This document shows positions 1 through 64,000 of a stretch of DNA of 64,000 nt, one piece after another. The first letter of the stretch is position 1, and each line of letters begins with the position of its first letter. The notes beneath the pieces were generated by a model. That model searched no databases. It had not been told where the DNA came from and worked only from the letters and a program-made list of their open reading frames with translations. The position numbers and the translations under genes were made by a program. Location: the NCBI GenBank assembly GCA_950097245.1, contig CATNCS010000002.1, positions 1 through 64,000 on the forward strand, in the 5' to 3' direction. The DNA is from an uncultured Oscillospiraceae bacterium. GTDB lineage: Bacteria > Bacillota > Clostridia > Oscillospirales > Oscillospiraceae.

Positions 1-1026
1 CTCCACTTCCATCCAAGCCAGGACGCGCTCTATCTTCGCAGCATCCTTCCTACTCGTTTCGACGGCCCGGACCGTATACCACCAGAAAGTACGCAGATAC
101 CGGTAGAGCAGCGGCGCGGCTTTCTTTTCCGCCTGGGTAAAGTGATAGCTGTCTTTTATCAGAAGAAGGTTCTCAAGGAAGGACTGGAGTGCCTTTTCAC
201 TGTTCTTCTCTACATAATACATGTTATTTTCCCTCTTGTCGGGGATGTCCTCGTCAAAATTGATCCACAGCTCCCGGAACAAAACATTCAGCGCGGTATC
301 CCTGCCGGAAAGGTTGAAATCCAGCACGCCGGCAAAGCGCATATCAGCGTCCAGCAGAATATTGCCCGGGTTCAAATCGGCCTGAAAGACAGAGACTGGG
401 AGTTGGCTGTACAGCCGCTCCAAAGAGCCGCGATTCGCGAGAAAGCGGGACCATATTCCCTGAAACCGTTGTGCATATTGGGGGAGCTGTTCCTCTATGA
501 CCCCCTTGAACTCCAGGGCGCACTCCATGATTTCGTCACAGGGGTCAGAGGGGCAGAACCGCTCCAAAATACACAGACCAGAGGGAAAATCCCCGAAATC
601 CAGTCCCGCCGAACCAACCTCGCAGAGGAACCGGAGGGCGTCGTCATGGTAAATATACCGTCCGTTTTGCAGGATTACCCTTTCTCCAAGCTGGTCTGCC
701 GTCTGAAATCGGGACCGCTCTTCCGCGTACACAACGCAGGCTCTGCCCTCATATTCCACGGTCTCCGCCAGATTCCCATTTTTACCGGCGATGATCTGGG
801 GACAGTAATACCCCATAGCGCTGTAAGCCGCCGCCGTTTTCTGCCAGATCTGTACGCGGCGCGGGGAAGTAAAATCATTACAGGCAATTTTAATGACCAG
901 TCTCTGATCCGCCCACTCCGCGAAGACCGTGCGGCGGAAATCCTCCTCCCCCCGGCTGGTGTCTTTGTATTCCCAGCTGTATGGCGGGTCCTTGTGATAA
1001 AGCTGAAATATCTCTGTAAAGTCCAT
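1..1026 (-). CDS. Phosphotransferase (APH/choline-kinase-like) family protein, truncated by window edge
   Basis: Open minus frame from CAT at 1024-1026 (MDFTEIFQLYHKDPPYSWEYKD...) through left edge; contains VFQADLNPGNILLDADMRFAGVLDFN, an APH-like catalytic motif. Confidence 0.75.
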   Translation of the reverse strand, partial: MDFTEIFQLYHKDPPYSWEYKDTSRGEEDFRRTVFAEWADQRLVIKIACNDFTSPRRVQIWQKTAAAYSAMGYYCPQIIAGKNGNLAETVEYEGRACVVYAEERSRFQTADQLGERVILQNGRYIYHDDALRFLCEVGSAGLDFGDFPSGLCILERFCPSDPCDEIMECALEFKGVIEEQLPQYAQRFQGIWSRFLANRGSLERLYSQLPVSVFQADLNPGNILLDADMRFAGVLDFNLSGRDTALNVLFRELWINFDEDIPDKRENNMYYVEKNSEKALQSFLENLLLIKDSYHFTQAEKKAAPLLYRYLRTFWWYTVRAVETSRKDAAKIERVLAWMEVE

Positions 1027-1063
1027 AAAACAGATACACCTCTTTCGTGCTTTGATCGCTCTC

Positions 1064-1873
1064 CTAGCTCCCGGCACTCTCGTACCTCCCCATCCCGGCC
1101 CGGAATACCACGCAGCTCCCTGTGAACAGGAGCAGCCCCACCGCCAGGGTGACGGCTGCCATAGGCACAGGAAGGATGCCGGGTTCCGGTTCCAGAATAT
1201 CCTTGACGGGCCAAAAGGTGATCCACGCCAGAGGCAGGAGGAAGGTAAACAGGGCCTGAACCCACCGGGGGTAGATGGTAAGGGGGTATATGGACACTCG
1301 CTCGAACAGTTCCCCCACCATGTCGGTGAAATTGGCGGGACTCCTGGTCCAGAAGGACATGGAGCCGCAGAACATCCACACCGCCCCCCGGATCAGCGTT
1401 CCGCCCGCCAGGGTGCAGAGGATTAGCAGAATATTGCCGCAGCTCGGGGTCAGGTGTACCTTGACACACCCGTAGACGAATACCATCAGGCCGGGGATGA
1501 TGTCCGTGAAGCCGATGAGATTGAAGTCATCGAACAGAAACTGGAAAATCAGGTTCATAGGCCGCAGCAGAAACCGGTCAAACTCCCCATCGATCATCCA
1601 GTAGCCCATGCCCCAGGTCTGGATGAAGAACACCACCGCCAGGCCATGGCTCAGCACCGACATGCCGTACAAAAACGCCAGGCTTTCGTAGCCCCAGCCG
1701 CCGATGCTGCCAAACTGGTCCACCACGAACTTGATCGTGGCAAAGCCTATCACCCACTGGATGCAGTTGGCCAGCACATGGCCGATGAGCATAAAGGGGT
1801 ACTCCAGCCGGGATTGGATGGACTGCCGGATGGATATAGCGGCCACGGAGATGTAATATCTTATCGTTTTCAT
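1064..1873 (-). CDS. ABC-2 family transporter permease
   Basis: 269 aa multi-TM protein, MKTIRYYISVAAISIRQSIQSRLEYPFMLIGH; ABC2_membrane_6-like pattern; paired with next gene. Confidence 0.75.
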   Translation of the reverse strand: MKTIRYYISVAAISIRQSIQSRLEYPFMLIGHVLANCIQWVIGFATIKFVVDQFGSIGGWGYESLAFLYGMSVLSHGLAVVFFIQTWGMGYWMIDGEFDRFLLRPMNLIFQFLFDDFNLIGFTDIIPGLMVFVYGCVKVHLTPSCGNILLILCTLAGGTLIRGAVWMFCGSMSFWTRSPANFTDMVGELFERVSIYPLTIYPRWVQALFTFLLPLAWITFWPVKDILEPEPGILPVPMAAVTLAVGLLLFTGSCVVFRAGMGRYESAGS

Positions 1874-1877
1874 GCGC

Positions 1878-2669
1878 TCAGCCTCCTTGAATCAGTATGG
1901 CTGCCGCCATTTTCTTTTGCAGTACGTCAAACAGGACCCACAGCGCCGCGCACCAGAACAGCTGGAGCGCCGTGCGGAGCATGATCTCATCCATCGCGTA
2001 CTGCCCGATGTAGATGCCCAGGGGGAGCTGGTAGATGTTCATAAAGGGCAGCGCCTCCAGCACCTGGCGAAACCCGGCGGGGAAAAACCACAGGGGAAAA
2101 ATACTGCCGGAGAGCAGCTTCATGATGAAGCCCTTGGCGTTGACCAACGGGCCAAGGGTCAGCGTCTTAAAGGCGCACAGCCCCAGCAGGGCCGCCAGAA
2201 TCCAGTTGATGAGGTAGCCGATGGCAAAGCTGAACAGAAACAGCAGGAGGTGAACGGCTGACGCGGGCATGGGGAACCCGAACAGGACCGTCCCCACCAG
2301 AAGCAGGGGGACGGCCTTCTGGAAGAAGGCGGCGGCGCAGTCACCCAGGTCCTCCGCCAGATAGACGCCGTAGATGTTCACCGGCTTGAGTAGATCCAGG
2401 GCCACGCTGCCCGTCCGGACGCTTCGAGCGATCCGGTTCTGGACGCCCATGGTCAGCAGGTTTCCCATAATGACAGAGATGGTGGTGTAGGTGATCATGT
2501 CCCGCTGGCTCGCGCCGGACACCGTCTCGGCGCCACTATAGGCGGCGGCCCAGAAGCAGGACATGGCGTACATGATTAGGCACTGGATCAGAATGGTGGA
2601 GATCACGTTGAACCGGTAGGCCAGCGCGGTTTGTATTCTGATTTTGGCGACAAATAAGTAGGATTTCAT
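1878..2669 (-). CDS. ABC-2 family transporter permease
   Basis: 263 aa multi-TM protein MKSYLFVAKIRIQTALAYRFNVISTILIQ, tandem with 1064..1873. Confidence 0.75.
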   Translation of the reverse strand: MKSYLFVAKIRIQTALAYRFNVISTILIQCLIMYAMSCFWAAAYSGAETVSGASQRDMITYTTISVIMGNLLTMGVQNRIARSVRTGSVALDLLKPVNIYGVYLAEDLGDCAAAFFQKAVPLLLVGTVLFGFPMPASAVHLLLFLFSFAIGYLINWILAALLGLCAFKTLTLGPLVNAKGFIMKLLSGSIFPLWFFPAGFRQVLEALPFMNIYQLPLGIYIGQYAMDEIMLRTALQLFWCAALWVLFDVLQKKMAAAILIQGG

Positions 2670-2794
2670 TTTGTGACCTCATACGGCATTAAAATTTTAT
2701 TCTCGTGTTGTCAAAGCTCTGCGGCTCTGTTATAGTAAACGCACAGTACTCGCAAGAGAAGCTGTAATCCATTTGCGGCAGACGAAAGGAGCGC

Positions 2795-4798
2795 ATGGCT
2801 ATGATTTGGAAATTCAAGTACGGGCATCCCTTTGAGACGGAGGCCGTGGCCGAACATATAAAAGAGACGGAAGAAGCCCCTCCCCTCGGAACGGTCAGCC
2901 TTCAAAACGGCTTTCGCTGGCGGTATGAGCTGGCCAAGGATGATATCGTCTATGGGCTGGGCGAGGCAGTCAGGGGGATCAACAAGCGGGGACATCGCTA
3001 CATCAGCCATGCCTCGGACGACCCGCACCATATGGAGAGTACACAGTCCCTGTACGGCGCCCACAACTTCATCGTGATAGCGGGAGAACAAAATTTTGGC
3101 CTGTTTGTGGATCATCCCGCCAAGGTCACCTTTGATATCGGCTATACATGTTCCGATATTTTGGAGATCAGCTGCCAGGAGGCAGATCTGTACTTCTATA
3201 TGATAGATGGGGAAACACCCTATACGGTGGTGAAGCAGTTCCGGAAAATCATCGGGAGGAGCTATATTCCTCCTAAATTCGCCTTTGGATTCGGGCAAAG
3301 CCGGTGGGGCTACCGGACAAAGGAGGATTTCCGGCGGGTCGCGGACGGATACCGCGCAAATCACATTCCCATTGATATGCTCTACATGGATATCGACTAT
3401 ATGCAGGATTTTAAGGATTTCACCATAAACGGAGAGGAATTTGTGGATTTCCCCGCATTTGTCAAGGAAATGAAGGAGCGAAACATCAGACTGATCCCCA
3501 TTATCGACGCGGGAGTCAAGGTAGAGAAAGGTTATCCGGTCTATGAGGAGGGGGTCAAAAACGGATATTTCTGCAAAAGGGCGGACGGCAGCGATTTTGT
3601 GGCGGCGGTATGGCCGGGAGATACTCACTTTCCGGACGTCTTGAATCCGGAGGCCAGGCGCTGGTTCGGCAGTTGCTACCGTTCCCTCATTGAACAGGGT
3701 ATCGAGGGCTTCTGGAACGATATGAACGAGCCCGCAATCTTTTATACGCCGGAGGGGCTGGAGGCGGCATCCCGGCTGATGCGGGAATATATGGAGGATG
3801 AGACGGGCGCGGTATCCATGTTTCAGGTCCGAGAGGCGTTGACAGGGCTTCAGAATCATCAGGATTATTACAAGGCTTTCTATCATCAGGTAGACGGCCG
3901 CATGGTCCGCCATGATAAGGTACATAATCTGTTTGGCTATAATATGACCCGGGCGGCGGACGAGGGCTTTGAGCGGATTGCTCCAGACAAGCGGTTTCTG
4001 CTGTTTTCCCGCTCCTCCTACATTGGAATGCACCGCTGCGGTGGGATCTGGACCGGAGACAACAAGTCCTGGTGGAGCCATATCCTGCTGAATCTGCAAA
4101 TGATGCCAGCTCTGAATATGTGCGGCTTTTTGTACACAGGAGCGGATCTGGGCGGCTTTGGCGACCACACGACCCGGGACCTTCTGCTGCGCTGGCTGGC
4201 TTTCGGTGTGTTCACGCCGCTGATGCGGAATCACTCCGCCATCGACACAAGGGAGCAGGAGTGCTATCAATTTGAGGGTGTGGAGGATTTCCGCCACATT
4301 GTGGGGGTCCGCTACCGTTTGCTGCCCTATCTTTACAGCGAATATATGAAAGCGGCCCTCTCGGACGATCTGTATTTCAAGCCGCTGGCCTTTGAGTATC
4401 CACGGGACACGTTCGCTCCCCGGGTGGAGGACCAGCTGATGCTGGGCGGGGAGATCATGATCACCCCCGTCTATACCCAGAACGCGAAGGGACGGTATGT
4501 CTATCTGCCGGAAGAAATGCGGTTCGTCAAGTTCATGCCCGACGGCTCCATCCATCAAGAGACGTTGTCTCCGGGGCACCACTACGTGGAAATTGCCTTG
4601 AATGAAGTGCCTCTGTTTATTCGCTCCGGGAAATGTATCCCAGTTGCCAAGGCGGCCGAATGCGTGGCGGAGCTTCAGACAGACGCCCTTGAACTGCTGG
4701 GGTATCCAGGTGCTGAATATCTGCTGTATGACGATGACGGAACGTATAAGGACTATGATGATCCGGCAAACAGAAGGCTGTTGAAAAAAATGCCATAA
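2795..4798 (+). CDS. Glycoside hydrolase family 31 (alpha-glucosidase-like)
   Basis: 667 aa; GFWNDMNEPAIF nucleophile motif, FGFGQSRWGYRT; upstream RBS GAAAGGAG. Confidence 0.92.
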   Translation: MAMIWKFKYGHPFETEAVAEHIKETEEAPPLGTVSLQNGFRWRYELAKDDIVYGLGEAVRGINKRGHRYISHASDDPHHMESTQSLYGAHNFIVIAGEQNFGLFVDHPAKVTFDIGYTCSDILEISCQEADLYFYMIDGETPYTVVKQFRKIIGRSYIPPKFAFGFGQSRWGYRTKEDFRRVADGYRANHIPIDMLYMDIDYMQDFKDFTINGEEFVDFPAFVKEMKERNIRLIPIIDAGVKVEKGYPVYEEGVKNGYFCKRADGSDFVAAVWPGDTHFPDVLNPEARRWFGSCYRSLIEQGIEGFWNDMNEPAIFYTPEGLEAASRLMREYMEDETGAVSMFQVREALTGLQNHQDYYKAFYHQVDGRMVRHDKVHNLFGYNMTRAADEGFERIAPDKRFLLFSRSSYIGMHRCGGIWTGDNKSWWSHILLNLQMMPALNMCGFLYTGADLGGFGDHTTRDLLLRWLAFGVFTPLMRNHSAIDTREQECYQFEGVEDFRHIVGVRYRLLPYLYSEYMKAALSDDLYFKPLAFEYPRDTFAPRVEDQLMLGGEIMITPVYTQNAKGRYVYLPEEMRFVKFMPDGSIHQETLSPGHHYVEIALNEVPLFIRSGKCIPVAKAAECVAELQTDALELLGYPGAEYLLYDDDGTYKDYDDPANRRLLKKMP

Positions 4799-4816
4799 AA
4801 AGGGCTGCTCCGATCA

Positions 4817-4852
4817 GAGCGGGACAAGCGGATCTCACCGCCTGTCCCGCTC
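4817..4852 (+). terminator. Inverted repeat downstream of GH31
   Basis: GAGCGGGACAaGCGG / CCGCcTGTCCCGCTC. Confidence 0.6.
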
Positions 4853-4866
4853 CCCGTTTGGGCAGA

Positions 4867-5598
4867 TTACGATGCCAAATACGCAATATACTGGACAACG
4901 GCGGGAAGCCGGGGGCTGTTGCCCACCACGCCCAGATATACAGGCTCCGAGAAGCCGGCACCCTGAAACAGGGGGAACTGGGAGAGGTCGAGCCCGTTTA
5001 CGACCTCCTCCGTCACCGCCCTGTACTGCTCCGTCTGGTTGAGGGTGTATTCAATGGAGTTGTCCTCCAGGATCACAGTGTTCACGGCCAGGTGAGGCTC
5101 CAGACGGCGGTACAGGGCGCCGTCCGAAGTGAGCAGGCCGGACAGGTCAAGGAGATAGCCCCTCTGGGAAAAAATATCATACCCCTCCTGGTTCATCAGG
5201 ACGACGTCCATCTGCTCCGCATTGATGGCGGCCATGAGCTTCAGGCTGGATGCGTACTGATATTCGTGGTCCTCGGGAGCGGGGTCGTCCGACAAATAGA
5301 GCCCCCGGGACAGGTCGATCTCAGCCCGTTTGGGATCGGCCCCGCTGGTGGAGAGAAATCCCCCGGTCAGCCGGGCTTCCAGCTCATCCCCAACAGAAAT
5401 ATTGATGTGGGCCGTGTACAAAATAACTTCTTTTTTTGTGATTTGCCGGTACGCCGCGGAGCATACCAGATACAGTGCGATAAGACCTAGCAGGATCGGA
5501 AGCTTAAAGTAGGTAAAGATATACTCCGTTTTGCCAGCCAGGCTCATTTTTTGAAAGGCCGCCCTCCGGGCGGCCGTTTCCTCTTTTGTAAGACTCAT
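4867..5598 (-). CDS. Membrane-anchored hypothetical protein
   Basis: 243 aa, one N-terminal TM; overlaps start of YesL-like gene (translational coupling). Confidence 0.65.
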   Translation of the reverse strand: MSLTKEETAARRAAFQKMSLAGKTEYIFTYFKLPILLGLIALYLVCSAAYRQITKKEVILYTAHINISVGDELEARLTGGFLSTSGADPKRAEIDLSRGLYLSDDPAPEDHEYQYASSLKLMAAINAEQMDVVLMNQEGYDIFSQRGYLLDLSGLLTSDGALYRRLEPHLAVNTVILEDNSIEYTLNQTEQYRAVTEEVVNGLDLSQFPLFQGAGFSEPVYLGVVGNSPRLPAVVQYIAYLAS

Positions 5599-6257
5599 AT
5601 GTCCCCACCAGCCTCCGGGGCGCCCTCCTCCTCCGGATCATAGGCGCAGGCGCGCAGCACGTTGTTCATCAGATAGGCGCTGAGCAGGGCGCACAGGCCC
5701 TCGCCGAAGATGATCAGCGGGGTAAATACGCTGACCACCAGAAAGAACATGGCAAAATGTACCGCGAACACCAGAATGGTGCAGAAGAGATAGTGGGTCC
5801 CAATGAAAAAGGAATTTTTCAGCATGGCCCAGTTGGTGTTGGAGACGCTGGCCACCAGGGGAAAGACAAACAGCAAAACGATGGTGTAAGCCACCGCCGC
5901 GGCGATCACCAGGGCCAGGATCAAGGTCCACAGAACGGCGGCGGCGCCGGTGGAGGAGGCGCGGAGATGGTACACGATGTATCCGTCGCTGGCAAGCAGC
6001 CCGCCAACGGCCAGCAGGATCAGCCACAGGACGGTGGACTGGCGGAAATTTTCCCGGAAGGAGCGGAAGAACATGCGGGTCAAGGCGTGGTCCTCCCCCC
6101 GGACGATTTTCAGGGAGGTGTAGTACAGCGCCGTGGTGGACGCCCCAATGGTAACGATGGGGATGCAGCAGAGGAACCAGAGGATATTCAGGCAGCAGCT
6201 GTAGCACAGCTTCATCATCAGCTGGCCAAAGGGACTGTCGTAGGAAAGAAATTTCAT
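5595..6257 (-). CDS. YesL/DUF624 family membrane protein
   Basis: 220 aa, MKFLSYDSPFGQLMMKLCYSCCLNILWFLCCIPIVTIGASTTALYY typical YesL N-terminus. Confidence 0.85.
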   Translation of the reverse strand: MKFLSYDSPFGQLMMKLCYSCCLNILWFLCCIPIVTIGASTTALYYTSLKIVRGEDHALTRMFFRSFRENFRQSTVLWLILLAVGGLLASDGYIVYHLRASSTGAAAVLWTLILALVIAAAVAYTIVLLFVFPLVASVSNTNWAMLKNSFFIGTHYLFCTILVFAVHFAMFFLVVSVFTPLIIFGEGLCALLSAYLMNNVLRACAYDPEEEGAPEAGGDI

Positions 6258-7333
6258 TTCACTTCCTCCTTCACGGTCAGCTTTGTGGAATCCCGGCAGA
6301 TCAGCTCAGTAGCCGTATAGACGGTCCGGTAGTCCAGATAGGGCTCTTTCATTCTGGACAGCAAGAGATGGAGGGCGGTAAAGGCCATGATCTGGGTGTG
6401 GATGTGGACGGTGGTCAGCGCCGGGGTCATGATCCTGGATTCCGGGGCGTCGTCGAACCCGCATAAAAGGATATCGCCTGGGACCGATTTGCCCAGCTTG
6501 CGCAGCGCCTGCATGGTGTCCACGGCGATAAAGTCGTTGGCGCAGAGAAACACCTCCGGCAGCTCCGGCAGGGCGGAGAGGGGGACATCCATATCCGTGG
6601 AATGCCGCTTGATACAGAACGCCTCGTCCACGGGGACGCCGGCCAGGGTCATAGCGGAACGGAAGGCGACATAGCGCTCAAAAAAGGACTGGCAGTGCTC
6701 ATAATCGCCAATAAAGCCGATTTTCCGGATGCCCTTCCCCAATAAATCATGGACCAGCTTGGTAATCCCGGTGGTATTGTCCATCAGCAGCTGGTCGGCG
6801 GGGAGAGAATCGCCATACCGCTTATGGGGGCCGTCCACGAACAGCACAGGCAGTCCCAGCGTGCAGACCATCTCGTCATAGGCCCGGTCAAACATCTCTA
6901 TGCACATGATGGCGCTGGCCCGTTCCGGGTCGAATGTGGCCGGGGGGGTGTGCTGGGCCAGATTCTCCCGGTCCACCTTATAAATATTTAACGAATAGCC
7001 CAGCTGAGACAGCTCCTGCTTGAACCGGTCCAGCATGGGAATGGCGAAGTGGTTGGACAGCAGGGAGAGGTTTGCGGTGAACACGGCAATTTCGCTGGCC
7101 GCGGCGGGGGGCTCAGAGTCCCCGGAGGGAACAAACCTGCTGTTTCCTGAGAGGGCGGCCACATAGGAGAATTGCTTATAGCCCATTTCCACCGCTTTCT
7201 GGAGAATTTTTTCCCTTGTCGCCTCCGCCAGACCGTCAGAGTTGTTGATTGCCTTAGACACGGTGTTTCGTGAAACACCCAGGGCGTCCGCAATATCTTG
7301 AATGGTGACCCGTTTCACGGAATGCCTCCTCAC
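6254..7333 (-). CDS. LacI family transcriptional regulator
   Basis: 359 aa; VTIQDIADALGVSRNTVSKAINNSDGLAEATREKI helix-turn-helix, periplasmic-binding-like C-terminal domain. Confidence 0.93.
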   Translation of the reverse strand: MRRHSVKRVTIQDIADALGVSRNTVSKAINNSDGLAEATREKILQKAVEMGYKQFSYVAALSGNSRFVPSGDSEPPAAASEIAVFTANLSLLSNHFAIPMLDRFKQELSQLGYSLNIYKVDRENLAQHTPPATFDPERASAIMCIEMFDRAYDEMVCTLGLPVLFVDGPHKRYGDSLPADQLLMDNTTGITKLVHDLLGKGIRKIGFIGDYEHCQSFFERYVAFRSAMTLAGVPVDEAFCIKRHSTDMDVPLSALPELPEVFLCANDFIAVDTMQALRKLGKSVPGDILLCGFDDAPESRIMTPALTTVHIHTQIMAFTALHLLLSRMKEPYLDYRTVYTATELICRDSTKLTVKEEVK

Positions 7334-7510
7334 TTTTGTGCCTTTTCAAGGAACCTTTGATGGAATCGGTTCTCACTGTTCTAAGCCCTGAATTTTCAGG
7401 CGCTTCCCCCGCCGGAGACGGGGAAACACGAATCAATCAGAGGTTCCTCAATTTTGTTTTGCACATCGTACCACAGATAGGTGCAAATGTCAAGTTCGAG
7501 ATTGTGCGAA

Positions 7511-7528
7511 TGACAATATCAATTGTCA
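7511..7528. promoter_or_regulatory. Palindromic operator candidate TGACAATatcaATTGTCA in lacI/ABC divergent intergenic region
   Basis: Perfect 7-bp arms, 4-bp spacer. Confidence 0.4.
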
Positions 7529-7573
7529 CAATATTTGCCCCAAAAATTCTACACTGCAAATACAATAATACAG

Positions 7574-7602
7574 TTGACATATGCAAAGTATCGTGCTAAT
7601 GT
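7574..7602 (+). promoter_or_regulatory. Sigma-A-like promoter for ABC operon
   Basis: TTGACA, 17 bp spacer, TAATGT. Confidence 0.5.
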
Positions 7603-7702
7603 AAACTTACCAAATCCAAGAAATGCGCAAATGCATATATATAAATTCTGATAGTGCATTTGCTCATTTACGGAAGAGGAAAAAACAGAAGGAGGAACAT
7701 CT

Positions 7703-8647
7703 ATGAGCAAGCCCCAGACAAGCGCTGTTGTCCCAACGGGCGGAAACACCAAGCTGCACAACTCTCTGGTGTACATCCGGCAGCACTGGCAGCTGTACGC
7801 ATTATTTATCATGCCTGCCTTTGTGCTGACGATCGTTTTCCGCTACATCCCCATGGGCGGCATCGCCATTGCGTTCATGGACTACAACCCCTTCGCTGGC
7901 ATCTTTGGCAGCGAATTTGTGGGGATGTATCACTTTGAGCGCTTCCTGACGTCCCCGGATTTCCTGAGCTACCTGGCCAATACCCTGAAGCTGAGCGTGT
8001 TCGGCCTGCTGTGGGGGTTTCCAGCCCCCATCCTGCTAGCCTTCCTGCTCAACCGCATTCTGAGCAAGAGCAGGAAGCAAAAGATCCAGCTGGTGCTGTA
8101 TATGCCCAACTTCATCTCTGTCATCGTGCTGTGCGGTATTGTGCGGATTCTTCTGTCTCCCACGGGCATGATCAATATGCTTTTGGGTACCAACTATAAC
8201 TTTATGACCATGCCGGAGGCATTCCGAACCATCTATATTGCCAGCGGAATCTGGCAGGGCGCAGGCTGGGCCTCCATTATTTATACAGCCGCCCTCTCCA
8301 ACGCCAGCAAGGACCTGAAGGAGGCTGCCATCCTGGACGGCGCCAACATCATCCAGCAGATCAAGGCGGTGGAGTGGCCTGCCATCAAGGATACAGTGCT
8401 GATCCAGTTCATCATGTCGGTGGGCAACATTATGAGCATCGGCTTTGAGAAGGCCTACGCCCTCCAGACCGACCTGAATATGGCCTCCTCCGAGATCATC
8501 TCCACCTATGTGTATAAGCAGGGCCTGATCAACGGCGACTACAGCTTCTCCACCGCCGTGGGCCTGTTCAATACCGTCATCAACGTGATCCTCCTGATCT
8601 CCATGAATGCCGTTGTCAAGAAAATGAACGACGGCAAGGGCATTTGA
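7703..8647 (+). CDS. Sugar ABC transporter permease (LplB-type)
   Basis: 314 aa; DGANIIQQIKAVEWPAIKD EAA-loop. Confidence 0.9.
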   Translation: MSKPQTSAVVPTGGNTKLHNSLVYIRQHWQLYALFIMPAFVLTIVFRYIPMGGIAIAFMDYNPFAGIFGSEFVGMYHFERFLTSPDFLSYLANTLKLSVFGLLWGFPAPILLAFLLNRILSKSRKQKIQLVLYMPNFISVIVLCGIVRILLSPTGMINMLLGTNYNFMTMPEAFRTIYIASGIWQGAGWASIIYTAALSNASKDLKEAAILDGANIIQQIKAVEWPAIKDTVLIQFIMSVGNIMSIGFEKAYALQTDLNMASSEIISTYVYKQGLINGDYSFSTAVGLFNTVINVILLISMNAVVKKMNDGKGI

Positions 8648-8666
8648 CAGAAAGGGGAGAGAATGT

Positions 8667-9572
8667 GTGAAGCATAAAAAAAGCAGCGCCTTTGCCCGGC
8701 AGTCCGCCGGCGACAGGGCCCTCTTGATCGTCGCGTATACCATCCTCGGTCTGTTTCTGGCCGCCATCATTTTCCCCATCATCTACATTATTCTTTCGTC
8801 CTTCATCGACCCCATCACCCTCCAGAACAAGGGCGTGACCTTCGACTTCAGCAAGTGGACGCTGATGGCCTATGAGCGGGTGCTGGGCAACGCCCAGATC
8901 TGGGTGGGCTTTAAGAACGCCCTGCTCTACTCCATCGAAGCCACCATCCTGGGCGGGGTCGTCACCCTGTTGGCCGCCTACCCCATGTCCCGGCCCGATT
9001 TCCGAGGCAGAGGCTTCTTCAATGTGATCTTCGTCATCACCATGTTCTTCGGCGGCGGCCTGATCCCCACCTACCTGCTGATCGACGACCTTAACCTGCT
9101 GGACAACCCCTTGGCCATCCTGCTGCCCTGCGCCTTCAACGTGTGGAACATGATTATTGCCCGCACCTACTACCAGGGCATCCCCCGGGACCTCCAGGAG
9201 GCGGCGGACATTGACGGAGCCACCGAAATGGCCTACTTTTTCAAGATCCTGATCCCCGTCTGCACCCCCATCATCGCCACCATCTCCATGTGGAACTTCG
9301 TGGGCATGTGGAACAGCTACTTTGACGCCATGATCTACCTGAAGGACCCCGCTAAGCAGCCTTTGCAGCTGGTCCTCCGTTCCATCCTGATCCAGAGCCA
9401 GCCTGAGGCCGGTATGGTCTCCGATATCCAGAGCACCGCCGAGCGGGCCCAGCTGGCCGAGCTGCTCAAGTACGCCACCATCATTATTTCCAGCATTCCC
9501 CTGATGATCATGTATCCCTTCTTCCAAAAGTACTTCGATAACGGCATTATGGCCGGTGCAGTGAAGGGATAA
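8667..9572 (+). CDS. Carbohydrate ABC transporter permease (YtcP-type)
   Basis: 301 aa; EAADIDGATEMAYFFKILIPVCTPIIA EAA-loop. Confidence 0.9.
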   Translation: MKHKKSSAFARQSAGDRALLIVAYTILGLFLAAIIFPIIYIILSSFIDPITLQNKGVTFDFSKWTLMAYERVLGNAQIWVGFKNALLYSIEATILGGVVTLLAAYPMSRPDFRGRGFFNVIFVITMFFGGGLIPTYLLIDDLNLLDNPLAILLPCAFNVWNMIIARTYYQGIPRDLQEAADIDGATEMAYFFKILIPVCTPIIATISMWNFVGMWNSYFDAMIYLKDPAKQPLQLVLRSILIQSQPEAGMVSDIQSTAERAQLAELLKYATIIISSIPLMIMYPFFQKYFDNGIMAGAVKG

Positions 9573-9634
9573 GGCCCCTTTTTCAAGAAACGTAAAGCGT
9601 GCCAACCACAACTATCATAAAAAGGAGAATCGAT

Positions 9635-11311
9635 ATGAAAAAGTTCTTTCGCAGGAGCATCTCCCTCGCCCTGGCGCTGGTCATGGCTACAGGTCTGCTG
9701 GCAAGCTGCGGCGGCGGCAACAAGCTGGGCGGAAACAGCAAGGGCCTGGAGGTAGACCCCGCCGAGGTGGCCATGCCCCTGGCGGAAAAGGCCACCATCA
9801 AGGGCCTGACCCAGTTCCCCGCCGGCACCGAGTCCGACCCCAACAACCGCACCATCTTCAAGCGCCTGGAGGAGCAGACCAACGTCCATGTGGAGTGGCG
9901 GGCCATTCAGAAAGACCAGTGGGGCGACACCATCCAGCTGGAGATGTCCAACGCCAAGACCCTGCCCGATTTCGTGTTCGACGCAGGCTTTGGCGAGGTC
10001 GATCTGCTGAAGTACTCCAAGCAGGGCGTTATCATCCCCCTGGAGGACTATATTGACAAGTATATGCCCAACCTGAAAAAGGTCTTTGAGCAGGTGCCTG
10101 AGTATGAGGCCATGTGCAGGGACTCGGAGGGCCACATCTGGGGCCTGCCCTGGATCGAGCAGCTGGGCTACCACAACACCGCCATCCAGCTGCTGGGCAA
10201 CATGCCCTTCATCAACACCGCGTGGCTGGACTTCCTGGGCCTGGAGATGCCCACCACCGTGGACGAGTTCGAGGCTGTCCTCATTGCCTTCCGTGACAAC
10301 GCCGCTGCCCTGAAAGCCCAGTTCAACATCGACGGCGACATCATCCCCATGTCCTGCATCGTCAACGACGGCGGCCAGGACCCCTTCATCCTCATCAACG
10401 GCTTTGGCGAGGGCTACGGCGACCCCGACGCCGGGAAGCACCTGGCCGTGACCGACGAGGGCAAGGTGGTCAGCGTGGCCACCTCCGAGGGCTTCAAGAA
10501 GGGCACCGCCTGGCTGCACAAGCTGTATGAGGAGAAGCTCATCGACGTGGAAGCCTTCACCCAGGACTGGTCCACCTACGTGGCCAAGGGCAAGAGCGGC
10601 CGCTACGGTGTCTGCTTCACCTGGGACGTGGGTAATGTCGCCCCCTCCCTGGAGGGCTGGGCGCCCCTGCCCATGCTGAAGGCTGACACCGTGAACCTCA
10701 CTCCCGCCACCGCCTCCTACACCTCCGGCTTCCAGCGCGGCCGCTGCGTTGTCACCTCCGTGGCCGAGAATCCCGCCCTGGTCTGCGCCTGGCTGGACCA
10801 GATGTACGCTCCCCTCCAGTCCCCCCAGAACAACTGGGGCACCTATGGCGAGGATGACGGCTTCGACATCTTCACCATGGGCACCAATGCCAAGGGCGAG
10901 CCCATGCTCCAGCACGCCCCTCTGGGCGACAAGTCCCCCGTGGAGGTCCGGGAGGCCGAGAGCGTCAACGGCCCTCTGGCCATCCTGGACAGCTACTACG
11001 GCGAGTACGTCACTCTGCCCGATGACGCCGCTTACCGCCTGGACTGGATCAAGGAGATCTACACCCCCGTCTGCACCGCCAAGTACTGCCTGCCCAGCTT
11101 CTTCATGACTCAGGAGGACTCCGTGACCGATTCCAACCTGGGCGCCGATATCGGCAAGTGCATCAACGAGTTCAAGGCCCGCGCCGTCCTGGAGGGCTTC
11201 TCCGACGCCGACTGGGATCAGTTCCAGGCCGACCTCCAGTCCTATAAGCTGGACGAGTATGTGGCCCTGTATCAGAAGTATTTCGACGCCTATCTGGAGG
11301 CCCAGAAGTAA
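9635..11311 (+). CDS. Extracellular solute-binding lipoprotein (LplA-like)
   Basis: Lipobox LLASCGGG; follows two permeases; RBS AAAAGGAG. Confidence 0.9.
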   Translation: MKKFFRRSISLALALVMATGLLASCGGGNKLGGNSKGLEVDPAEVAMPLAEKATIKGLTQFPAGTESDPNNRTIFKRLEEQTNVHVEWRAIQKDQWGDTIQLEMSNAKTLPDFVFDAGFGEVDLLKYSKQGVIIPLEDYIDKYMPNLKKVFEQVPEYEAMCRDSEGHIWGLPWIEQLGYHNTAIQLLGNMPFINTAWLDFLGLEMPTTVDEFEAVLIAFRDNAAALKAQFNIDGDIIPMSCIVNDGGQDPFILINGFGEGYGDPDAGKHLAVTDEGKVVSVATSEGFKKGTAWLHKLYEEKLIDVEAFTQDWSTYVAKGKSGRYGVCFTWDVGNVAPSLEGWAPLPMLKADTVNLTPATASYTSGFQRGRCVVTSVAENPALVCAWLDQMYAPLQSPQNNWGTYGEDDGFDIFTMGTNAKGEPMLQHAPLGDKSPVEVREAESVNGPLAILDSYYGEYVTLPDDAAYRLDWIKEIYTPVCTAKYCLPSFFMTQEDSVTDSNLGADIGKCINEFKARAVLEGFSDADWDQFQADLQSYKLDEYVALYQKYFDAYLEAQK

Positions 11312-11341
11312 ACGTTCCCAGGCAGAGAGCTGCCGTTCCTA

Positions 11342-11381
11342 CGTTCCCCCGTCCCTCCCTGTGGGGGCGGGGGCGTTTTAA
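11342..11381 (+). terminator. Rho-independent terminator
   Basis: CCCCCGTCCCTCCCTGTGGGGGCGGGGGCGTTTT. Confidence 0.55.
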
Positions 11382-11421
11382 AAAGGTCAGAATAAAACGC
11401 CCTCTATGGCGGGCGTGTGCA

Positions 11422-12930
11422 ATGATGGAGGTTCCTATGAGCAGTAACATTTTAAGGGAAGCGCGGAGACATGAGGAGATCGCGGAGCAGCTGATCCCGC
11501 CCCAGGCCCGCCCCTCGTTCCACCTGTCTTCCCGGGTGGGATGGATGAACGATCCCAACGGCTTTTCCTATTACCAGGGGAAATACCACCTGTTTTATCA
11601 GTATTACCCCTACGAATCCAAATGGGGCCCCATGCACTGGGGGCACGCGGTCAGTGAGGACCTGCTCCACTGGGAGTATCTCCCGGCCGCCCTGGCCCCG
11701 GATACGCCGGCAGACAAGGACGGGTGCTTTTCCGGCAGCGCGGTGGAGCTGGCTGACGGCCGGCAGCTGCTGATGTATACGGGTGTCTCCGCCGGGCCCA
11801 AGCTGCCGGACGGGACCAGTGACGACAGGCAGACCCAGTGCGTCGCGGTGGGAGACGGCGTGAACTATGAGAAGTACCCCGGCAATCCGGTCCTGACCGG
11901 CGAGGACATCCCCGAGGGCGGCAGCAAGGTGGATTTCCGGGACCCGAAAATCTGGCGGGAGGCGGATGGGACCTACCGCTGCGTGGCGGGGAACCGCCCG
12001 GCCGACGGCAGCGGCCAGATCCTCCTTTACTCCAGCCCGGACGGGTTCCACTGGAAGTTCGAGAGTGTGCTGGCCGAAAACAAAAACAGGTTCGGCCTGA
12101 TGTGGGAGTGCCCGGACTTCTTCCAGCTGGACGGGAAATATGTCCTTCTGACCAGCCCCCAGGATATGCTGCCCAGTGGGTTCGAGTACCACAACGGCAA
12201 CGGGACCCTGTGCCTGATTGGCAGCTTTGATGAGCAGAGCAAGACCTTCCAGGAGGAGCGCGACCAGGCCATTGACTACGGCATCGACTTCTACGCCCCC
12301 CAGACCCTGCTGGCCCCCGATGGCCGGCGGATCATGATCGCCTGGATGCAGAACTGGGACACCCTGTCCATCGCATCCCTGAAAGCCCCCTGGTTTGGAC
12401 AGATGACGGTGCCCAGGGAGCTGTCCATCAAAAATGGCCGGCTGTATCAGTGTCCGGTCCGTGAGCTGGACGGGCTACGGAGCGGACGTGTCTCCTATCA
12501 AAATGTAGACTTCCAGGGAGAGCTGACCCTGGAAGGGATCAAGGGCCGAAAGGTTGACGTCACCATCACCCTGAGGCCCGGCGATGAGGAACATATTTAT
12601 AAAAAATTCTCCGTCTGGTTCGGGCAGGACGATACTTACCATACAGCGATCAGCTTCCGGCCCTATGAGTCCGTTCTGAAAATCGACCGCAAATTCTCCG
12701 GCTCACGCCGGGCCATCATCCACCAGCGGAGGTGTAAGGTCCCCCAAAACGGGGGGAATATCACCTTCCGTATGATCCTGGACCGCTTCAGCGTAGAGAT
12801 TTTTGTCAATCACGGCGAGCAGACCCTGTCGGCGACCATGTATACCGATCTGTCCGCCGACGGCTTTCGGTTCTTTGCTGACGGGGAGGTCACCATGGAC
12901 ATTGAAAAGTACGATCTGGACGGGGAATAG
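11422..12930 (+). CDS. Glycoside hydrolase family 32 (sucrose/fructan hydrolase)
   Basis: 502 aa; WMNDPNGF, FRDPK, WECPDFF motifs. Confidence 0.95.
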   Translation: MMEVPMSSNILREARRHEEIAEQLIPPQARPSFHLSSRVGWMNDPNGFSYYQGKYHLFYQYYPYESKWGPMHWGHAVSEDLLHWEYLPAALAPDTPADKDGCFSGSAVELADGRQLLMYTGVSAGPKLPDGTSDDRQTQCVAVGDGVNYEKYPGNPVLTGEDIPEGGSKVDFRDPKIWREADGTYRCVAGNRPADGSGQILLYSSPDGFHWKFESVLAENKNRFGLMWECPDFFQLDGKYVLLTSPQDMLPSGFEYHNGNGTLCLIGSFDEQSKTFQEERDQAIDYGIDFYAPQTLLAPDGRRIMIAWMQNWDTLSIASLKAPWFGQMTVPRELSIKNGRLYQCPVRELDGLRSGRVSYQNVDFQGELTLEGIKGRKVDVTITLRPGDEEHIYKKFSVWFGQDDTYHTAISFRPYESVLKIDRKFSGSRRAIIHQRRCKVPQNGGNITFRMILDRFSVEIFVNHGEQTLSATMYTDLSADGFRFFADGEVTMDIEKYDLDGE

Positions 12931-12939
12931 GAGGCAGAA

Positions 12940-13920
12940 ATGAATCGAAAATTCGACGTTGTGGCCCTTGGAGAGCTGCTGATCGACTTTACGCAGAATG
13001 GAGTCAGCGAACAGGGAAATCCGCTGCTGGAGGCCAACCCCGGCGGCGCGCCCTGCAATGTGCTGGCCATGCTGCAAAAGCTGGGGAAGGCCACCGCCTT
13101 TGTGGGCAAGGTGGGGGAGGATATGTTTGGCCGCCAGCTCCGCGGGGTGGTGGAACAGGCCGGCATCGACCTGACAAATCTGGTGATGGACCCTGCCGCC
13201 CACACGACCCTGGCCTTTGTGCAGACCTTCGCCAACGGCGACCGGGATTTCTCCTTCTACCGCGACCCCGGCGCTGATATGCTGCTTACCGCCGATGAGG
13301 TGCCGGAGGATGTGATCGCCAATAGCCGCGTCTTCCACTTCGGCACTCTGTCCATGACCCATCCCGGCGTGCGCGAGGCCACCAAAAAGGCAGTGGCCTG
13401 CGCAAAAGACGCCGGAGCTCTGGTGTCCTTTGACCCCAACCTCCGCCCGCCCCTGTGGGCCGGTCTGGAGGATGCCCGGGCGCAGATCGCCTGGGGGCTG
13501 GGGCAATGCGACGTGCTGAAGATTGCCGACAATGAGCTGGAGTTTATGACCGGCCAGACGGACTTTGACAAGGGCGCCGCTGTCCTTCAGGCGGAGTACC
13601 CCAACATCCGCATTTTGAACGTCACCGCCGGGGCAGAGGGCAGCTGCTCCTACTACGGAGGCAGGCGGGTGTTTGTTCCCGCCGTCAAGCTGGGCGGCAC
13701 CATTGAGACCACCGGCGCGGGGGACACCTTCTGCGCCTGCGTGCTGAACTTTGTTCTGGAACACGGCACAGAAAATTTGACAGAAGCGGATCTGACCGAC
13801 ATGCTGCGCTTCGCTAACGCCGCCGCTTATCTTGTCACCACCAGAAAGGGAGCAATCCGCTCCATGCCAGAACAGGCAGAGGTGGAAGCTCTTATGAGCG
13901 GAGATGGAGGTGGTCTGTGA
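12940..13920 (+). CDS. PfkB family carbohydrate kinase (fructokinase-like)
   Basis: 326 aa; GELLIDF, NPGGAPCNV, TTGAGDTFCA. Confidence 0.93.
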   Translation: MNRKFDVVALGELLIDFTQNGVSEQGNPLLEANPGGAPCNVLAMLQKLGKATAFVGKVGEDMFGRQLRGVVEQAGIDLTNLVMDPAAHTTLAFVQTFANGDRDFSFYRDPGADMLLTADEVPEDVIANSRVFHFGTLSMTHPGVREATKKAVACAKDAGALVSFDPNLRPPLWAGLEDARAQIAWGLGQCDVLKIADNELEFMTGQTDFDKGAAVLQAEYPNIRILNVTAGAEGSCSYYGGRRVFVPAVKLGGTIETTGAGDTFCACVLNFVLEHGTENLTEADLTDMLRFANAAAYLVTTRKGAIRSMPEQAEVEALMSGDGGGL

Positions 13921-15461
13921 TGCGGAAGGAAAAAGCTGGAATGAATATTGGGGCTGCACCAATCTGCTTGGTATTGTTTTTATTGACCATTTTTTTATTC
14001 AGCGGCTGCGGACAAAATTCCAATGGAGACGGCAGCTTTGCCGACCCTGGAAATGACAAAGATTTTTCCCAACTGACTACGCCGGAGCAGCAGGAGGCGG
14101 CTTACAACTATCGGGCTTATTTCCGGCCCGCCCTGGATGGAGGCGAGCAGCCCTATGTGGGGGACACTATGCCCTTCTATGAGGACGGCGTCTATTACAT
14201 CTACTACCTGAAGGATAAGGGCGATTCCCGCAACCATTCCCTCTATCTGGCCACCACCACGGATTTTGTCCGCTACATCGAATATGACGAGGCGATTCTG
14301 GAGTCTACCCCGGGCGCTCAGGATGACTGGATCGGCACTGGCTCCGTGGTAAAGGTGGGTGAGAAATACTATTTGTTCTACACCGGCCACACCGATGGGC
14401 CCATGGAGTTTAAAGAAAAAATTCTGGTGGCGGAGGGGGACAGCCCCTTGGCTTTTACAAAGCTGCCGGACTGGGAACTGATCCCGCCCGAGGAACTGGG
14501 CCAGAAGCGGGACTTCCGCGACCCCCAGGCCTACTACGATCCTGACAGCGGGAGTATCACCCTGACGGTAACCGCCGCTCAAGACGGCGTGGCCCGGATC
14601 TTGAAGTTTACTCTGAGCGCCGACCTGCAGACCAGCACCTATGACGGCATCATCTTTTCCGACCCTACCGAAAGCTTTTGGAACCTGGAGTGCAGCGATA
14701 CCTTCCGCCTGGGTGACACTTGGTACCTCACCTACTCGGGCCAGGACGATACGCTCTGGTTCACCAGTTCCGACACCCCCTACGGCCCCTACGGAGAGGC
14801 CAAGCGCCTGGACGGCAAGCTGTTCTACGCCGCCAAGCATGTGGAGGATGGAGAAAATTCCTACATGGTGGGCTGGGCCCGCCGGTCTGAGGTGATGTTT
14901 TCCACCATGGGCGTTACCGACTGGGCGGGCAATCTGGCGGTGCAGAAAATCATTCAGAAAGAAAACGGGGATTTGGCGCTGGCGCCGGTGGATTCTGTCG
15001 CGGAAGGCTTTACCGCCCGCCGATTGCTGGCAGTAAAGAAACCAGAGGTGCTTGTGAAGGCTAAGGATTCCTACGTCTATATGGATACCTTTACCTGCTA
15101 TGAGAGCTTTCTGATCCAAGGCGAGTTCTGTTATGAGAAAGAGGGCATATTCGGCCTGAGCTTTGACTTTGACGGCAACCCCGGATTAAACAAGTTCATT
15201 GCGGTCAATCCCGCTGAACATAAACTCCAGCTTTGGTTCAATGAGGGTGACACCCTAATCACTGAGACGGCAGCGGAGCTCCAGCCGGGTGAGATTTATT
15301 CCTTCACCTACATTCAGGAGGGCTCTGTAGGTATCTTCTACATTGACGGCGTGGCGGCCCTGACTGTCCGCCTGTATGGTGCCAGCGGCAAGCCGATTCA
15401 ATTGTTTGCGAAAGAAAATAGCGTACAGTTCATGTCGCTGGAACAGTACACACGGCCTTGA
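13917..15461 (+). CDS. GH32-like secreted lipoprotein
   Basis: 514 aa; lipobox LFSGCGQ, five-blade-like YEDGVYYIYYL, KRDFRDPQAYYD, NLECSD; overlaps kinase stop. Confidence 0.8.
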   Translation: MMRKEKAGMNIGAAPICLVLFLLTIFLFSGCGQNSNGDGSFADPGNDKDFSQLTTPEQQEAAYNYRAYFRPALDGGEQPYVGDTMPFYEDGVYYIYYLKDKGDSRNHSLYLATTTDFVRYIEYDEAILESTPGAQDDWIGTGSVVKVGEKYYLFYTGHTDGPMEFKEKILVAEGDSPLAFTKLPDWELIPPEELGQKRDFRDPQAYYDPDSGSITLTVTAAQDGVARILKFTLSADLQTSTYDGIIFSDPTESFWNLECSDTFRLGDTWYLTYSGQDDTLWFTSSDTPYGPYGEAKRLDGKLFYAAKHVEDGENSYMVGWARRSEVMFSTMGVTDWAGNLAVQKIIQKENGDLALAPVDSVAEGFTARRLLAVKKPEVLVKAKDSYVYMDTFTCYESFLIQGEFCYEKEGIFGLSFDFDGNPGLNKFIAVNPAEHKLQLWFNEGDTLITETAAELQPGEIYSFTYIQEGSVGIFYIDGVAALTVRLYGASGKPIQLFAKENSVQFMSLEQYTRP

Positions 15462-15608
15462 TTATTTCTGCTGTTTCTGAATGAGAGAATTAAGCCGAAA
15501 GGGGCAACTGCTTGAGACGCTATCTGTATGGCGGCCTGTAGATACTGGGTGGCAAGCTAAGGCTCTGCCCCAATCTCTCTAAGGCGTGGAGTAAGCTGAG
15601 CTTATAAC

Positions 15609-15751
15609 CCTGTTGTGGAAGGGACAAAAGTCGGCAGTTACCGTTTCTAAAGGGACAGTAGAGGGCATCAATGTGGCAAAGACCTCTCTTATTACATTGG
15701 AGGCTTGGGGGAATGAATATGCTTTTGAAAAGGATCTGGTCTACTTAAAAT
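15609..15751 (+). pseudogene. Remnant reading frame (TVEGINVAKTSLITLEAWGNEYAFEKDLVYLK*)
   Basis: Protein-like frame without a start, preceded by a stop in an adjacent frame. Confidence 0.3.
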
Positions 15752-15779
15752 AAGACATTTGACTGAAACCCAATAAGGG

Positions 15780-16484
15780 GTGATCCGCATAAAGAGACAG
15801 ATATTAGTTGTGGATAATGATTTAGCCACATGTCAGAGTATACGAGAAGGCTTACGGGATAGCTTGACAGAGGTGTGCTGCATAACATCTGCGGTGGAAG
15901 CACTGACCAGCTATATGAAGCAGGATTATTGTCTGGTTATTCTGGATATCCAACTTGATGATATAGACAGTATGGAACTGCTCAAAACAATGCGGTGTAC
16001 GAACCACACTCCAATTTTAGTACTTACTGCTCCTTTAACATCGGAGGAAATCATTACGCTTCTCAATGCAGGTGCAGATACTTATCTCGAAAAACCGCTG
16101 AATATAGAGGTTTGTTTTGCACAGGCAAACGCCTTGATGCGATTATATATTGATTCAGACATTAATCATGAACAACATCAGCCTCTTATCCGTGGGGCAG
16201 AATTGATCGTCAGTCCCCGATACAGACAAGTTATGGTGGATGGTAAACCGCTGGAATTGAGTCGTAAAGAATTTGACTTGCTGCACTGCCTCGCTGCTTA
16301 TCCTGGTCAGGTATTTTCCCGTGAACAGATTTACAGCCATATCTGGGATGATGAACCCACTGTAGCTGTGGATGAAGCTGTAAAATCACTGATCAAGAAA
16401 CTCCGAAAGAAGTTGGCCACTGTCGATAAAGACTACATTCAAAATATGCGCGGAGTCGGATATAAATTTGTTTTACAAGATTAA
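15780..16484 (+). CDS. OmpR/PhoB-family response regulator, orphan
   Basis: 234 aa; receiver ILVVDND...VILDIQLDD...YLEKPL and winged-helix LSRKEFDLLHCLAAYPGQVFSREQIYSHIW; GTG start. Confidence 0.88.
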   Translation: MIRIKRQILVVDNDLATCQSIREGLRDSLTEVCCITSAVEALTSYMKQDYCLVILDIQLDDIDSMELLKTMRCTNHTPILVLTAPLTSEEIITLLNAGADTYLEKPLNIEVCFAQANALMRLYIDSDINHEQHQPLIRGAELIVSPRYRQVMVDGKPLELSRKEFDLLHCLAAYPGQVFSREQIYSHIWDDEPTVAVDEAVKSLIKKLRKKLATVDKDYIQNMRGVGYKFVLQD

Positions 16485-16504
16485 ATATGTATAAATCAAT
16501 ATCG

Positions 16505-16552
16505 GTCAGCAGAATGGCATCCTGTTTAGGGAAATTCTGCTGACTGACTTTT
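16505..16552 (+). terminator. Rho-independent terminator
   Basis: GTCAGCAGAAT...ATTCTGCTGAC then TGACTTTTTT. Confidence 0.75.
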
Positions 16553-16572
16553 TTGTCGAAATATGCGAAAAC

Positions 16573-16627
16573 AGCCCCGATAAAGCCCCGGTAAAGCCCC
16601 GAACACGCCCCTTTTAGTTTCTATACT
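16573..16627 (+). promoter_or_regulatory. Three 11-bp direct repeats upstream of a TATACT -10-like box
   Basis: AGCCCCGATAA / AGCCCCGGTAA / AGCCCCGAACA at 16573, 16584, 16595; TATACT at 16622. Confidence 0.45.
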
Positions 16628-16639
16628 ATCTCCAATGGC

Positions 16640-16983
16640 AGTATTAAGACAAACGGAGGGATTCAACCACCCCGGCAGGCGGCAGTAAAACTGCCACTTT
16701 TCCCCTTGGTGAAGGGAGATAAGCCGTCTGTGTGCCAGCCGTAAACGGAAGGAGTTCCTTCCATCGTATTGAGAATGTCCGCCGGTATGACGTGCCAGGA
16801 CACACCGCTTACTTGAAAGCATTCAGGCGTCCTTGTCTCAATTTCTCTCGCAGGAATAGAAGGGAGCCGGTTCAAGGATCGACAAAACCTCCGCCTGCCC
16901 GATCAGTCACATCGACAAGATATCTCAATGCGTACCAAGCGGCCGAATTTTCACAGCTTTGTGGATTCGGCCGCTCTTTTTAT
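16640..16983 (+). ncRNA. Candidate structured non-coding RNA/leader ending in terminator
   Basis: GGCAG-TAAAA-CTGCC, GGAAGG-AGTT-CCTTCC, long-range GGCAGGCGG (16674-16682)/CCGCCTGCC (16891-16899), terminal AGCGGCCGAAT...ATTCGGCCGCT-CTTTT. Confidence 0.45.
16938..16982 (+). terminator. Strong rho-independent terminator
   Basis: AGCGGCCGAAT (16938-16948) / ATTCGGCCGCT (16965-16975) followed by CTTTTTATA. Confidence 0.8.
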
Positions 16984-17076
16984 ACCTATGGGGTTTATCC
17001 CAGGTGTCGTTCTCCGCCAATCACATTTATCGCTTCACAGTACAACAATAAATTTTGATTGGAAAGGAAATTCATT

Positions 17077-17559
17077 ATGAATAACGATATGCGATCCTAT
17101 GTAATCAACCTGCTGGAAACTTATCAGGAGCGCACGCGGAAGATCGCTCTGCTACACTACGAGTTGGAACACCCCGCCCGTACATCCGAGGCTGAGATAA
17201 TCAGTGCGATGGCCTTGGGGCATGGTGCTGGCGGCAGCAGTCACACCGAGGGCCACATCTCCGACAAGACCCTCTACATCGCGCTCAACTACCAGAGCAA
17301 GGTTGATAAGCTGAACGCTGACACAAAAGAGGAGATTGTGGTGCATCTGGTGGAGCTGGAGCAGAAGCGGCTGGATTACTACATCTCGCTCTTGGAGTCC
17401 AGTCAAGCAGAAGTGATACATTTGTCCTATTTTGAGAGGTTATCCCAAGAAAAAGTGGCTGAATCCCTGGATTTATCTATCCGGACAGTCCAAACGTTAA
17501 AAGCCAAGGCGTTGAAGACTTTGACGGGGATGTACCAGTACGTCGCAAAACTCAACTAA
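17077..17559 (+). CDS. Sigma-70-like helix-turn-helix protein (mobile-element associated)
   Basis: MNNDMRSYVINLLETYQERTRKIALL...LSYFERLSQEKVAESLDLSIRTVQTLKAKALKTL; RBS GGAAAGGAAA. Confidence 0.75.
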   Translation: MNNDMRSYVINLLETYQERTRKIALLHYELEHPARTSEAEIISAMALGHGAGGSSHTEGHISDKTLYIALNYQSKVDKLNADTKEEIVVHLVELEQKRLDYYISLLESSQAEVIHLSYFERLSQEKVAESLDLSIRTVQTLKAKALKTLTGMYQYVAKLN

Positions 17560-17671
17560 ACCGATTTGCGCGGCTTTTGCGGGAAATTTGCGGCTGTACT
17601 TCGCTGTATCTGCCGCTAGAAGGTAGTTGTAATTGCGTTTAATTCTGTGTTATTATTAAGCTGTCAAAAAA

Positions 17672-17706
17672 GGAAGGCACTCCAGGCCATGTCTGGGGTG
17701 CCTTCC
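17672..17706 (+). terminator. Hairpin downstream of sigma-like gene
   Basis: GGAAGGCACtCCA / TGGgGTGCCTTCC. Confidence 0.6.
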
Positions 17707-17732
17707 CCTATTATTTACAAGGGGGTCATCTT

Positions 17733-17996
17733 ATGCGGGAAAAGATCACAGCAGAACAGTACACGCAAATGAAGGAAACCGACATCCGCTCCGTGGACCC
17801 GGCCACAGTGCCGGATATCCGGGACATCCATGTAAACCCAGCGCTTCCGCCGGCCGAGCGAATCCGGGAGGCCGCCCGACAGATGAAGGGCAATCCCTTC
17901 GTCTACCGCTGCGGCGGTCTTTTGGTCAAGACCTCCTTTGCCGGAACCCGGCCCCTCCAGGCTGTCCTGGAGGAGTGCCTGGAACATTCTAAATGA
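17733..17996 (+). CDS. DUF6870-like hypothetical protein
   Basis: 87 aa; preceded by RBS-like CAAGGGGG; common neighbour of recombinases in clostridial elements (recall, not searched). Confidence 0.6.
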   Translation: MREKITAEQYTQMKETDIRSVDPATVPDIRDIHVNPALPPAERIREAARQMKGNPFVYRCGGLLVKTSFAGTRPLQAVLEECLEHSK

Positions 17997-18134
17997 CAGC
18001 GCCGGTAAAACTCGCCCTTTACACAGAGCGAAAAAGCTGATATACTGAATGCGGATCAAATCAGATAAGGTTATTCCATGAGTGCTTTCTGACTGAAAAT
18101 CCGCATGTTGCGGGGAATGTCAGGAGGTTTTCTC

Positions 18135-19785
18135 ATGGAATTTTTTTGTTACGCCTATGGCCGTCTGTCCAAGGAGGACCTGGACAAAAAGGCGGAAAGC
18201 GACAGCATCAAGAATCAGCGCGACCTGATCCACGCCTACATCGACCGTGACCCGGAGCTGCACCTGGTCATGGAGGGCTACGACGATGGCTACACCGGCA
18301 CCAGCTTTGACCGGCCCCACGTCCGGGAGATGCTGGAGGCGGTGAAGTCCGACAAAGTCAACTGCGTGGTGGTCAAGGACCTGTCCCGGTTTGGACGGGA
18401 GTACATCGAGTCGGGCCAGTACATCGAAAAGCTGTCAGTACATCGAAAAGCTGTTCCCGGCCCTGGGAGTGCGTTTTATCGCCATCAATGACAACTACGA
18501 CACCGCCCACCTGGACAGCTCCAGCAGCCTGATGCTGCCCTTCAAAAATTTGATGAACGACAGCTATTGCCGGGACACCTCCATCAAGATCCGCAGCCAC
18601 CTGGATGTGAAGCGGCGGAACGGGGAGTTTATCGGCTCCTTCGCTGTCTATGGCTATGCCAAGGACCCGGAGAACAAAAACCGTTTGGTGGTTGACCCGG
18701 AGGCGGCTGAGACGGTACGGGAGATTTTTGCCCGTCGTATTGCCGGACAAAGCTGTCAGGCCATTTCGGATGATCTGAACGCACTGGGAGTCTTGTCTCC
18801 CATGGAGTACAAGCGGTCTAAGGGGATCAACTTCAAGACCGGCTACCAGGTGCAGAGCAAAGCCAAGTGGAGCGCCCGGGCGGTACTTCGTATTCTGGAA
18901 AACGAGGTCTATCTGGGCATTATGACTCAGGGCAAGCGCACCACTCCCAATTACAAGGTCAGGACGGTGGTCGAGCGCCCGCCTGAAGCCTGAATGCGGG
19001 TGGAGGGGACCCACGAGGCCATTATCAGTCAGGAGGATTTCCGACTTGCGGCCCGTTTGAAGGGCAAGGATACCCGAAAGGCCCCCGGGGCCAGCGTGGT
19101 CTATCCTCTGTCGGGGCTGGTATGCTGCGGGGACTGCAAGAGCAATATGATCCGAAAAACCAGTCTCTATGGCGAAAAGACCTACGGTTATTTTGTCTGC
19201 GCTGCCCACTGGGCGGATAAATCGGTATGCTCCACCCACAGCATCAGCGAGACCAAGCTGGAGCAGGCAGTGCTGGAGGGGATCAACTTTCACATCAAGA
19301 TGGTAGCGGAGCTGCGTGGAGCGCTGGAGGCCATCAGCCGCCGCCCCATGCAGCGGGTGACGCTGGAGCGGATGGACCGCCGGCTGGATACTCTGCGGCA
19401 GGAACTGGCCCGAAAACAGGAAATCAGGGACAATCTCTACCGCCGCTATGCCAGCGGTGAGGTATCCAAGGAGGATTTTTACGATTTCAAGCGCATTTTC
19501 ACCAAGGATTGTGAAGAAGTTGAACAGTCCATTGAGACGCAGCGGCATCAGCTGGATGAAATGCTGGCCAACACCTCCCCGGACAGCCCCTGGATTGAAT
19601 ACTTTCAGCGGTTCGGCCAAATTGACGTGTTGAACCGGGATGTGCTGGTGCGTCTGGTGGAGCGGATTCTGGTCTACGAGGACAGCCGGATTGAGATTGT
19701 GTTCCAATATCAGGCACAGTTTGAGCAGGCCAAGGCCGTGGCCTCCTCCTTTGCGGAGGACGATGAACTTCGGGAGGCGGTGTAG
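18135..19785 (+). pseudogene. Large serine recombinase 1, disrupted (frameshift + nonsense)
   Basis: N-terminal resolvase domain in 18105..18491 frame, rest in 18391..18993 and 18994..19785; 19-bp tandem duplication 18417-18454 and TGA 18991-18993. Confidence 0.88.
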
Positions 19786-19787
19786 GC

Positions 19788-21285
19788 ATGGCGAGGAAAA
19801 GCCGAAAGGACCAGATCAGGGCTGCAAACAGTGGACAAGCCCTGTCTGAGCAGAGGCAGACTGCGGCTCCCGCTGAGAAAACCTATGCTACCGTGGGTTA
19901 CGCCCGCCTGTCCATCCTGGAAACCAGGGATAGGAAGGACAGCGAGGCCCTGCAAAATCAGAAAGCGCTCATTCGGGAATACATTCAGAGCCAGGGCGAC
20001 TTAACGCTGCTTTCCATCTACGAGGACAACGGCGAGACCGGGACGAATTTCCAGCGGCCCGGGTTCGAGGCCATGATGGAGGCCATCTGTGCTGGAAAAG
20101 CCAACTGCATCGTGGTCAAGGACCTGTCCCGTTTTGGTCGGAATTACATTGAGGCCGGCAACTACCTGGAACACGTATTTCCGGCGATGGGCGTCCGCTT
20201 TATCTCCATCGGGGACGGCTACGACAGCGCCGAAAAAATTGGAGGGCGTCAGCAATGCAGGCATTGTCCGCTGGCTGAACAATTCCGGGATTTTGTCCCC
20301 CTGCTACTACCGGTACCAGAAAGGCATCCTGATCGACCAGCGGTTCGCCCAGCCCAAGCCCTGGAAGGTGGAAACGGTAAAGAATATCCTGCGCAGCCAA
20401 GTCTACCTGGGCCATATGGTACAGGGCCGCCGTCGCTCGGAGTTTTACGCCGGGATACCGGACCGGCTCCTGCCGAAGTCGGAATGGACCATTGTGGAGA
20501 ATACCCATGAGGCCATCATCAGCCAAGCAGACTTTGACGCTGTACAATCCATTTGTGATTTGAAACAGAAAGAATACCACGCCAATCTGGGAAAGTACGA
20601 TCACCTGGGAAAGAGCGAAAATATTCTGAAAGGCCTGGTTTACTGCGGCGACTGCGGCCGGCCTATGGTGCGGTATAAGCAGGTGGTCAAAGGGAAAAAG
20701 GTGTCCTACCATTACATGTGTCCCAACTACGCCGCTATGCTGGAGCGGAGCGGCTGCGCCTACAAATTCCTGCGGGAGGATATCCTGCTGGACGCCCTGT
20801 CCCAGCTGATTGGCAAGGAAATCGAGCAGGCGGTGGATACTGTACGACTGGCCAGACATCTCTCCGCTGGAAAAGAGGGACAAATCACCGCCAGAGCGGC
20901 GGAACTCCGGCGGCTGAATCTGGACCTGGAGCGGGCTGAAAACCGAAAAAAGACGGTTATGCAGGATTTTTTGGCCGGAGAGCTGTCCCGCGATGAATAT
21001 GAGCAGCTGAAGATATGCTGTACCGGAGAGGCCGAGCGGTTGAAAAACCGTATTCTGGCACTCCGGGAGGAGCAGCACTGTCAGTCCGAGACGCTGACCG
21101 GGGATAATCCCTGGCTGAAAACCTTTGGAGGTCTCCAACTCCCTGACCGACTGACCAAGGAGCTGGCCCATGGACTGATCCAGCGTATTACGATTTACGA
21201 GAACGACCGAATTGAAGTGATTTTCAAGTATAGGGATGAGCGGGAGCAGCTGCTCACCGCGATTAACAAGGAGGTAGTAGCATGA
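19788..21285 (+). pseudogene. Large serine recombinase 2, internal deletion with frameshift
   Basis: Resolvase domain in frame 19788..20510, recombinase/zinc-ribbon part in frame 20089..21285; junction near 20228-20240. Confidence 0.85.
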
Positions 21286-22895
21286 CGGCGGCAAAATATA
21301 TCCGACTGTCCTCCGCTGACGAGGACATCAGGATGGGCGATAAAGCAGAAAGCAACAGTGTGGTTAACCAGCGAAAGCTGCTGGACTGTTATCTTGAAAG
21401 CCACCGTGAATTTTCCAACTGCACAATTTTGGAGTTTTTGGACGATGGCCGCAGCGGAACCAACCTGGACCGGCCGGGAATGCGCGCCATGCTGGACGCT
21501 GCCCGCCGGCACGAAATCGACTGCATCATTGTGAAGGACTTTTCCCGCTTTGCCAGGGACTACATTGAGTCCGGCCGTTACCTGGAACAGGTTTTCCCGG
21601 CCCTGGGCATCCGGTTCATCTCTGTCAACGATTGTTACGACAGCTATGATTTTCCCTACGGCACCGCTGGCAATATCAATAACGGTCTATTAAACTTGAT
21701 TAACGAAATGTACAGCCGAGACCTATCCCAGAAATCCAAAGCGGCCAAGCGGCTGTACGCCCAGCGGGGCCAGTGTATATCTGCTTATCCGGTCTATGGT
21801 TATCTCAAATCCCCGGAGGACAAACGGACTTGGATTCCCGATCCGGAGGCGTCCCCGGTGGTACAGCGGATGTTCAACTGGTATGCAGAGGGACTCACCT
21901 CCACGGAAATAGCCAAACGGCTGAATGAGGATGGTATCCCTACGCCAGCCCAGCATAAGAGGGCGCTGGGGTCCAAACGTCAGCCGGAACGCACCGATAA
22001 TTTCTGGCGGGCCACTACGATTGGAAAAATCCTGCGGGACGAGCGGTACACCGGCAAGCTGGTGGCACTGAAAACCACACTGAGCGAACTGGGGAACATC
22101 CACTCAGCCAAGGCAATCGAAAAAGATGATTGGGTCATCGTTCCTGGAGCGTTTGAGGCGATTATCTCTCAGGAAATCTTTGACCAGGTACAAGCAAAGC
22201 TTGAAACGGCCAGGCCCACTCGGAAGCTGGGCCCCATGAAACGGAGACTGTTTTCTCGAAAGCTAAGATGCGGCCACTGCGGCGCGGCGTTGATACGCCA
22301 TGAGATTGCACAGGGCGTCTACTACACCTGCGATGGCAGGGCATGGAACGGAACAGATGACTGCAAAAAAATCCGCCTGTTTGAGACAGACCTGATTCAA
22401 GCGGTTCTGGCCTCCATCCGGTTTCAAGCTCAGTTGGCGAAAAAGACAGAGAAGCGCCTTGACCGAAAGGAAAAACAAATCCAGACGGCACAAAATCGTG
22501 CTCAGTCAGCCCAGCAGCGTATTCAGAAACAAATCGCTCAGCTGGAGACACGGAAAGCGGAGGCCTATCTGAGCTATGATTTGGGCGAGGTATCGCAGAG
22601 CGATTACAAAAACCGCTGCAAAAAGATTGATGCCGCCATTATGGAGCAAAAGCGGCAGCTGGACGCCTTGGAACAGGACAGTGGCAGCATTCTCCCTGAT
22701 ATGGATACTGTCAGCTGTGAGCAGATCAACAGCTTGAAACCGCTCAGTAACTTGCGGACCTTGAATCGGGATATGGTTGAGGTGCTGATTCACTCCATTC
22801 AGATCTACAATGGAAATCGGATTGAAATTGCATGGAATTTTAACGAGGACTATATGAAACTTCTTGCGGAGGAGGATACAGCTATGCGGGTATAA
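21282..22895 (+). CDS. Large serine recombinase 3, intact
   Basis: 537 aa; KYIRLSSADED catalytic N-terminus, DFSRFARDYIESGRYLE, zinc-ribbon CGHCGAALIRHE; ATGA overlap with previous. Confidence 0.93.
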   Translation: MTAAKYIRLSSADEDIRMGDKAESNSVVNQRKLLDCYLESHREFSNCTILEFLDDGRSGTNLDRPGMRAMLDAARRHEIDCIIVKDFSRFARDYIESGRYLEQVFPALGIRFISVNDCYDSYDFPYGTAGNINNGLLNLINEMYSRDLSQKSKAAKRLYAQRGQCISAYPVYGYLKSPEDKRTWIPDPEASPVVQRMFNWYAEGLTSTEIAKRLNEDGIPTPAQHKRALGSKRQPERTDNFWRATTIGKILRDERYTGKLVALKTTLSELGNIHSAKAIEKDDWVIVPGAFEAIISQEIFDQVQAKLETARPTRKLGPMKRRLFSRKLRCGHCGAALIRHEIAQGVYYTCDGRAWNGTDDCKKIRLFETDLIQAVLASIRFQAQLAKKTEKRLDRKEKQIQTAQNRAQSAQQRIQKQIAQLETRKAEAYLSYDLGEVSQSDYKNRCKKIDAAIMEQKRQLDALEQDSGSILPDMDTVSCEQINSLKPLSNLRTLNRDMVEVLIHSIQIYNGNRIEIAWNFNEDYMKLLAEEDTAMRV

Positions 22896-22931
22896 CAAAC
22901 AGGCTTGTGGTTGATTTGATCGACAATGTAT

Positions 22932-22966
22932 GTGTGGGGAACGGCTCCTTTCTCCGTTCCCCACAC
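22932..22966 (+). terminator. Hairpin after recombinase 3
   Basis: GTGTGGGGAACGG / CCGTTCCCCACAC, 13-bp perfect stem. Confidence 0.55.
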
Positions 22967-22982
22967 TGCTTAAAATGAGTTG

Positions 22983-23038
22983 CTTTTTGGTTTTTACAGG
23001 ACACCTTCACCCGATAGTGTCCAATAAAAACCAAAAAG
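22983..23038. repeat. Long inverted repeat, possible element-end or regulatory structure
   Basis: CTTTTTGGTTTTTAcaGGACAC (22983-23004) / GTGTCCaaTAAAAACCAAAAAG (23017-23038). Confidence 0.7.
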
Positions 23039-23151
23039 GAGATTGTTTTATTTCCTCCGAGAAAAATTTTTATAATTTTTTGGTTTTCCCTTGACACTTT
23101 CTGATGACGGAGTTTCCGGTACACCAAAACGATAGATGATTTTGTAAAAAT

Positions 23152-23184
23152 GCGTCACTCGTCTCAAGTGCAGATGAGTGACGC
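23152..23184 (+). terminator. Hairpin upstream of 23228 ORF
   Basis: GCGTCACTCgTCT / AGATGAGTGACGC. Confidence 0.45.
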
Positions 23185-23227
23185 GTTTCTATAAATCTAT
23201 AAAAAATTTAAAACGGAGGAATATGTT

Positions 23228-23623
23228 ATGACAATTCTTGAATCATGTTTGCGGGTAATTGTTCAAGAACACAGCAAAGACTTTACGGAATCTCTTCTCG
23301 CCAGAGACATTGATGCGGAAAAACAGAACTGGGATCATGCCACCATGGCATACAACGCACAGGCCGGAGCGGAATTTCTTTCGATCTATGCGCAGAAGGA
23401 AGGCCTCCAGTATTTATACGCCATCCTTGACGGGCTCAAGAGAAAAGATTACCTCTCCACAATGGCCTACATCTGCATCACGTCTGAATGCAGTTATCGG
23501 CTGCCGCCCTATTGGATTATTCAGCATGCAGTTGACGAAAAATTGCTGGAGGAATATTGTACTTATCTGGAAGAGATGCTGCCCGCTCATATGGATGTAT
23601 TATCTGATGATGGAAAAATTTAA
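23228..23623 (+). CDS. Hypothetical protein
   Basis: 131 aa, RBS AACGGAGGAATATGTT upstream; no family recognised. Confidence 0.6.
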   Translation: MTILESCLRVIVQEHSKDFTESLLARDIDAEKQNWDHATMAYNAQAGAEFLSIYAQKEGLQYLYAILDGLKRKDYLSTMAYICITSECSYRLPPYWIIQHAVDEKLLEEYCTYLEEMLPAHMDVLSDDGKI

Positions 23624-23715
23624 GCCCCAAAAGTAGTAATAGATTTATCTTGACTTAACTTCCAAAATTCAATAAGCTGTTGATACAAATATCAAAAGAT
23701 GTGAGGAACAGCAGC

Positions 23716-25077
23716 ATGAGATTTGATATTCCCCCAAAAGCCCAGTATATCCTCCAGGCGCTCACCGGTGCCGGCTATGAGGCCTATCTGGTGGGCGGCT
23801 GTGTCCGGGACTTGCTCAGGGGCGTGGAGCCCCACGACTGGGATATTTGCACCTCCGCCCGCCCGGAGGAGACGGAACGCTGTTTTGTCGGCCACCGAAT
23901 TATCGAAACTGGGCTGAAGCACGGCACTGTCACTGTTTTGGAGGACGGCGAGCCCTACGAGATCACCACCTACCGCACCGAGGGGCCCTACTCCGACAGC
24001 CGCCGGCCGGATTTTGTGGAGTTTGTCTCCAGCCTGGAGACCGATCTGGCCCGGCGGGACTTTACCATGAACGCCATCGCCATGGGGCTGGACGGCAGTC
24101 TGCGAGACCCCTTCGGCGGGGCGACCGACATTCAGGCTGGCCTGATCCGCTGCGTAGGGGAGCCCGCCTGCCGTTTTCAGGAGGACGGCCTGCGGGTCAT
24201 GCGGGCGCTGCGGTTTGCCGCTGTGCTTGGCTATAAAATCGAGGAGAAGACCGCCCGAGCTATTCATGAAAACCGCCACATGCTGGAGCATGTGGCGGCG
24301 GAGCGGATCAATGTGGAGCTGTGTAAGCTGCTGACCGGGGTGAACGTGGGGGAAATCCTCCGCCAATATCCCGATGTGCTGTGCCAGTTCTGGTCTCAGT
24401 TGGGGCCGCTGGTCACTTTGGAGCAGAACAACCCCTGGCACTGCTGGGGCGGCTGGGAACACACCATCCATGCGGTAGAGGCGGCCCCTGCCGATTTGAT
24501 CCTCAGGCTGACCATGCTCCTCCACGACATCGGCAAGCCTGCCTGTAAGTCAACCGATGAAAAGGGTATTGACCACTTCTACGGTCATCCGGCAGTTAGC
24601 GCAAAGCTGGCCGGTGAAATGCTCCGGAGCCTGAAATTTGACAACAAAACACGGGAGCGGGTGGTGACTCTGGTGGAGTACCACGACGTCCAGATCCCGA
24701 ACCGGGAGCGATCTATCCGCAAATGGCTGGGGTGCCTGGGGCCGGAGGCATTTTTTCAGCTCCTGGAGGTCAAACGGGCGGATGGTATGGGACAGGCTTA
24801 TGATCTGGTGAAGGATCGGCTTGCCGAACTGGAGGAAATGAAGGCGAAAGCGGAAGAGATCGTCGCCCAGGGACAGTGCTTCTCTCTGAAGGATTTGGCT
24901 GTGAATGGCCGGGATGTTATCTCCGCTGGCGTCGCCCCGGGTCCGGAGGTAGGTCGGGTGCTGAACGGACTGCTGGAGCAGGTGCTCGGCGGTGAAATCC
25001 CCAATGAGCGGAAGGCCCTGTTAGAGCGGCTGGCCTTCAGCCGGCTCCAACCGCCTCCAGGCCTCAATGGCCGCTAA
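23716..25077 (+). CDS. cca: CCA tRNA nucleotidyltransferase with HD domain
   Basis: YLVGGCVRDLLRGVEPHDWDICT, RRDFTMNAIAMG, MLLHDIGKP. Confidence 0.93.
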   Translation: MRFDIPPKAQYILQALTGAGYEAYLVGGCVRDLLRGVEPHDWDICTSARPEETERCFVGHRIIETGLKHGTVTVLEDGEPYEITTYRTEGPYSDSRRPDFVEFVSSLETDLARRDFTMNAIAMGLDGSLRDPFGGATDIQAGLIRCVGEPACRFQEDGLRVMRALRFAAVLGYKIEEKTARAIHENRHMLEHVAAERINVELCKLLTGVNVGEILRQYPDVLCQFWSQLGPLVTLEQNNPWHCWGGWEHTIHAVEAAPADLILRLTMLLHDIGKPACKSTDEKGIDHFYGHPAVSAKLAGEMLRSLKFDNKTRERVVTLVEYHDVQIPNRERSIRKWLGCLGPEAFFQLLEVKRADGMGQAYDLVKDRLAELEEMKAKAEEIVAQGQCFSLKDLAVNGRDVISAGVAPGPEVGRVLNGLLEQVLGGEIPNERKALLERLAFSRLQPPPGLNGR

Positions 25078-26898
25078 AAATTCCTTGCCGTACCGCTTGG
25101 CCTTGACCGCGCCGACGCCGGACACCTCCATAAACTCCTCCGTGGTGCGGGGCTTCCGGGCCGCCATATCGCTCAGGGACGCATTGGAGAAAACAATGTA
25201 GGCTGGCACCCCCTGCGTCAGCGCCAGCCTGGTCCGCAGCTCCCGCAGGACGTCAAACAGGCCCTGATCCGCCGTTTGGGCAGGGGTCTGGGCAGAACTC
25301 TGAGCGCCGGCCTCAGGTTTGACCACTTCCTCCTGCTGCTCCGGCCTGCGGAAGGTATAGCAGACCCGCTCTCCATGGAACAGCACCTGCTTTGCCCGCT
25401 CGGCCGTGCGCAGCACCGGATAGTCCGCGCCGTCCAGGCGCAGATAACCCTGCTCAACCAGGAGATCGATATACGTTCTGATCTGCGTCCGGTCCGTCCC
25501 GCTCATCACGCCGTAGGTGGACAGCTTGTCCAGCCCGAGCTGGAGCACCCGCTGGTCCCTGCTGCCCCGAAGCATCCGGACCGTCACGGCCACCCCCAGG
25601 CCAGAGCGGTATTGCCGCTCCACCCGCGTCACGGCGGAGAGAATTTTCTGGGCTTCTATGGTGATATCCCTCTCCTCTAGCACCCCGGCACAGTTTCCGC
25701 AGCTTTCACAGGATTCCGGCGCCTCCTGGCCAAAATAGCGCAGCAAAAAGGCCCGCAGGCAGCCTGTGGTCTTGCAGTAAGCAACCATCCGGTCCAGCCG
25801 GCCCAGATCCCGCAGCCGCAGCCGCTCCCGTTCCACCTCCGGCAGCTCCTCGTTGTCGGAGCTGTGGTCGATGAGAAATTTGGCGGTGCGCACATCCTGC
25901 GCCGAGAACAACAGCGTACAGCGAGCCACCGATCCGTCCCGCCCGGCGCGGCCCGCCTCCTGGTAGTAGCTCTCCAGGTCCTTGGGCATGTTGTAGTGGA
26001 CCACAAAGCTCACATTGGACTTGTCGATCCCCATGCCGAAGGCGTTGGTGGCCACCATAACCCGGACCCGGTCATACTCAAAATCCTCCTGGCTGTTCCG
26101 ACGCTCCTCCTCGGGCAGACCGGCGTGATAGCGGGCGGCAGATACGCCATGCCCCGCCAGCGTGGCGCACACGGCGTCCACCGTCTTGCGGGTGGCGCAG
26201 TAGACGATGCCGCTCTGCCTTGGGCGGCTGTCAATGAATTTTTCTAGCCAGCCATCCTTGCTTTTCGTCCGGACGACCTCGAAGAAAAGGTTGGGCCGGT
26301 CAAAGCCGGTAGTCAGGCACAGCGGGTCCCGCAGCAGCAGGAGCTGCCGGATGTCCTCCTTGACCTGCTCGGTGGCGGTGGCGGTGAAGGCACCCACCGG
26401 TGGGCGGCGGCGGAGGGACTGAATGAACTCCGCGATTTTCAGATAGCTGGGCCGAAAATCCTGTCCCCATTGGGAGACGCAGTGGGCCTCGTCCACCGCC
26501 AGCAGGGAAATCTCCGTCTCCCGGGCAAACTGAAGAAAATTCGGAGCGGCCAGACGCTCCGGCGCAGCGTAAATCAGCTTATAGTCGCCCCGCCGCGCCC
26601 GGCGGAACACCTCCCGATACTGCTCCTGAGACAAAGTGGAGTTGAGATAGGCGGCGGGAATTCCCGCCTGGGTCAGGGACGCGACCTGGTCCTTCATCAG
26701 AGAGATGAGCGGGGATATCACCAGCGCCGTCCCCGGCAGCAGCAGGGCGGGAAGCTGGTAGCAGACCGACTTGCCCGCCCCCGTGGGCATGACCCCCAGC
26801 ACGTCCCGCCCGGACAGCAGAGCGTCTGCCAATTCTTCCTGTCCGAACCGAAATTCGCTGTGCCCAAAATGCTGCTTCAGCGCCTCATATTTATCCAT
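25021..26898 (-). CDS. recQ: ATP-dependent DNA helicase RecQ
   Basis: GVMPTGAGKSVCYQLPALL, VDEAHCVSQWGQDFRPSY, QEAGRAGRDG, RQC cysteines, HRDC C-terminus. Confidence 0.95.
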   Translation of the reverse strand: MDKYEALKQHFGHSEFRFGQEELADALLSGRDVLGVMPTGAGKSVCYQLPALLLPGTALVISPLISLMKDQVASLTQAGIPAAYLNSTLSQEQYREVFRRARRGDYKLIYAAPERLAAPNFLQFARETEISLLAVDEAHCVSQWGQDFRPSYLKIAEFIQSLRRRPPVGAFTATATEQVKEDIRQLLLLRDPLCLTTGFDRPNLFFEVVRTKSKDGWLEKFIDSRPRQSGIVYCATRKTVDAVCATLAGHGVSAARYHAGLPEEERRNSQEDFEYDRVRVMVATNAFGMGIDKSNVSFVVHYNMPKDLESYYQEAGRAGRDGSVARCTLLFSAQDVRTAKFLIDHSSDNEELPEVERERLRLRDLGRLDRMVAYCKTTGCLRAFLLRYFGQEAPESCESCGNCAGVLEERDITIEAQKILSAVTRVERQYRSGLGVAVTVRMLRGSRDQRVLQLGLDKLSTYGVMSGTDRTQIRTYIDLLVEQGYLRLDGADYPVLRTAERAKQVLFHGERVCYTFRRPEQQEEVVKPEAGAQSSAQTPAQTADQGLFDVLRELRTRLALTQGVPAYIVFSNASLSDMAARKPRTTEEFMEVSGVGAVKAKRYGKEFLAAIEAWRRLEPAEGQPL

Positions 26899-27089
26899 AA
26901 GTAGTACCACCTCGCTGCGGCTTTTATAGTGCTATATTTATTCCAGTGTTACAATGAGTTCTTACTCTTTTGCATGTCAATGTATAACGTATAAAGTATA
27001 GAAAATAAGTCCAAAACAACTATGACAGAAGCATGTTTCATCTGCTCCCGTCATAGTTATTTTTATAAACTTTACAAGGAGGGGATTCC

Positions 27090-27389
27090 ATGCGGATATG
27101 GGTTTACGGAGACAGTCCGGCACAGATTCAAAGCATGATAGAAAAAACGGTCCGTTCCGATGACACGGTGGCAGGAACCTCAGTCCGTGCAGAGATCAGT
27201 TCCGCATTTCCCCAGAGCGGTTTAACTCCGGCTATATCTGCCGCGATTCGGGGGGAATTTGACCTGCTGCTCATCCCTGCATTCGGATTTTTAGGGGACA
27301 AAATCAAAGCGGATCAAATGATAGGTCTGTTTCAAGGTTATGGTGTCTTGGTCAGGTCCGTTTCCAGCGATGGGATTAACAGTTCCTGA
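27090..27389 (+). CDS. Small resolvase-N-terminal-like hypothetical protein
   Basis: 99 aa; AAIRGEFDLLLIPAFGFLGDKIKADQMIGLFQGYGVLVRSV resembles serine-resolvase fold segment without catalytic region; RBS AAGGAGGGG. Confidence 0.45.
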   Translation: MRIWVYGDSPAQIQSMIEKTVRSDDTVAGTSVRAEISSAFPQSGLTPAISAAIRGEFDLLLIPAFGFLGDKIKADQMIGLFQGYGVLVRSVSSDGINSS

Positions 27390-28621
27390 TAACCGACTTG
27401 TCCAAATTGTTTCACAGCTTCCGCAGTTTTTTCCAGACATGTCCCAGCACAGCCTTGAAGCAACGACCGGCTGGTTTCGCTCAGCGGCACGTCAGAGCGG
27501 CACAGGCCGTAGTCGTCGGGAGTCATATGCCACGGTTTAAGCAGCTTCGGATACCGGCTGTGCAGCTGCGCCGCGATGGACAGGCCCTTCCCGTCAAAAT
27601 CCCCGGAATAGAACAGCTCCATACCCTCCGACGTCAGAAGGTCCAACAGCCGCAACGCCGCCACCGAGGGCTGGCCAGAGGTGCAGATCAGCGGGGAATG
27701 AAACTGTGCGGAGCGGTCACAGAGCTGGGTGAACACCATCTCATTTTCCACAATGTAGGCCCGTCCTGATAGGCTGCGCGCCCCGGTCAGCCCGGACAGA
27801 CTGGAGAGGGACAGAGTACATATTTCACGGGCCTGGCGGAACAAACGGTAAGCGGGGTGCTCCTCTGCTCCCACATAGAGGACGAGCCCCGTCTGCGTGA
27901 CCAGGCTGGAGATGCTGTCGCATAAGATCCCATTTTCATAGTACAGGCCGTCTCTCTGCTCCGCATTTTCCGGATATTTCTGGTGGGAACTAAAAGCCAG
28001 CAGGTACAAAAACAGCTTGCCGCACAGCGTCCCGCTGTCCAGCGCGTGGGGATCGGAGGTGACCTGGGCGCTGAGCACAGCCAGGCGGACTGCCTCTTGG
28101 GGGCGCTGTTCCAGCCAGTCAAGGCTTCGGCATGCCCGGATCAGACTGCGTTTTGTTCCCTCCAAATCTTTCGCGGCCTCACGGCGGAGCAGTTGATACC
28201 CTCCGCCCTGCGTCTCCTTCAAGGTTTGCAGCCATCGATGGCAGGTATCGCTGTCTGCCTGTTCCGATACCTGTGCGAGCATGGCGGAAAAACGGCTGTT
28301 TTCCCCTTCACGCAGTTCGTTTCTGGTTTTGATCTCCGTGTCGAAGTAGCGCTCCAGCACTTCTTTCAGCGAGACCCCCTGGAAAGAGGTCTGCTGGAGC
28401 GCCGCCTCAAACTGGGCGGTCTGAAACTGAAGCGGCGGGGAAAAGGGGCGGCCAAAGATGCCCCGGGCGGCGTCGCACTCCTCCTGGGTAGCGTCGGCCA
28501 ACCGGACAATGCCCGCCGGGCGGCCAAAGCTGCGGTATTTTTTCAGCAGCTCTGTCATAATGCGACGGTATCCGGGCCGGGATCGAAAATAGGCCGCGCA
28601 GGCCCTGGCCTGTTCGCTCAT
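27338..28621 (-). CDS. jetD: Wadjet JetD-like (TIGR02679/DUF2399-like) toprim-type nuclease subunit
   Basis: Start MSEQARACAAYFRSRPGYRRIMTELLKKYRSFGR; YSGDFDGKGLSIA toprim-like motif; ATGA overlap with jetC. Confidence 0.85.
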   Translation of the reverse strand: MSEQARACAAYFRSRPGYRRIMTELLKKYRSFGRPAGIVRLADATQEECDAARGIFGRPFSPPLQFQTAQFEAALQQTSFQGVSLKEVLERYFDTEIKTRNELREGENSRFSAMLAQVSEQADSDTCHRWLQTLKETQGGGYQLLRREAAKDLEGTKRSLIRACRSLDWLEQRPQEAVRLAVLSAQVTSDPHALDSGTLCGKLFLYLLAFSSHQKYPENAEQRDGLYYENGILCDSISSLVTQTGLVLYVGAEEHPAYRLFRQAREICTLSLSSLSGLTGARSLSGRAYIVENEMVFTQLCDRSAQFHSPLICTSGQPSVAALRLLDLLTSEGMELFYSGDFDGKGLSIAAQLHSRYPKLLKPWHMTPDDYGLCRSDVPLSETSRSLLQGCAGTCLEKTAEAVKQFGQVGYQELLIPSLETDLTKTP

Positions 28622-31600
28622 AGGCTGTCCTCCAGAGTTCGCTGTTTGCCGTTCCAGTGGTAACGCAGGATGGTGACCACCGGGGCGTTGGGCGGGTGGT
28701 GCATCTCGGCGATATCCAGATCGGGTACACAGGCATAGCAGCCCCATAGTGCCTGGGAGTTGATGATGTAGTCGAAGCCCAGAATTCCCATCAGTTCAAA
28801 CATGGCGCTGATATTCTGGTCGTCCACACCGGCAAAGGCCTCGTCCAGGGCCAGAAGCCGGGGACAGGCTTCCCCACCCTTTTGATATTGAGCGGAGACA
28901 GCGGCGAATAAGGGCACATACATGGCCATAGCCTTTTCCCCGCCGCTGAACCGGTTGAACACCCGGTCGGAGAGCTCCTTTTTTCCGTCCTCTCCCCGCT
29001 GGTAAAACAGGCGGAACTCATACCAGCCCCGGTAGTCCAGAACGGAGCGAATCAAATCGGCGTAATTGACCGATATCCCCTGCACATGGGCCTCCTCCCG
29101 GGCACGCTTGACCTTGTTTCGGAAATGGGAAGAGACCTTCTGGCTGTCCTCCGGCGTGAGCAGGGCCCGATCCTTGTTCAGCAGTGTGACCAGATACGCG
29201 GTGTCCAGCTCCCCGTCCCCCTCCGACTTTTTCTCCTTCCAGTCCAGGCTGAAGGTCAGCCCCATGGAGGTGGTCAAGGTAGCCATCAGGGAAGTCATAT
29301 CCCGGACCCACCGGCCGCTCTCCTCGATGCGGGCGCGCAGCTTGTGGCTGATGGTCTCGGTCAGGATATTTTCAAACAGCTCCCGGTCCCGGTCCTCCAG
29401 AATGCTTCCGGTAGAGTCGATGTCGGCCTGGAGGGACTGAATAAAATCGTAGAGGGAGAGCTCCTTTCCACCCTTTTTCAGCAGGATGCACAGGCGCTGC
29501 CGAAGGTGAACGGTGTGGTTGGGAGCCTCAAAAACCAGCCTGATTTCGGGGTGGTAGCTCAAGAGGCTGTTGTTTGACCTCTCATAGTTTCTGCGCAGAG
29601 CGTCCGCCATGTGCTCCGGCGTATAGCCCCGGTCGGCGGGCTGGATTTTACTTGCCGCCTGCCGGGCGCGCTCCTCCAGGTCCGAGGTTTCATCCAGCCC
29701 GGAGAAACCCAGTTCCAGGTCCTCCAGGAAGTAACGCTCTGTGTCCTGTTCCTCCAGAGTGGCATCCAGAAGTTTCTGCTTTCTCTGTTTCAAAGTTTCG
29801 CTGGAAGTTTTCAGTTCTACCTCCAGGGCGGCACACATCTCCCCCGCCTCCCGGTTTTCCCGGTCCTGGCGATCAATCTCATCCTCTAATTCCGCCAGGC
29901 GGCGGGCACGAGCCTGGTTCTCCGGCCGATCCAGATAGGCTTGCAGCTCATCCACGGTCGATTGGCTGACCTGCATCGAACGTCGGACTGCTTCGTTCTC
30001 CTTTCTCCGATCTGACGCAAGGTCCCGCTGCTCGTCGATGGTATCCTGTTCGCTTTCCATGGAGCGGACTGCGTAATCCAGCTTCTGGCGGCTGTGCTCC
30101 AGGTCGTTCAGGGTATCCCGATAGCTGGCGGCGGCCCTCTGGGCCTCCTCATAGTCCGGGATGGTCCGTTCATAGGGCAGGCCGGCGCTGAGGCTGATGC
30201 ATTTTTCTTCCAGCGCGGACCAGGCTTGTTTTGCCGCCTGCTCGGCGGCCAGCTTCTGCTTCTGCTCCTCCTCGGCCTGCCGCAGCTCCCGGCGAGCCTG
30301 CTCCAGCAACGCCAGCGCCTGATCCAGTTCTTCGGCGGCCGGTATCCGGGAGCGTTCCCCCTCCAGCTGCTCCAGCCGTCTGGTATGCTCCGAAACTTCG
30401 GACTGTGCCGCCTGTATTTTTGCGGCCAGCTGTTCCAGCCGTCCCTCCAATTCGCGAATCTGCCGCTGCCGGTTGGCCGCCCGGGCGGCGGCGCCCACAA
30501 ACCCGGCGGGAACTTCGGCGTGACTGCGGCCCCGGATCATACCGCAGCGGAACCGGCCGTCAGGGAGCAGGGCGGTCTCGGCGCTGAGGTCGGCCTGAGA
30601 TATCCCCCGCAGACAGGCGGCGGCCTCGCTGGGAAAACGCCCCGTGGCGTCGGGGACCAGGCCCTGGACCGGCTGCTCCACGGCGAGGCCGGGAAGCAGG
30701 AAGCGGTCCGGGTATTCCTCCAGCAGCTCCTTGACCGCGGGCAGATGCTCCTCCGGGACTACCAAGGCGTCCAGCAGGCCGGCGTCGGCCAACTGAGTCT
30801 CCAGCAGATCCCGCTCCTCTTGAGAGAGCTCGGGCGCAAAGTCCACCAGTTCATAGAAAGGGGCACAGGGAATGCCCCGCAGCATCAGTTGAAGACGGGC
30901 GGCTTGGATTTGTTCCCGTCTGGGTGGGATAGGCTCCGGTTGAGCCTTGAGCTGCTTTAATTCCCGTTCCTGTTCCTTTTGCTCCTCAAGCAAGGTGTTC
31001 AGGACATTTTCCGCCCGCAGAAGCTGTGTCTGAAGGGCTGACTCGCAAATGCGGGTACATTCATTGACCCTGTTCAGGATGGGGCCCCAATCCGCCAAGG
31101 TGCGGTAAATGGTAAGGGCCCGCCGAATCTCCTGCCAGACTTCCTGGGAAATCACCAGCTGGGTATTTTGATCCAGCCAGCGGGTGAAGGCCTCCAACAG
31201 CTTGTCACGCTCCTCCCGCTCCTGGGTCTGGGCATCCCGGAATACGATCTGGGCCTCCCGCACAGAGACACTGGCCTGGTCTGCAGCCTGACAGGCGCTG
31301 TCGTAGATGCCTCTGGCCTCCTGGGCCTTTTGCAGGGCTCGTAAAACATCCTCGATCTGCCGGCTCCGCTGGCGAAGGGCGGCGAGAAGGGGCCGCTGAT
31401 CCCCATTCAGCCGTTCCGCCTGAATATCGCGGACGTAGCAATCGTGTTCTTGTCCTAAAACAAGGAGGTCGTTTTGATCGTTCAATTCACGCAGATGCTG
31501 GCGTGTCCCGGCCCGTGCGTCGTCACAGTCCCGGGTCAAGGTCCGCAGACTGGTCTCCCGCTTGGATATCCCGTCCTCCAGCCTTTGGAGCTGGTCCTCT

Positions 31601-32664
31601 CCCTGCCTCAGCTGGCTTGCCAGCCGGTCACAGCTCTCTTGCGCCTGTTTCAACTGGTCACGCTTGGCGGACAGATCATCGTCCCCCATAGCCGCCCGCT
31701 GGGCCTTTGCCTGCTCCAGCCGGGTGCCCGACTGCCGTCTCCGTTCCGACTGCTCCTCCAGCCGCCGCTCCAGATTGCCACGGAGGCCCTCCGCGTCCCG
31801 CAGCTGATTGCGCAGACGCTGTGTGGTCCCCCGGGCATCCAGATAGGCCTGGCCCTTGCGGCCCAGAATGTACTGGTTGTACCGGTTATATTCGGTCCGG
31901 ATGATCCTGGCGCTCTGCATGGCCGCCTGGTAGCCGTGGAGGGTATCCTCCAGATTGTCCATCTGTTCCATAGTGCTGACCATAGCGGACAAATCGTCAT
32001 CTGTCAGCACCTGAAGGGACAGATTTAAGAGCTTCTTTACCTCTGTTGGACGGAAATCCTTGGACAACTTGGGCGCCCGCACCATGATCAGCAGCTGAAC
32101 CAGCTGGTCATACTGCCGGATATCCTCAAACCTGAAAATCTGGTCGTTGACCATTTCTTTGTATTTTGTAGGACTCTCCGCCCAACAGCTGGGATCATCG
32201 AAAAATTTATGAAGCTTCTGCTTGCTGAGGGGCAGGTTTTGTCCTCCCATTTTTTCGTACAGCTGGAGGCCGCCCGGACCGATCCGCCGTCCGTCCCGGA
32301 GACAGAAGCCCCAGAAGTCGATCCCCTTTCCCCGCTGGGCCCGCATCCCCACGCCGATGGTCCGGTACTCCTCCGTGCCGGGCTTTCGAAACTCCAGATA
32401 CAGATAACCGGTGGACTCCTCCCGTTCGTTGTCGCCCAGCAGGTAGAACTCCATCTTGCGGTCCCGGGAGCCGAAGGGGTCCAGCCGCTCCGGGCGCTTG
32501 TCTCCGTCCAGGATGAAGGGAACAAAGCTCTGGGTGGTGATGGATTTTCCGGCGGCGTTGTTGCCCCGCAGCAGGATATGGCCGTCCTGGAGGGGAAACT
32601 CCTCCTGGTCATACAGCCAGAAATTGAGAAAGCCCAGCTTATTCATCTTCCAGCGGCTCATCAT
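28618..32664 (-). CDS. jetC: Wadjet JetC-like SMC/MukB-type ATPase (TIGR02680-like)
   Basis: Walker A GNNAAGKS, signature FSGGEKAM, Walker B LLALDEAFAGVDD, long coiled coils; ATG at 32664 (or 32661) preceded by GGAGG. Confidence 0.9.
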   Translation of the reverse strand: MMSRWKMNKLGFLNFWLYDQEEFPLQDGHILLRGNNAAGKSITTQSFVPFILDGDKRPERLDPFGSRDRKMEFYLLGDNEREESTGYLYLEFRKPGTEEYRTIGVGMRAQRGKGIDFWGFCLRDGRRIGPGGLQLYEKMGGQNLPLSKQKLHKFFDDPSCWAESPTKYKEMVNDQIFRFEDIRQYDQLVQLLIMVRAPKLSKDFRPTEVKKLLNLSLQVLTDDDLSAMVSTMEQMDNLEDTLHGYQAAMQSARIIRTEYNRYNQYILGRKGQAYLDARGTTQRLRNQLRDAEGLRGNLERRLEEQSERRRQSGTRLEQAKAQRAAMGDDDLSAKRDQLKQAQESCDRLASQLRQGEDQLQRLEDGISKRETSLRTLTRDCDDARAGTRQHLRELNDQNDLLVLGQEHDCYVRDIQAERLNGDQRPLLAALRQRSRQIEDVLRALQKAQEARGIYDSACQAADQASVSVREAQIVFRDAQTQEREERDKLLEAFTRWLDQNTQLVISQEVWQEIRRALTIYRTLADWGPILNRVNECTRICESALQTQLLRAENVLNTLLEEQKEQERELKQLKAQPEPIPPRREQIQAARLQLMLRGIPCAPFYELVDFAPELSQEERDLLETQLADAGLLDALVVPEEHLPAVKELLEEYPDRFLLPGLAVEQPVQGLVPDATGRFPSEAAACLRGISQADLSAETALLPDGRFRCGMIRGRSHAEVPAGFVGAAARAANRQRQIRELEGRLEQLAAKIQAAQSEVSEHTRRLEQLEGERSRIPAAEELDQALALLEQARRELRQAEEEQKQKLAAEQAAKQAWSALEEKCISLSAGLPYERTIPDYEEAQRAAASYRDTLNDLEHSRQKLDYAVRSMESEQDTIDEQRDLASDRRKENEAVRRSMQVSQSTVDELQAYLDRPENQARARRLAELEDEIDRQDRENREAGEMCAALEVELKTSSETLKQRKQKLLDATLEEQDTERYFLEDLELGFSGLDETSDLEERARQAASKIQPADRGYTPEHMADALRRNYERSNNSLLSYHPEIRLVFEAPNHTVHLRQRLCILLKKGGKELSLYDFIQSLQADIDSTGSILEDRDRELFENILTETISHKLRARIEESGRWVRDMTSLMATLTTSMGLTFSLDWKEKKSEGDGELDTAYLVTLLNKDRALLTPEDSQKVSSHFRNKVKRAREEAHVQGISVNYADLIRSVLDYRGWYEFRLFYQRGEDGKKELSDRVFNRFSGGEKAMAMYVPLFAAVSAQYQKGGEACPRLLALDEAFAGVDDQNISAMFELMGILGFDYIINSQALWGCYACVPDLDIAEMHHPPNAPVVTILRYHWNGKQRTLEDSL

Positions 32665-33796
32665 CCCCCACCTCCCCGGGTTCATTTTGATAAGAGGCGG
32701 GGTAATTCCCCACCAGTTTCCCCACAGCCGGATAGAGCAGGATATCTCCGTCCAGCTCCTCCAAAAACATCCAACTGGCCATATAGGCGGTCAGTTCCTG
32801 GCAGATACGTTCCAAGGAACAAGCGCGCAGCTGAGAGCCCCAGCCGTTCCCGCACCGGGCCCGGCATTGTTCGATCTCATGGCAGAATTCCCGGCGGCTG
32901 AGCAGCACGGTGTCGTCCGCCCGGCGGGGGTAGATGCCCTGTACGATCTGCTCCCTCAGCTGGGCACACAGCAGCCGCGCAACATCGGACAGCGCCCGGG
33001 TCCCGGGATAGGTCATCCCGCAGCGCTCCCCCTCGGACAGGAGGAAGAACGCGCCGTTTTTGTAGAGATGAAGCTCCCCATTGAGAAACTGGTCCAGGTT
33101 CCGGCCGACAGCGCCGCGCTGATTTTTGATGTAGTCGTAATCGCTCTGGGTCTGGTCAGAGCAGTAGAGGCCGGGGGCCAGCGCCAGCTGCCGGTAGACC
33201 CGCCGCCGGCGCTGTTCGGTCTCGTCCCCCTCCCAGGAGAAGGCCTCAAAATCCTCAATGGACCGGCACTCCATGATATCCCGGCCAAAGTGCACCGGAA
33301 AATGCCGGGACAGGCCGGTATTTTCATAGAGCACCTCTTGATTCTGGTCACTGCCGAAGAGGGCGCTGTTCCCGTCGTAGACCAGCACCAGGCCTACCTC
33401 CTGGACATACTGGAGGACCCGGACCAGCGACTTGCGGTGGGGAAACCTGGTCCAGTCCACCGGCTGCACCTCACCGAGAAAGGTCTCCACCGCCTGGGTC
33501 AGGGAGGAGAGTAGGAAAGGCGCACCGTCGTCCAGGTCGGCCAGAAACAGCAGAACGGCGCACAGCAGGCAGTAGTCCAGCGGCTCCTGAAAGGACTGGA
33601 TCCCCATCCAGGGCATGGCCCTGGGCGGCACCTTCTCCAGCTTCACCACATATTCGTTGACCACCAGATTCCAGCCCAGCAGCTCGTTGACAAGCCTGCG
33701 GAAGTCAGGCAGAGCCCGTTTCAGACTGAAATAGAGCTCCCGGTCCTCCGCCCGGGTGACCCAGAACCGATCCAGCAGGGCGCGAAATTCATACAT
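32639..33796 (-). CDS. jetB: Wadjet JetB-like protein (TIGR02678-like)
   Basis: MYEFRALLDRFWVTRAEDRELYFSLKRALPDFRRLVNELLGWNLVVN; start 33796 with AGGAGG at 33803-33808. Confidence 0.85.
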   Translation of the reverse strand: MYEFRALLDRFWVTRAEDRELYFSLKRALPDFRRLVNELLGWNLVVNEYVVKLEKVPPRAMPWMGIQSFQEPLDYCLLCAVLLFLADLDDGAPFLLSSLTQAVETFLGEVQPVDWTRFPHRKSLVRVLQYVQEVGLVLVYDGNSALFGSDQNQEVLYENTGLSRHFPVHFGRDIMECRSIEDFEAFSWEGDETEQRRRRVYRQLALAPGLYCSDQTQSDYDYIKNQRGAVGRNLDQFLNGELHLYKNGAFFLLSEGERCGMTYPGTRALSDVARLLCAQLREQIVQGIYPRRADDTVLLSRREFCHEIEQCRARCGNGWGSQLRACSLERICQELTAYMASWMFLEELDGDILLYPAVGKLVGNYPASYQNEPGEVGDDEPLEDE

Positions 33797-35276
33797 GGCC
33801 GGCCTCCTCAAAGATCAGCACGCAGCTTGGCATGGTCAGTACCCCGTCGGTACACCTGAGCCGGCAGGTTTGGTTTCCCCGCTTTTTCAGCGTGTAGGAC
33901 TGGCCGTACTGGGTCTGCCCCCGCTTGTCTGGACTGAGGTTGGCCAGCGCTACCCAGGACAGAAACACCGTGCGCACAGCGGGGGAGACGGGGGTATCCA
34001 GCGCGGCCAGGTCCAGCCTTCCGTCCCGGATATGCCCCATGACCTCCTGCCGTAGGGCCCGCTCCTCCTCCAGAATTTTCTGCCGCTGGGCTGCCTTTTC
34101 GGCGCTCTTGTCCGCAAAGCCGGTGCGGTCCATCCGGGGCTTGTAGGTCCGTGTCCGGGGCACGAGGAGATAGTCCATGGGAGGCTCATCATAGGGACTC
34201 AAGTCAATGCGCTCCGAGTTTCGGATGTGGTCAAAGGAAAAGTGCCGGGCCTGCTGGGCACCAAACACCAGTGCGGAGAGGCGGTGGCCCTCCTCCACCG
34301 TCTGAAATCCGGCGAACAGGGTGAGCAGGTGCCTCAGCTCCGCCTTGTTGCTCACACCCATATTCTCCATCTGTACCAGTAGCGCCGCATTCTGCACCGC
34401 CCTGCGGATGACTTCGTTGGTGACGTTCAGCACCTGTCGGGCGGCGGGATCGCTGCCGGTGAACCAATCGGCCAGCGACTGCCAGACGCCCTGGTTTCGG
34501 ATTTGCAGCTCAGCTCTCCAATTAGATGATTGTTCAGACTGGGGGCGGGGAATCTCCAGCTCACTGCGCTGGACCAGGTCCAGAATATGCGCGGCCTGTT
34601 CCGGAGAAATTTTTTCCAGCTGCGCCCCGATCTGCGCGGCGCTGTGCTGGAGGTCCTGAATAAAATCCTCCAGGTAGCGGACAAGATTCTGTTTATAGAC
34701 AATGAAATCCACCGATCTCATCTGCATTTCCATGCCGGGACCGTAGAACTCCCGGAGGAAATCCTGATGGTTCTGGCTCAGCCGCTGAAAGTCCTCCTGC
34801 AGGTCCTGCCACCAGGCGTTGACCTCCCGGAGGGGCAGGTCGTCCAGCTGTTCCGCCTTGTATAGATCTTCCCGAATACGGCGGAATGGGCTGGCGGAGA
34901 GACCGGCGGTCCGGGTGGACAGATTTTCCAGCGTAATGGTCAGCCGCTCGACCTCAATGGCCGTCTGGGACATCATGTATTGAAACTGCCGGTTTTTGAA
35001 CTCGGCGATGGTACGGGGCTTGCGGGGGTCCTGAATTGGCGTGAGGTTTTTCCACTTGACCAGCTGCTGGAGGTCAAGAGCCAACTGTTCAGGAGTATAT
35101 TGGGCAAACACAGCCTGCTCCCGCAGCAGGATCAGAACCGTGTCCCGGTCCATCTGGTAGTGCATCTTCTGATGTTCCAGATAGAAGATACGCATGATCG
35201 TTCGATAGACCCTGTAGTTATCCGCCGAGAGATATTTCGTCTCTGATACGCTATCTAACAAGTCGGCTTGCAGCAT
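33789..35276 (-). CDS. jetA: Wadjet JetA-like protein (TIGR02677-like)
   Basis: 495 aa; YRVYRTIMRIFYLEHQKMHYQMDRDTVLILLRE; first gene of four-gene overlapping cluster. Confidence 0.85.
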   Translation of the reverse strand: MLQADLLDSVSETKYLSADNYRVYRTIMRIFYLEHQKMHYQMDRDTVLILLREQAVFAQYTPEQLALDLQQLVKWKNLTPIQDPRKPRTIAEFKNRQFQYMMSQTAIEVERLTITLENLSTRTAGLSASPFRRIREDLYKAEQLDDLPLREVNAWWQDLQEDFQRLSQNHQDFLREFYGPGMEMQMRSVDFIVYKQNLVRYLEDFIQDLQHSAAQIGAQLEKISPEQAAHILDLVQRSELEIPRPQSEQSSNWRAELQIRNQGVWQSLADWFTGSDPAARQVLNVTNEVIRRAVQNAALLVQMENMGVSNKAELRHLLTLFAGFQTVEEGHRLSALVFGAQQARHFSFDHIRNSERIDLSPYDEPPMDYLLVPRTRTYKPRMDRTGFADKSAEKAAQRQKILEEERALRQEVMGHIRDGRLDLAALDTPVSPAVRTVFLSWVALANLSPDKRGQTQYGQSYTLKKRGNQTCRLRCTDGVLTMPSCVLIFEEAGHV

Positions 35277-35516
35277 AATCCACCTGCCTTTTACGTTCCA
35301 ATTCGTTCTTTCGACTTAATTGTACTATATCTGCTTGGATATTACAATCATATATTCCATTTTCCACTTCATATAGTTTGATGGAGGCGATTTTAATGAA
35401 AAGCCCGGTCTTAATTATAAGTGAATCCCATCTGCCGCTGCGTAAGTTCGATGTTAAGAAAATTCATGGGGTTGTCACAGCTTGGCTGACAGGAAAGATG
35501 CAAAAATGATGAAAAA

Positions 35517-35539
35517 CGGGACAACACTGTGTTGTCCCG
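35517..35539 (-). terminator. Terminator of the toxin-antitoxin unit
   Basis: CGGGACAACAC t GTGTTGTCCCG, followed on minus strand by TTTTTCATCATTTTTG. Confidence 0.7.
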
Positions 35540-35552
35540 CCGATGATTCCAG

Positions 35553-35882
35553 TTATAAATTGTGATCTTGAATCCTTTTATGAGCAATATGGTAAACCTC
35601 GTCATCTTTGCGCACACCAATCACAATCAGCACCATATAGCCCTTTTCACGGATAAGCTGATAGACCATGCGCAATTCGGCACCGCACAGCTTGACCTTG
35701 AGGAATCCGGTCAGTTGTGTATTGTCTTTGTTTCCCAGTCGTTTTCCATATCCTTCCTCTGTATCTGGCAGAGAATTCGTTCTTACTTTTTCGACGGCTT
35801 TTTTGACTAAAATTCTCTGCCTCCCATCCAAAGCCCGAAAATCATCCAGGACCTCGGGCAAATATCTGACTTCCCATTTCAT
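35553..35882 (-). CDS. RelE/ParE-family type II toxin
   Basis: 109 aa; MKWEVRYLPEVLDDFRALDGRQRILVKKAVEKV...LRMVYQLIREKGYMVLIVIGVRKDDEVYHIAHKR. Confidence 0.88.
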   Translation of the reverse strand: MKWEVRYLPEVLDDFRALDGRQRILVKKAVEKVRTNSLPDTEEGYGKRLGNKDNTQLTGFLKVKLCGAELRMVYQLIREKGYMVLIVIGVRKDDEVYHIAHKRIQDHNL

Positions 35883-36202
35883 TCAAACTCCACCTCGGAT
35901 ATGTCAGCATAGTCTGCAGAAGAAAGCCCCAGGGCCTCATCAATTTGACGGTCAGAGAGCAGCCTGGCGGGGTCAAAATGAGACATCCGTGCGGATGCCT
36001 CCGCCAGCAGGCGGGCGTCGTTTACCTCGTCCATGAGGCGTACATATTCCTCCGGAGACATAAGGACACACTCAGCGCTGTTGTTTTTCATCACGACTTT
36101 TGCACCATAACGCTTGACATCTTCAAAGATTCTGCCGGCGAGACCTTTATTAAACAGAGAAATAGAAACAGTATTTTCAATTGCTCCACGAATTGCATCC
36201 AT
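35879..36202 (-). CDS. Phd/RelB-like antitoxin
   Basis: MDAIRGAIENTVSISLFNKGLAGRIFEDVKRYGAKVVMKNNSAECVLMSPEEYVRL; overlaps toxin start. Confidence 0.85.
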   Translation of the reverse strand: MDAIRGAIENTVSISLFNKGLAGRIFEDVKRYGAKVVMKNNSAECVLMSPEEYVRLMDEVNDARLLAEASARMSHFDPARLLSDRQIDEALGLSSADYADISEVEFE

Positions 36203-36310
36203 TTTGTTTACGCTCCTTTGTAGTATTATTATACGTGCAAGCAGCAAATATATCAATAAATTTGCCAATATATTTACTGCTTCATATTATTTTATTTACG
36301 CTTCATATGA

Positions 36311-36350
36311 TTTAAATGCCTTTGCCGTTGTATCGGCAAAGGCATTTAAA
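36311..36350. repeat. Perfect 17-bp inverted repeat in divergent TA/recombinase intergenic region
   Basis: TTTAAATGCCTTTGCCG-ttgtat-CGGCAAAGGCATTTAAA. Confidence 0.8.
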
Positions 36351-36424
36351 ATAATTTCTTGCCATGCAGCTGCTCATAGGGTATGATGATACCGAGCAGT
36401 TACGCCTTGAAGGAGGTGTAACAA

Positions 36425-37963
36425 ATCCTTTGTGCGATCTATACACGACTGAGCAAGGAGGAGGTCGACAAGCAACAGCCCGAATCCGAGAGCATCCAGA
36501 ACCAGAAATCCCTACTGACCCGCTATGCCATCGACCACGGGTGGGACATCTACTCGATTTTCTGCGATGAGGACTACTCCGGAGTAGACAGCCAGCGCCC
36601 CGACTTCAACCGCATGATCGAGGCCGCCAAGCAGAAGAAATTCCAGATTATTCTCTGCAAATCTCAATCCCGCTTTACCCGGGACATGGAACTGGTGGAG
36701 AAGTACATCCACGGCCTGTTTCCCATCTGGGGCATCCGGTTCATCGCGGTGGCGGACAACGCCGACACGGAGGTCAAGGGCAACAAGAAGGCCCGGCAGA
36801 TCAACGGCCTGGTGAACGAGTGGTACCTAGAGGACCTGTCGGAAAACGTCCGCATGGTGTTCGACCTGAAGCGGAAAGAGGGTAAATATATCGGCGGTTT
36901 CCCCATCTACGGCTACCGCAAGGACCCGGCAGACAAAAACCACATCATCCCAGACCCGGAGGCGGCGGAGGTGGTCCGCCAAATTTACCAGTGGTCGCTG
37001 GAGGGCCACGGCCGCCAGAACATCGCCTATCTGCTGAACCAGCGAGGCATTCCCAATCCCACCCGCTACAAGGTGGAGCGGGGCTGGACCTGTAACCACC
37101 CCGTCAAGAACGACTTCGGCCTGTGGAACAAGGTGACGGTAGGCCGGATTTTGTCAAACGAGATGTACACCGGTGTCATGATCCAGGGCCGGCGGCGCAA
37201 GGTCAGCTACAAGTCCAAGGTGGTCATCGACACGCCGGAGAGTGAGTGGTATCGGGTGGAGGGAACCCACGAGGCTATCATCGACCGGGCGACTTTCGAG
37301 GCAGTCCAACGGGGGCTGAGGCTGCGCTCCAGGACAGACGGCTCCGGGGAGGTCCATCTGCTGTCCGGGCTGGTGAAATGCGCCGACTGCGGTTCCACCA
37401 TGAGCAAGTGCTCCAACGGCAAGCGTGCCTATCTGCGGTGCAAGCTGTACGCCGACAGCGGCAAGGAAAAGCTGTGCACCCGGCACTCTGTGCGGCTGGA
37501 TCAGCTCATCGACCTGATCTCCGACCGCATCCGGTACTACGTCCAGACCTACTACCAGCTGGACCCGGCGGACCTCCAGCCCCGGAAAGACATCCGCCGG
37601 GAGGGGCTGGAGCAGGAACAAAAGGTCCTGGCCGCACAGCTGGAGAAGCGCAGTCAGGCCCTGAAAACGCTGTACCTGGATCGGGTGGCGGGCATCCTCA
37701 GCGAGGGACAGTTTGTGGAGCTGAACCAGTCCTTCCTGGAAGAAAAAAGCCGCCTGGAACGGCGGCTTCAATCTATCAAGGAGGAGCTGGCGGAGCGGGA
37801 ACAGCCCCAGCAGCAGGCGGACCTGATGGAGCGGGCCCGGGAGCTTCTAAAGCTGGAGACCGTCCCCCGGGAGCTGGTGGTGGGACTGGTGGAAAAAATC
37901 GAGGTCTGCGAGCGGGACCCGGTTACCGGCCGGCAGGAGATCAAGGTGACCTGGAAGTTTTAG
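36425..37963 (+). CDS. Serine recombinase family protein with non-canonical start (ATC at best RBS spacing)
   Basis: Open frame CAIYTRLSKEEVDKQQPESESIQNQKSLLTRYAIDHGW upstream of first ATG (36614); RBS AAGGAGGTG at 36410-36418; no in-frame ATG/GTG/TTG between stop 36419 and 36614. Confidence 0.75.
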   Translation: MLCAIYTRLSKEEVDKQQPESESIQNQKSLLTRYAIDHGWDIYSIFCDEDYSGVDSQRPDFNRMIEAAKQKKFQIILCKSQSRFTRDMELVEKYIHGLFPIWGIRFIAVADNADTEVKGNKKARQINGLVNEWYLEDLSENVRMVFDLKRKEGKYIGGFPIYGYRKDPADKNHIIPDPEAAEVVRQIYQWSLEGHGRQNIAYLLNQRGIPNPTRYKVERGWTCNHPVKNDFGLWNKVTVGRILSNEMYTGVMIQGRRRKVSYKSKVVIDTPESEWYRVEGTHEAIIDRATFEAVQRGLRLRSRTDGSGEVHLLSGLVKCADCGSTMSKCSNGKRAYLRCKLYADSGKEKLCTRHSVRLDQLIDLISDRIRYYVQTYYQLDPADLQPRKDIRREGLEQEQKVLAAQLEKRSQALKTLYLDRVAGILSEGQFVELNQSFLEEKSRLERRLQSIKEELAEREQPQQQADLMERARELLKLETVPRELVVGLVEKIEVCERDPVTGRQEIKVTWKF

Positions 37964-37966
37964 GCG

Positions 37967-38779
37967 TCAAGCTCCCCCCTTGGCCGCCCGGACAATATCG
38001 CCCACCCCGTCCAGCACCATAGACGGGCGGTAGGAGAAGGTTTTCAGCGTCTCCGGGGTGGAGATGCCCGACAGGACCAGAACGGTGGACATACCGCTCT
38101 CCAGACCGGAGATCACATCGGTGTCCATCCGGTCGCCCACCATCACCGCGTCCTCGGAGTGGCACTTGAGCAGGCGCAGGCCGGTGCGCATCATCAGGGG
38201 ATTGGGCTTGCCGCAGAAGTAGGCCTTCGTCCCGGTGGCCATCTCGATGGGGGCCACCAGGGCGCCGCAGGCGGGGACGGTGATCTCCTCCCCCGGGGCG
38301 GAGACGTCGGAGTTGGCCCCGATGAGCTTGGCCCCCTTCAGCACCAGGTTGATGGCCTTGGTGATGGTGTTCAGGGAGTAGTTCTGGCTTTCGCCGATGA
38401 CCACGTAGTCGGGGTCGATATCGTTCATGGTGATGTCCGCGTCGTACAGGGCGTTGAGCAGCCCGGCCTCCCCCAGGGCGTAGACCGAGCAGCCGGGGGC
38501 CTGGCTCTTCAAAAAGGCCGCCGTGGCCAGGGCGCTGGTGTAAAAGTGCTCCTCGGGCACGTCCAGCCCCATGCGGGCCAGCTTCTGCTGGAGCTCCCTG
38601 GGGGTGGAGCCGCTGTTGTTGGTCAAAAAGAGGTAGGACTTCTTCTCCTCATTGAGCCACCGGATGAACTCCTGAACTCCAGGCAGGACCTGATTGCCGT
38701 GGTAGATGACGCCGTCCATGTCGCAGATAAAGCCCTTTTTCTTCTGAAAATCAATGGAATACATACTTGTTTTCCTCAT
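37967..38779 (-). CDS. HAD-IIA family hydrolase (NagD-like)
   Basis: KGFICDMDGVIYHGNQVLPGVQEFIRWL, VMVGDRMDTDVISGLESG. Confidence 0.92.
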   Translation of the reverse strand: MRKTSMYSIDFQKKKGFICDMDGVIYHGNQVLPGVQEFIRWLNEEKKSYLFLTNNSGSTPRELQQKLARMGLDVPEEHFYTSALATAAFLKSQAPGCSVYALGEAGLLNALYDADITMNDIDPDYVVIGESQNYSLNTITKAINLVLKGAKLIGANSDVSAPGEEITVPACGALVAPIEMATGTKAYFCGKPNPLMMRTGLRLLKCHSEDAVMVGDRMDTDVISGLESGMSTVLVLSGISTPETLKTFSYRPSMVLDGVGDIVRAAKGGA

Positions 38780-38847
38780 TTCTTCGCCGTTGAATCCAAC
38801 GGTATAATATCCAGGCCAGTATATCAGATTGCAGAGCATTGTGCAAG

Positions 38848-38970
38848 TAGCGCAGGCCAAAGGCTCCTTTGGCAAAGGAGCTGTCAGCCGCAGGCTGACT
38901 GAGGATTGTGTTTCGCCGCAGGCGAAATGTGCGAAGCAAGCCAAGAGACGCAAAAGTGTCCCAAGGTAAC
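38848..38970. repeat. MITE/REP-like dispersed repeat
   Basis: AAAGGCTCCTTTGGCAAAGGAGCTGTCAGCCGCAGGCTGACTGAGGATTGTGTTTCGCCGCAGGCGAAA with nested hairpins. Confidence 0.6.
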
Positions 38971-39261
38971 CACCCCCTGGGGCGCGGTGCCGTCCACGAT
39001 AGCCACGGCCTTGCCGGGAAGGATGAGGGCGTCCAGGGAGTCCGGGTCGCCGGAGCAGAGGATGTACTCGGTGTCCAGACCGGCCTCCTCCGCCCAGGCG
39101 CCCACCTTGCGCATGAGGGTGGACTTGCCGCAGCCGGGCCCGCCCTTTAAGATGTAGATGGCCCTGGCCTCCTCGGGGGGGAGCAGGTGGTCATACAGGG
39201 AGTAAAAGCCGGTGGGGGAGTTGGCCCCCAGAAAGTACTGGATATTTGGCAAAGCAGTCAT
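38884..39261 (-). pseudogene. P-loop ATPase (PRK06851-like), C-terminally truncated into repeat
   Basis: Walker A KGGPGCGKSTLMRKVG; coding similarity stops near DGTAPQ, remainder is repeat sequence. Confidence 0.65.
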
Positions 39262-39458
39262 AAGCGACCCTCCATATTAACGATTTTACGCCTCAGCCTA
39301 TGTGCGGAAGGGCGGGTTTGTGCGAAAAAGCGGCACCAAAAATGCGCTGTGGGGATTGTATCCCGGCCAGGTCTTTGGTATAATAAGGGAAAGCTTTTTA
39401 TTGCCTGTCCGGCAGGCCCGGACGGACAGAATATAACAGGGAAAGGCTGGAAGACAAC

Positions 39459-41009
39459 ATGGAGATGAGCAAGCAGTGGACCGATACCTTCCGTGGGGAG
39501 ATTGAAAGCTTTCAAGAGACAATCAGCGCCTTCGACAGGGGGGAGCTTGACCGGAAGGCCTATAAGGGGATGTCCGGCGGTCTGGGCTCCTACGCCCAGC
39601 GGGACGCCTCCAAGCATATGCTCCGTCTGCGCCTGCCGGCGGGACGGCTGACCCTGGACCGGCTGAAATTCCTGGCCGAGGTGGCGGAGCGGGAAAACGT
39701 GGGCCGGATGAAGCTGACCACCTGCGGGACCATCCAGCTCCACGACCTGGCCGCCGGCCAGGTGCCCGGCATCATGGCGGAGGCGGTGGGCTGTGAGATC
39801 TACACCAAGGGCGGCGGGGGCGACAACCCCAGGAACGTGATGGCCAGCCCCCTGTCCGGGGTCCAGCCCGGCGAGGCCTTCAACGTGGTTCCCTACGCCG
39901 AGGCGGTCACCGAATATCTCCTGTCCATCTGCCGGGACATCAAGATGCCCCGCAAGCTGAAAATCGCCTTCTGCAACGGGGTGGACGACTGCGTCCACAG
40001 CGCCTTCCGGGACATGGGCTTCCTGGCCCAGGAGGACGGCACCTTTGCCCTGCGCATCGCCGGCGGCCTGGGTGCGGCCCGGCCCTCCATGGGCGTGCTG
40101 GTGGAGGAGCATGTCCAGCCCAGGGAGGTTCTCTACTACGTCCGGGCCATGGTGGACACCTTCTGCGCCCACGGCAACTACGAGAACCGGGCCAAGGCCC
40201 GCACCCGCTATATGCAGGACACCCTGGGCCCCGACGGCCTGAAGGAGGTCTTCCTGAAGAATGTGGCCGCCCGAAAGGCGGAGGGCGGATTGGAGCTGAA
40301 AGGCCTGGAGGCCCCCGCCGATATCGCCAGAGACAACAGCGGCACGGTGGACCACCCCCGGGCCATCCCCCAGAAGCAGGCCGGCCTGTACGCCGTGAAG
40401 TACCACCCCATCGGCGGACTCCTGCCGGTGGAGAAGCCCCGGCAGCTCTATGAGCTGCTGAAGGACGTCCCCGGGGCGGAGATCCGCGTCGCCCCCAACG
40501 AGACCCTGTATGTCATCAACCTCACCGCCGCCGAGGCGGAGCGGGTGATCGCCGCCACCGCCGACAGCGCCGCCACCGAGTTTGAGTGCAGCGTAGCCTG
40601 CATCGGCGCCACCACCTGCCAGCAGGGGGTCAGGGACAGCCAGGGCGTCCTCCAGGCGGCGGTGAAGGCCGTTCGGGAGGCCGGTATCCCCGACGGAGCC
40701 CTGCCCAAAATCTGCATCTCCGGCTGTCCCTCCAGCTGCGCCGCCCACCAGGCGGGGGCCATGGGCTTCCAGGGGGGCGTGAAGCTGGTGGACAAGAAGC
40801 CCCAGCCCGCATTCAAGATGTTCCTCAGCGGTACGGACCGGCTGGGCGCGGCCCGGTTCGGCCAGGAGGTCGGCACCGTTTTGGAGGTCGACCTGCCCGC
40901 CCTGCTGGTGGAGCTGGGCCAGGCGGCGGCCGCCGCCGGCCAGAGCTGGGACCAGTGGTCCCGGGACCACGCCCGGGAGCGGGACGCCATCATCGCCAAA
41001 TATAACTAA
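39459..41009 (+). CDS. Nitrite/sulfite reductase family protein
   Basis: 516 aa; LTTCGTIQLHDL, CIGATTCQQGVRDS and CISGCPSSCA siroheme/4Fe-4S ligands. Confidence 0.88.
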   Translation: MEMSKQWTDTFRGEIESFQETISAFDRGELDRKAYKGMSGGLGSYAQRDASKHMLRLRLPAGRLTLDRLKFLAEVAERENVGRMKLTTCGTIQLHDLAAGQVPGIMAEAVGCEIYTKGGGGDNPRNVMASPLSGVQPGEAFNVVPYAEAVTEYLLSICRDIKMPRKLKIAFCNGVDDCVHSAFRDMGFLAQEDGTFALRIAGGLGAARPSMGVLVEEHVQPREVLYYVRAMVDTFCAHGNYENRAKARTRYMQDTLGPDGLKEVFLKNVAARKAEGGLELKGLEAPADIARDNSGTVDHPRAIPQKQAGLYAVKYHPIGGLLPVEKPRQLYELLKDVPGAEIRVAPNETLYVINLTAAEAERVIAATADSAATEFECSVACIGATTCQQGVRDSQGVLQAAVKAVREAGIPDGALPKICISGCPSSCAAHQAGAMGFQGGVKLVDKKPQPAFKMFLSGTDRLGAARFGQEVGTVLEVDLPALLVELGQAAAAAGQSWDQWSRDHARERDAIIAKYN

Positions 41010-41010
41010 C

Positions 41011-41113
41011 CGTAGGGGGCGGCCTCTGAGCCGCCCCTGCTTTCTGTAGGGGCGGATACCATCCGCCCGCAATGACCGGACCAGAAAGCGGGCGCATACT
41101 ATGCGCCCCTACA
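41011..41113. repeat. GTAGGGGCGG-family inverted repeats (composite)
   Basis: GTAGGGGGCGGcctctgagCCGCCCCTGC...GTAGGGGCGGATaccATCCGCCC...GGGCGCATactATGCGCCCCTACA. Confidence 0.75.
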
Positions 41114-41143
41114 CACGCAATTTACGGAAAGGATTTCGCAGCC

Positions 41144-42124
41144 ATGAAACGACGTATTTCCAGCGCCCTTCTGCTTTTTGCACTTCTTCTGTCCGTCTCC
41201 TGCGGCCAGCCGGCGCACACCCAGACCATAACGGGGTACGAGTCTAAACCCGGCGCCGCGGACTCAGAGCCGGGAAAAATCAACTTCATCGACGCTCTGG
41301 GCCAGGAGTTCTCCATCGAAGCGCCAGAGCGGGTGGTGGTGATGATCGGGAGCTTTGCCGACGTGTGGGTGCTGGCCGGCGGGGAGGATATTTTAGCCGC
41401 CACCGCCAACGACGCCTGGGAGTCCTACGAGCTGGACTTGCCGGAGACGGTGGTCAACATCGGCTCTCCCATGAAGCCCAACGGGGAGCTGGTGCTGGGG
41501 GCGGAGCCTGATTTGATTGTTGCCAGCAGCCTGTCCCCCTCCAACCTGGAGCTGAAGGAGACCTTCGACCGGGCGGGTATCCCCGCCGCCTATTTCGACG
41601 TCTCCTCCTTCCAGGACTACCTGGACCTTTTGGCGCTGTTTACTCAGCTCACCGGCCACCCGGAGAACTATGAGACCTGCGGTACTGACGTGAAGCTCCA
41701 AGTGGACGGGGCCGTGACGCGCAGGGCCGTGTATGACTACACCCCCACGGTGCTGACCATTCAGGTGTCGGGCAGCAGCGTGAAGGTGAAGAACAGCGAG
41801 GACAACGTGCTGGGCCCCATGCTGGCCGAGCTGGGGTGCAGAAATATCGCCGACCAGGACGGCGCCCTGCTGGAGGAGCTGAGCCTGGAGGCCATCCTCC
41901 AGGCCGACCCGGACTACATTTTCGCCGTCTACCACGGCACCGACGAGGCGGCCGCCCAGGCCAACCTGGAGGAAAGCCTCCTGTCCAACCCCGCCTGGGC
42001 CAGCCTCAGCGCGGTGCAGGGAGGCCGGTTCCACATTCTGGAGCGCCGTATGTACAGCTTAAAGCCCAACGCCCTGTGGGGGGACGCCTATGAGCAGCTG
42101 GCGGATATCCTCTGTGGGGAGTAG
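41144..42124 (+). CDS. ABC transporter substrate-binding lipoprotein (iron-siderophore/cobalamin type)
   Basis: Lipobox LLSVSCGQ; PERVVVMIGSFADVWVLAG; followed by FecCD and ATPase genes. Confidence 0.88.
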   Translation: MKRRISSALLLFALLLSVSCGQPAHTQTITGYESKPGAADSEPGKINFIDALGQEFSIEAPERVVVMIGSFADVWVLAGGEDILAATANDAWESYELDLPETVVNIGSPMKPNGELVLGAEPDLIVASSLSPSNLELKETFDRAGIPAAYFDVSSFQDYLDLLALFTQLTGHPENYETCGTDVKLQVDGAVTRRAVYDYTPTVLTIQVSGSSVKVKNSEDNVLGPMLAELGCRNIADQDGALLEELSLEAILQADPDYIFAVYHGTDEAAAQANLEESLLSNPAWASLSAVQGGRFHILERRMYSLKPNALWGDAYEQLADILCGE

Positions 42125-43109
42125 GGGCCGTTACGGGCTGATCGCCCTGCTGGCGGCGCTGGTGGCGCTGTCCTCGGTGGCCAATCTGGCCTTCGGGGCG
42201 GTGCCCATCCCAACCGGAGAGGTGATCTCCGCCCTGCTGGGCCGGGGAAACGGCACAACGGCCTCCATTGTTCTCTACGCCCGCCTGCCCCGGCTGTGCG
42301 GCTGTCTGCTGGCGGGGGCGGCTTTGGCCTGTGCCGGCGTGATTATCCAGGGGGTGCTGAACAACCCCCTGGCCGCCCCCAACGTGATTGGGGTCAACGC
42401 CGGGGCGGGGCTGGCAACGGCAATCTGCTGTGCCGCTGCCCCGGGAGCCGTCCGGCTCACCCCCTTCGCCGCCTTTCTGGGGGCGCTGGCCGGGGTGCTG
42501 CTGGTGCTGTTCATCGCCGAGCGGGCGGGCGCGGCCCGGATTACCCTGGTGCTGGCCGGGGTGGCCATGTCCAGCATCTTCAGCGCGGGCATCGACGCGG
42601 TGGTCACCTTCGTCCCCGACGCCCTCAGCGGCTACACCGACTTCCGCATCGGCGGGGTGAAAAATCTGTCCATGGTCCGGCTGGCCCCGGCCTTTTGGGT
42701 CATCGTGATTGCCCTTTTGATTGCGCTTTCCCTGTCCAACGAGCTGGACCTGCTCCTGCTGGGTCGGGAGACCGCCCAGAGCCTGGGACTGCCCGCCAAG
42801 GGACTGCGGCTGGCCCTGCTCATGCTGGCGGCTGCCCTGGCAGGGGCGGCGGTGAGCTTCGCCGGCCTGCTGGGCTTTGTGGGCCTGCTGGTGCCCCACA
42901 TCATGCGGCGGGCGGTGGGGGAGGACAGCTTCCCGTTGCTCCTGTCTTCCGCCCTGGGGGGCGCCCTGCTGCTGACAGTGTGCGACCTGGCCTCCCGGCT
43001 CATTTTTGCCCCCTTTGAGCTGCCTCTGGGGGTGGTGCTGTCCCTGACAGGGGGCCCCTTCTTCATCTGGCTGCTGCTGAAGCAGCGGAGAGGAGGCGGC
43101 GGGCTGTGA
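42090..43109 (+). CDS. FecCD-family ABC transporter permease (start may be GTG 42114)
   Basis: LLAGAALACAGVIIQGVLNNPLAAPNVIGVNAGAGLA. Confidence 0.92.
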   Translation: MSSWRISSVGSRGRYGLIALLAALVALSSVANLAFGAVPIPTGEVISALLGRGNGTTASIVLYARLPRLCGCLLAGAALACAGVIIQGVLNNPLAAPNVIGVNAGAGLATAICCAAAPGAVRLTPFAAFLGALAGVLLVLFIAERAGAARITLVLAGVAMSSIFSAGIDAVVTFVPDALSGYTDFRIGGVKNLSMVRLAPAFWVIVIALLIALSLSNELDLLLLGRETAQSLGLPAKGLRLALLMLAAALAGAAVSFAGLLGFVGLLVPHIMRRAVGEDSFPLLLSSALGGALLLTVCDLASRLIFAPFELPLGVVLSLTGGPFFIWLLLKQRRGGGGL

Positions 43110-43861
43110 TTGCGCTGAAAAACCTCCGGGCGGGCTACCCAAACCGCCCGGTGCTGGAGGGGGTGGACCTGGACTTCCGCCCCGGGGAGGTGCTGGCCAT
43201 TTTAGGTCCCAACGGCTGCGGCAAGAGCACCCTGCTCCGGACGTCCAACGGCCTTTTGGCAAAATCCGGCGGGGAGGTGCTGGTGGACGGCGTCCCCCTG
43301 GAGGAGCTGGCCCCCAGGGAGATTGCGAAAAAAGTCGCCTACCTGCCCCAGTCCCGGTCGGTCCCCAACATCACCGCCGGGCGGATGGTGCTCCACGGCC
43401 GGTTCCCCTACCTGTCCTACCCCCGGCGCTACCGCAGGGAGGACCACGAGATGGTAAAACGGGCCCTGGACTGGGTGGGGGCGGCCGACCTGGCTTCCCG
43501 GCCTCTGCCGGAGCTGTCCGGGGGCCAGCGGCAGAAGGTCTATCTGGCCATGGCCCTGGCCCAGGATACGGAGACCGTCCTTATGGACGAGCCCACCACC
43601 TATCTGGACGTGGGCTGCCAGCTGGAGGTGATGGCCCTGGCCCGCCGGCTGGCGGAGGAGGGGCGGGCGGTGGTGATGGTCCTCCACGATTTGACCCTGG
43701 CCCTGCGCTACGCCCACCGGGCCGCCCTGCTGTATGAGGGCAAGGTCCGGCAGACGGGCACGCCGGAGGAGCTGTTTCAGGGCTCTGTTCTGTCCCGGGT
43801 CATGGGCGTCTCTCTGGGCCGGGTGGAGACAGAGGGGGGCTGGCGGTACTTTTACCGATGA
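43106..43861 (+). CDS. ABC transporter ATP-binding protein (FecE/BtuD type)
   Basis: GPNGCGKSTLL, LSGGQRQKVYLAMALAQDTETVLMDEPT. Confidence 0.95.
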   Translation: MIALKNLRAGYPNRPVLEGVDLDFRPGEVLAILGPNGCGKSTLLRTSNGLLAKSGGEVLVDGVPLEELAPREIAKKVAYLPQSRSVPNITAGRMVLHGRFPYLSYPRRYRREDHEMVKRALDWVGAADLASRPLPELSGGQRQKVYLAMALAQDTETVLMDEPTTYLDVGCQLEVMALARRLAEEGRAVVMVLHDLTLALRYAHRAALLYEGKVRQTGTPEELFQGSVLSRVMGVSLGRVETEGGWRYFYR

Positions 43862-43943
43862 AGAGTGTTGCGGGTCCCGCTCCCTACTGTAATAAACGTG
43901 AAAAGGGGCTGGTCAAACGGCCCGAAATGGTGTAAAATGTCTC

Positions 43944-43972
43944 TTGACAATCCAGGTGTGCCCGAGTAGAAT
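43944..43972 (+). promoter_or_regulatory. Sigma-A promoter upstream of hydrogenase
   Basis: TTGACA, 17 bp, TAGAAT. Confidence 0.65.
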
Positions 43973-44080
43973 GAGTGCGAAATGAAAGAAATCCTGCAAA
44001 ATGCAGGAAATTTCACTAAAAATTGCAAGAAGCACAAATCAGTTGTCAAAAGCAGAATTTTATGAGGAAGGAGCGTACAT

Positions 44081-45565
44081 ATGCACACTTTTGAAACAAA
44101 AATTCAAGAGCTGAAGACCTCTGTTCTCACCGAGGTGGCCCGTCTGACCTGGGAGGACCGGCTCCAGACCGGCATTTTGGACGTGCCCGAGAAGATCATC
44201 CCCGGCCCCGAGGCCAGCCTGCGCTGCTGTATCTATAAGGAGCGGGCCATTATCAACAGCCGGGTGAAGATGGCCATGGGGGGCGACAAGACCAACCCCA
44301 GCGTGGTGGAGGTGCTGCCCATCGCCTGCGACGAGTGCCCCGTCACCGAGATGACGGTGAGCGCCTCCTGCCGGGGCTGTCTGGCCACCCGCTGCGTCCA
44401 CGCCTGCCCTAAGGACGCCATCACCATCGTCAACCACCGGGCCACCATCGACCACAGCAAGTGTATCACCTGCGGCAAGTGCGTCAGCGCCTGCCAGTAC
44501 AGCGCCATCGTGAAGAACCAGCGGCCCTGCGAGAAGGGCTGCCCTGCCAAGGCCATCTCCATGGGCCCGGACAAGAAGGCCTCCATCGACATCAACGAGT
44601 GCATCTCCTGCGGCAACTGCGTCTACCAGTGCCCCTTCGGCGCCATTCAGGACAAGTCCTGGATTGTGGACGCCATCCAGATGATTCAGGGCGGCGCCCA
44701 CTGGGGCTACAAGACCTATGCCGTGATTGCCCCCTCCATCGCCGGCCAGTTCGCCCCGGCGACCTACGGCCAGGTGGTGGCTGGCATCAAGCAGCTGGGC
44801 TTCTCCGGCGTGGCCGAGGTGGCCCTGGGCGCCGACATGGTGGCCGACCGGGAGTCTGAGGAGCTGGTGGAGAAGGGCGTGCTCACCTCCTCCTGCTGCC
44901 CGGGCTTTGTAGGCTACGTAAAGAAGAAGCACCCCGAGCTGAACCAGTATGTCTCCCACACCCCCTCTCCCATGGTCATGATTGGCCTGCATCTGAAGGA
45001 GAAGGAACCCGACGCCAAGGTGGTCTTTATCGGCCCCTGCGTGGCCAAGAAGAAGGAATTCCAGCTGGGCCGCACCATGAACGCCATCGACTGCGTGCTA
45101 ACCTATGAGGAGTTATTTGCCCTGTTCCAGTCCCGGGACATCGATCTGGAGAAGCTGGAGGAGGCCGAGCTGGACGAGGCCAGCGGCTACGGCCGGAACT
45201 TCGCCCGCAGCGGCGGCGTGGCCGAGGCTGTGGTCCAGACCCTGAAGGAGAAGGGCAGCGACTTCCAGGTCAAGGCCGTCCCCTGCAGCGGCACCGCCGC
45301 CTGCGAGGTGGCCCTGATGAAGCTGAAGGTGGGCCGCCTGGAGGGCAACTTTATCGAGGGCATGGCCTGCGAGGGCGGCTGTGTCCAGGGCGCCGGCTGC
45401 CTGGTCCGGAGCCCCAAAAACAAGCTGGACGTGGAGAAGCACGCCAAGGAGGCCAACGACCAGGGCCGGGGCGTGGTCCAGGCTGTCAACGCAGCCAAGG
45501 GCATCGAGACGCCCGCCCCTGCCAAGGCCGCCGCGAAGGCCGAGGGCAAGGCCGAGAAGGCGTAA
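44081..45565 (+). CDS. Monomeric [FeFe] hydrogenase with N-terminal 4Fe-4S clusters
   Basis: 494 aa; ferredoxin CxxCxxC motifs; H-cluster motifs SSCCPGFVGY, GPCVAKKKEF, EGMACEGGCVQGAG. Confidence 0.88.
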   Translation: MHTFETKIQELKTSVLTEVARLTWEDRLQTGILDVPEKIIPGPEASLRCCIYKERAIINSRVKMAMGGDKTNPSVVEVLPIACDECPVTEMTVSASCRGCLATRCVHACPKDAITIVNHRATIDHSKCITCGKCVSACQYSAIVKNQRPCEKGCPAKAISMGPDKKASIDINECISCGNCVYQCPFGAIQDKSWIVDAIQMIQGGAHWGYKTYAVIAPSIAGQFAPATYGQVVAGIKQLGFSGVAEVALGADMVADRESEELVEKGVLTSSCCPGFVGYVKKKHPELNQYVSHTPSPMVMIGLHLKEKEPDAKVVFIGPCVAKKKEFQLGRTMNAIDCVLTYEELFALFQSRDIDLEKLEEAELDEASGYGRNFARSGGVAEAVVQTLKEKGSDFQVKAVPCSGTAACEVALMKLKVGRLEGNFIEGMACEGGCVQGAGCLVRSPKNKLDVEKHAKEANDQGRGVVQAVNAAKGIETPAPAKAAAKAEGKAEKA

Positions 45566-45577
45566 AGACACATTTAA

Positions 45578-45608
45578 CCCCGCCGTCCTGTGGGACGGCG
45601 GGGTTTTA
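45578..45608 (+). terminator. Terminator after hydrogenase
   Basis: CCCCGCCGTCCtgtGGGACGGCGGGGTTTTA. Confidence 0.8.
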
Positions 45609-45654
45609 CAGCAAAGGGCGGTCCCTCCCATCCGGAGGGGCCGCCCCATTGATT

Positions 45655-46695
45655 TTACCGCAGATCCAGATCCAGGTCCACATCTCCCTGGATGCCGTCC
45701 ACCCGGCCGGTATGGGTGTACTGCCAGATATCGAAGTGGTAGTAGAAATCGGGCCTGGTGTCGTACTCCGCCAGCCACAGATTATACTCGGTGAGCTCCC
45801 GCAGGTCGTAGCGGAGGTAGCCCAGGCTCTGGTTGAAGTACACCGCCGGCTGATAGCCCGCCTCCTTGATTCTGGCGCAGAAGGCGCCGGCACACTGGAC
45901 AAGGGTGCTGTTGCTCAGGCTGTCGGTGCGGGCGCTGCTGCCGGGGGTGATGGGCTCCCAGTCGAAGGCGATGGGACAGGTGATGTCGTACCCCTCTATG
46001 GCGCTGAGGACATAGTCCGCCTCCTCCTCCGCCTCCTGGGGGGTAATGGCCTGGGAGAAGAAGTAGACGCCCACATCCAGCCCCGCGTCCAGAGCCCCGT
46101 GGAGGTTGGCCTCAAAGGTCTGGTCCATGAACAGGCCGCCCTCGGTGTAGCCCCGGTAGCCCAGGCGGAGCATGGCAAAGTCGATGCCGTCGCCCGCCAC
46201 CGCCTGCCAGTCGATCTCCTTCTGATAGGTGGACACGTCCACCCCCGTTCTGGCCCGCCTGCCGTCCTTCTCATAGGTCACCCGGCCCTTGCCGTCTACC
46301 GAGAAACCGGCTTTATCGTAGGGGTTGAGGGGCATGCCCTCCAGGGGGGTGAGCTCCCGGTCGCCAAACCGGAAGGTGACCGGCTCCTCCTCAGAGAGGT
46401 CGGGGGGCTCCTCCGGCTTCTCCTCCGGGCGCAGAATGAGAAACAGCGTCACACTGGAAACGATCAGTGCCAGAAGGGAGACAAGCAGGGTCAGCTTTCC
46501 CATCCAGCCTCCCCCGCCGGAGGACCTGCGGGGCGGCGGGGCGGACTGATGCCGGGACCGGGGGGACGTGACCGGGGGCTGGACAGCGGGCTCCTCCTCT
46601 TCCGGAAGCATGTCAGGCGGATAGGGGTTCATAGGGCTTCTCCTCCCTGTTTCGACGATTTTTTCTATTGTATCATATCGGCAGGGAAAGCGCAA
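45655..46695 (-). CDS. Glycosyl hydrolase family 25 (lysozyme) with N-terminal TM
   Basis: GVDVSTYQKEIDWQAVAGDGIDFAMLRLGYRGYTEGGLFMD; FDWEPI. Confidence 0.9.
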   Translation of the reverse strand: MRFPCRYDTIEKIVETGRRSPMNPYPPDMLPEEEEPAVQPPVTSPRSRHQSAPPPRRSSGGGGWMGKLTLLVSLLALIVSSVTLFLILRPEEKPEEPPDLSEEEPVTFRFGDRELTPLEGMPLNPYDKAGFSVDGKGRVTYEKDGRRARTGVDVSTYQKEIDWQAVAGDGIDFAMLRLGYRGYTEGGLFMDQTFEANLHGALDAGLDVGVYFFSQAITPQEAEEEADYVLSAIEGYDITCPIAFDWEPITPGSSARTDSLSNSTLVQCAGAFCARIKEAGYQPAVYFNQSLGYLRYDLRELTEYNLWLAEYDTRPDFYYHFDIWQYTHTGRVDGIQGDVDLDLDLR

Positions 46696-46729
46696 GAATT
46701 AAGGGGCGGCCAGCAGGCCGCCCCGTGAA

Positions 46730-49120
46730 TTATCCGATTACCTGCCGGGCCACGTCCACGCTCCCCTTGGCGTCCCTGGCGTAGAAGTCGGCCCCGATTT
46801 TCTTTGCGTAGTCCGGGGTGAGCACCGCGCCCCCCACCACCACCCTGCAGGGGACCTGCTCCGCCCGCAGCAGGCGGATGGTCTCCTCCATGCTGCCCAG
46901 GGTGGTGGTCATCAGGGCGGACAGCCCCACCAGTGGGGCGTTGTGTTTCTTTGCCGCTTCCACCACGGAAACGGGGTCCACGTCCCGGCCCAGGTCGATG
47001 ACCGGATAGCCGTAGTTCTCCAGCAGCACCTTGACGATGTTCTTGCCGATGTCGTGGATGTCCCCCTTGACAGTGGCCAGCACGATGGGGGCTTTCGATA
47101 CGGTTTCCGCCCCCGGCTGGGCGGACAGCCCCTCCCGGATGACCTCAAAGGCGGCCTGGGCGGCCCCGGCGGCCTGGATCAGCTGGGGCAGAAAGACCTT
47201 CCCCGCCTCAAAGTCCGCTCCCACCCGGTCCAGGGCGGGGATGAGAATATCGTCCACCACGGACATGCTGTCCATGGTCTCCAGCAGCTTTTTTGTGGCG
47301 GCGGGGGCCTCCCCCTTCAAGCCGGCCACGACAATCTGTTCCAGGGTCCGCTCCCCGGCGGGGGCGGCGGAAGGAGCGGCGGTTCCCGCAGTGATGGAGG
47401 TGGACACCGTGGCATTGCCGTAGGCGGCGATGTACTCCCGGGCGTCGGTGTCGATGTTCATCAGCAGGTGGTAGCACCGCACCGCCGCCATCATGGCCTC
47501 CAGGTTGGGGTTGATAATGGGCAGGTCCAGCCCCCTGGTCATAGCCATGGTGAGGAAGTTCTGATTCACCAGGGGCCGGGCGGGCAGGCCGAAGGAGATG
47601 TTGGACACCCCCAGCACCGTTTTCAGCCCCAGCTCCTTCTTCACCCGCTCCAGCGCCTCCAGGGTCTGGGCGGCGGCCGCCTGCTCGGCGGAGACGGTGA
47701 GGGTGAGGCAGTCGATGTACACGTCCTCCCGGCGAATGCCGTAAGCCAGCGCCTTGTCCAGAATTCGACCGGCGATGTCCACCCGGGCCTGGGCGGATTT
47801 GGGGATGCCCTCTTTGTCCAGGGTGAGGCCCAGCACCGCCGCGCCGTACTTCTTCACCAGGGGCAGGATGGCGTCCAGAACCTCCTCGTCCCCGTTCACC
47901 GAGTTGACAATGGCCTTGCCGCAGTATACCCGGAGGGCCTTCTCCAGCACCTCGGGCCGGGTGGAGTCCAGCTGGAGGGGGGCGTCACTTACCCCCTGGA
48001 GAGCCTTCACCACCTTGACCATCATACCGGCCTCGTCGATCTCGGGCAGGCCCACGTTCACGTCCAGGATGTCCGCCCCGGCCTGGGTCTGCTCCAGGGC
48101 CTGGCCCAGCATGTAGTCGATGTCCTCCCGGAGGAGGGCCTCCTTCATCCGCTTCTTGCCCGTGGGGTTGATGCGCTCGCCGATGACCCGCACCCGGTCG
48201 ATGGGGACAACCTGCACCGGGCTGCACACGGCGGCGGGGACAGAGCGGGGAATCTCTTTGATGGTCCGCCCCTCCAGGGCGCGACACAGCTTGGCGATGT
48301 ACTCCGGGGTGGTGCCGCAGCAGCCGCCGTAGCACTTCACCCCCAGCTCGGTCAGCTCCGCCATGGCTTCGGCGAACTGGTCCGCCGTGATGTCGTACCC
48401 CGCCCCGCCGGGGTCGGGCAGGCCGGCGTTGGGCTTGACGGAGATGGGCAGGGTGGTCCACCTTGTCAGCTCCTCCACCAGGGCGGGCATCTCCCGGGGA
48501 CCCAGGGAGCAGTTAATGCCGATGGCGTCCGCCCCCATGCCCTCCAGGGTGAGGGCGGCGCAGGCCGGGGCGTGGCCCAGGAAGGTCCGTCCCCGCTCCT
48601 CGTAGGTGAGGGAGACAATCACCGGCAGGGTAGAGTTCTCCTTCACGGCCAGCAGGGCGGCGCGGCACTCCTGGAGGTCGGTCATGGTCTCAATCATCAC
48701 CAGGTCGGCCCCGGCGGAGACAGCGCATCGCACCTGCTGGGCGAAGATGTCCACCGCTTCCTCAAAGTCCAGGGCGCCGGTGGGCTCCAGCAGCTGTCCG
48801 ATGGGCCCCAGATCCAGGGCTACCAGGGCCCGGCCTGCCGCCGCCTCTTTGGCAATGGCGATGGAGGGGGGGATGACCTCCTCCACCGTTTTGCCGGTGC
48901 GGCGGAGCTTCTCCCGGTTGGCGCCGAAGGTGTTGGCGCAGAGAATCTGCGTCCCCGCCTCCACATAGGCCCGGTGGATATCCAGCAGCCAGTCCGGGTG
49001 TTCCAGGGCGGCCAGCTCGGGGTACTCCCCCAGCCTCAGGCCCCTGGCCTGGAGCATGGTGCCCATACCGCCGTCCAGGATAATGGGGCCCGGTGCTTTC
49101 AATAATTCACGAAATTCCAC
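46730..49120 (-). CDS. metH: Homocysteine S-methyltransferase / cobalamin-dependent methionine synthase (no activation domain)
   Basis: DGGMGTMLQARG, GGCCGTTPEYI, pterin-binding region, B12-binding GDIHDIGKNIV; GTG start. Confidence 0.9.
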   Translation of the reverse strand: MEFRELLKAPGPIILDGGMGTMLQARGLRLGEYPELAALEHPDWLLDIHRAYVEAGTQILCANTFGANREKLRRTGKTVEEVIPPSIAIAKEAAAGRALVALDLGPIGQLLEPTGALDFEEAVDIFAQQVRCAVSAGADLVMIETMTDLQECRAALLAVKENSTLPVIVSLTYEERGRTFLGHAPACAALTLEGMGADAIGINCSLGPREMPALVEELTRWTTLPISVKPNAGLPDPGGAGYDITADQFAEAMAELTELGVKCYGGCCGTTPEYIAKLCRALEGRTIKEIPRSVPAAVCSPVQVVPIDRVRVIGERINPTGKKRMKEALLREDIDYMLGQALEQTQAGADILDVNVGLPEIDEAGMMVKVVKALQGVSDAPLQLDSTRPEVLEKALRVYCGKAIVNSVNGDEEVLDAILPLVKKYGAAVLGLTLDKEGIPKSAQARVDIAGRILDKALAYGIRREDVYIDCLTLTVSAEQAAAAQTLEALERVKKELGLKTVLGVSNISFGLPARPLVNQNFLTMAMTRGLDLPIINPNLEAMMAAVRCYHLLMNIDTDAREYIAAYGNATVSTSITAGTAAPSAAPAGERTLEQIVVAGLKGEAPAATKKLLETMDSMSVVDDILIPALDRVGADFEAGKVFLPQLIQAAGAAQAAFEVIREGLSAQPGAETVSKAPIVLATVKGDIHDIGKNIVKVLLENYGYPVIDLGRDVDPVSVVEAAKKHNAPLVGLSALMTTTLGSMEETIRLLRAEQVPCRVVVGGAVLTPDYAKKIGADFYARDAKGSVDVARQVIG

Positions 49121-49784
49121 AGTGTCCGCCCGCCTTTCGGTATTGACAGCTCCCCTGGGCGGGACAGCCCAGGCAGCTTCTCTTTTTTTGTTCCATTTCC
49201 CCCTCGGCGATGCCCAGAATTGCGGTCACCGACTTCCGGGGAGTGAGGAGATGGCTGACCGTGGCGCACAGCCCCGCCCGGCGGGGGGCGTCCAGCAAAT
49301 CGAGGAGGGGCCCCTGGACCTCCAGGGGCAGGTCGCCGTAGCCCGGGCTGTACCGGAAGGGGAAGGAGCAGCCGGGGAAGTTCCCCTGGAGCTCGGTCTC
49401 AATCCGGTCGCACACCGCCTCAATGGCGGCGGAGGCGCAGCAGTCCAGCGTGAGGGCCTTGGACATGTCCAGCCGCTCGGTCCGGCGGATGAGTCCGTCC
49501 GCCTCCGCCCCCAGGGTGGCGCAGAAGAGGGCCGCCCGGCCGCAGCCGGACAGGTGGGCCTTCAGGTCCTCCCCCGGCAGGAGCAGACCGCTCTCCAGCC
49601 GGACGCCCCCCGCCTCAAGGGTGAGGCTGACTGTCCGCCAGCTCCACCGGGGGCGGATGACCGCCAGCAGCTCCCGGGCGCAGGCCTCCACCTGGGCGAT
49701 CAGGGCTCCGTCCGCCCTCTCAGGGGGACAGCCCATGTACCGCAGGACCTCGGCCGTATTTATTTGGGTAACGGTGACAGGCAT
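49107..49784 (-). CDS. Vitamin B12-dependent methionine synthase activation-domain protein
   Basis: TVTQINTAEVLRYMG...YSPGYGDLPLEVQ; overlaps metH start. Confidence 0.85.
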   Translation of the reverse strand: MPVTVTQINTAEVLRYMGCPPERADGALIAQVEACARELLAVIRPRWSWRTVSLTLEAGGVRLESGLLLPGEDLKAHLSGCGRAALFCATLGAEADGLIRRTERLDMSKALTLDCCASAAIEAVCDRIETELQGNFPGCSFPFRYSPGYGDLPLEVQGPLLDLLDAPRRAGLCATVSHLLTPRKSVTAILGIAEGEMEQKKRSCLGCPAQGSCQYRKAGGHCGIS

Positions 49785-50062
49785 AGGCGCCTCCCTGACT
49801 GTCCCCTTTTGAAAAGGGGGCGCGAAAGACCGCATTCCAATCGCGGCTCTGTAAACTGCATTGTAACAGATTCCGGATGGGCGGTCAAGCCGCCTCACAC
49901 CCTATGTGAGAGAAGCTTGAACGGGAGGGGAGCAGCCTCCATTTCGTACTTGCTAAAATTATGCAGATTTGATAAAATAGATTTTACACGGCCATGCTGT
50001 GCAAGCGGGCTGTTTCCCTGCGCAGGGGCGGGGGATCGTTGTTGATATGCAGGAGGTCCAAC

Positions 50063-50350
50063 GTGAACGAGAACGAGAAAAAACCGGGCTGGAAGATGAT
50101 AATGGGCGGTATTGCCCTGATTATTGTGCTGTTTATAGGGATCAAGCTCGTCTTCTGGGGACTGGAGCAGGTGATTCCCAAGCAGGGGGACGTGCAGAGC
50201 GTCCAGAGCAGTCAGAGTGCGTCTGCTGACCGGAGCAGCGGGGCGGAGGGCCCCAGCTTCTGCGTCCACTGCGGCAAGGAGCTGCCTGAGTCCTTTGAAT
50301 GGGGGCAGTTCTGCCCCTGGTGCGGCGGGAAGATGGAAGGAGAAGGCTGA
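50063..50350 (+). CDS. TM protein with C-terminal zinc ribbon
   Basis: GTG start with AGGAGG at 50051; FCVHCGKELPESFEWGQFCPWCGGK. Confidence 0.65.
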   Translation: MNENEKKPGWKMIMGGIALIIVLFIGIKLVFWGLEQVIPKQGDVQSVQSSQSASADRSSGAEGPSFCVHCGKELPESFEWGQFCPWCGGKMEGEG

Positions 50351-50353
50351 GCG

Positions 50354-50659
50354 ATGGAAAAATTGAAGTGTCTGCGCTGCGGCGTGGAGATGGAATTTGT
50401 CACGCGGGAAAAGATACAGCTGGGTCAGACGGGCTGGCTGCTGGGCGACCTGCCCAACCTGGTGGCCGGAGCGCTGGAAACGGCCATCTTCACCTGCCCC
50501 AAGTGCGGAAAGCTGGAGTTTTTCCGGGGGGACTTCTACGACGACGAGGGGGAGGAGCCGGGGAGCATCGCCCAAATCCGGTGCCCCGGCTGCGGGACGC
50601 TGTACGAGATGGACTACCCCAAGTGTCCCCGGTGCGGAGCCAAAAACGAAAACTGGTAA
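50354..50659 (+). CDS. Zinc-ribbon protein
   Basis: 101 aa with CLRCG, CPKCG, CPGCG, CPRCG motifs. Confidence 0.7.
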   Translation: MEKLKCLRCGVEMEFVTREKIQLGQTGWLLGDLPNLVAGALETAIFTCPKCGKLEFFRGDFYDDEGEEPGSIAQIRCPGCGTLYEMDYPKCPRCGAKNENW

Positions 50660-50674
50660 GAGAGGAAGCGGACT

Positions 50675-51544
50675 ATGGGCTTTTTTGACAAGCTGAAAAA
50701 AATCAACATCTTCTCCGGCTTCGGCTCGGAGCTCACCGACGACTTTTACGATGAGCTGGAGGAGTCGCTGATCCTGGCGGACACCGGCATGGATGTCACC
50801 CTGGAGCTGGTGGAGGAGCTGCGCCGCCGGGTGCGGGCCGAGGGCGTGAAGACCATGGAGGGGGCACGGGAGGTGATGGTCCGGGTCATCGCCGATGCCC
50901 TCAGTGCCGGGGACCTGTCTCTGGACCTGTCCACCCGCCCGTCGGTGGTGCTGTTCATCGGGGTGAACGGGGTGGGCAAGACCACCACCATCGGCAAGAT
51001 CGGCCACCAGCTGAAGGGGGAGCGGAAAAAGGTCCTCTTCTGCGCCGCCGATACCTTCCGTGCTGCCGCCGCCGACCAGCTCACCATCTGGGCCGACCGG
51101 GCGGGGGTGGACATCATCAAGCAGCAGGAGGGGGCCGACCCCGCCGCCGTGGTCTTCGACGCCATGACCGCCGCCAGAGCCCGGAACGCCGACGTGGTGC
51201 TGGTGGACACCGCCGGCCGCCTCCACAACAAGCAGAATCTGATGAACGAGCTGAACAAAATTTCCCGGGTAATTGACCGGGAGCTGCCCGGCTGCGCCCG
51301 GGAGACCCTCCTGGTGCTGGACGCCACCACCGGTCAGAACGGCCTGATCCAGGCCAAGCAGTTCAAGGAGGCGGCGGGCATCACCGGCATCGTCCTCACC
51401 AAGCTGGACGGCACCGCCAAGGGGGGCATCGCCATCGCCATCGCCAAGGAGCTGGGGGTGCCCGTCAAATACGCCGGCGTGGGGGAGGGCATCGACGATT
51501 TGAAGCCCTTCGACGCCCAGGAGTTTGCCCAGGCGCTGATTTGA
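50675..51544 (+). CDS. ftsY: Signal recognition particle receptor FtsY
   Basis: [60 protein letters not shown]. Confidence 0.96.
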
Positions 51545-51557
51545 AGGCTGCGGCCTT

Positions 51558-51607
51558 TGTAGGGGCGGACATTGTCCGCCCGCGGGCGCGCACTGCGCGC
51601 CCTTACA
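51558..51607. repeat. GTAGGGGCGG-family inverted repeat
   Basis: TGTAGGGGCGGACattGTCCGCCCGCGGGCGCGCACTGCGCGCCCTTACA. Confidence 0.75.
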
Positions 51608-51683
51608 GAAATGCCCCGCAAAAATTTAATAGAATATCCATAGACAGAAAGAGAAAATATGGTAGAATAAGGGGGAAGATTGT

Positions 51684-52334
51684 ATGAAGCTGGTGCTGGC
51701 CAGTCAGAATAAGAAGAAGCTGGCAGAGATGAACGACATCCTGTCCCATCTGGGGGTGGAGGTCTGCTCCGAGGCGGAGGCCGGGGTGGACCTGGAGGTG
51801 GAGGAGACGGGGACCACCTTCGAGGAGAACTCCCTGCTCAAGGCCAGGGCCGTTATGGAGGCCAGCCACCTGCCCGCCATCGCCGACGACTCCGGCCTGT
51901 GCGTGGACTGCCTCAACGGCGCGCCGGGGGTGTACTCCGCCCGGTACGGCGGCGAGGGGCTGAGCGACGAGGCCCGCTACCGCCTGCTGCTGGAGAATAT
52001 GCGGGGCCAGATGACCCGGACGGCCAGGTTCGTCAGCGTCATCACCTGCTGCTTCCCCAACGGCGATGTACTCACCGCCCGGGGGGAGTGCCCCGGCACC
52101 ATCGCCTACGCCCCCATGGGGGAGGGCGGCTTCGGCTACGATCCGGTGTTCTTCGTCCCGGAGCTGAAAAGGACCTTCGCCCAGCTGTCCGCCGAGGAGA
52201 AAAACGCCATCTCCCACCGGGGGACCGCTTTAAAGCTGTTCAGGGAACAGCTGGAGCGGTATTTATCGGGTAATGAGAGCTACCCGGTGAAGAGTGTCGG
52301 CGTAACAGGAATTATTCATGGAGAGGATCAATAA
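51684..52334 (+). CDS. rdgB: RdgB/HAM1 family non-canonical purine NTP pyrophosphatase
   Basis: [50 protein letters not shown]. Confidence 0.94.
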
Positions 52335-52655
52335 ATGGATTTAACAAGCAAACAGCGTGCCCAGCTGCGGGGCCTGGCCAACAGCATCGACACCATCCTG
52401 ATCGTGGGCAAGGACGGCATCGGGGACAACCTGGTCAAGCAGGCCAACGACGCCCTGGAGGCCCGGGAGCTCATCAAGGGCAAAGTGCTGGAGAACTCCC
52501 TCCTCTCCCCCCGGGAGGCGGCGGAGGAGCTGGCCCCTCTGACCAGAAGCGAAATTGTCCAGGTGATCGGAACAAAATTCGTGTTGTATCGTCCAAGCCA
52601 TAAGAAGGACAAAAAGGATAAAATTGTCCTGGTACAGGACAAAAAGCGGAAGTAG
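52335..52655 (+). CDS. yhbY: YhbY family RNA-binding protein
   Basis: LTSKQRAQLRGLANSIDTILIVGKDGIGDNLVKQANDALEARELIK. Confidence 0.92.
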   Translation: MDLTSKQRAQLRGLANSIDTILIVGKDGIGDNLVKQANDALEARELIKGKVLENSLLSPREAAEELAPLTRSEIVQVIGTKFVLYRPSHKKDKKDKIVLVQDKKRK

Positions 52656-52723
52656 GGGGCGGCGCCCTCGCCGCCCCGTTGTAAACCGAAAAGCCGGGCC
52701 GCCGAGGGCGGCGGCCCCTACAG
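52652..52723. repeat. GTAGGGGCGG-family inverted repeats
   Basis: GTAGGGGGCGGCGCCCTCGCCGCCCC...GGGCCGCCGAGGGCGGCGGCCCCTACA. Confidence 0.75.
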
Positions 52724-52754
52724 AAATTTTCATTCTGAATAGGCGGTGTTCACG

Positions 52755-53966
52755 TTGAAAATCGGCATTTTTGGCGGGACCTTCAATCCGCCCCACCTGG
52801 GGCACCTGGCGGCGGCCCGGACGGCGGTTGACGCGCTGGGGCTGGATAAGCTGCTGATTATCCCGGCGGCCCTGCCGCCCCACAAGGAGCTGCCGGAGGG
52901 GACCCCGGCCCCGGAGCACCGGCTGGCTATGGCGGAAAAGACGGCGGACGCCCTGCTGCTGCCCGAGGTGGTGGAGGTGTCCTCCATCGAGCTGGACCGG
53001 GCGGGGAAGAGCTACACGTCCGACACCCTGGCCCGGCTGAAGGAGGAGTACCCCGGGGCGGAGCTGTGGCTGCTCATGGGGACGGACATGTTCCTCACAC
53101 TCCACCTGTGGCACGAGCCGGAGCGTATTCTGGAGCTGGCAGGTATCTGCGCCTTCGGCCGCACCGAGCAGGACGGCGAGGAGGTCTTCGCCCCCCAGCG
53201 GGAGCACCTGCAAAGGACCTTCCCCGGCGCGAAGATTACCACCATCACCCTGCCCGGGCTGGTGGACGTGTCCTCCACCCAGCTGCGGGAGCTGCTGGCC
53301 AAGGGGGAGGGCGGGGAGTACCTCCATCCTGCGGTCTACGGCTATATCCTGATGAACGGCCTCTACGGCACCCGCGCCGATTTGAAGCACCTGGACATCC
53401 CGGAGCTGCGGGCCTGCTCCAGCTCTATGGTGATGCAGAAGCGGGTGCGCCACATCCGGGGCACCGAGGAGGAGGCGGTCCGCCTGGCCCGCCGCTGGGG
53501 GGCCGACGAGAACTACGCCCGCCGGGCGGGCATCCTCCACGACTGCACCAAGTACCTCACCGGGCCGGAGCACATCGCCATCTGCGAGCGGTACGGCGTC
53601 CCCCTGGACGACCTGGAGCGCACCGCCCCCAAGCTGCTCCACTCCAAGACGGGGGCCTGTATGGCGCGGCATATTTTTGGAGAACCTGATGAGGTGTTCA
53701 ACGCCATCTTCTGGCACACCACCGCCAAGGCGGATATGACCACCCTGGAAAAAATTCTCTATGTAGCCGACTACATGGAGCCCAACCGGGACTTCGACGG
53801 GGTGGAGCGGCTGCGGGAGCTGGCCTACCGGGACCTGGATGCCGCCCTTCTCCTGGGGGTGGAGACCACCATCCAGGAGATGAGGGACCGGCAGCTGCCC
53901 GTCCATACCAATACACTCCAGGCGCAGGCCTGGCTGAGAGACCACGGGGTTACAACTGAAGGGTGA
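52755..53966 (+). CDS. nadD: NadD-YqeK fusion: nicotinate-nucleotide adenylyltransferase + HD-domain hydrolase
   Basis: N-terminal KIGIFGGTFNPPHLGHLAAA and SSTQLREL; C-terminal HD region RRAGILHDCTKYLTGPEH...LYVADYMEPNRDF in one frame. Confidence 0.9.
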   Translation: MKIGIFGGTFNPPHLGHLAAARTAVDALGLDKLLIIPAALPPHKELPEGTPAPEHRLAMAEKTADALLLPEVVEVSSIELDRAGKSYTSDTLARLKEEYPGAELWLLMGTDMFLTLHLWHEPERILELAGICAFGRTEQDGEEVFAPQREHLQRTFPGAKITTITLPGLVDVSSTQLRELLAKGEGGEYLHPAVYGYILMNGLYGTRADLKHLDIPELRACSSSMVMQKRVRHIRGTEEEAVRLARRWGADENYARRAGILHDCTKYLTGPEHIAICERYGVPLDDLERTAPKLLHSKTGACMARHIFGEPDEVFNAIFWHTTAKADMTTLEKILYVADYMEPNRDFDGVERLRELAYRDLDAALLLGVETTIQEMRDRQLPVHTNTLQAQAWLRDHGVTTEG

Positions 53967-53970
53967 GACT

Positions 53971-55500
53971 ATGAGCGAATTTCACAATCAACACGGCAAG
54001 CGAGAGGCCCCGGGGGGCGAATTTCCTTTGGCAGTCTGGTGGAGGCAGCACCGGGCCTGGGTGGCCGGCCTGGACCGGGGGGCAAAGCTGCGCTACCGCC
54101 TGTTTCAGGTGCTGGTGGTGGTGGCAATTGTCATTATTGCCCTGTACCTCTTCCTCCGGTCCTGGATGAAGCTGCCCGAGGTGCCCAATCTGCCGGGGAC
54201 CAGCCTGAACGGTCCGGGGAGCACCTCTCAGCTCCAGCCGGGACAGACGGGAGACGTATCCTTTGAGGGGGCCGACCTGCCCAACGTGGTCAAGAGCGGC
54301 CGGAAGGAGGGGTACTACACCTTCCTGCTGTGCGGCAAGGACGTGGTCAGCGGCTCCACTGACACCATGATCCTCGTCACCTACGACACCAAGGGAAAGC
54401 GGATCAACGCCGTCAGCCTGCTCCGGGATACCATGATTAACACCAGCGCCAAGCGGGGGGCCCAGAAGCGGCTGAATACGGCCTTTAACCGGAATATGGG
54501 AGATAAAAAGCTGTCGGAGAAGGAGCGCATCAACAACGGCATGACCGGCCTGAAAAAAGAGGTGAGCAAGATCACCGGCGTCTACCCTGACTTCTACGTC
54601 ATGGTGGAGTGGGAGGCCATCGGCCGGCTGGTGGATGCCGTAGGCGGTGTCTACTTTGACGTCCCCCCCGGCATGAACTACGACGACCCCTATCAGGACC
54701 TGCATATCCACCAGGAGCCGGGCTACCGCCTGCTGGACGGCCGGGACGCCATGGAGGTGGTCCGATTCCGGAAGAGCAACAAAAATGACCCCGATTACGT
54801 CAGCCTGGGAGATGTGGGCCGCACCCAGATCCAGCGGGACTTCCTCACCGCCGTGCTGAAGAAGTGCCTTACCCCGGAGATTCTCCTCAAGCTGCCCACC
54901 CTGGTGGACATCTTCATGGACAACGTGGACACCGACCTCACCGTGGGCAACATCCTGGCCTTCGCCCAGCTGGCGGTGGGGATGGATGTGGAGGGCGGCG
55001 TGGTGCTCTCTCCCATGCCCTGCTACGGGGTGATGTACGACAAGGCGTCTCTGGTGTGTGTCCAGGAGAAGGAGCTGCTGGCAATTATCAACGACGGCAT
55101 CAACCCCTACCTGGACGAGGTCCAGGCCAGCGACCTGCAGCTGATGTACAAGAAGAGCGGGGGCGGCTTTGGGGTGACCAACGGCACCCTGGCCGACCCT
55201 GCGGTGGCCAATGTCCCCGCCCCCAAGCCGGCGGAGCCCGACGAGCCCGATGAGCCGCCGGTTACCGACCCGGAGAATCCCGGAACGACCACCGATCCCG
55301 GCACGGCGGCTGACCCCGGAGGCGCCACCGATCCCGGTGCGGCGACGGACCCGGGCACCGATCCGGGCACAACCACCGACCCGGGCACGACGGCCGATCC
55401 GGGGAATATCGGGAATATTGACCCCAGCGTCGTCTTCCCCGATCCCTCCCCGGACATTCAGGGCGGGGAAATTGAGGATACAACTCAGGCGGCGGCGTAA
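53971..55500 (+). CDS. LCP (LytR-CpsA-Psr) family protein with Pro/Thr/Asp-rich C-terminus
   Basis: STDTMILVTYDTKGKRINAVSLLRDTMI; DGRDAMEVVRFRKS. Confidence 0.9.
   Translation: MSEFHNQHGKREAPGGEFPLAVWWRQHRAWVAGLDRGAKLRYRLFQVLVVVAIVIIALYLFLRSWMKLPEVPNLPGTSLNGPGSTSQLQPGQTGDVSFEGADLPNVVKSGRKEGYYTFLLCGKDVVSGSTDTMILVTYDTKGKRINAVSLLRDTMINTSAKRGAQKRLNTAFNRNMGDKKLSEKERINNGMTGLKKEVSKITGVYPDFYVMVEWEAIGRLVDAVGGVYFDVPPGMNYDDPYQDLHIHQEPGYRLLDGRDAMEVVRFRKSNKNDPDYVSLGDVGRTQIQRDFLTAVLKKCLTPEILLKLPTLVDIFMDNVDTDLTVGNILAFAQLAVGMDVEGGVVLSPMPCYGVMYDKASLVCVQEKELLAIINDGINPYLDEVQASDLQLMYKKSGGGFGVTNGTLADPAVANVPAPKPAEPDEPDEPPVTDPENPGTTTDPGTAADPGGATDPGAATDPGTDPGTTTDPGTTADPGNIGNIDPSVVFPDPSPDIQGGEIEDTTQAAA
55265..55415 (+). 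repeat. Intragenic low-complexity repeat (DPG-T/A-T/A type)
   Basis: Encodes TDPGTAADPGGATDPGAATDPGTDPGTTTDPGTTADPG. Confidence 0.75.
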
Positions 55501-55563
55501 ATTTGAGCCTGCAGTCTCCCGCCCCCGGGGCGGGGACCGAAAATAAATGAGAGGAGCACTGGA

Positions 55564-55920
55564 ATGGAATCCTATGAACTGGCGGTCCTGCTGGCCAGAG
55601 CGCTGGACAGCAAAAAAGGCGGCGACATCAAGCTGCTGAAGACGGAGGGGATCACCACCCTGGCGGACTACTTTGTCATCTGCACCGCCACCTCCAACAC
55701 CCAGGTGAAGGCCATGTCCGACGCCTGTGAGGAGGCGGCGGAGAAAAACGGCGAGCGGGCCCACCACATCGAGGGCCACCGGGGAGGCACCTGGCTGCTG
55801 ATGGATTTCTCCGCGGTGGTGGTCCACGTCTTCACCGACGAGGCCCGGAAGTTCTACGACCTGGAGCGGCTGTGGAGCGACGCGGAGGAGATCGATATAG
55901 GCGAGATCCTGACCCGATAG
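55564..55920 (+). CDS. rsfS: Ribosome silencing factor
   Basis: LADYFVICTATSNTQVKAMSDACEE, GHRGGTWLLMDFSAVVVHVF. Confidence 0.94.
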   Translation: MESYELAVLLARALDSKKGGDIKLLKTEGITTLADYFVICTATSNTQVKAMSDACEEAAEKNGERAHHIEGHRGGTWLLMDFSAVVVHVFTDEARKFYDLERLWSDAEEIDIGEILTR

Positions 55921-55927
55921 CAAAGAA

Positions 55928-55956
55928 GAAAAGGCCCCTGAAAGGGGCCTTTTTAT
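55928..55956. terminator. Bidirectional terminator
   Basis: AAAAGGCCCCtgaaaGGGGCCTTTTT between convergent genes. Confidence 0.85.
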
Positions 55957-56849
55957 TCATTCCGGATGATTTGCAGGGCCTTTTGGCAGTTGACCACCTG
56001 GCTGACCAGCTGGCTGCCGCCAAACTCGCCGTCTATGGTCCAGGGGATGGGCTGGTCGCAGGTGAAGGTGAGCCGGCTGGCCTGAAACTGGACCAGGACG
56101 CCGGACCGGTCCGCGGGGGACAGGTTGACCAGGGCCTGGAGCCCGTCGGTGAGGTCGGTGAGGCTGAGGGGCTTTTTCACCAGGGTGACCTCAAACAGCC
56201 CGTCGTCCAGCACCACCTGCTCCACCTTGGGGGGCTTCATCCCGCCGATGGACTGGGAGTTGCTCACCATGCCGAAGTAGAAGTCGTCCTCCAGTATCTG
56301 GCCGTCATACTCCACCTTCATGTGGTAGGGGGCGATGGTGGGCAGGGAGGCGATGCCGGCAAAGATATAGGCCAGATGCCCGAAGGTGTTTTTCAGGTCC
56401 TGGGGGGTGTCGTAGGCCACCCTGGTAAAGGCGCCGAAGGCGGACACATAGACAAAGGGCTTGTTGTTCAGCCGGCCGATGTCTGTGGGGACGGCCACGC
56501 CGGTGCCCGAGGCCACCAGGGCGGCCTCCCGGGGCTTCCGGGGCAGGCGGAGGGTGGTGGCGCAGTCGTTGGTGGAGCCGAAGGGGATGTAGCCCAGAGG
56601 GGGCGGGTTCTTCAGCTCCACCAGGCCGGACACCACCTCGCTGAGGGTGCCGTCGCCGCCGGCGCAGATGATCCGGTCGAACTGGGACCCCAGCTCCCGG
56701 GCGGTGCGGGCGGCGTCTCCCTTGCACTGGGTGGGGTAGGAGGTGGTGATCCACCCCGCCTTGGTAAACACATCCAATACCTGGGCCAGGGCCGTTTTCA
56801 CCTGGCCGGTGCCCGAGGTGGGGTTGAAGATGAAGAGCAGTTTGTTCAT
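55953..56849 (-). CDS. Diacylglycerol kinase family lipid kinase (YegS/BmrU-like)
   Basis: LFIFNPTSGTGQVK, IICAGGDGTLSEVVSGL, FGSTNDCATTL. Confidence 0.92.
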   Translation of the reverse strand: MNKLLFIFNPTSGTGQVKTALAQVLDVFTKAGWITTSYPTQCKGDAARTARELGSQFDRIICAGGDGTLSEVVSGLVELKNPPPLGYIPFGSTNDCATTLRLPRKPREAALVASGTGVAVPTDIGRLNNKPFVYVSAFGAFTRVAYDTPQDLKNTFGHLAYIFAGIASLPTIAPYHMKVEYDGQILEDDFYFGMVSNSQSIGGMKPPKVEQVVLDDGLFEVTLVKKPLSLTDLTDGLQALVNLSPADRSGVLVQFQASRLTFTCDQPIPWTIDGEFGGSQLVSQVVNCQKALQIIRNE

Positions 56850-57023
56850 GGCGAAGCCCTCCGAGAAGGAAGATATGGATACTATTATAGGAGCGGGCGG
56901 TAAAAAATCAAGATGGATTTGAAAACTTTATTTCTTCTTAACAAACGGCCGTCCGGGGGTTGCGCCGGGGAGGAAAAGCGAGTAAAATAGGGGAAAACTG
57001 TTTGATCGAGGTGTTTGTTCCCC

Positions 57024-57737
57024 ATGAACCGAAAAACTCTGGCCGCCGCCTTTCCGGTGACCGTCCCTGTGCTGATGGGCTATCTGGCCATTGGGATGGC
57101 CTTCGGCCTGATGCTCCAGTCCATCGGCTACGGGGTGGGCTGGGCCGTTCTGATGAGCGCGGTGATCTACGCCGGCTCCGGCCAGTACCTGGGGGTATCC
57201 CTGCTGGCGGCGGGGGCGCCCCTGACCCAGGTGGCCTTCCTCACCCTGATGGTCAACTTCCGCCACCTGGTCTACGGCCTGTCCATGCTGGAGAAGTTCC
57301 GGGGTATGGGGCTGCGGAAGTTTTATATGATCTTTTCCCTCACCGACGAGACCTATGCCCTGCTCTCCTCCGCCCGGGCCCCGGAGGGGGTGGAGGAGCA
57401 CGACTTCTTCTTCGCCGTGGCCCTGCTGGACCAGAGCTACTGGGTGCTGGGGTCGGCTGTCGGCTCTCTGCTGGGCTCCGCCCTGGGCTTCGACACCACG
57501 GGAGTGGACTTCGCCATGACCGCCCTGTTTCTGGTTATCGCCGTGGGCCAGTGGAGGGCCGCCGGCAGCCACATCCCCGCCCTGCTGGGGGGCGCGGCCA
57601 CCCTGGCCAGCCTGCTGGTCGTGGGGGCGGAGGACATGCTCCTGCCCGCCCTGGCCATTATTGTCATCGCGCTCACCCTGCTCCGGCCCCGGCTGGATGA
57701 AAAACATGAGAGAGAGGAGGAGACCCCATGCCCCTGA
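57024..57737 (+). CDS. azlC: AzlC family branched-chain amino acid exporter subunit
   Basis: AFPVTVPVLMGYLAIGMAFGLMLQSIGY; followed by AzlD. Confidence 0.92.
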   Translation: MNRKTLAAAFPVTVPVLMGYLAIGMAFGLMLQSIGYGVGWAVLMSAVIYAGSGQYLGVSLLAAGAPLTQVAFLTLMVNFRHLVYGLSMLEKFRGMGLRKFYMIFSLTDETYALLSSARAPEGVEEHDFFFAVALLDQSYWVLGSAVGSLLGSALGFDTTGVDFAMTALFLVIAVGQWRAAGSHIPALLGGAATLASLLVVGAEDMLLPALAIIVIALTLLRPRLDEKHEREEETPCP

Positions 57738-58063
57738 CCCCTGTACAGACCCTGGCCTCCATTGCCGTCATGGCGGTGGTCACCTTCCTTACCCGGGCCC
57801 TGCCCTTCCTCCTCTTCGACCGGGGGGACCACCCCCCCAAGCTGGTCCTCTACCTGGGCCGGGTGCTGCCCCCGGCCATTATCGCCATGCTCATCGTCTA
57901 CTGCCTGAAGGGGGTCACCTTCACTACCCTGGGGGGCTGGGTCCCGCCCCTGGCGGCGGGGCTGGCCGCCGTCCTCCTCCACCTGTGGAAGGGCAACGAC
58001 CTGATCTCCATCTTCGGAGCCACGGTGTTTTATATGGTGCTGGTGCAGGGGGTGTTCGCCTGA
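57728..58063 (+). CDS. azlD: AzlD family transporter subunit
   Basis: 111 aa, TFLTRALPFLLF...LPPAIIAMLIVYCLK. Confidence 0.9.
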   Translation: MPLTPVQTLASIAVMAVVTFLTRALPFLLFDRGDHPPKLVLYLGRVLPPAIIAMLIVYCLKGVTFTTLGGWVPPLAAGLAAVLLHLWKGNDLISIFGATVFYMVLVQGVFA

Positions 58064-58801
58064 ATGTCCAATCACGTTTTAATTACCGGCGCCTCCCGGG
58101 GCATCGGTGCGGCCACGGCCCGGCTGTTTGCCCGGGAGGGCTGGGACGTGGCCCTCAACTACAACAAAAGTCAGATGGAGGCCGAGGCCCTGGCGGCCGA
58201 GCTGTCCGGGCTGGGGGGGAAGGCTGTCCCCATCCAGGCGGACGTCTCCGTCCCGGAGGAAGCCGCCCGGCTGGTCCGGGAGGCGGAAGAGGTGTTGGAC
58301 GGACTGGACGCCATAATCTGCAATGCGGGGATCGCCCTGCCCCAGCAGCTGCTCACCGACACCACGCCGGAACAGTGGCGGCGGCTGATGTCGGCGGACC
58401 TGGACGGGGTATTCTATACCCTCCGGGCGGCCATCCCAGGCCTGGTCCGCCAAAAGCGGGGGGCCATTGTGACGGTGTCCTCCATGTGGGGGATTACCGG
58501 CGGCTCCTGTGAGGCCCCCTACTCCGCCGCCAAGGCGGGGGTCATCGGCCTGACGAAGGCCCTGGCCAAGGAGCTGGGGCCGTCCCACATCCGGGTGAAC
58601 TGCGTGGCTCCGGGGGTCATTGACACGGATATGAACGGCCATCTCTCCCCTGAGGAGCTGGCCGCCCTGGGGGAGGAGGCCCCCCTGTGCCGTATCGGGA
58701 CCCGGTCGGAGGTGGCCCAGGCCATTTATTTCCTGGCCTCGGAGCGGGCCTCCTTCATTACCGGCCAGGTGCTGGCGGTGGACGGCGGTATGGTGATTTA
58801 A
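58064..58801 (+). CDS. SDR family NAD(P)-dependent oxidoreductase (FabG/YmfI-like)
   Basis: VLITGASRGIGAATARLFA, NAGIA, YSAAKAGVIGLTKALAKELG, VDGGMVI. Confidence 0.93.
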   Translation: MSNHVLITGASRGIGAATARLFAREGWDVALNYNKSQMEAEALAAELSGLGGKAVPIQADVSVPEEAARLVREAEEVLDGLDAIICNAGIALPQQLLTDTTPEQWRRLMSADLDGVFYTLRAAIPGLVRQKRGAIVTVSSMWGITGGSCEAPYSAAKAGVIGLTKALAKELGPSHIRVNCVAPGVIDTDMNGHLSPEELAALGEEAPLCRIGTRSEVAQAIYFLASERASFITGQVLAVDGGMVI

Positions 58802-58932
58802 GAAAAATTTTGTCGAATTTTAAGATTTGCTCCGGTGATTTGCGGTTGTAAAATCCCTGTAAACTTGGTATAATAAGACTCTCAAGAAGTTATGTAGACC
58901 AAAATCTGCCAAAAGGGGACCGGAGGGGAGCT

Positions 58933-60024
58933 ATGGGCCGCGTCAATAAGGATGTCGGCGGCTATCGGGGCCGCAGGACGATTACGGATATTTTAAAGTT
59001 TATCGCGGTTGCCCTGGGGGTGATCGTAGTCCTTGTGCTGGCCGGGGGGCTCTACCTCCAAAAATACATGGTCTATACCGACGAGGGCCCCAAGCTGGAG
59101 CTGCCCCCCTTCCTCCAGATGTTCCGCCAGGGGGAGAAGGAGCCCGGCGTCTCCTCCTCCCATCCCAACTCCGGCAGCGTCAGTGTGGTAATTGATCCCG
59201 GCGGCAGCGCGTCCGAGCCCCCGGCGGAGCCGGAGAAGCCCGGCCTTGCCATTCAGCTGACCGTGGACGATGTCCTGAACGGCACCGCCGCCGCCAGGCT
59301 GGAGGAGGCCGGGGCGGATACCCTGATTCTGGAGGCGAAGGCCTCCAGCGGGCAGCTGATCTGGCACTCCGACCTGTTCACCGCCGACTGGGCGGAGGTA
59401 AACGCCCCCCAGTCCAACAACGAGGCCCTGAAGCAGTGGAACGAGGGGAAGGTGTACACCGTCGCCCGGGTGTGCTGCTTCCGGGACGACAGCGTCCCCT
59501 ACTCCCTGAACAAGCGGGCCCTGCGCAAGGGGAACTACAACTGGCGGGATGAGCTGGGCCTGCGCTGGATGAGTCCCGCCCACGAGGAGAACCAGGCCTA
59601 TATCGCCGGGCTGTGCGGCGAGCTGGCCGCCTTGGGCTTTGACGAGATTGTGCTGGAGCAGTGGCACTTCCCCGTGGGGGGAAAGACGGAGAACATCACC
59701 CGTGGCGACCGCTACGACCCCAACGCCTTTACCACGGAGCTGGAGGACATGCTCACCCAGGTTCAGGGGGCGCTGGGACCCTACGACACCAAGCTCTCCC
59801 TCCGTTTCGGGGCGGAAGCCCTGAATGACGGGTGCAGCCTCAGCGGCCTAAGCCCTGAGCTGCTGGACCGTTTTGCCAGCCGTTTCTGGACAGAGCAGGA
59901 GGGGCGGATGTCCCTGTCCGCCTCACCTGCCGTCCGGGATTTGCAGGAGCGGACGGTGGAGATCGTCCCTCAGGCGGACGAAGACCGGGAATTCTTCCAG
60001 GCGGTCATCCCCCCGAAGGAGTAA
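58933..60024 (+). CDS. Hypothetical TM-anchored protein, TIM-barrel-like extracellular domain
   Basis: 363 aa, N-terminal TM; DTLILEAKASSGQLIWHS and LAALGFDEIVLEQWHFP resemble DUF4015-type glycosidase domains. Confidence 0.65.
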   Translation: MGRVNKDVGGYRGRRTITDILKFIAVALGVIVVLVLAGGLYLQKYMVYTDEGPKLELPPFLQMFRQGEKEPGVSSSHPNSGSVSVVIDPGGSASEPPAEPEKPGLAIQLTVDDVLNGTAAARLEEAGADTLILEAKASSGQLIWHSDLFTADWAEVNAPQSNNEALKQWNEGKVYTVARVCCFRDDSVPYSLNKRALRKGNYNWRDELGLRWMSPAHEENQAYIAGLCGELAALGFDEIVLEQWHFPVGGKTENITRGDRYDPNAFTTELEDMLTQVQGALGPYDTKLSLRFGAEALNDGCSLSGLSPELLDRFASRFWTEQEGRMSLSASPAVRDLQERTVEIVPQADEDREFFQAVIPPKE

Positions 60025-60033
60025 CAGAAAACG

Positions 60034-60066
60034 ACGCCGCCCGGCCGGAAACGGCCGGGCGGCTTT
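60034..60066 (+). terminator. Rho-independent terminator
   Basis: GCCGCCCGGCCGgaaaCGGCCGGGCGGCTTTT. Confidence 0.85.
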
Positions 60067-60219
60067 TATCCAAAACGGAAAAAGTGCGGAAAACTCAGGC
60101 AAACGCGGAGAATTGCCCAGCTAAAAATGGTGAAAAAGGCCTTGATTTTTCGGGAAGATTTGACTACAATGGGAGATAGCAAATTCCTATATTCTAGCAT
60201 TGGAAAAGGTGGTGAAAAC

Positions 60220-60534
60220 ATGGCATTGGAAGCGATCCAGACGGTCACACAGGCCGAGGCCAAGGCCAAGGCGGACCGGGAGGCGGCGGCGGCCCAGGCC
60301 AAGCAGAGGCTGGCCGATGCCCAGCGGGAAGCGAAGCAGATTGTGGAGCAGGCCCGGCAGCAGGCTCGGGAAGAGGCCCGTCAGATGATGGCGGAGGCCG
60401 AGTCCAAGGCGGCCCAGCTGACAGGGGAGGAACTTACCCGGGCGGCGGCGGACTGTGACACGCTGAAGCAAAATGCCCGGGGGCGGCTTGAGGAGGCCGC
60501 GCAGCTCATTGTTGGAAGGGTTGTGGAACGGTAA
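60220..60534 (+). CDS. V-type ATPase subunit G/H-like
   Basis: Ala/Glu-rich coiled coil MALEAIQTVTQAEAKAKADREAAAAQAKQRL; first gene of V-ATPase operon; RBS AAAGGTGG. Confidence 0.8.
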   Translation: MALEAIQTVTQAEAKAKADREAAAAQAKQRLADAQREAKQIVEQARQQAREEARQMMAEAESKAAQLTGEELTRAAADCDTLKQNARGRLEEAAQLIVGRVVER

Positions 60535-62462
60535 TGGCCATAGAAAAAATGAAACGCCTGCGGGTGGTGGCTATGGCGGCCGACCGGGAGGCGGTGCTCC
60601 GCACACTCCAGCACATGGGCTGTGTGGAAATCATCCAGCCGGAGGCCGACCCGGACGACCCCCTGTGGGCCTCCCTCACCCCCCCGGAGACGGCTGGACT
60701 GGCCGCCGCCCATGAGGAGAAATCCCAGGCGGAGCGGGCCCTGGAGGTCCTCAAGCGGTATGCCCCGGTGAAGGGCGGGCTGCTGACCCCCAAGCCCGGC
60801 GTGCGGGAGGGGGAACTCCTGGATGAGGATCGGGCGGAAAAGGCCCGGGCCGCCGCCAGAGAGGTCAACGACCTGGACCGCCGCCTGGCCGCCATCCACG
60901 GGGAAGAGAACAAGCTGGAGGCCCAAAAGGCGGCCCTGCGTCCCTGGCAGAGCCTGGATTTGCCCCTGGAGACCGGCTCCACCGGACAGGTGGCCATCCA
61001 GCTGGGCACCCTGCCCGCCGCCCTGGCCATGAACCAGGCGGAGGGAGAGGTCCGGGCCGCCAGTGAGCTGGCCCAGCTCACCGAGGTGTCCTCCGACAGA
61101 GACGCCCGCTACTGCACCCTGGTGTGTCACGCCAGCGAGGCGGAGGAGGTGCTGGAGGCCCTGAAGGCCCTGGGCTGGTCCCGGGCCAATCTCCGGGAGT
61201 GGACGGGCACCGCGTCGGCCAACCTGAGCCGCCTGGAGCGGGAGACGGACGAGCGGAAGGCGGAGGAGGCCTCCATCCAGGAGAAGCTGTCCGCCATGGG
61301 TGAGCGCAACGCCCCCCTGCGGCAGCTGTCCGACCTGGCCGGGGTGACCATCAGCCGGGAGGAGGCCCGCAGCCGCCTGATGGATACGGGGTAGACCTTC
61401 CTGCTGGAGGGCTGGGTCCCGGCGGAGCGCTGGCCCGCCCTGGAGAAGGAGCTGGACCAGTACCCCTGCGCCTGCGAGGTAAGCGACCCCGCCCCTGAGG
61501 AGTATGAAAAGGTGCCGGTGAAGCTGAAAAACAACCTTCTCACCAAGCCCCTGAACATGGTCACCGAGATGTACTCCCTGCCCGCCTACGGCACCCTGGA
61601 CCCCAACCCCCTGATGGCCCCCTTCTTCATCCTGTTCTACGGGATCATGATGGCGGACATGGGGTACGGTCTGCTGATGATACTGGCCGGAGCGATTATC
61701 CTGAAAAAGAAGAAGCCCGGCGGCACCTTCGGCCACCTGTGCGGCCTGCTGGTGCTGTGCGGCATCACCACGTTCATCATGGGCGCCCTCACCGGCGGCT
61801 TCTTCGGCGATTTCCTCACCCAGGTGGTCAAGCTGACCACCGGCGGCGACTTCGCTCTGCCCGCCCTGTTTACCCCCCTGGAGGACACCATGATGATCCT
61901 CATCGGGGCCATGTGTCTGGGCTTTGTGCAGATTATCACCGGCATGGCCATCAGCTTTGTTTCCAAGCTGAAAAACGGCCAGGTGCTGGACGCCGTCTTT
62001 GAGGAGGTCACCTGGTGGGTGGTCTTTGCCGGCCTGGGCCTGATGATTGTGGGGATTACCCCCATCGTGCTCATTGTCGGACTGGTGCTGGTGGTGGCCG
62101 GCCCTGTGATTCAAAATCAGGGCTTCGGGAAGATCACGGGAATTTTCGGCTCCCTGTACAACCATGTGACGGGCTACTTCGGCGACATTTTGTCCTACTC
62201 CCGTCTCATGGCCCTGATGCTGGCCGGCAGCGTGATTGCCCAGGTGTTCAACACCCTGGGAGCCATCCCGGGCAACATCGTGATTTTCCTGATTATCTCC
62301 TTCGCGGGCAACACCCTGAACTTCGCTTTGAACCTGCTGGGCTGCTACGTCCACGACCTGCGCTTGCAGTGCCTGGAGTACTTCGGCAAGTTCTATCAGG
62401 ACGGCGGAAAGCCCTTCCGCCCCCTGAATCTCAATACCAAATACTACGAGGTAGTTAAATAA
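60534..62462 (+). pseudogene. ntpI: V-type ATP synthase subunit I interrupted by in-frame TAG (61392-61394)
   Basis: ORFs 60534..61394 and 61512..62462 share one frame; sequence between translates as MDTG*TFLLEGWVPAERWPALEKELDQYPCACEVSDPAPEEYEKVPVKLKNN. Confidence 0.88.
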
Positions 62463-63017
<555 letters not shown>

Positions 63018-63032
63018 GGCGGGTGGCAGCCG

Positions 63033-63716
63033 ATGGAAGGAATCGAAAAAATCACCGCCAAAATCGCCCAGGACGCCCAGGCTGAAATCGACAGGCTGAT
63101 GGCGGAAACTGAGGAGAAGGTCCGGGCCGTCCGGGCCAACGCAGAGCACCAGGCCCAGCAGGAGGCCAACGAAATTGTGGAGAAGGGCCGTATGGCCGCC
63201 GCCGAGCGGCTGGAGCGGCTGAGCTCCGCCGCCCAGATGGAGCGGCGCAAGCTGGAGCTGGCCTCCAAGCAGGAGGTGCTGGGTGAGGCCTTTGACCTGG
63301 CCCTGGAAAAGCTGTGCGCCCTGCCCGAGAAGGAGTACATCGCCCTGCTGACCAGGCTGGCCCTGGAGGCCAGCACCAGCGGCCGGGAGCAGATCATCTT
63401 CTCTCAGAAGGACCGCAATACCGTGGGCAAGCAGGTGGTCATGGCCGCCAACGACGCCCTCATCAAGGACCGGGCCCCTGGCCTGCCGGACGAGGTGGCC
63501 AAGTCCAGGGTGGGCACCCTGATGGATAAGCTGATCCACAACACCACCGCTATCGTCACCGGCGCCGGCCTCACTCTGTCCGAGCAGACCCGGGACATCA
63601 GGGGCGGCTTTATCATGGTGGACGGCGACGTGGAGATCAACTGCGCCTTCGAGACCCTGGTCCGCCTCCAGCGGGAAAAAATGGAGAAGCAGGTCGCTGA
63701 TACACTGTTTCAATAA
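63033..63716 (+). CDS. ntpE: V-type ATP synthase subunit E
   Basis: 227 aa coiled coil then GGFIMVDGDVEINCAFETLV. Confidence 0.9.
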   Translation: MEGIEKITAKIAQDAQAEIDRLMAETEEKVRAVRANAEHQAQQEANEIVEKGRMAAAERLERLSSAAQMERRKLELASKQEVLGEAFDLALEKLCALPEKEYIALLTRLALEASTSGREQIIFSQKDRNTVGKQVVMAANDALIKDRAPGLPDEVAKSRVGTLMDKLIHNTTAIVTGAGLTLSEQTRDIRGGFIMVDGDVEINCAFETLVRLQREKMEKQVADTLFQ

Positions 63717-63717
63717 T

Positions 63718-63775
63718 CTGTAGGGGCCGCCGCCTTCGGCGGCCCGCGGGCGGCCCAGGAGGGCCGCCCCTACAG
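63718..63775. repeat. GTAGGGGCGG-family inverted repeat inside V-ATPase operon
   Basis: CTGTAGGGGCCGCCGCCTTCGGCGGCCCGCGGGCGGCCCAGGAGGGCCGCCCCTACAG. Confidence 0.8.
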
Positions 63776-63819
63776 GGCACATCAAATCCAAAGCAAGCGA
63801 AAACGAGAGGAGGGATATT

Positions 63820-64000
63820 TTGTCCCACCGCAAAAAAGATACTGACTATCTGGCCATCTCAGCGAGAATCCGGGCCATGGAAAACAGGCTCCTCACCCGG
63901 GAGCGGATGGACCGGATGATCGAGGCCCGTGACGACAGCGAGGCCCTGAAGAGCCTGGCCGAGTGCGGCTATGCCGAGGGGCTCCTGGACGCCGTCCTGG
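63820..64000 (+). CDS. V-type ATPase subunit C (partial, TTG start)
   Basis: Open frame MSHRKKDTDYLAISARIRAMENRLLTRERMDRMIEARDDSEAL to right edge; RBS GAGAGGAGGG. Confidence 0.8.
   Translation, partial: MSHRKKDTDYLAISARIRAMENRLLTRERMDRMIEARDDSEALKSLAECGYAEGLLDAVL

Follow-up and report, generated by a model that had tools for sequence, protein, structure and literature searches.

An intact-looking type II Wadjet operon in an uncultured Oscillospiraceae bacterium and a conserved convergent gene for a catalytically dead serine-recombinase domain

Bacterial Wadjet systems are known for cleaving small circular plasmids. In the published account, JetABC acts as a DNA loop extruder and JetD as a nuclease for circular DNA of less than roughly 50–100 kb (PMC10586767; PMC12287153). 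Type II Wadjet is much less studied than type I, as stated in a 2023 review (PMC10586767). The locus described here adds one more clean member to this little-studied subtype, and its new point is an undescribed fifth gene. We found no such gene described in open-licence PMC papers on Wadjet with a resolvase, resolvase-like or recombinase gene, which is weak evidence of novelty.

The analysed DNA, hereafter the window, is a stretch of 64,000 nucleotides. Loci used for comparison carry L numbers and genomes G numbers. The core of the locus consists of four genes:

33789..35276, minus strand: jetA, type II kleisin (DUF2397, TIGR02677); PADLOC JetA2 549.6 bits; TIGR02677 260 bits, cut-off 166; PDB 9qe0_E JetA, E 7.5e-61
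32639..33796, minus strand: jetB, type II KITE protein (DUF2398, TIGR02678); PADLOC JetB2 437.7 bits; TIGR02678 172 bits, cut-off 125; junction read
28618..32664, minus strand: jetC, type II SMC ATPase (TIGR02680); PADLOC JetC2 1336 bits; TIGR02680 743 bits, cut-off 463; PDB 9qe0_A JetC, full-length
27338..28621, minus strand: jetD, type II toprim nuclease (DUF3323 and DUF2399, TIGR02679); PADLOC JetD2 430 bits; TIGR02679 228 bits, cut-off 196

The initial annotation had described four co-directional minus-strand genes at 27338-35276 as a Wadjet-type system in the order TIGR02677/02678/02680/02679, leaving the subtype open. The ORFs lie at these positions, and all four proteins matched the NCBIfam families TIGR02677, TIGR02678, TIGR02680 and TIGR02679, in the expected order and above the curated cut-offs. 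The best PADLOC models were JetA2, JetB2, JetC2 and JetD2, no E-value being weaker than 1e-129, and the type I models JetC1 and JetD1 scored far lower. A chance match of jetA-D is excluded by these HMM scores. Both libraries place the four proteins in Wadjet, and the subtype is therefore assigned as type II. The tight overlaps claimed for the genes were read directly at each junction: the jetA stop lies within the jetB start (ATGTATGA, 33796-33789), jetB and jetC overlap by 26 bp (jetC ATG at 32664, jetB stop at 32639), and jetC and jetD share an ATGA (28621-28618). The start of jetD is at 28621, as against 28747 for the longer ORF of the mechanical ORF list. The four genes form a single co-directional overlapping operon, whose order is the same in L039, L040, L042 and L055.

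The motifs previously reported for JetC and JetD are all present in the translations. JetC carries GNNAAGKS (Walker A), FSGGEK (signature) and LLALDEAFAGVDD (Walker B), matches the Pfam SbcC_Walker_B family and aligns over its whole length to the solved chain 9qe0_A, named JetC. JetD carries YSGDFDGKG, and its toprim residues Glu292, Asp341 and Asp343 are intact; all three are kept without exception in ten type II JetD proteins whose identity falls as low as 32%. The two observations named beforehand as refuting the annotation, failure of the HMMs and loss of JetD catalytic residues, were thus both looked for and not seen. A sequence search of JetD against the PDB gave no match at the search thresholds. 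The AlphaFold model of JetD (pLDDT 89, pTM 0.50, with an uncertain domain arrangement) was compared with known folds, a check that had been proposed with the annotation; its only significant matches are Pseudomonas aeruginosa JetD (7til), the Corynebacterium glutamicum nuclease 8b7f, topoisomerase VI A and Spo11. Judged by its sequence, jetABCD is a type II Wadjet operon that is complete and looks intact, and the four-gene core by itself is an ordinary further member of a known system. By analogy with characterised Wadjets, JetA, JetB and JetC would assemble into a complex that extrudes loops and detects small circular DNA, which the toprim nuclease JetD would cut. From this analogy we infer an anti-plasmid activity of the window operon.

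The description as a complete four-gene system holds for jetABCD, all present, but in this gut-bacterial lineage it missed a fifth conserved gene, convergent with jetD. Two further features of the locus are:

27090..27389, plus strand: fifth gene, 99 aa, shortened and catalytically dead serine-recombinase catalytic domain, identified from homologues beside jetD, dN/dS, a structure model and hhalign
27017..27059, strand not assigned: conserved stem-loop with T-rich sequence on either strand, in the interval between the divergent recQ and the fifth gene, immediately 5' of the latter

DNA homology with the closest relatives begins near 27003-27015, beyond the jetD stop, and the extra stretch contains the 99-aa ORF, which overlaps the 3' end of jetD by 52 bp. 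This overlap, together with a conserved stem-loop beyond the ORF that could be the jet operon terminator, might suggest that the ORF is an artefact, the 3' untranslated region of jetD read in antisense. Several observations make such a reading highly improbable. Homologues occur at the same place and in the same orientation in L038, L039, L040, L041, L042, L043, L055 and L070/L090, and the 99-aa frame is the only one open in all eight homologues compared, the other frames containing stops. Third-position changes dominate, and, for pairs in which dS is estimable, dN/dS is about 0.1-0.4 outside the jetD overlap. A Shine-Dalgarno sequence is well placed in most homologues, and the protein is homologous to a known fold, as described below. 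The fifth gene is a real, selected protein-coding gene.

Strong hairpins are found at the stem-loop site in six loci, within a conserved block, with 89% of pair cells paired. The candidate of a covarying regulatory RNA was unsupported: the pairing is conserved, and covariation does not exceed that of shuffles. The element could be a terminator of the jet transcript or a leader element of the fifth gene.

At threshold, the 99-aa protein of the window had no family match in Pfam, NCBIfam, PHROGs or PADLOC; one member of its family touched PF00239 at E 0.017. Its sequence found nothing in the PDB, nor did tblastn in plasmid and phage records. Its structure model is confident (pLDDT 85). The best PDB fold matches obtained with Foldseek are the serine-recombinase catalytic domains 3g13 and 6dgc (probability 1.00, TMq 0.72-0.75, E about 2e-3), and the best matches in a viral library are resolvases and integrases (E 4e-4). 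A profile of the fifth protein aligned by hhalign with resolvase catalytic domains over 92 columns (probability 97, E 9.8e-11). The YxRxS and DRLGR positions, which hold the catalytic serine and arginines, are kept in none of the eight members. The protein ends at 99 aa, with neither a DNA-binding domain nor the long dimerisation helix, which is absent from the model. Its sequence, fold model and pattern of selection together show a serine-recombinase domain that has been shortened and is catalytically dead; given the lost catalytic residues and the shortening, recombinase activity is not expected of it.

Beyond the Wadjet-linked homologues, its closest relatives are free-standing proteins of about 130 aa encoded beside tandem large serine recombinases (L071, L072, L073). 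In these the catalytic serine is already gone but the DRLGRD-type arginines remain, whereas the shorter proteins of the Wadjet-linked family retain neither. The fifth gene was most likely domesticated from such a small, inactive resolvase-like protein encoded in a cassette of tandem large serine recombinases. Since the fold is recombinase-like but stripped of catalytic residues, and the gene accompanies a system directed at circular DNA, the protein might instead bind or mimic the serine recombinases that integrative elements bring in, leaving the circular forms of these elements open to attack by JetABCD. We consider this improbable for a protein devoid of the DNA-binding domain and of the long recombinase dimerisation helix, whose absence counts against a classic dominant-negative mechanism. 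We prefer the reading in which domestication made it an accessory factor or regulator of Wadjet.

The interval between the HAD-phosphatase gene and cca is about 420 bp in G035, a genome of the same genus (L029, L054), versus 12.9 kb in the window (25077-37967), where it holds recQ, Wadjet, a toxin-antitoxin-like pair and a recombinase gene. The genes recQ, Wadjet and recombinase therefore occupy a variable site. At L040, from another genus, jetA directly adjoins the same HAD gene. In the window, jetA is separated from it by a RelE-like toxin and Phd/YefM-like antitoxin pair (35553-36268, minus strand, just upstream of jetA; weak matches) and by a large serine recombinase gene (36425-37963, plus strand). 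The full-length frame of this recombinase, including the YTRLS catalytic motif, has no ATG, GTG or TTG start. An AAGGAGG Shine-Dalgarno sequence lies 8 bases before an ATC codon, the same sequence being kept in G005 (L045), and it is possible that the gene uses a natural ATC start.

Other genes of the surroundings deserve mention. Tandem large serine recombinases are encoded at about 19780-22895 (plus strand) of the window; in the upstream one (about 19780-21285) the N-terminal resolvase part is in a different frame from the C-terminal part, and the gene is probably frameshifted. A 131-aa ORF of no known family (23228-23623, plus strand) has counterparts in L038 (6907-7308, minus strand) and L043 (1248-1760, minus strand). 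In both of these it immediately precedes the fifth gene, broken by stops in L043; in the window cca and recQ intervene. At L070 (7365-17636, genome G185), the fifth gene and the Wadjet operon come immediately after the BREX genes brxC-pglX-pglZ, two defence systems adjoining each other. That the fifth gene is part of a recombinase cassette in the Wadjet loci was considered and rejected, as no large serine recombinase was found in the flanks of L038-L044 or L055.

As an unbiased test of association, 301 genomes of the family were searched with a profile of the small protein. All four strong matches (81-169 bits) directly adjoin jetD. Five weak matches (20-27 bits) belong to recombinases or to proteins encoded beside them, and the stretches inspected for these hold no jet gene. 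Seven of the 301 genomes have a complete type II JetA, three with the fifth gene and four without (G272, G308, G276, G151); the fourth strong match is in G118, whose contig (L043, from the same family as the window) begins inside jetD and which falls outside these seven. Random placement of the four matches in the eight jet-bearing genomes among 301 has a probability near 2e-7, a value that ignores relatedness and does not count adjacency. No further strong match to the fifth gene was found in order-wide and class-wide genome samples. When its presence is plotted on a JetB+C tree, the gene goes back to the base of the Oscillospiraceae group and has two inferred losses (L086 and the L087-L089 clade). 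Its pairwise identities track those of JetB+C (r = 0.89), and it evolves faster than JetB-D. More distant type II loci also lack it (L044, L056, L094, L095). Because four of the seven family genomes with a complete type II Wadjet and these distant loci do without it, the fifth gene is not essential to the Wadjet system. We conclude that it is a lineage-specific accessory and not a universal part of type II Wadjet.

The losses on the tree, at least two and without loss of Wadjet, would also fit an ordinary four-gene type II Wadjet in which the 99-aa gene is a passenger, left by the mobile element that spread the cassette and with no Wadjet role; a rival version gives this passenger a benefit of its own. 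The membership of its relatives in recombinase cassettes and its convergent orientation point the same way, and its position outside the operon and its evolution faster than that of JetB-D likewise count against an accessory function. We nevertheless regard the passenger explanation as the less likely one, in view of the purifying selection on the gene, its co-inheritance across loci with no recombinase in their flanks, and the location of every strong match in the 301 genomes next to jetD.

We therefore favor, with a probability of roughly 0.7 for the explanation as a whole, a complete type II Wadjet plus a fifth gene that encodes a dead serine-recombinase domain, was most likely domesticated and would be retained in an accessory or regulatory role. 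For the role taken separately, we infer an accessory or regulatory function of the fifth protein at the Wadjet locus from the association, at odds close to even. A selected, enzymatically inactive protein of the recombinase superfamily beside a nuclease gene suggests a regulator of a DNA-cutting enzyme that could harm its own host; alternatively, it could mean a partner linking anti-plasmid defence to the site-specific recombination of mobile elements. More tentatively, and with somewhat less than even chances, the 99-aa protein might be a dedicated fifth component of this type II lineage, a subunit or regulator that, for example, controls JetD or links cleavage to mobile-element recombination intermediates.

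Compared with known systems, the locus resembles type II Wadjet (JetABCD) in its four proteins, their gene order, overlaps and motifs, and in the full-length matches to the JetC and JetA chains of 9qe0. It differs from the type II models of PADLOC and NCBIfam by the extra conserved convergent gene beside jetD, which those models do not include. With type I Wadjet (P. aeruginosa JetD, 7til) and with topoisomerase VI A and Spo11, the JetD of the window shares the fold of its model and the conserved acidic toprim residues, whereas its sequence has no PDB match and the type I HMMs score far lower. The fifth protein, finally, is like the serine-recombinase catalytic domain (PF00239), and especially the small resolvase-like proteins of L071-L073, in its fold and in a sequence alignable over 92 columns. 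Unlike the latter, the Wadjet-linked protein is shorter, has lost both the catalytic serine and arginine, and is encoded beside jetD instead of beside recombinases.
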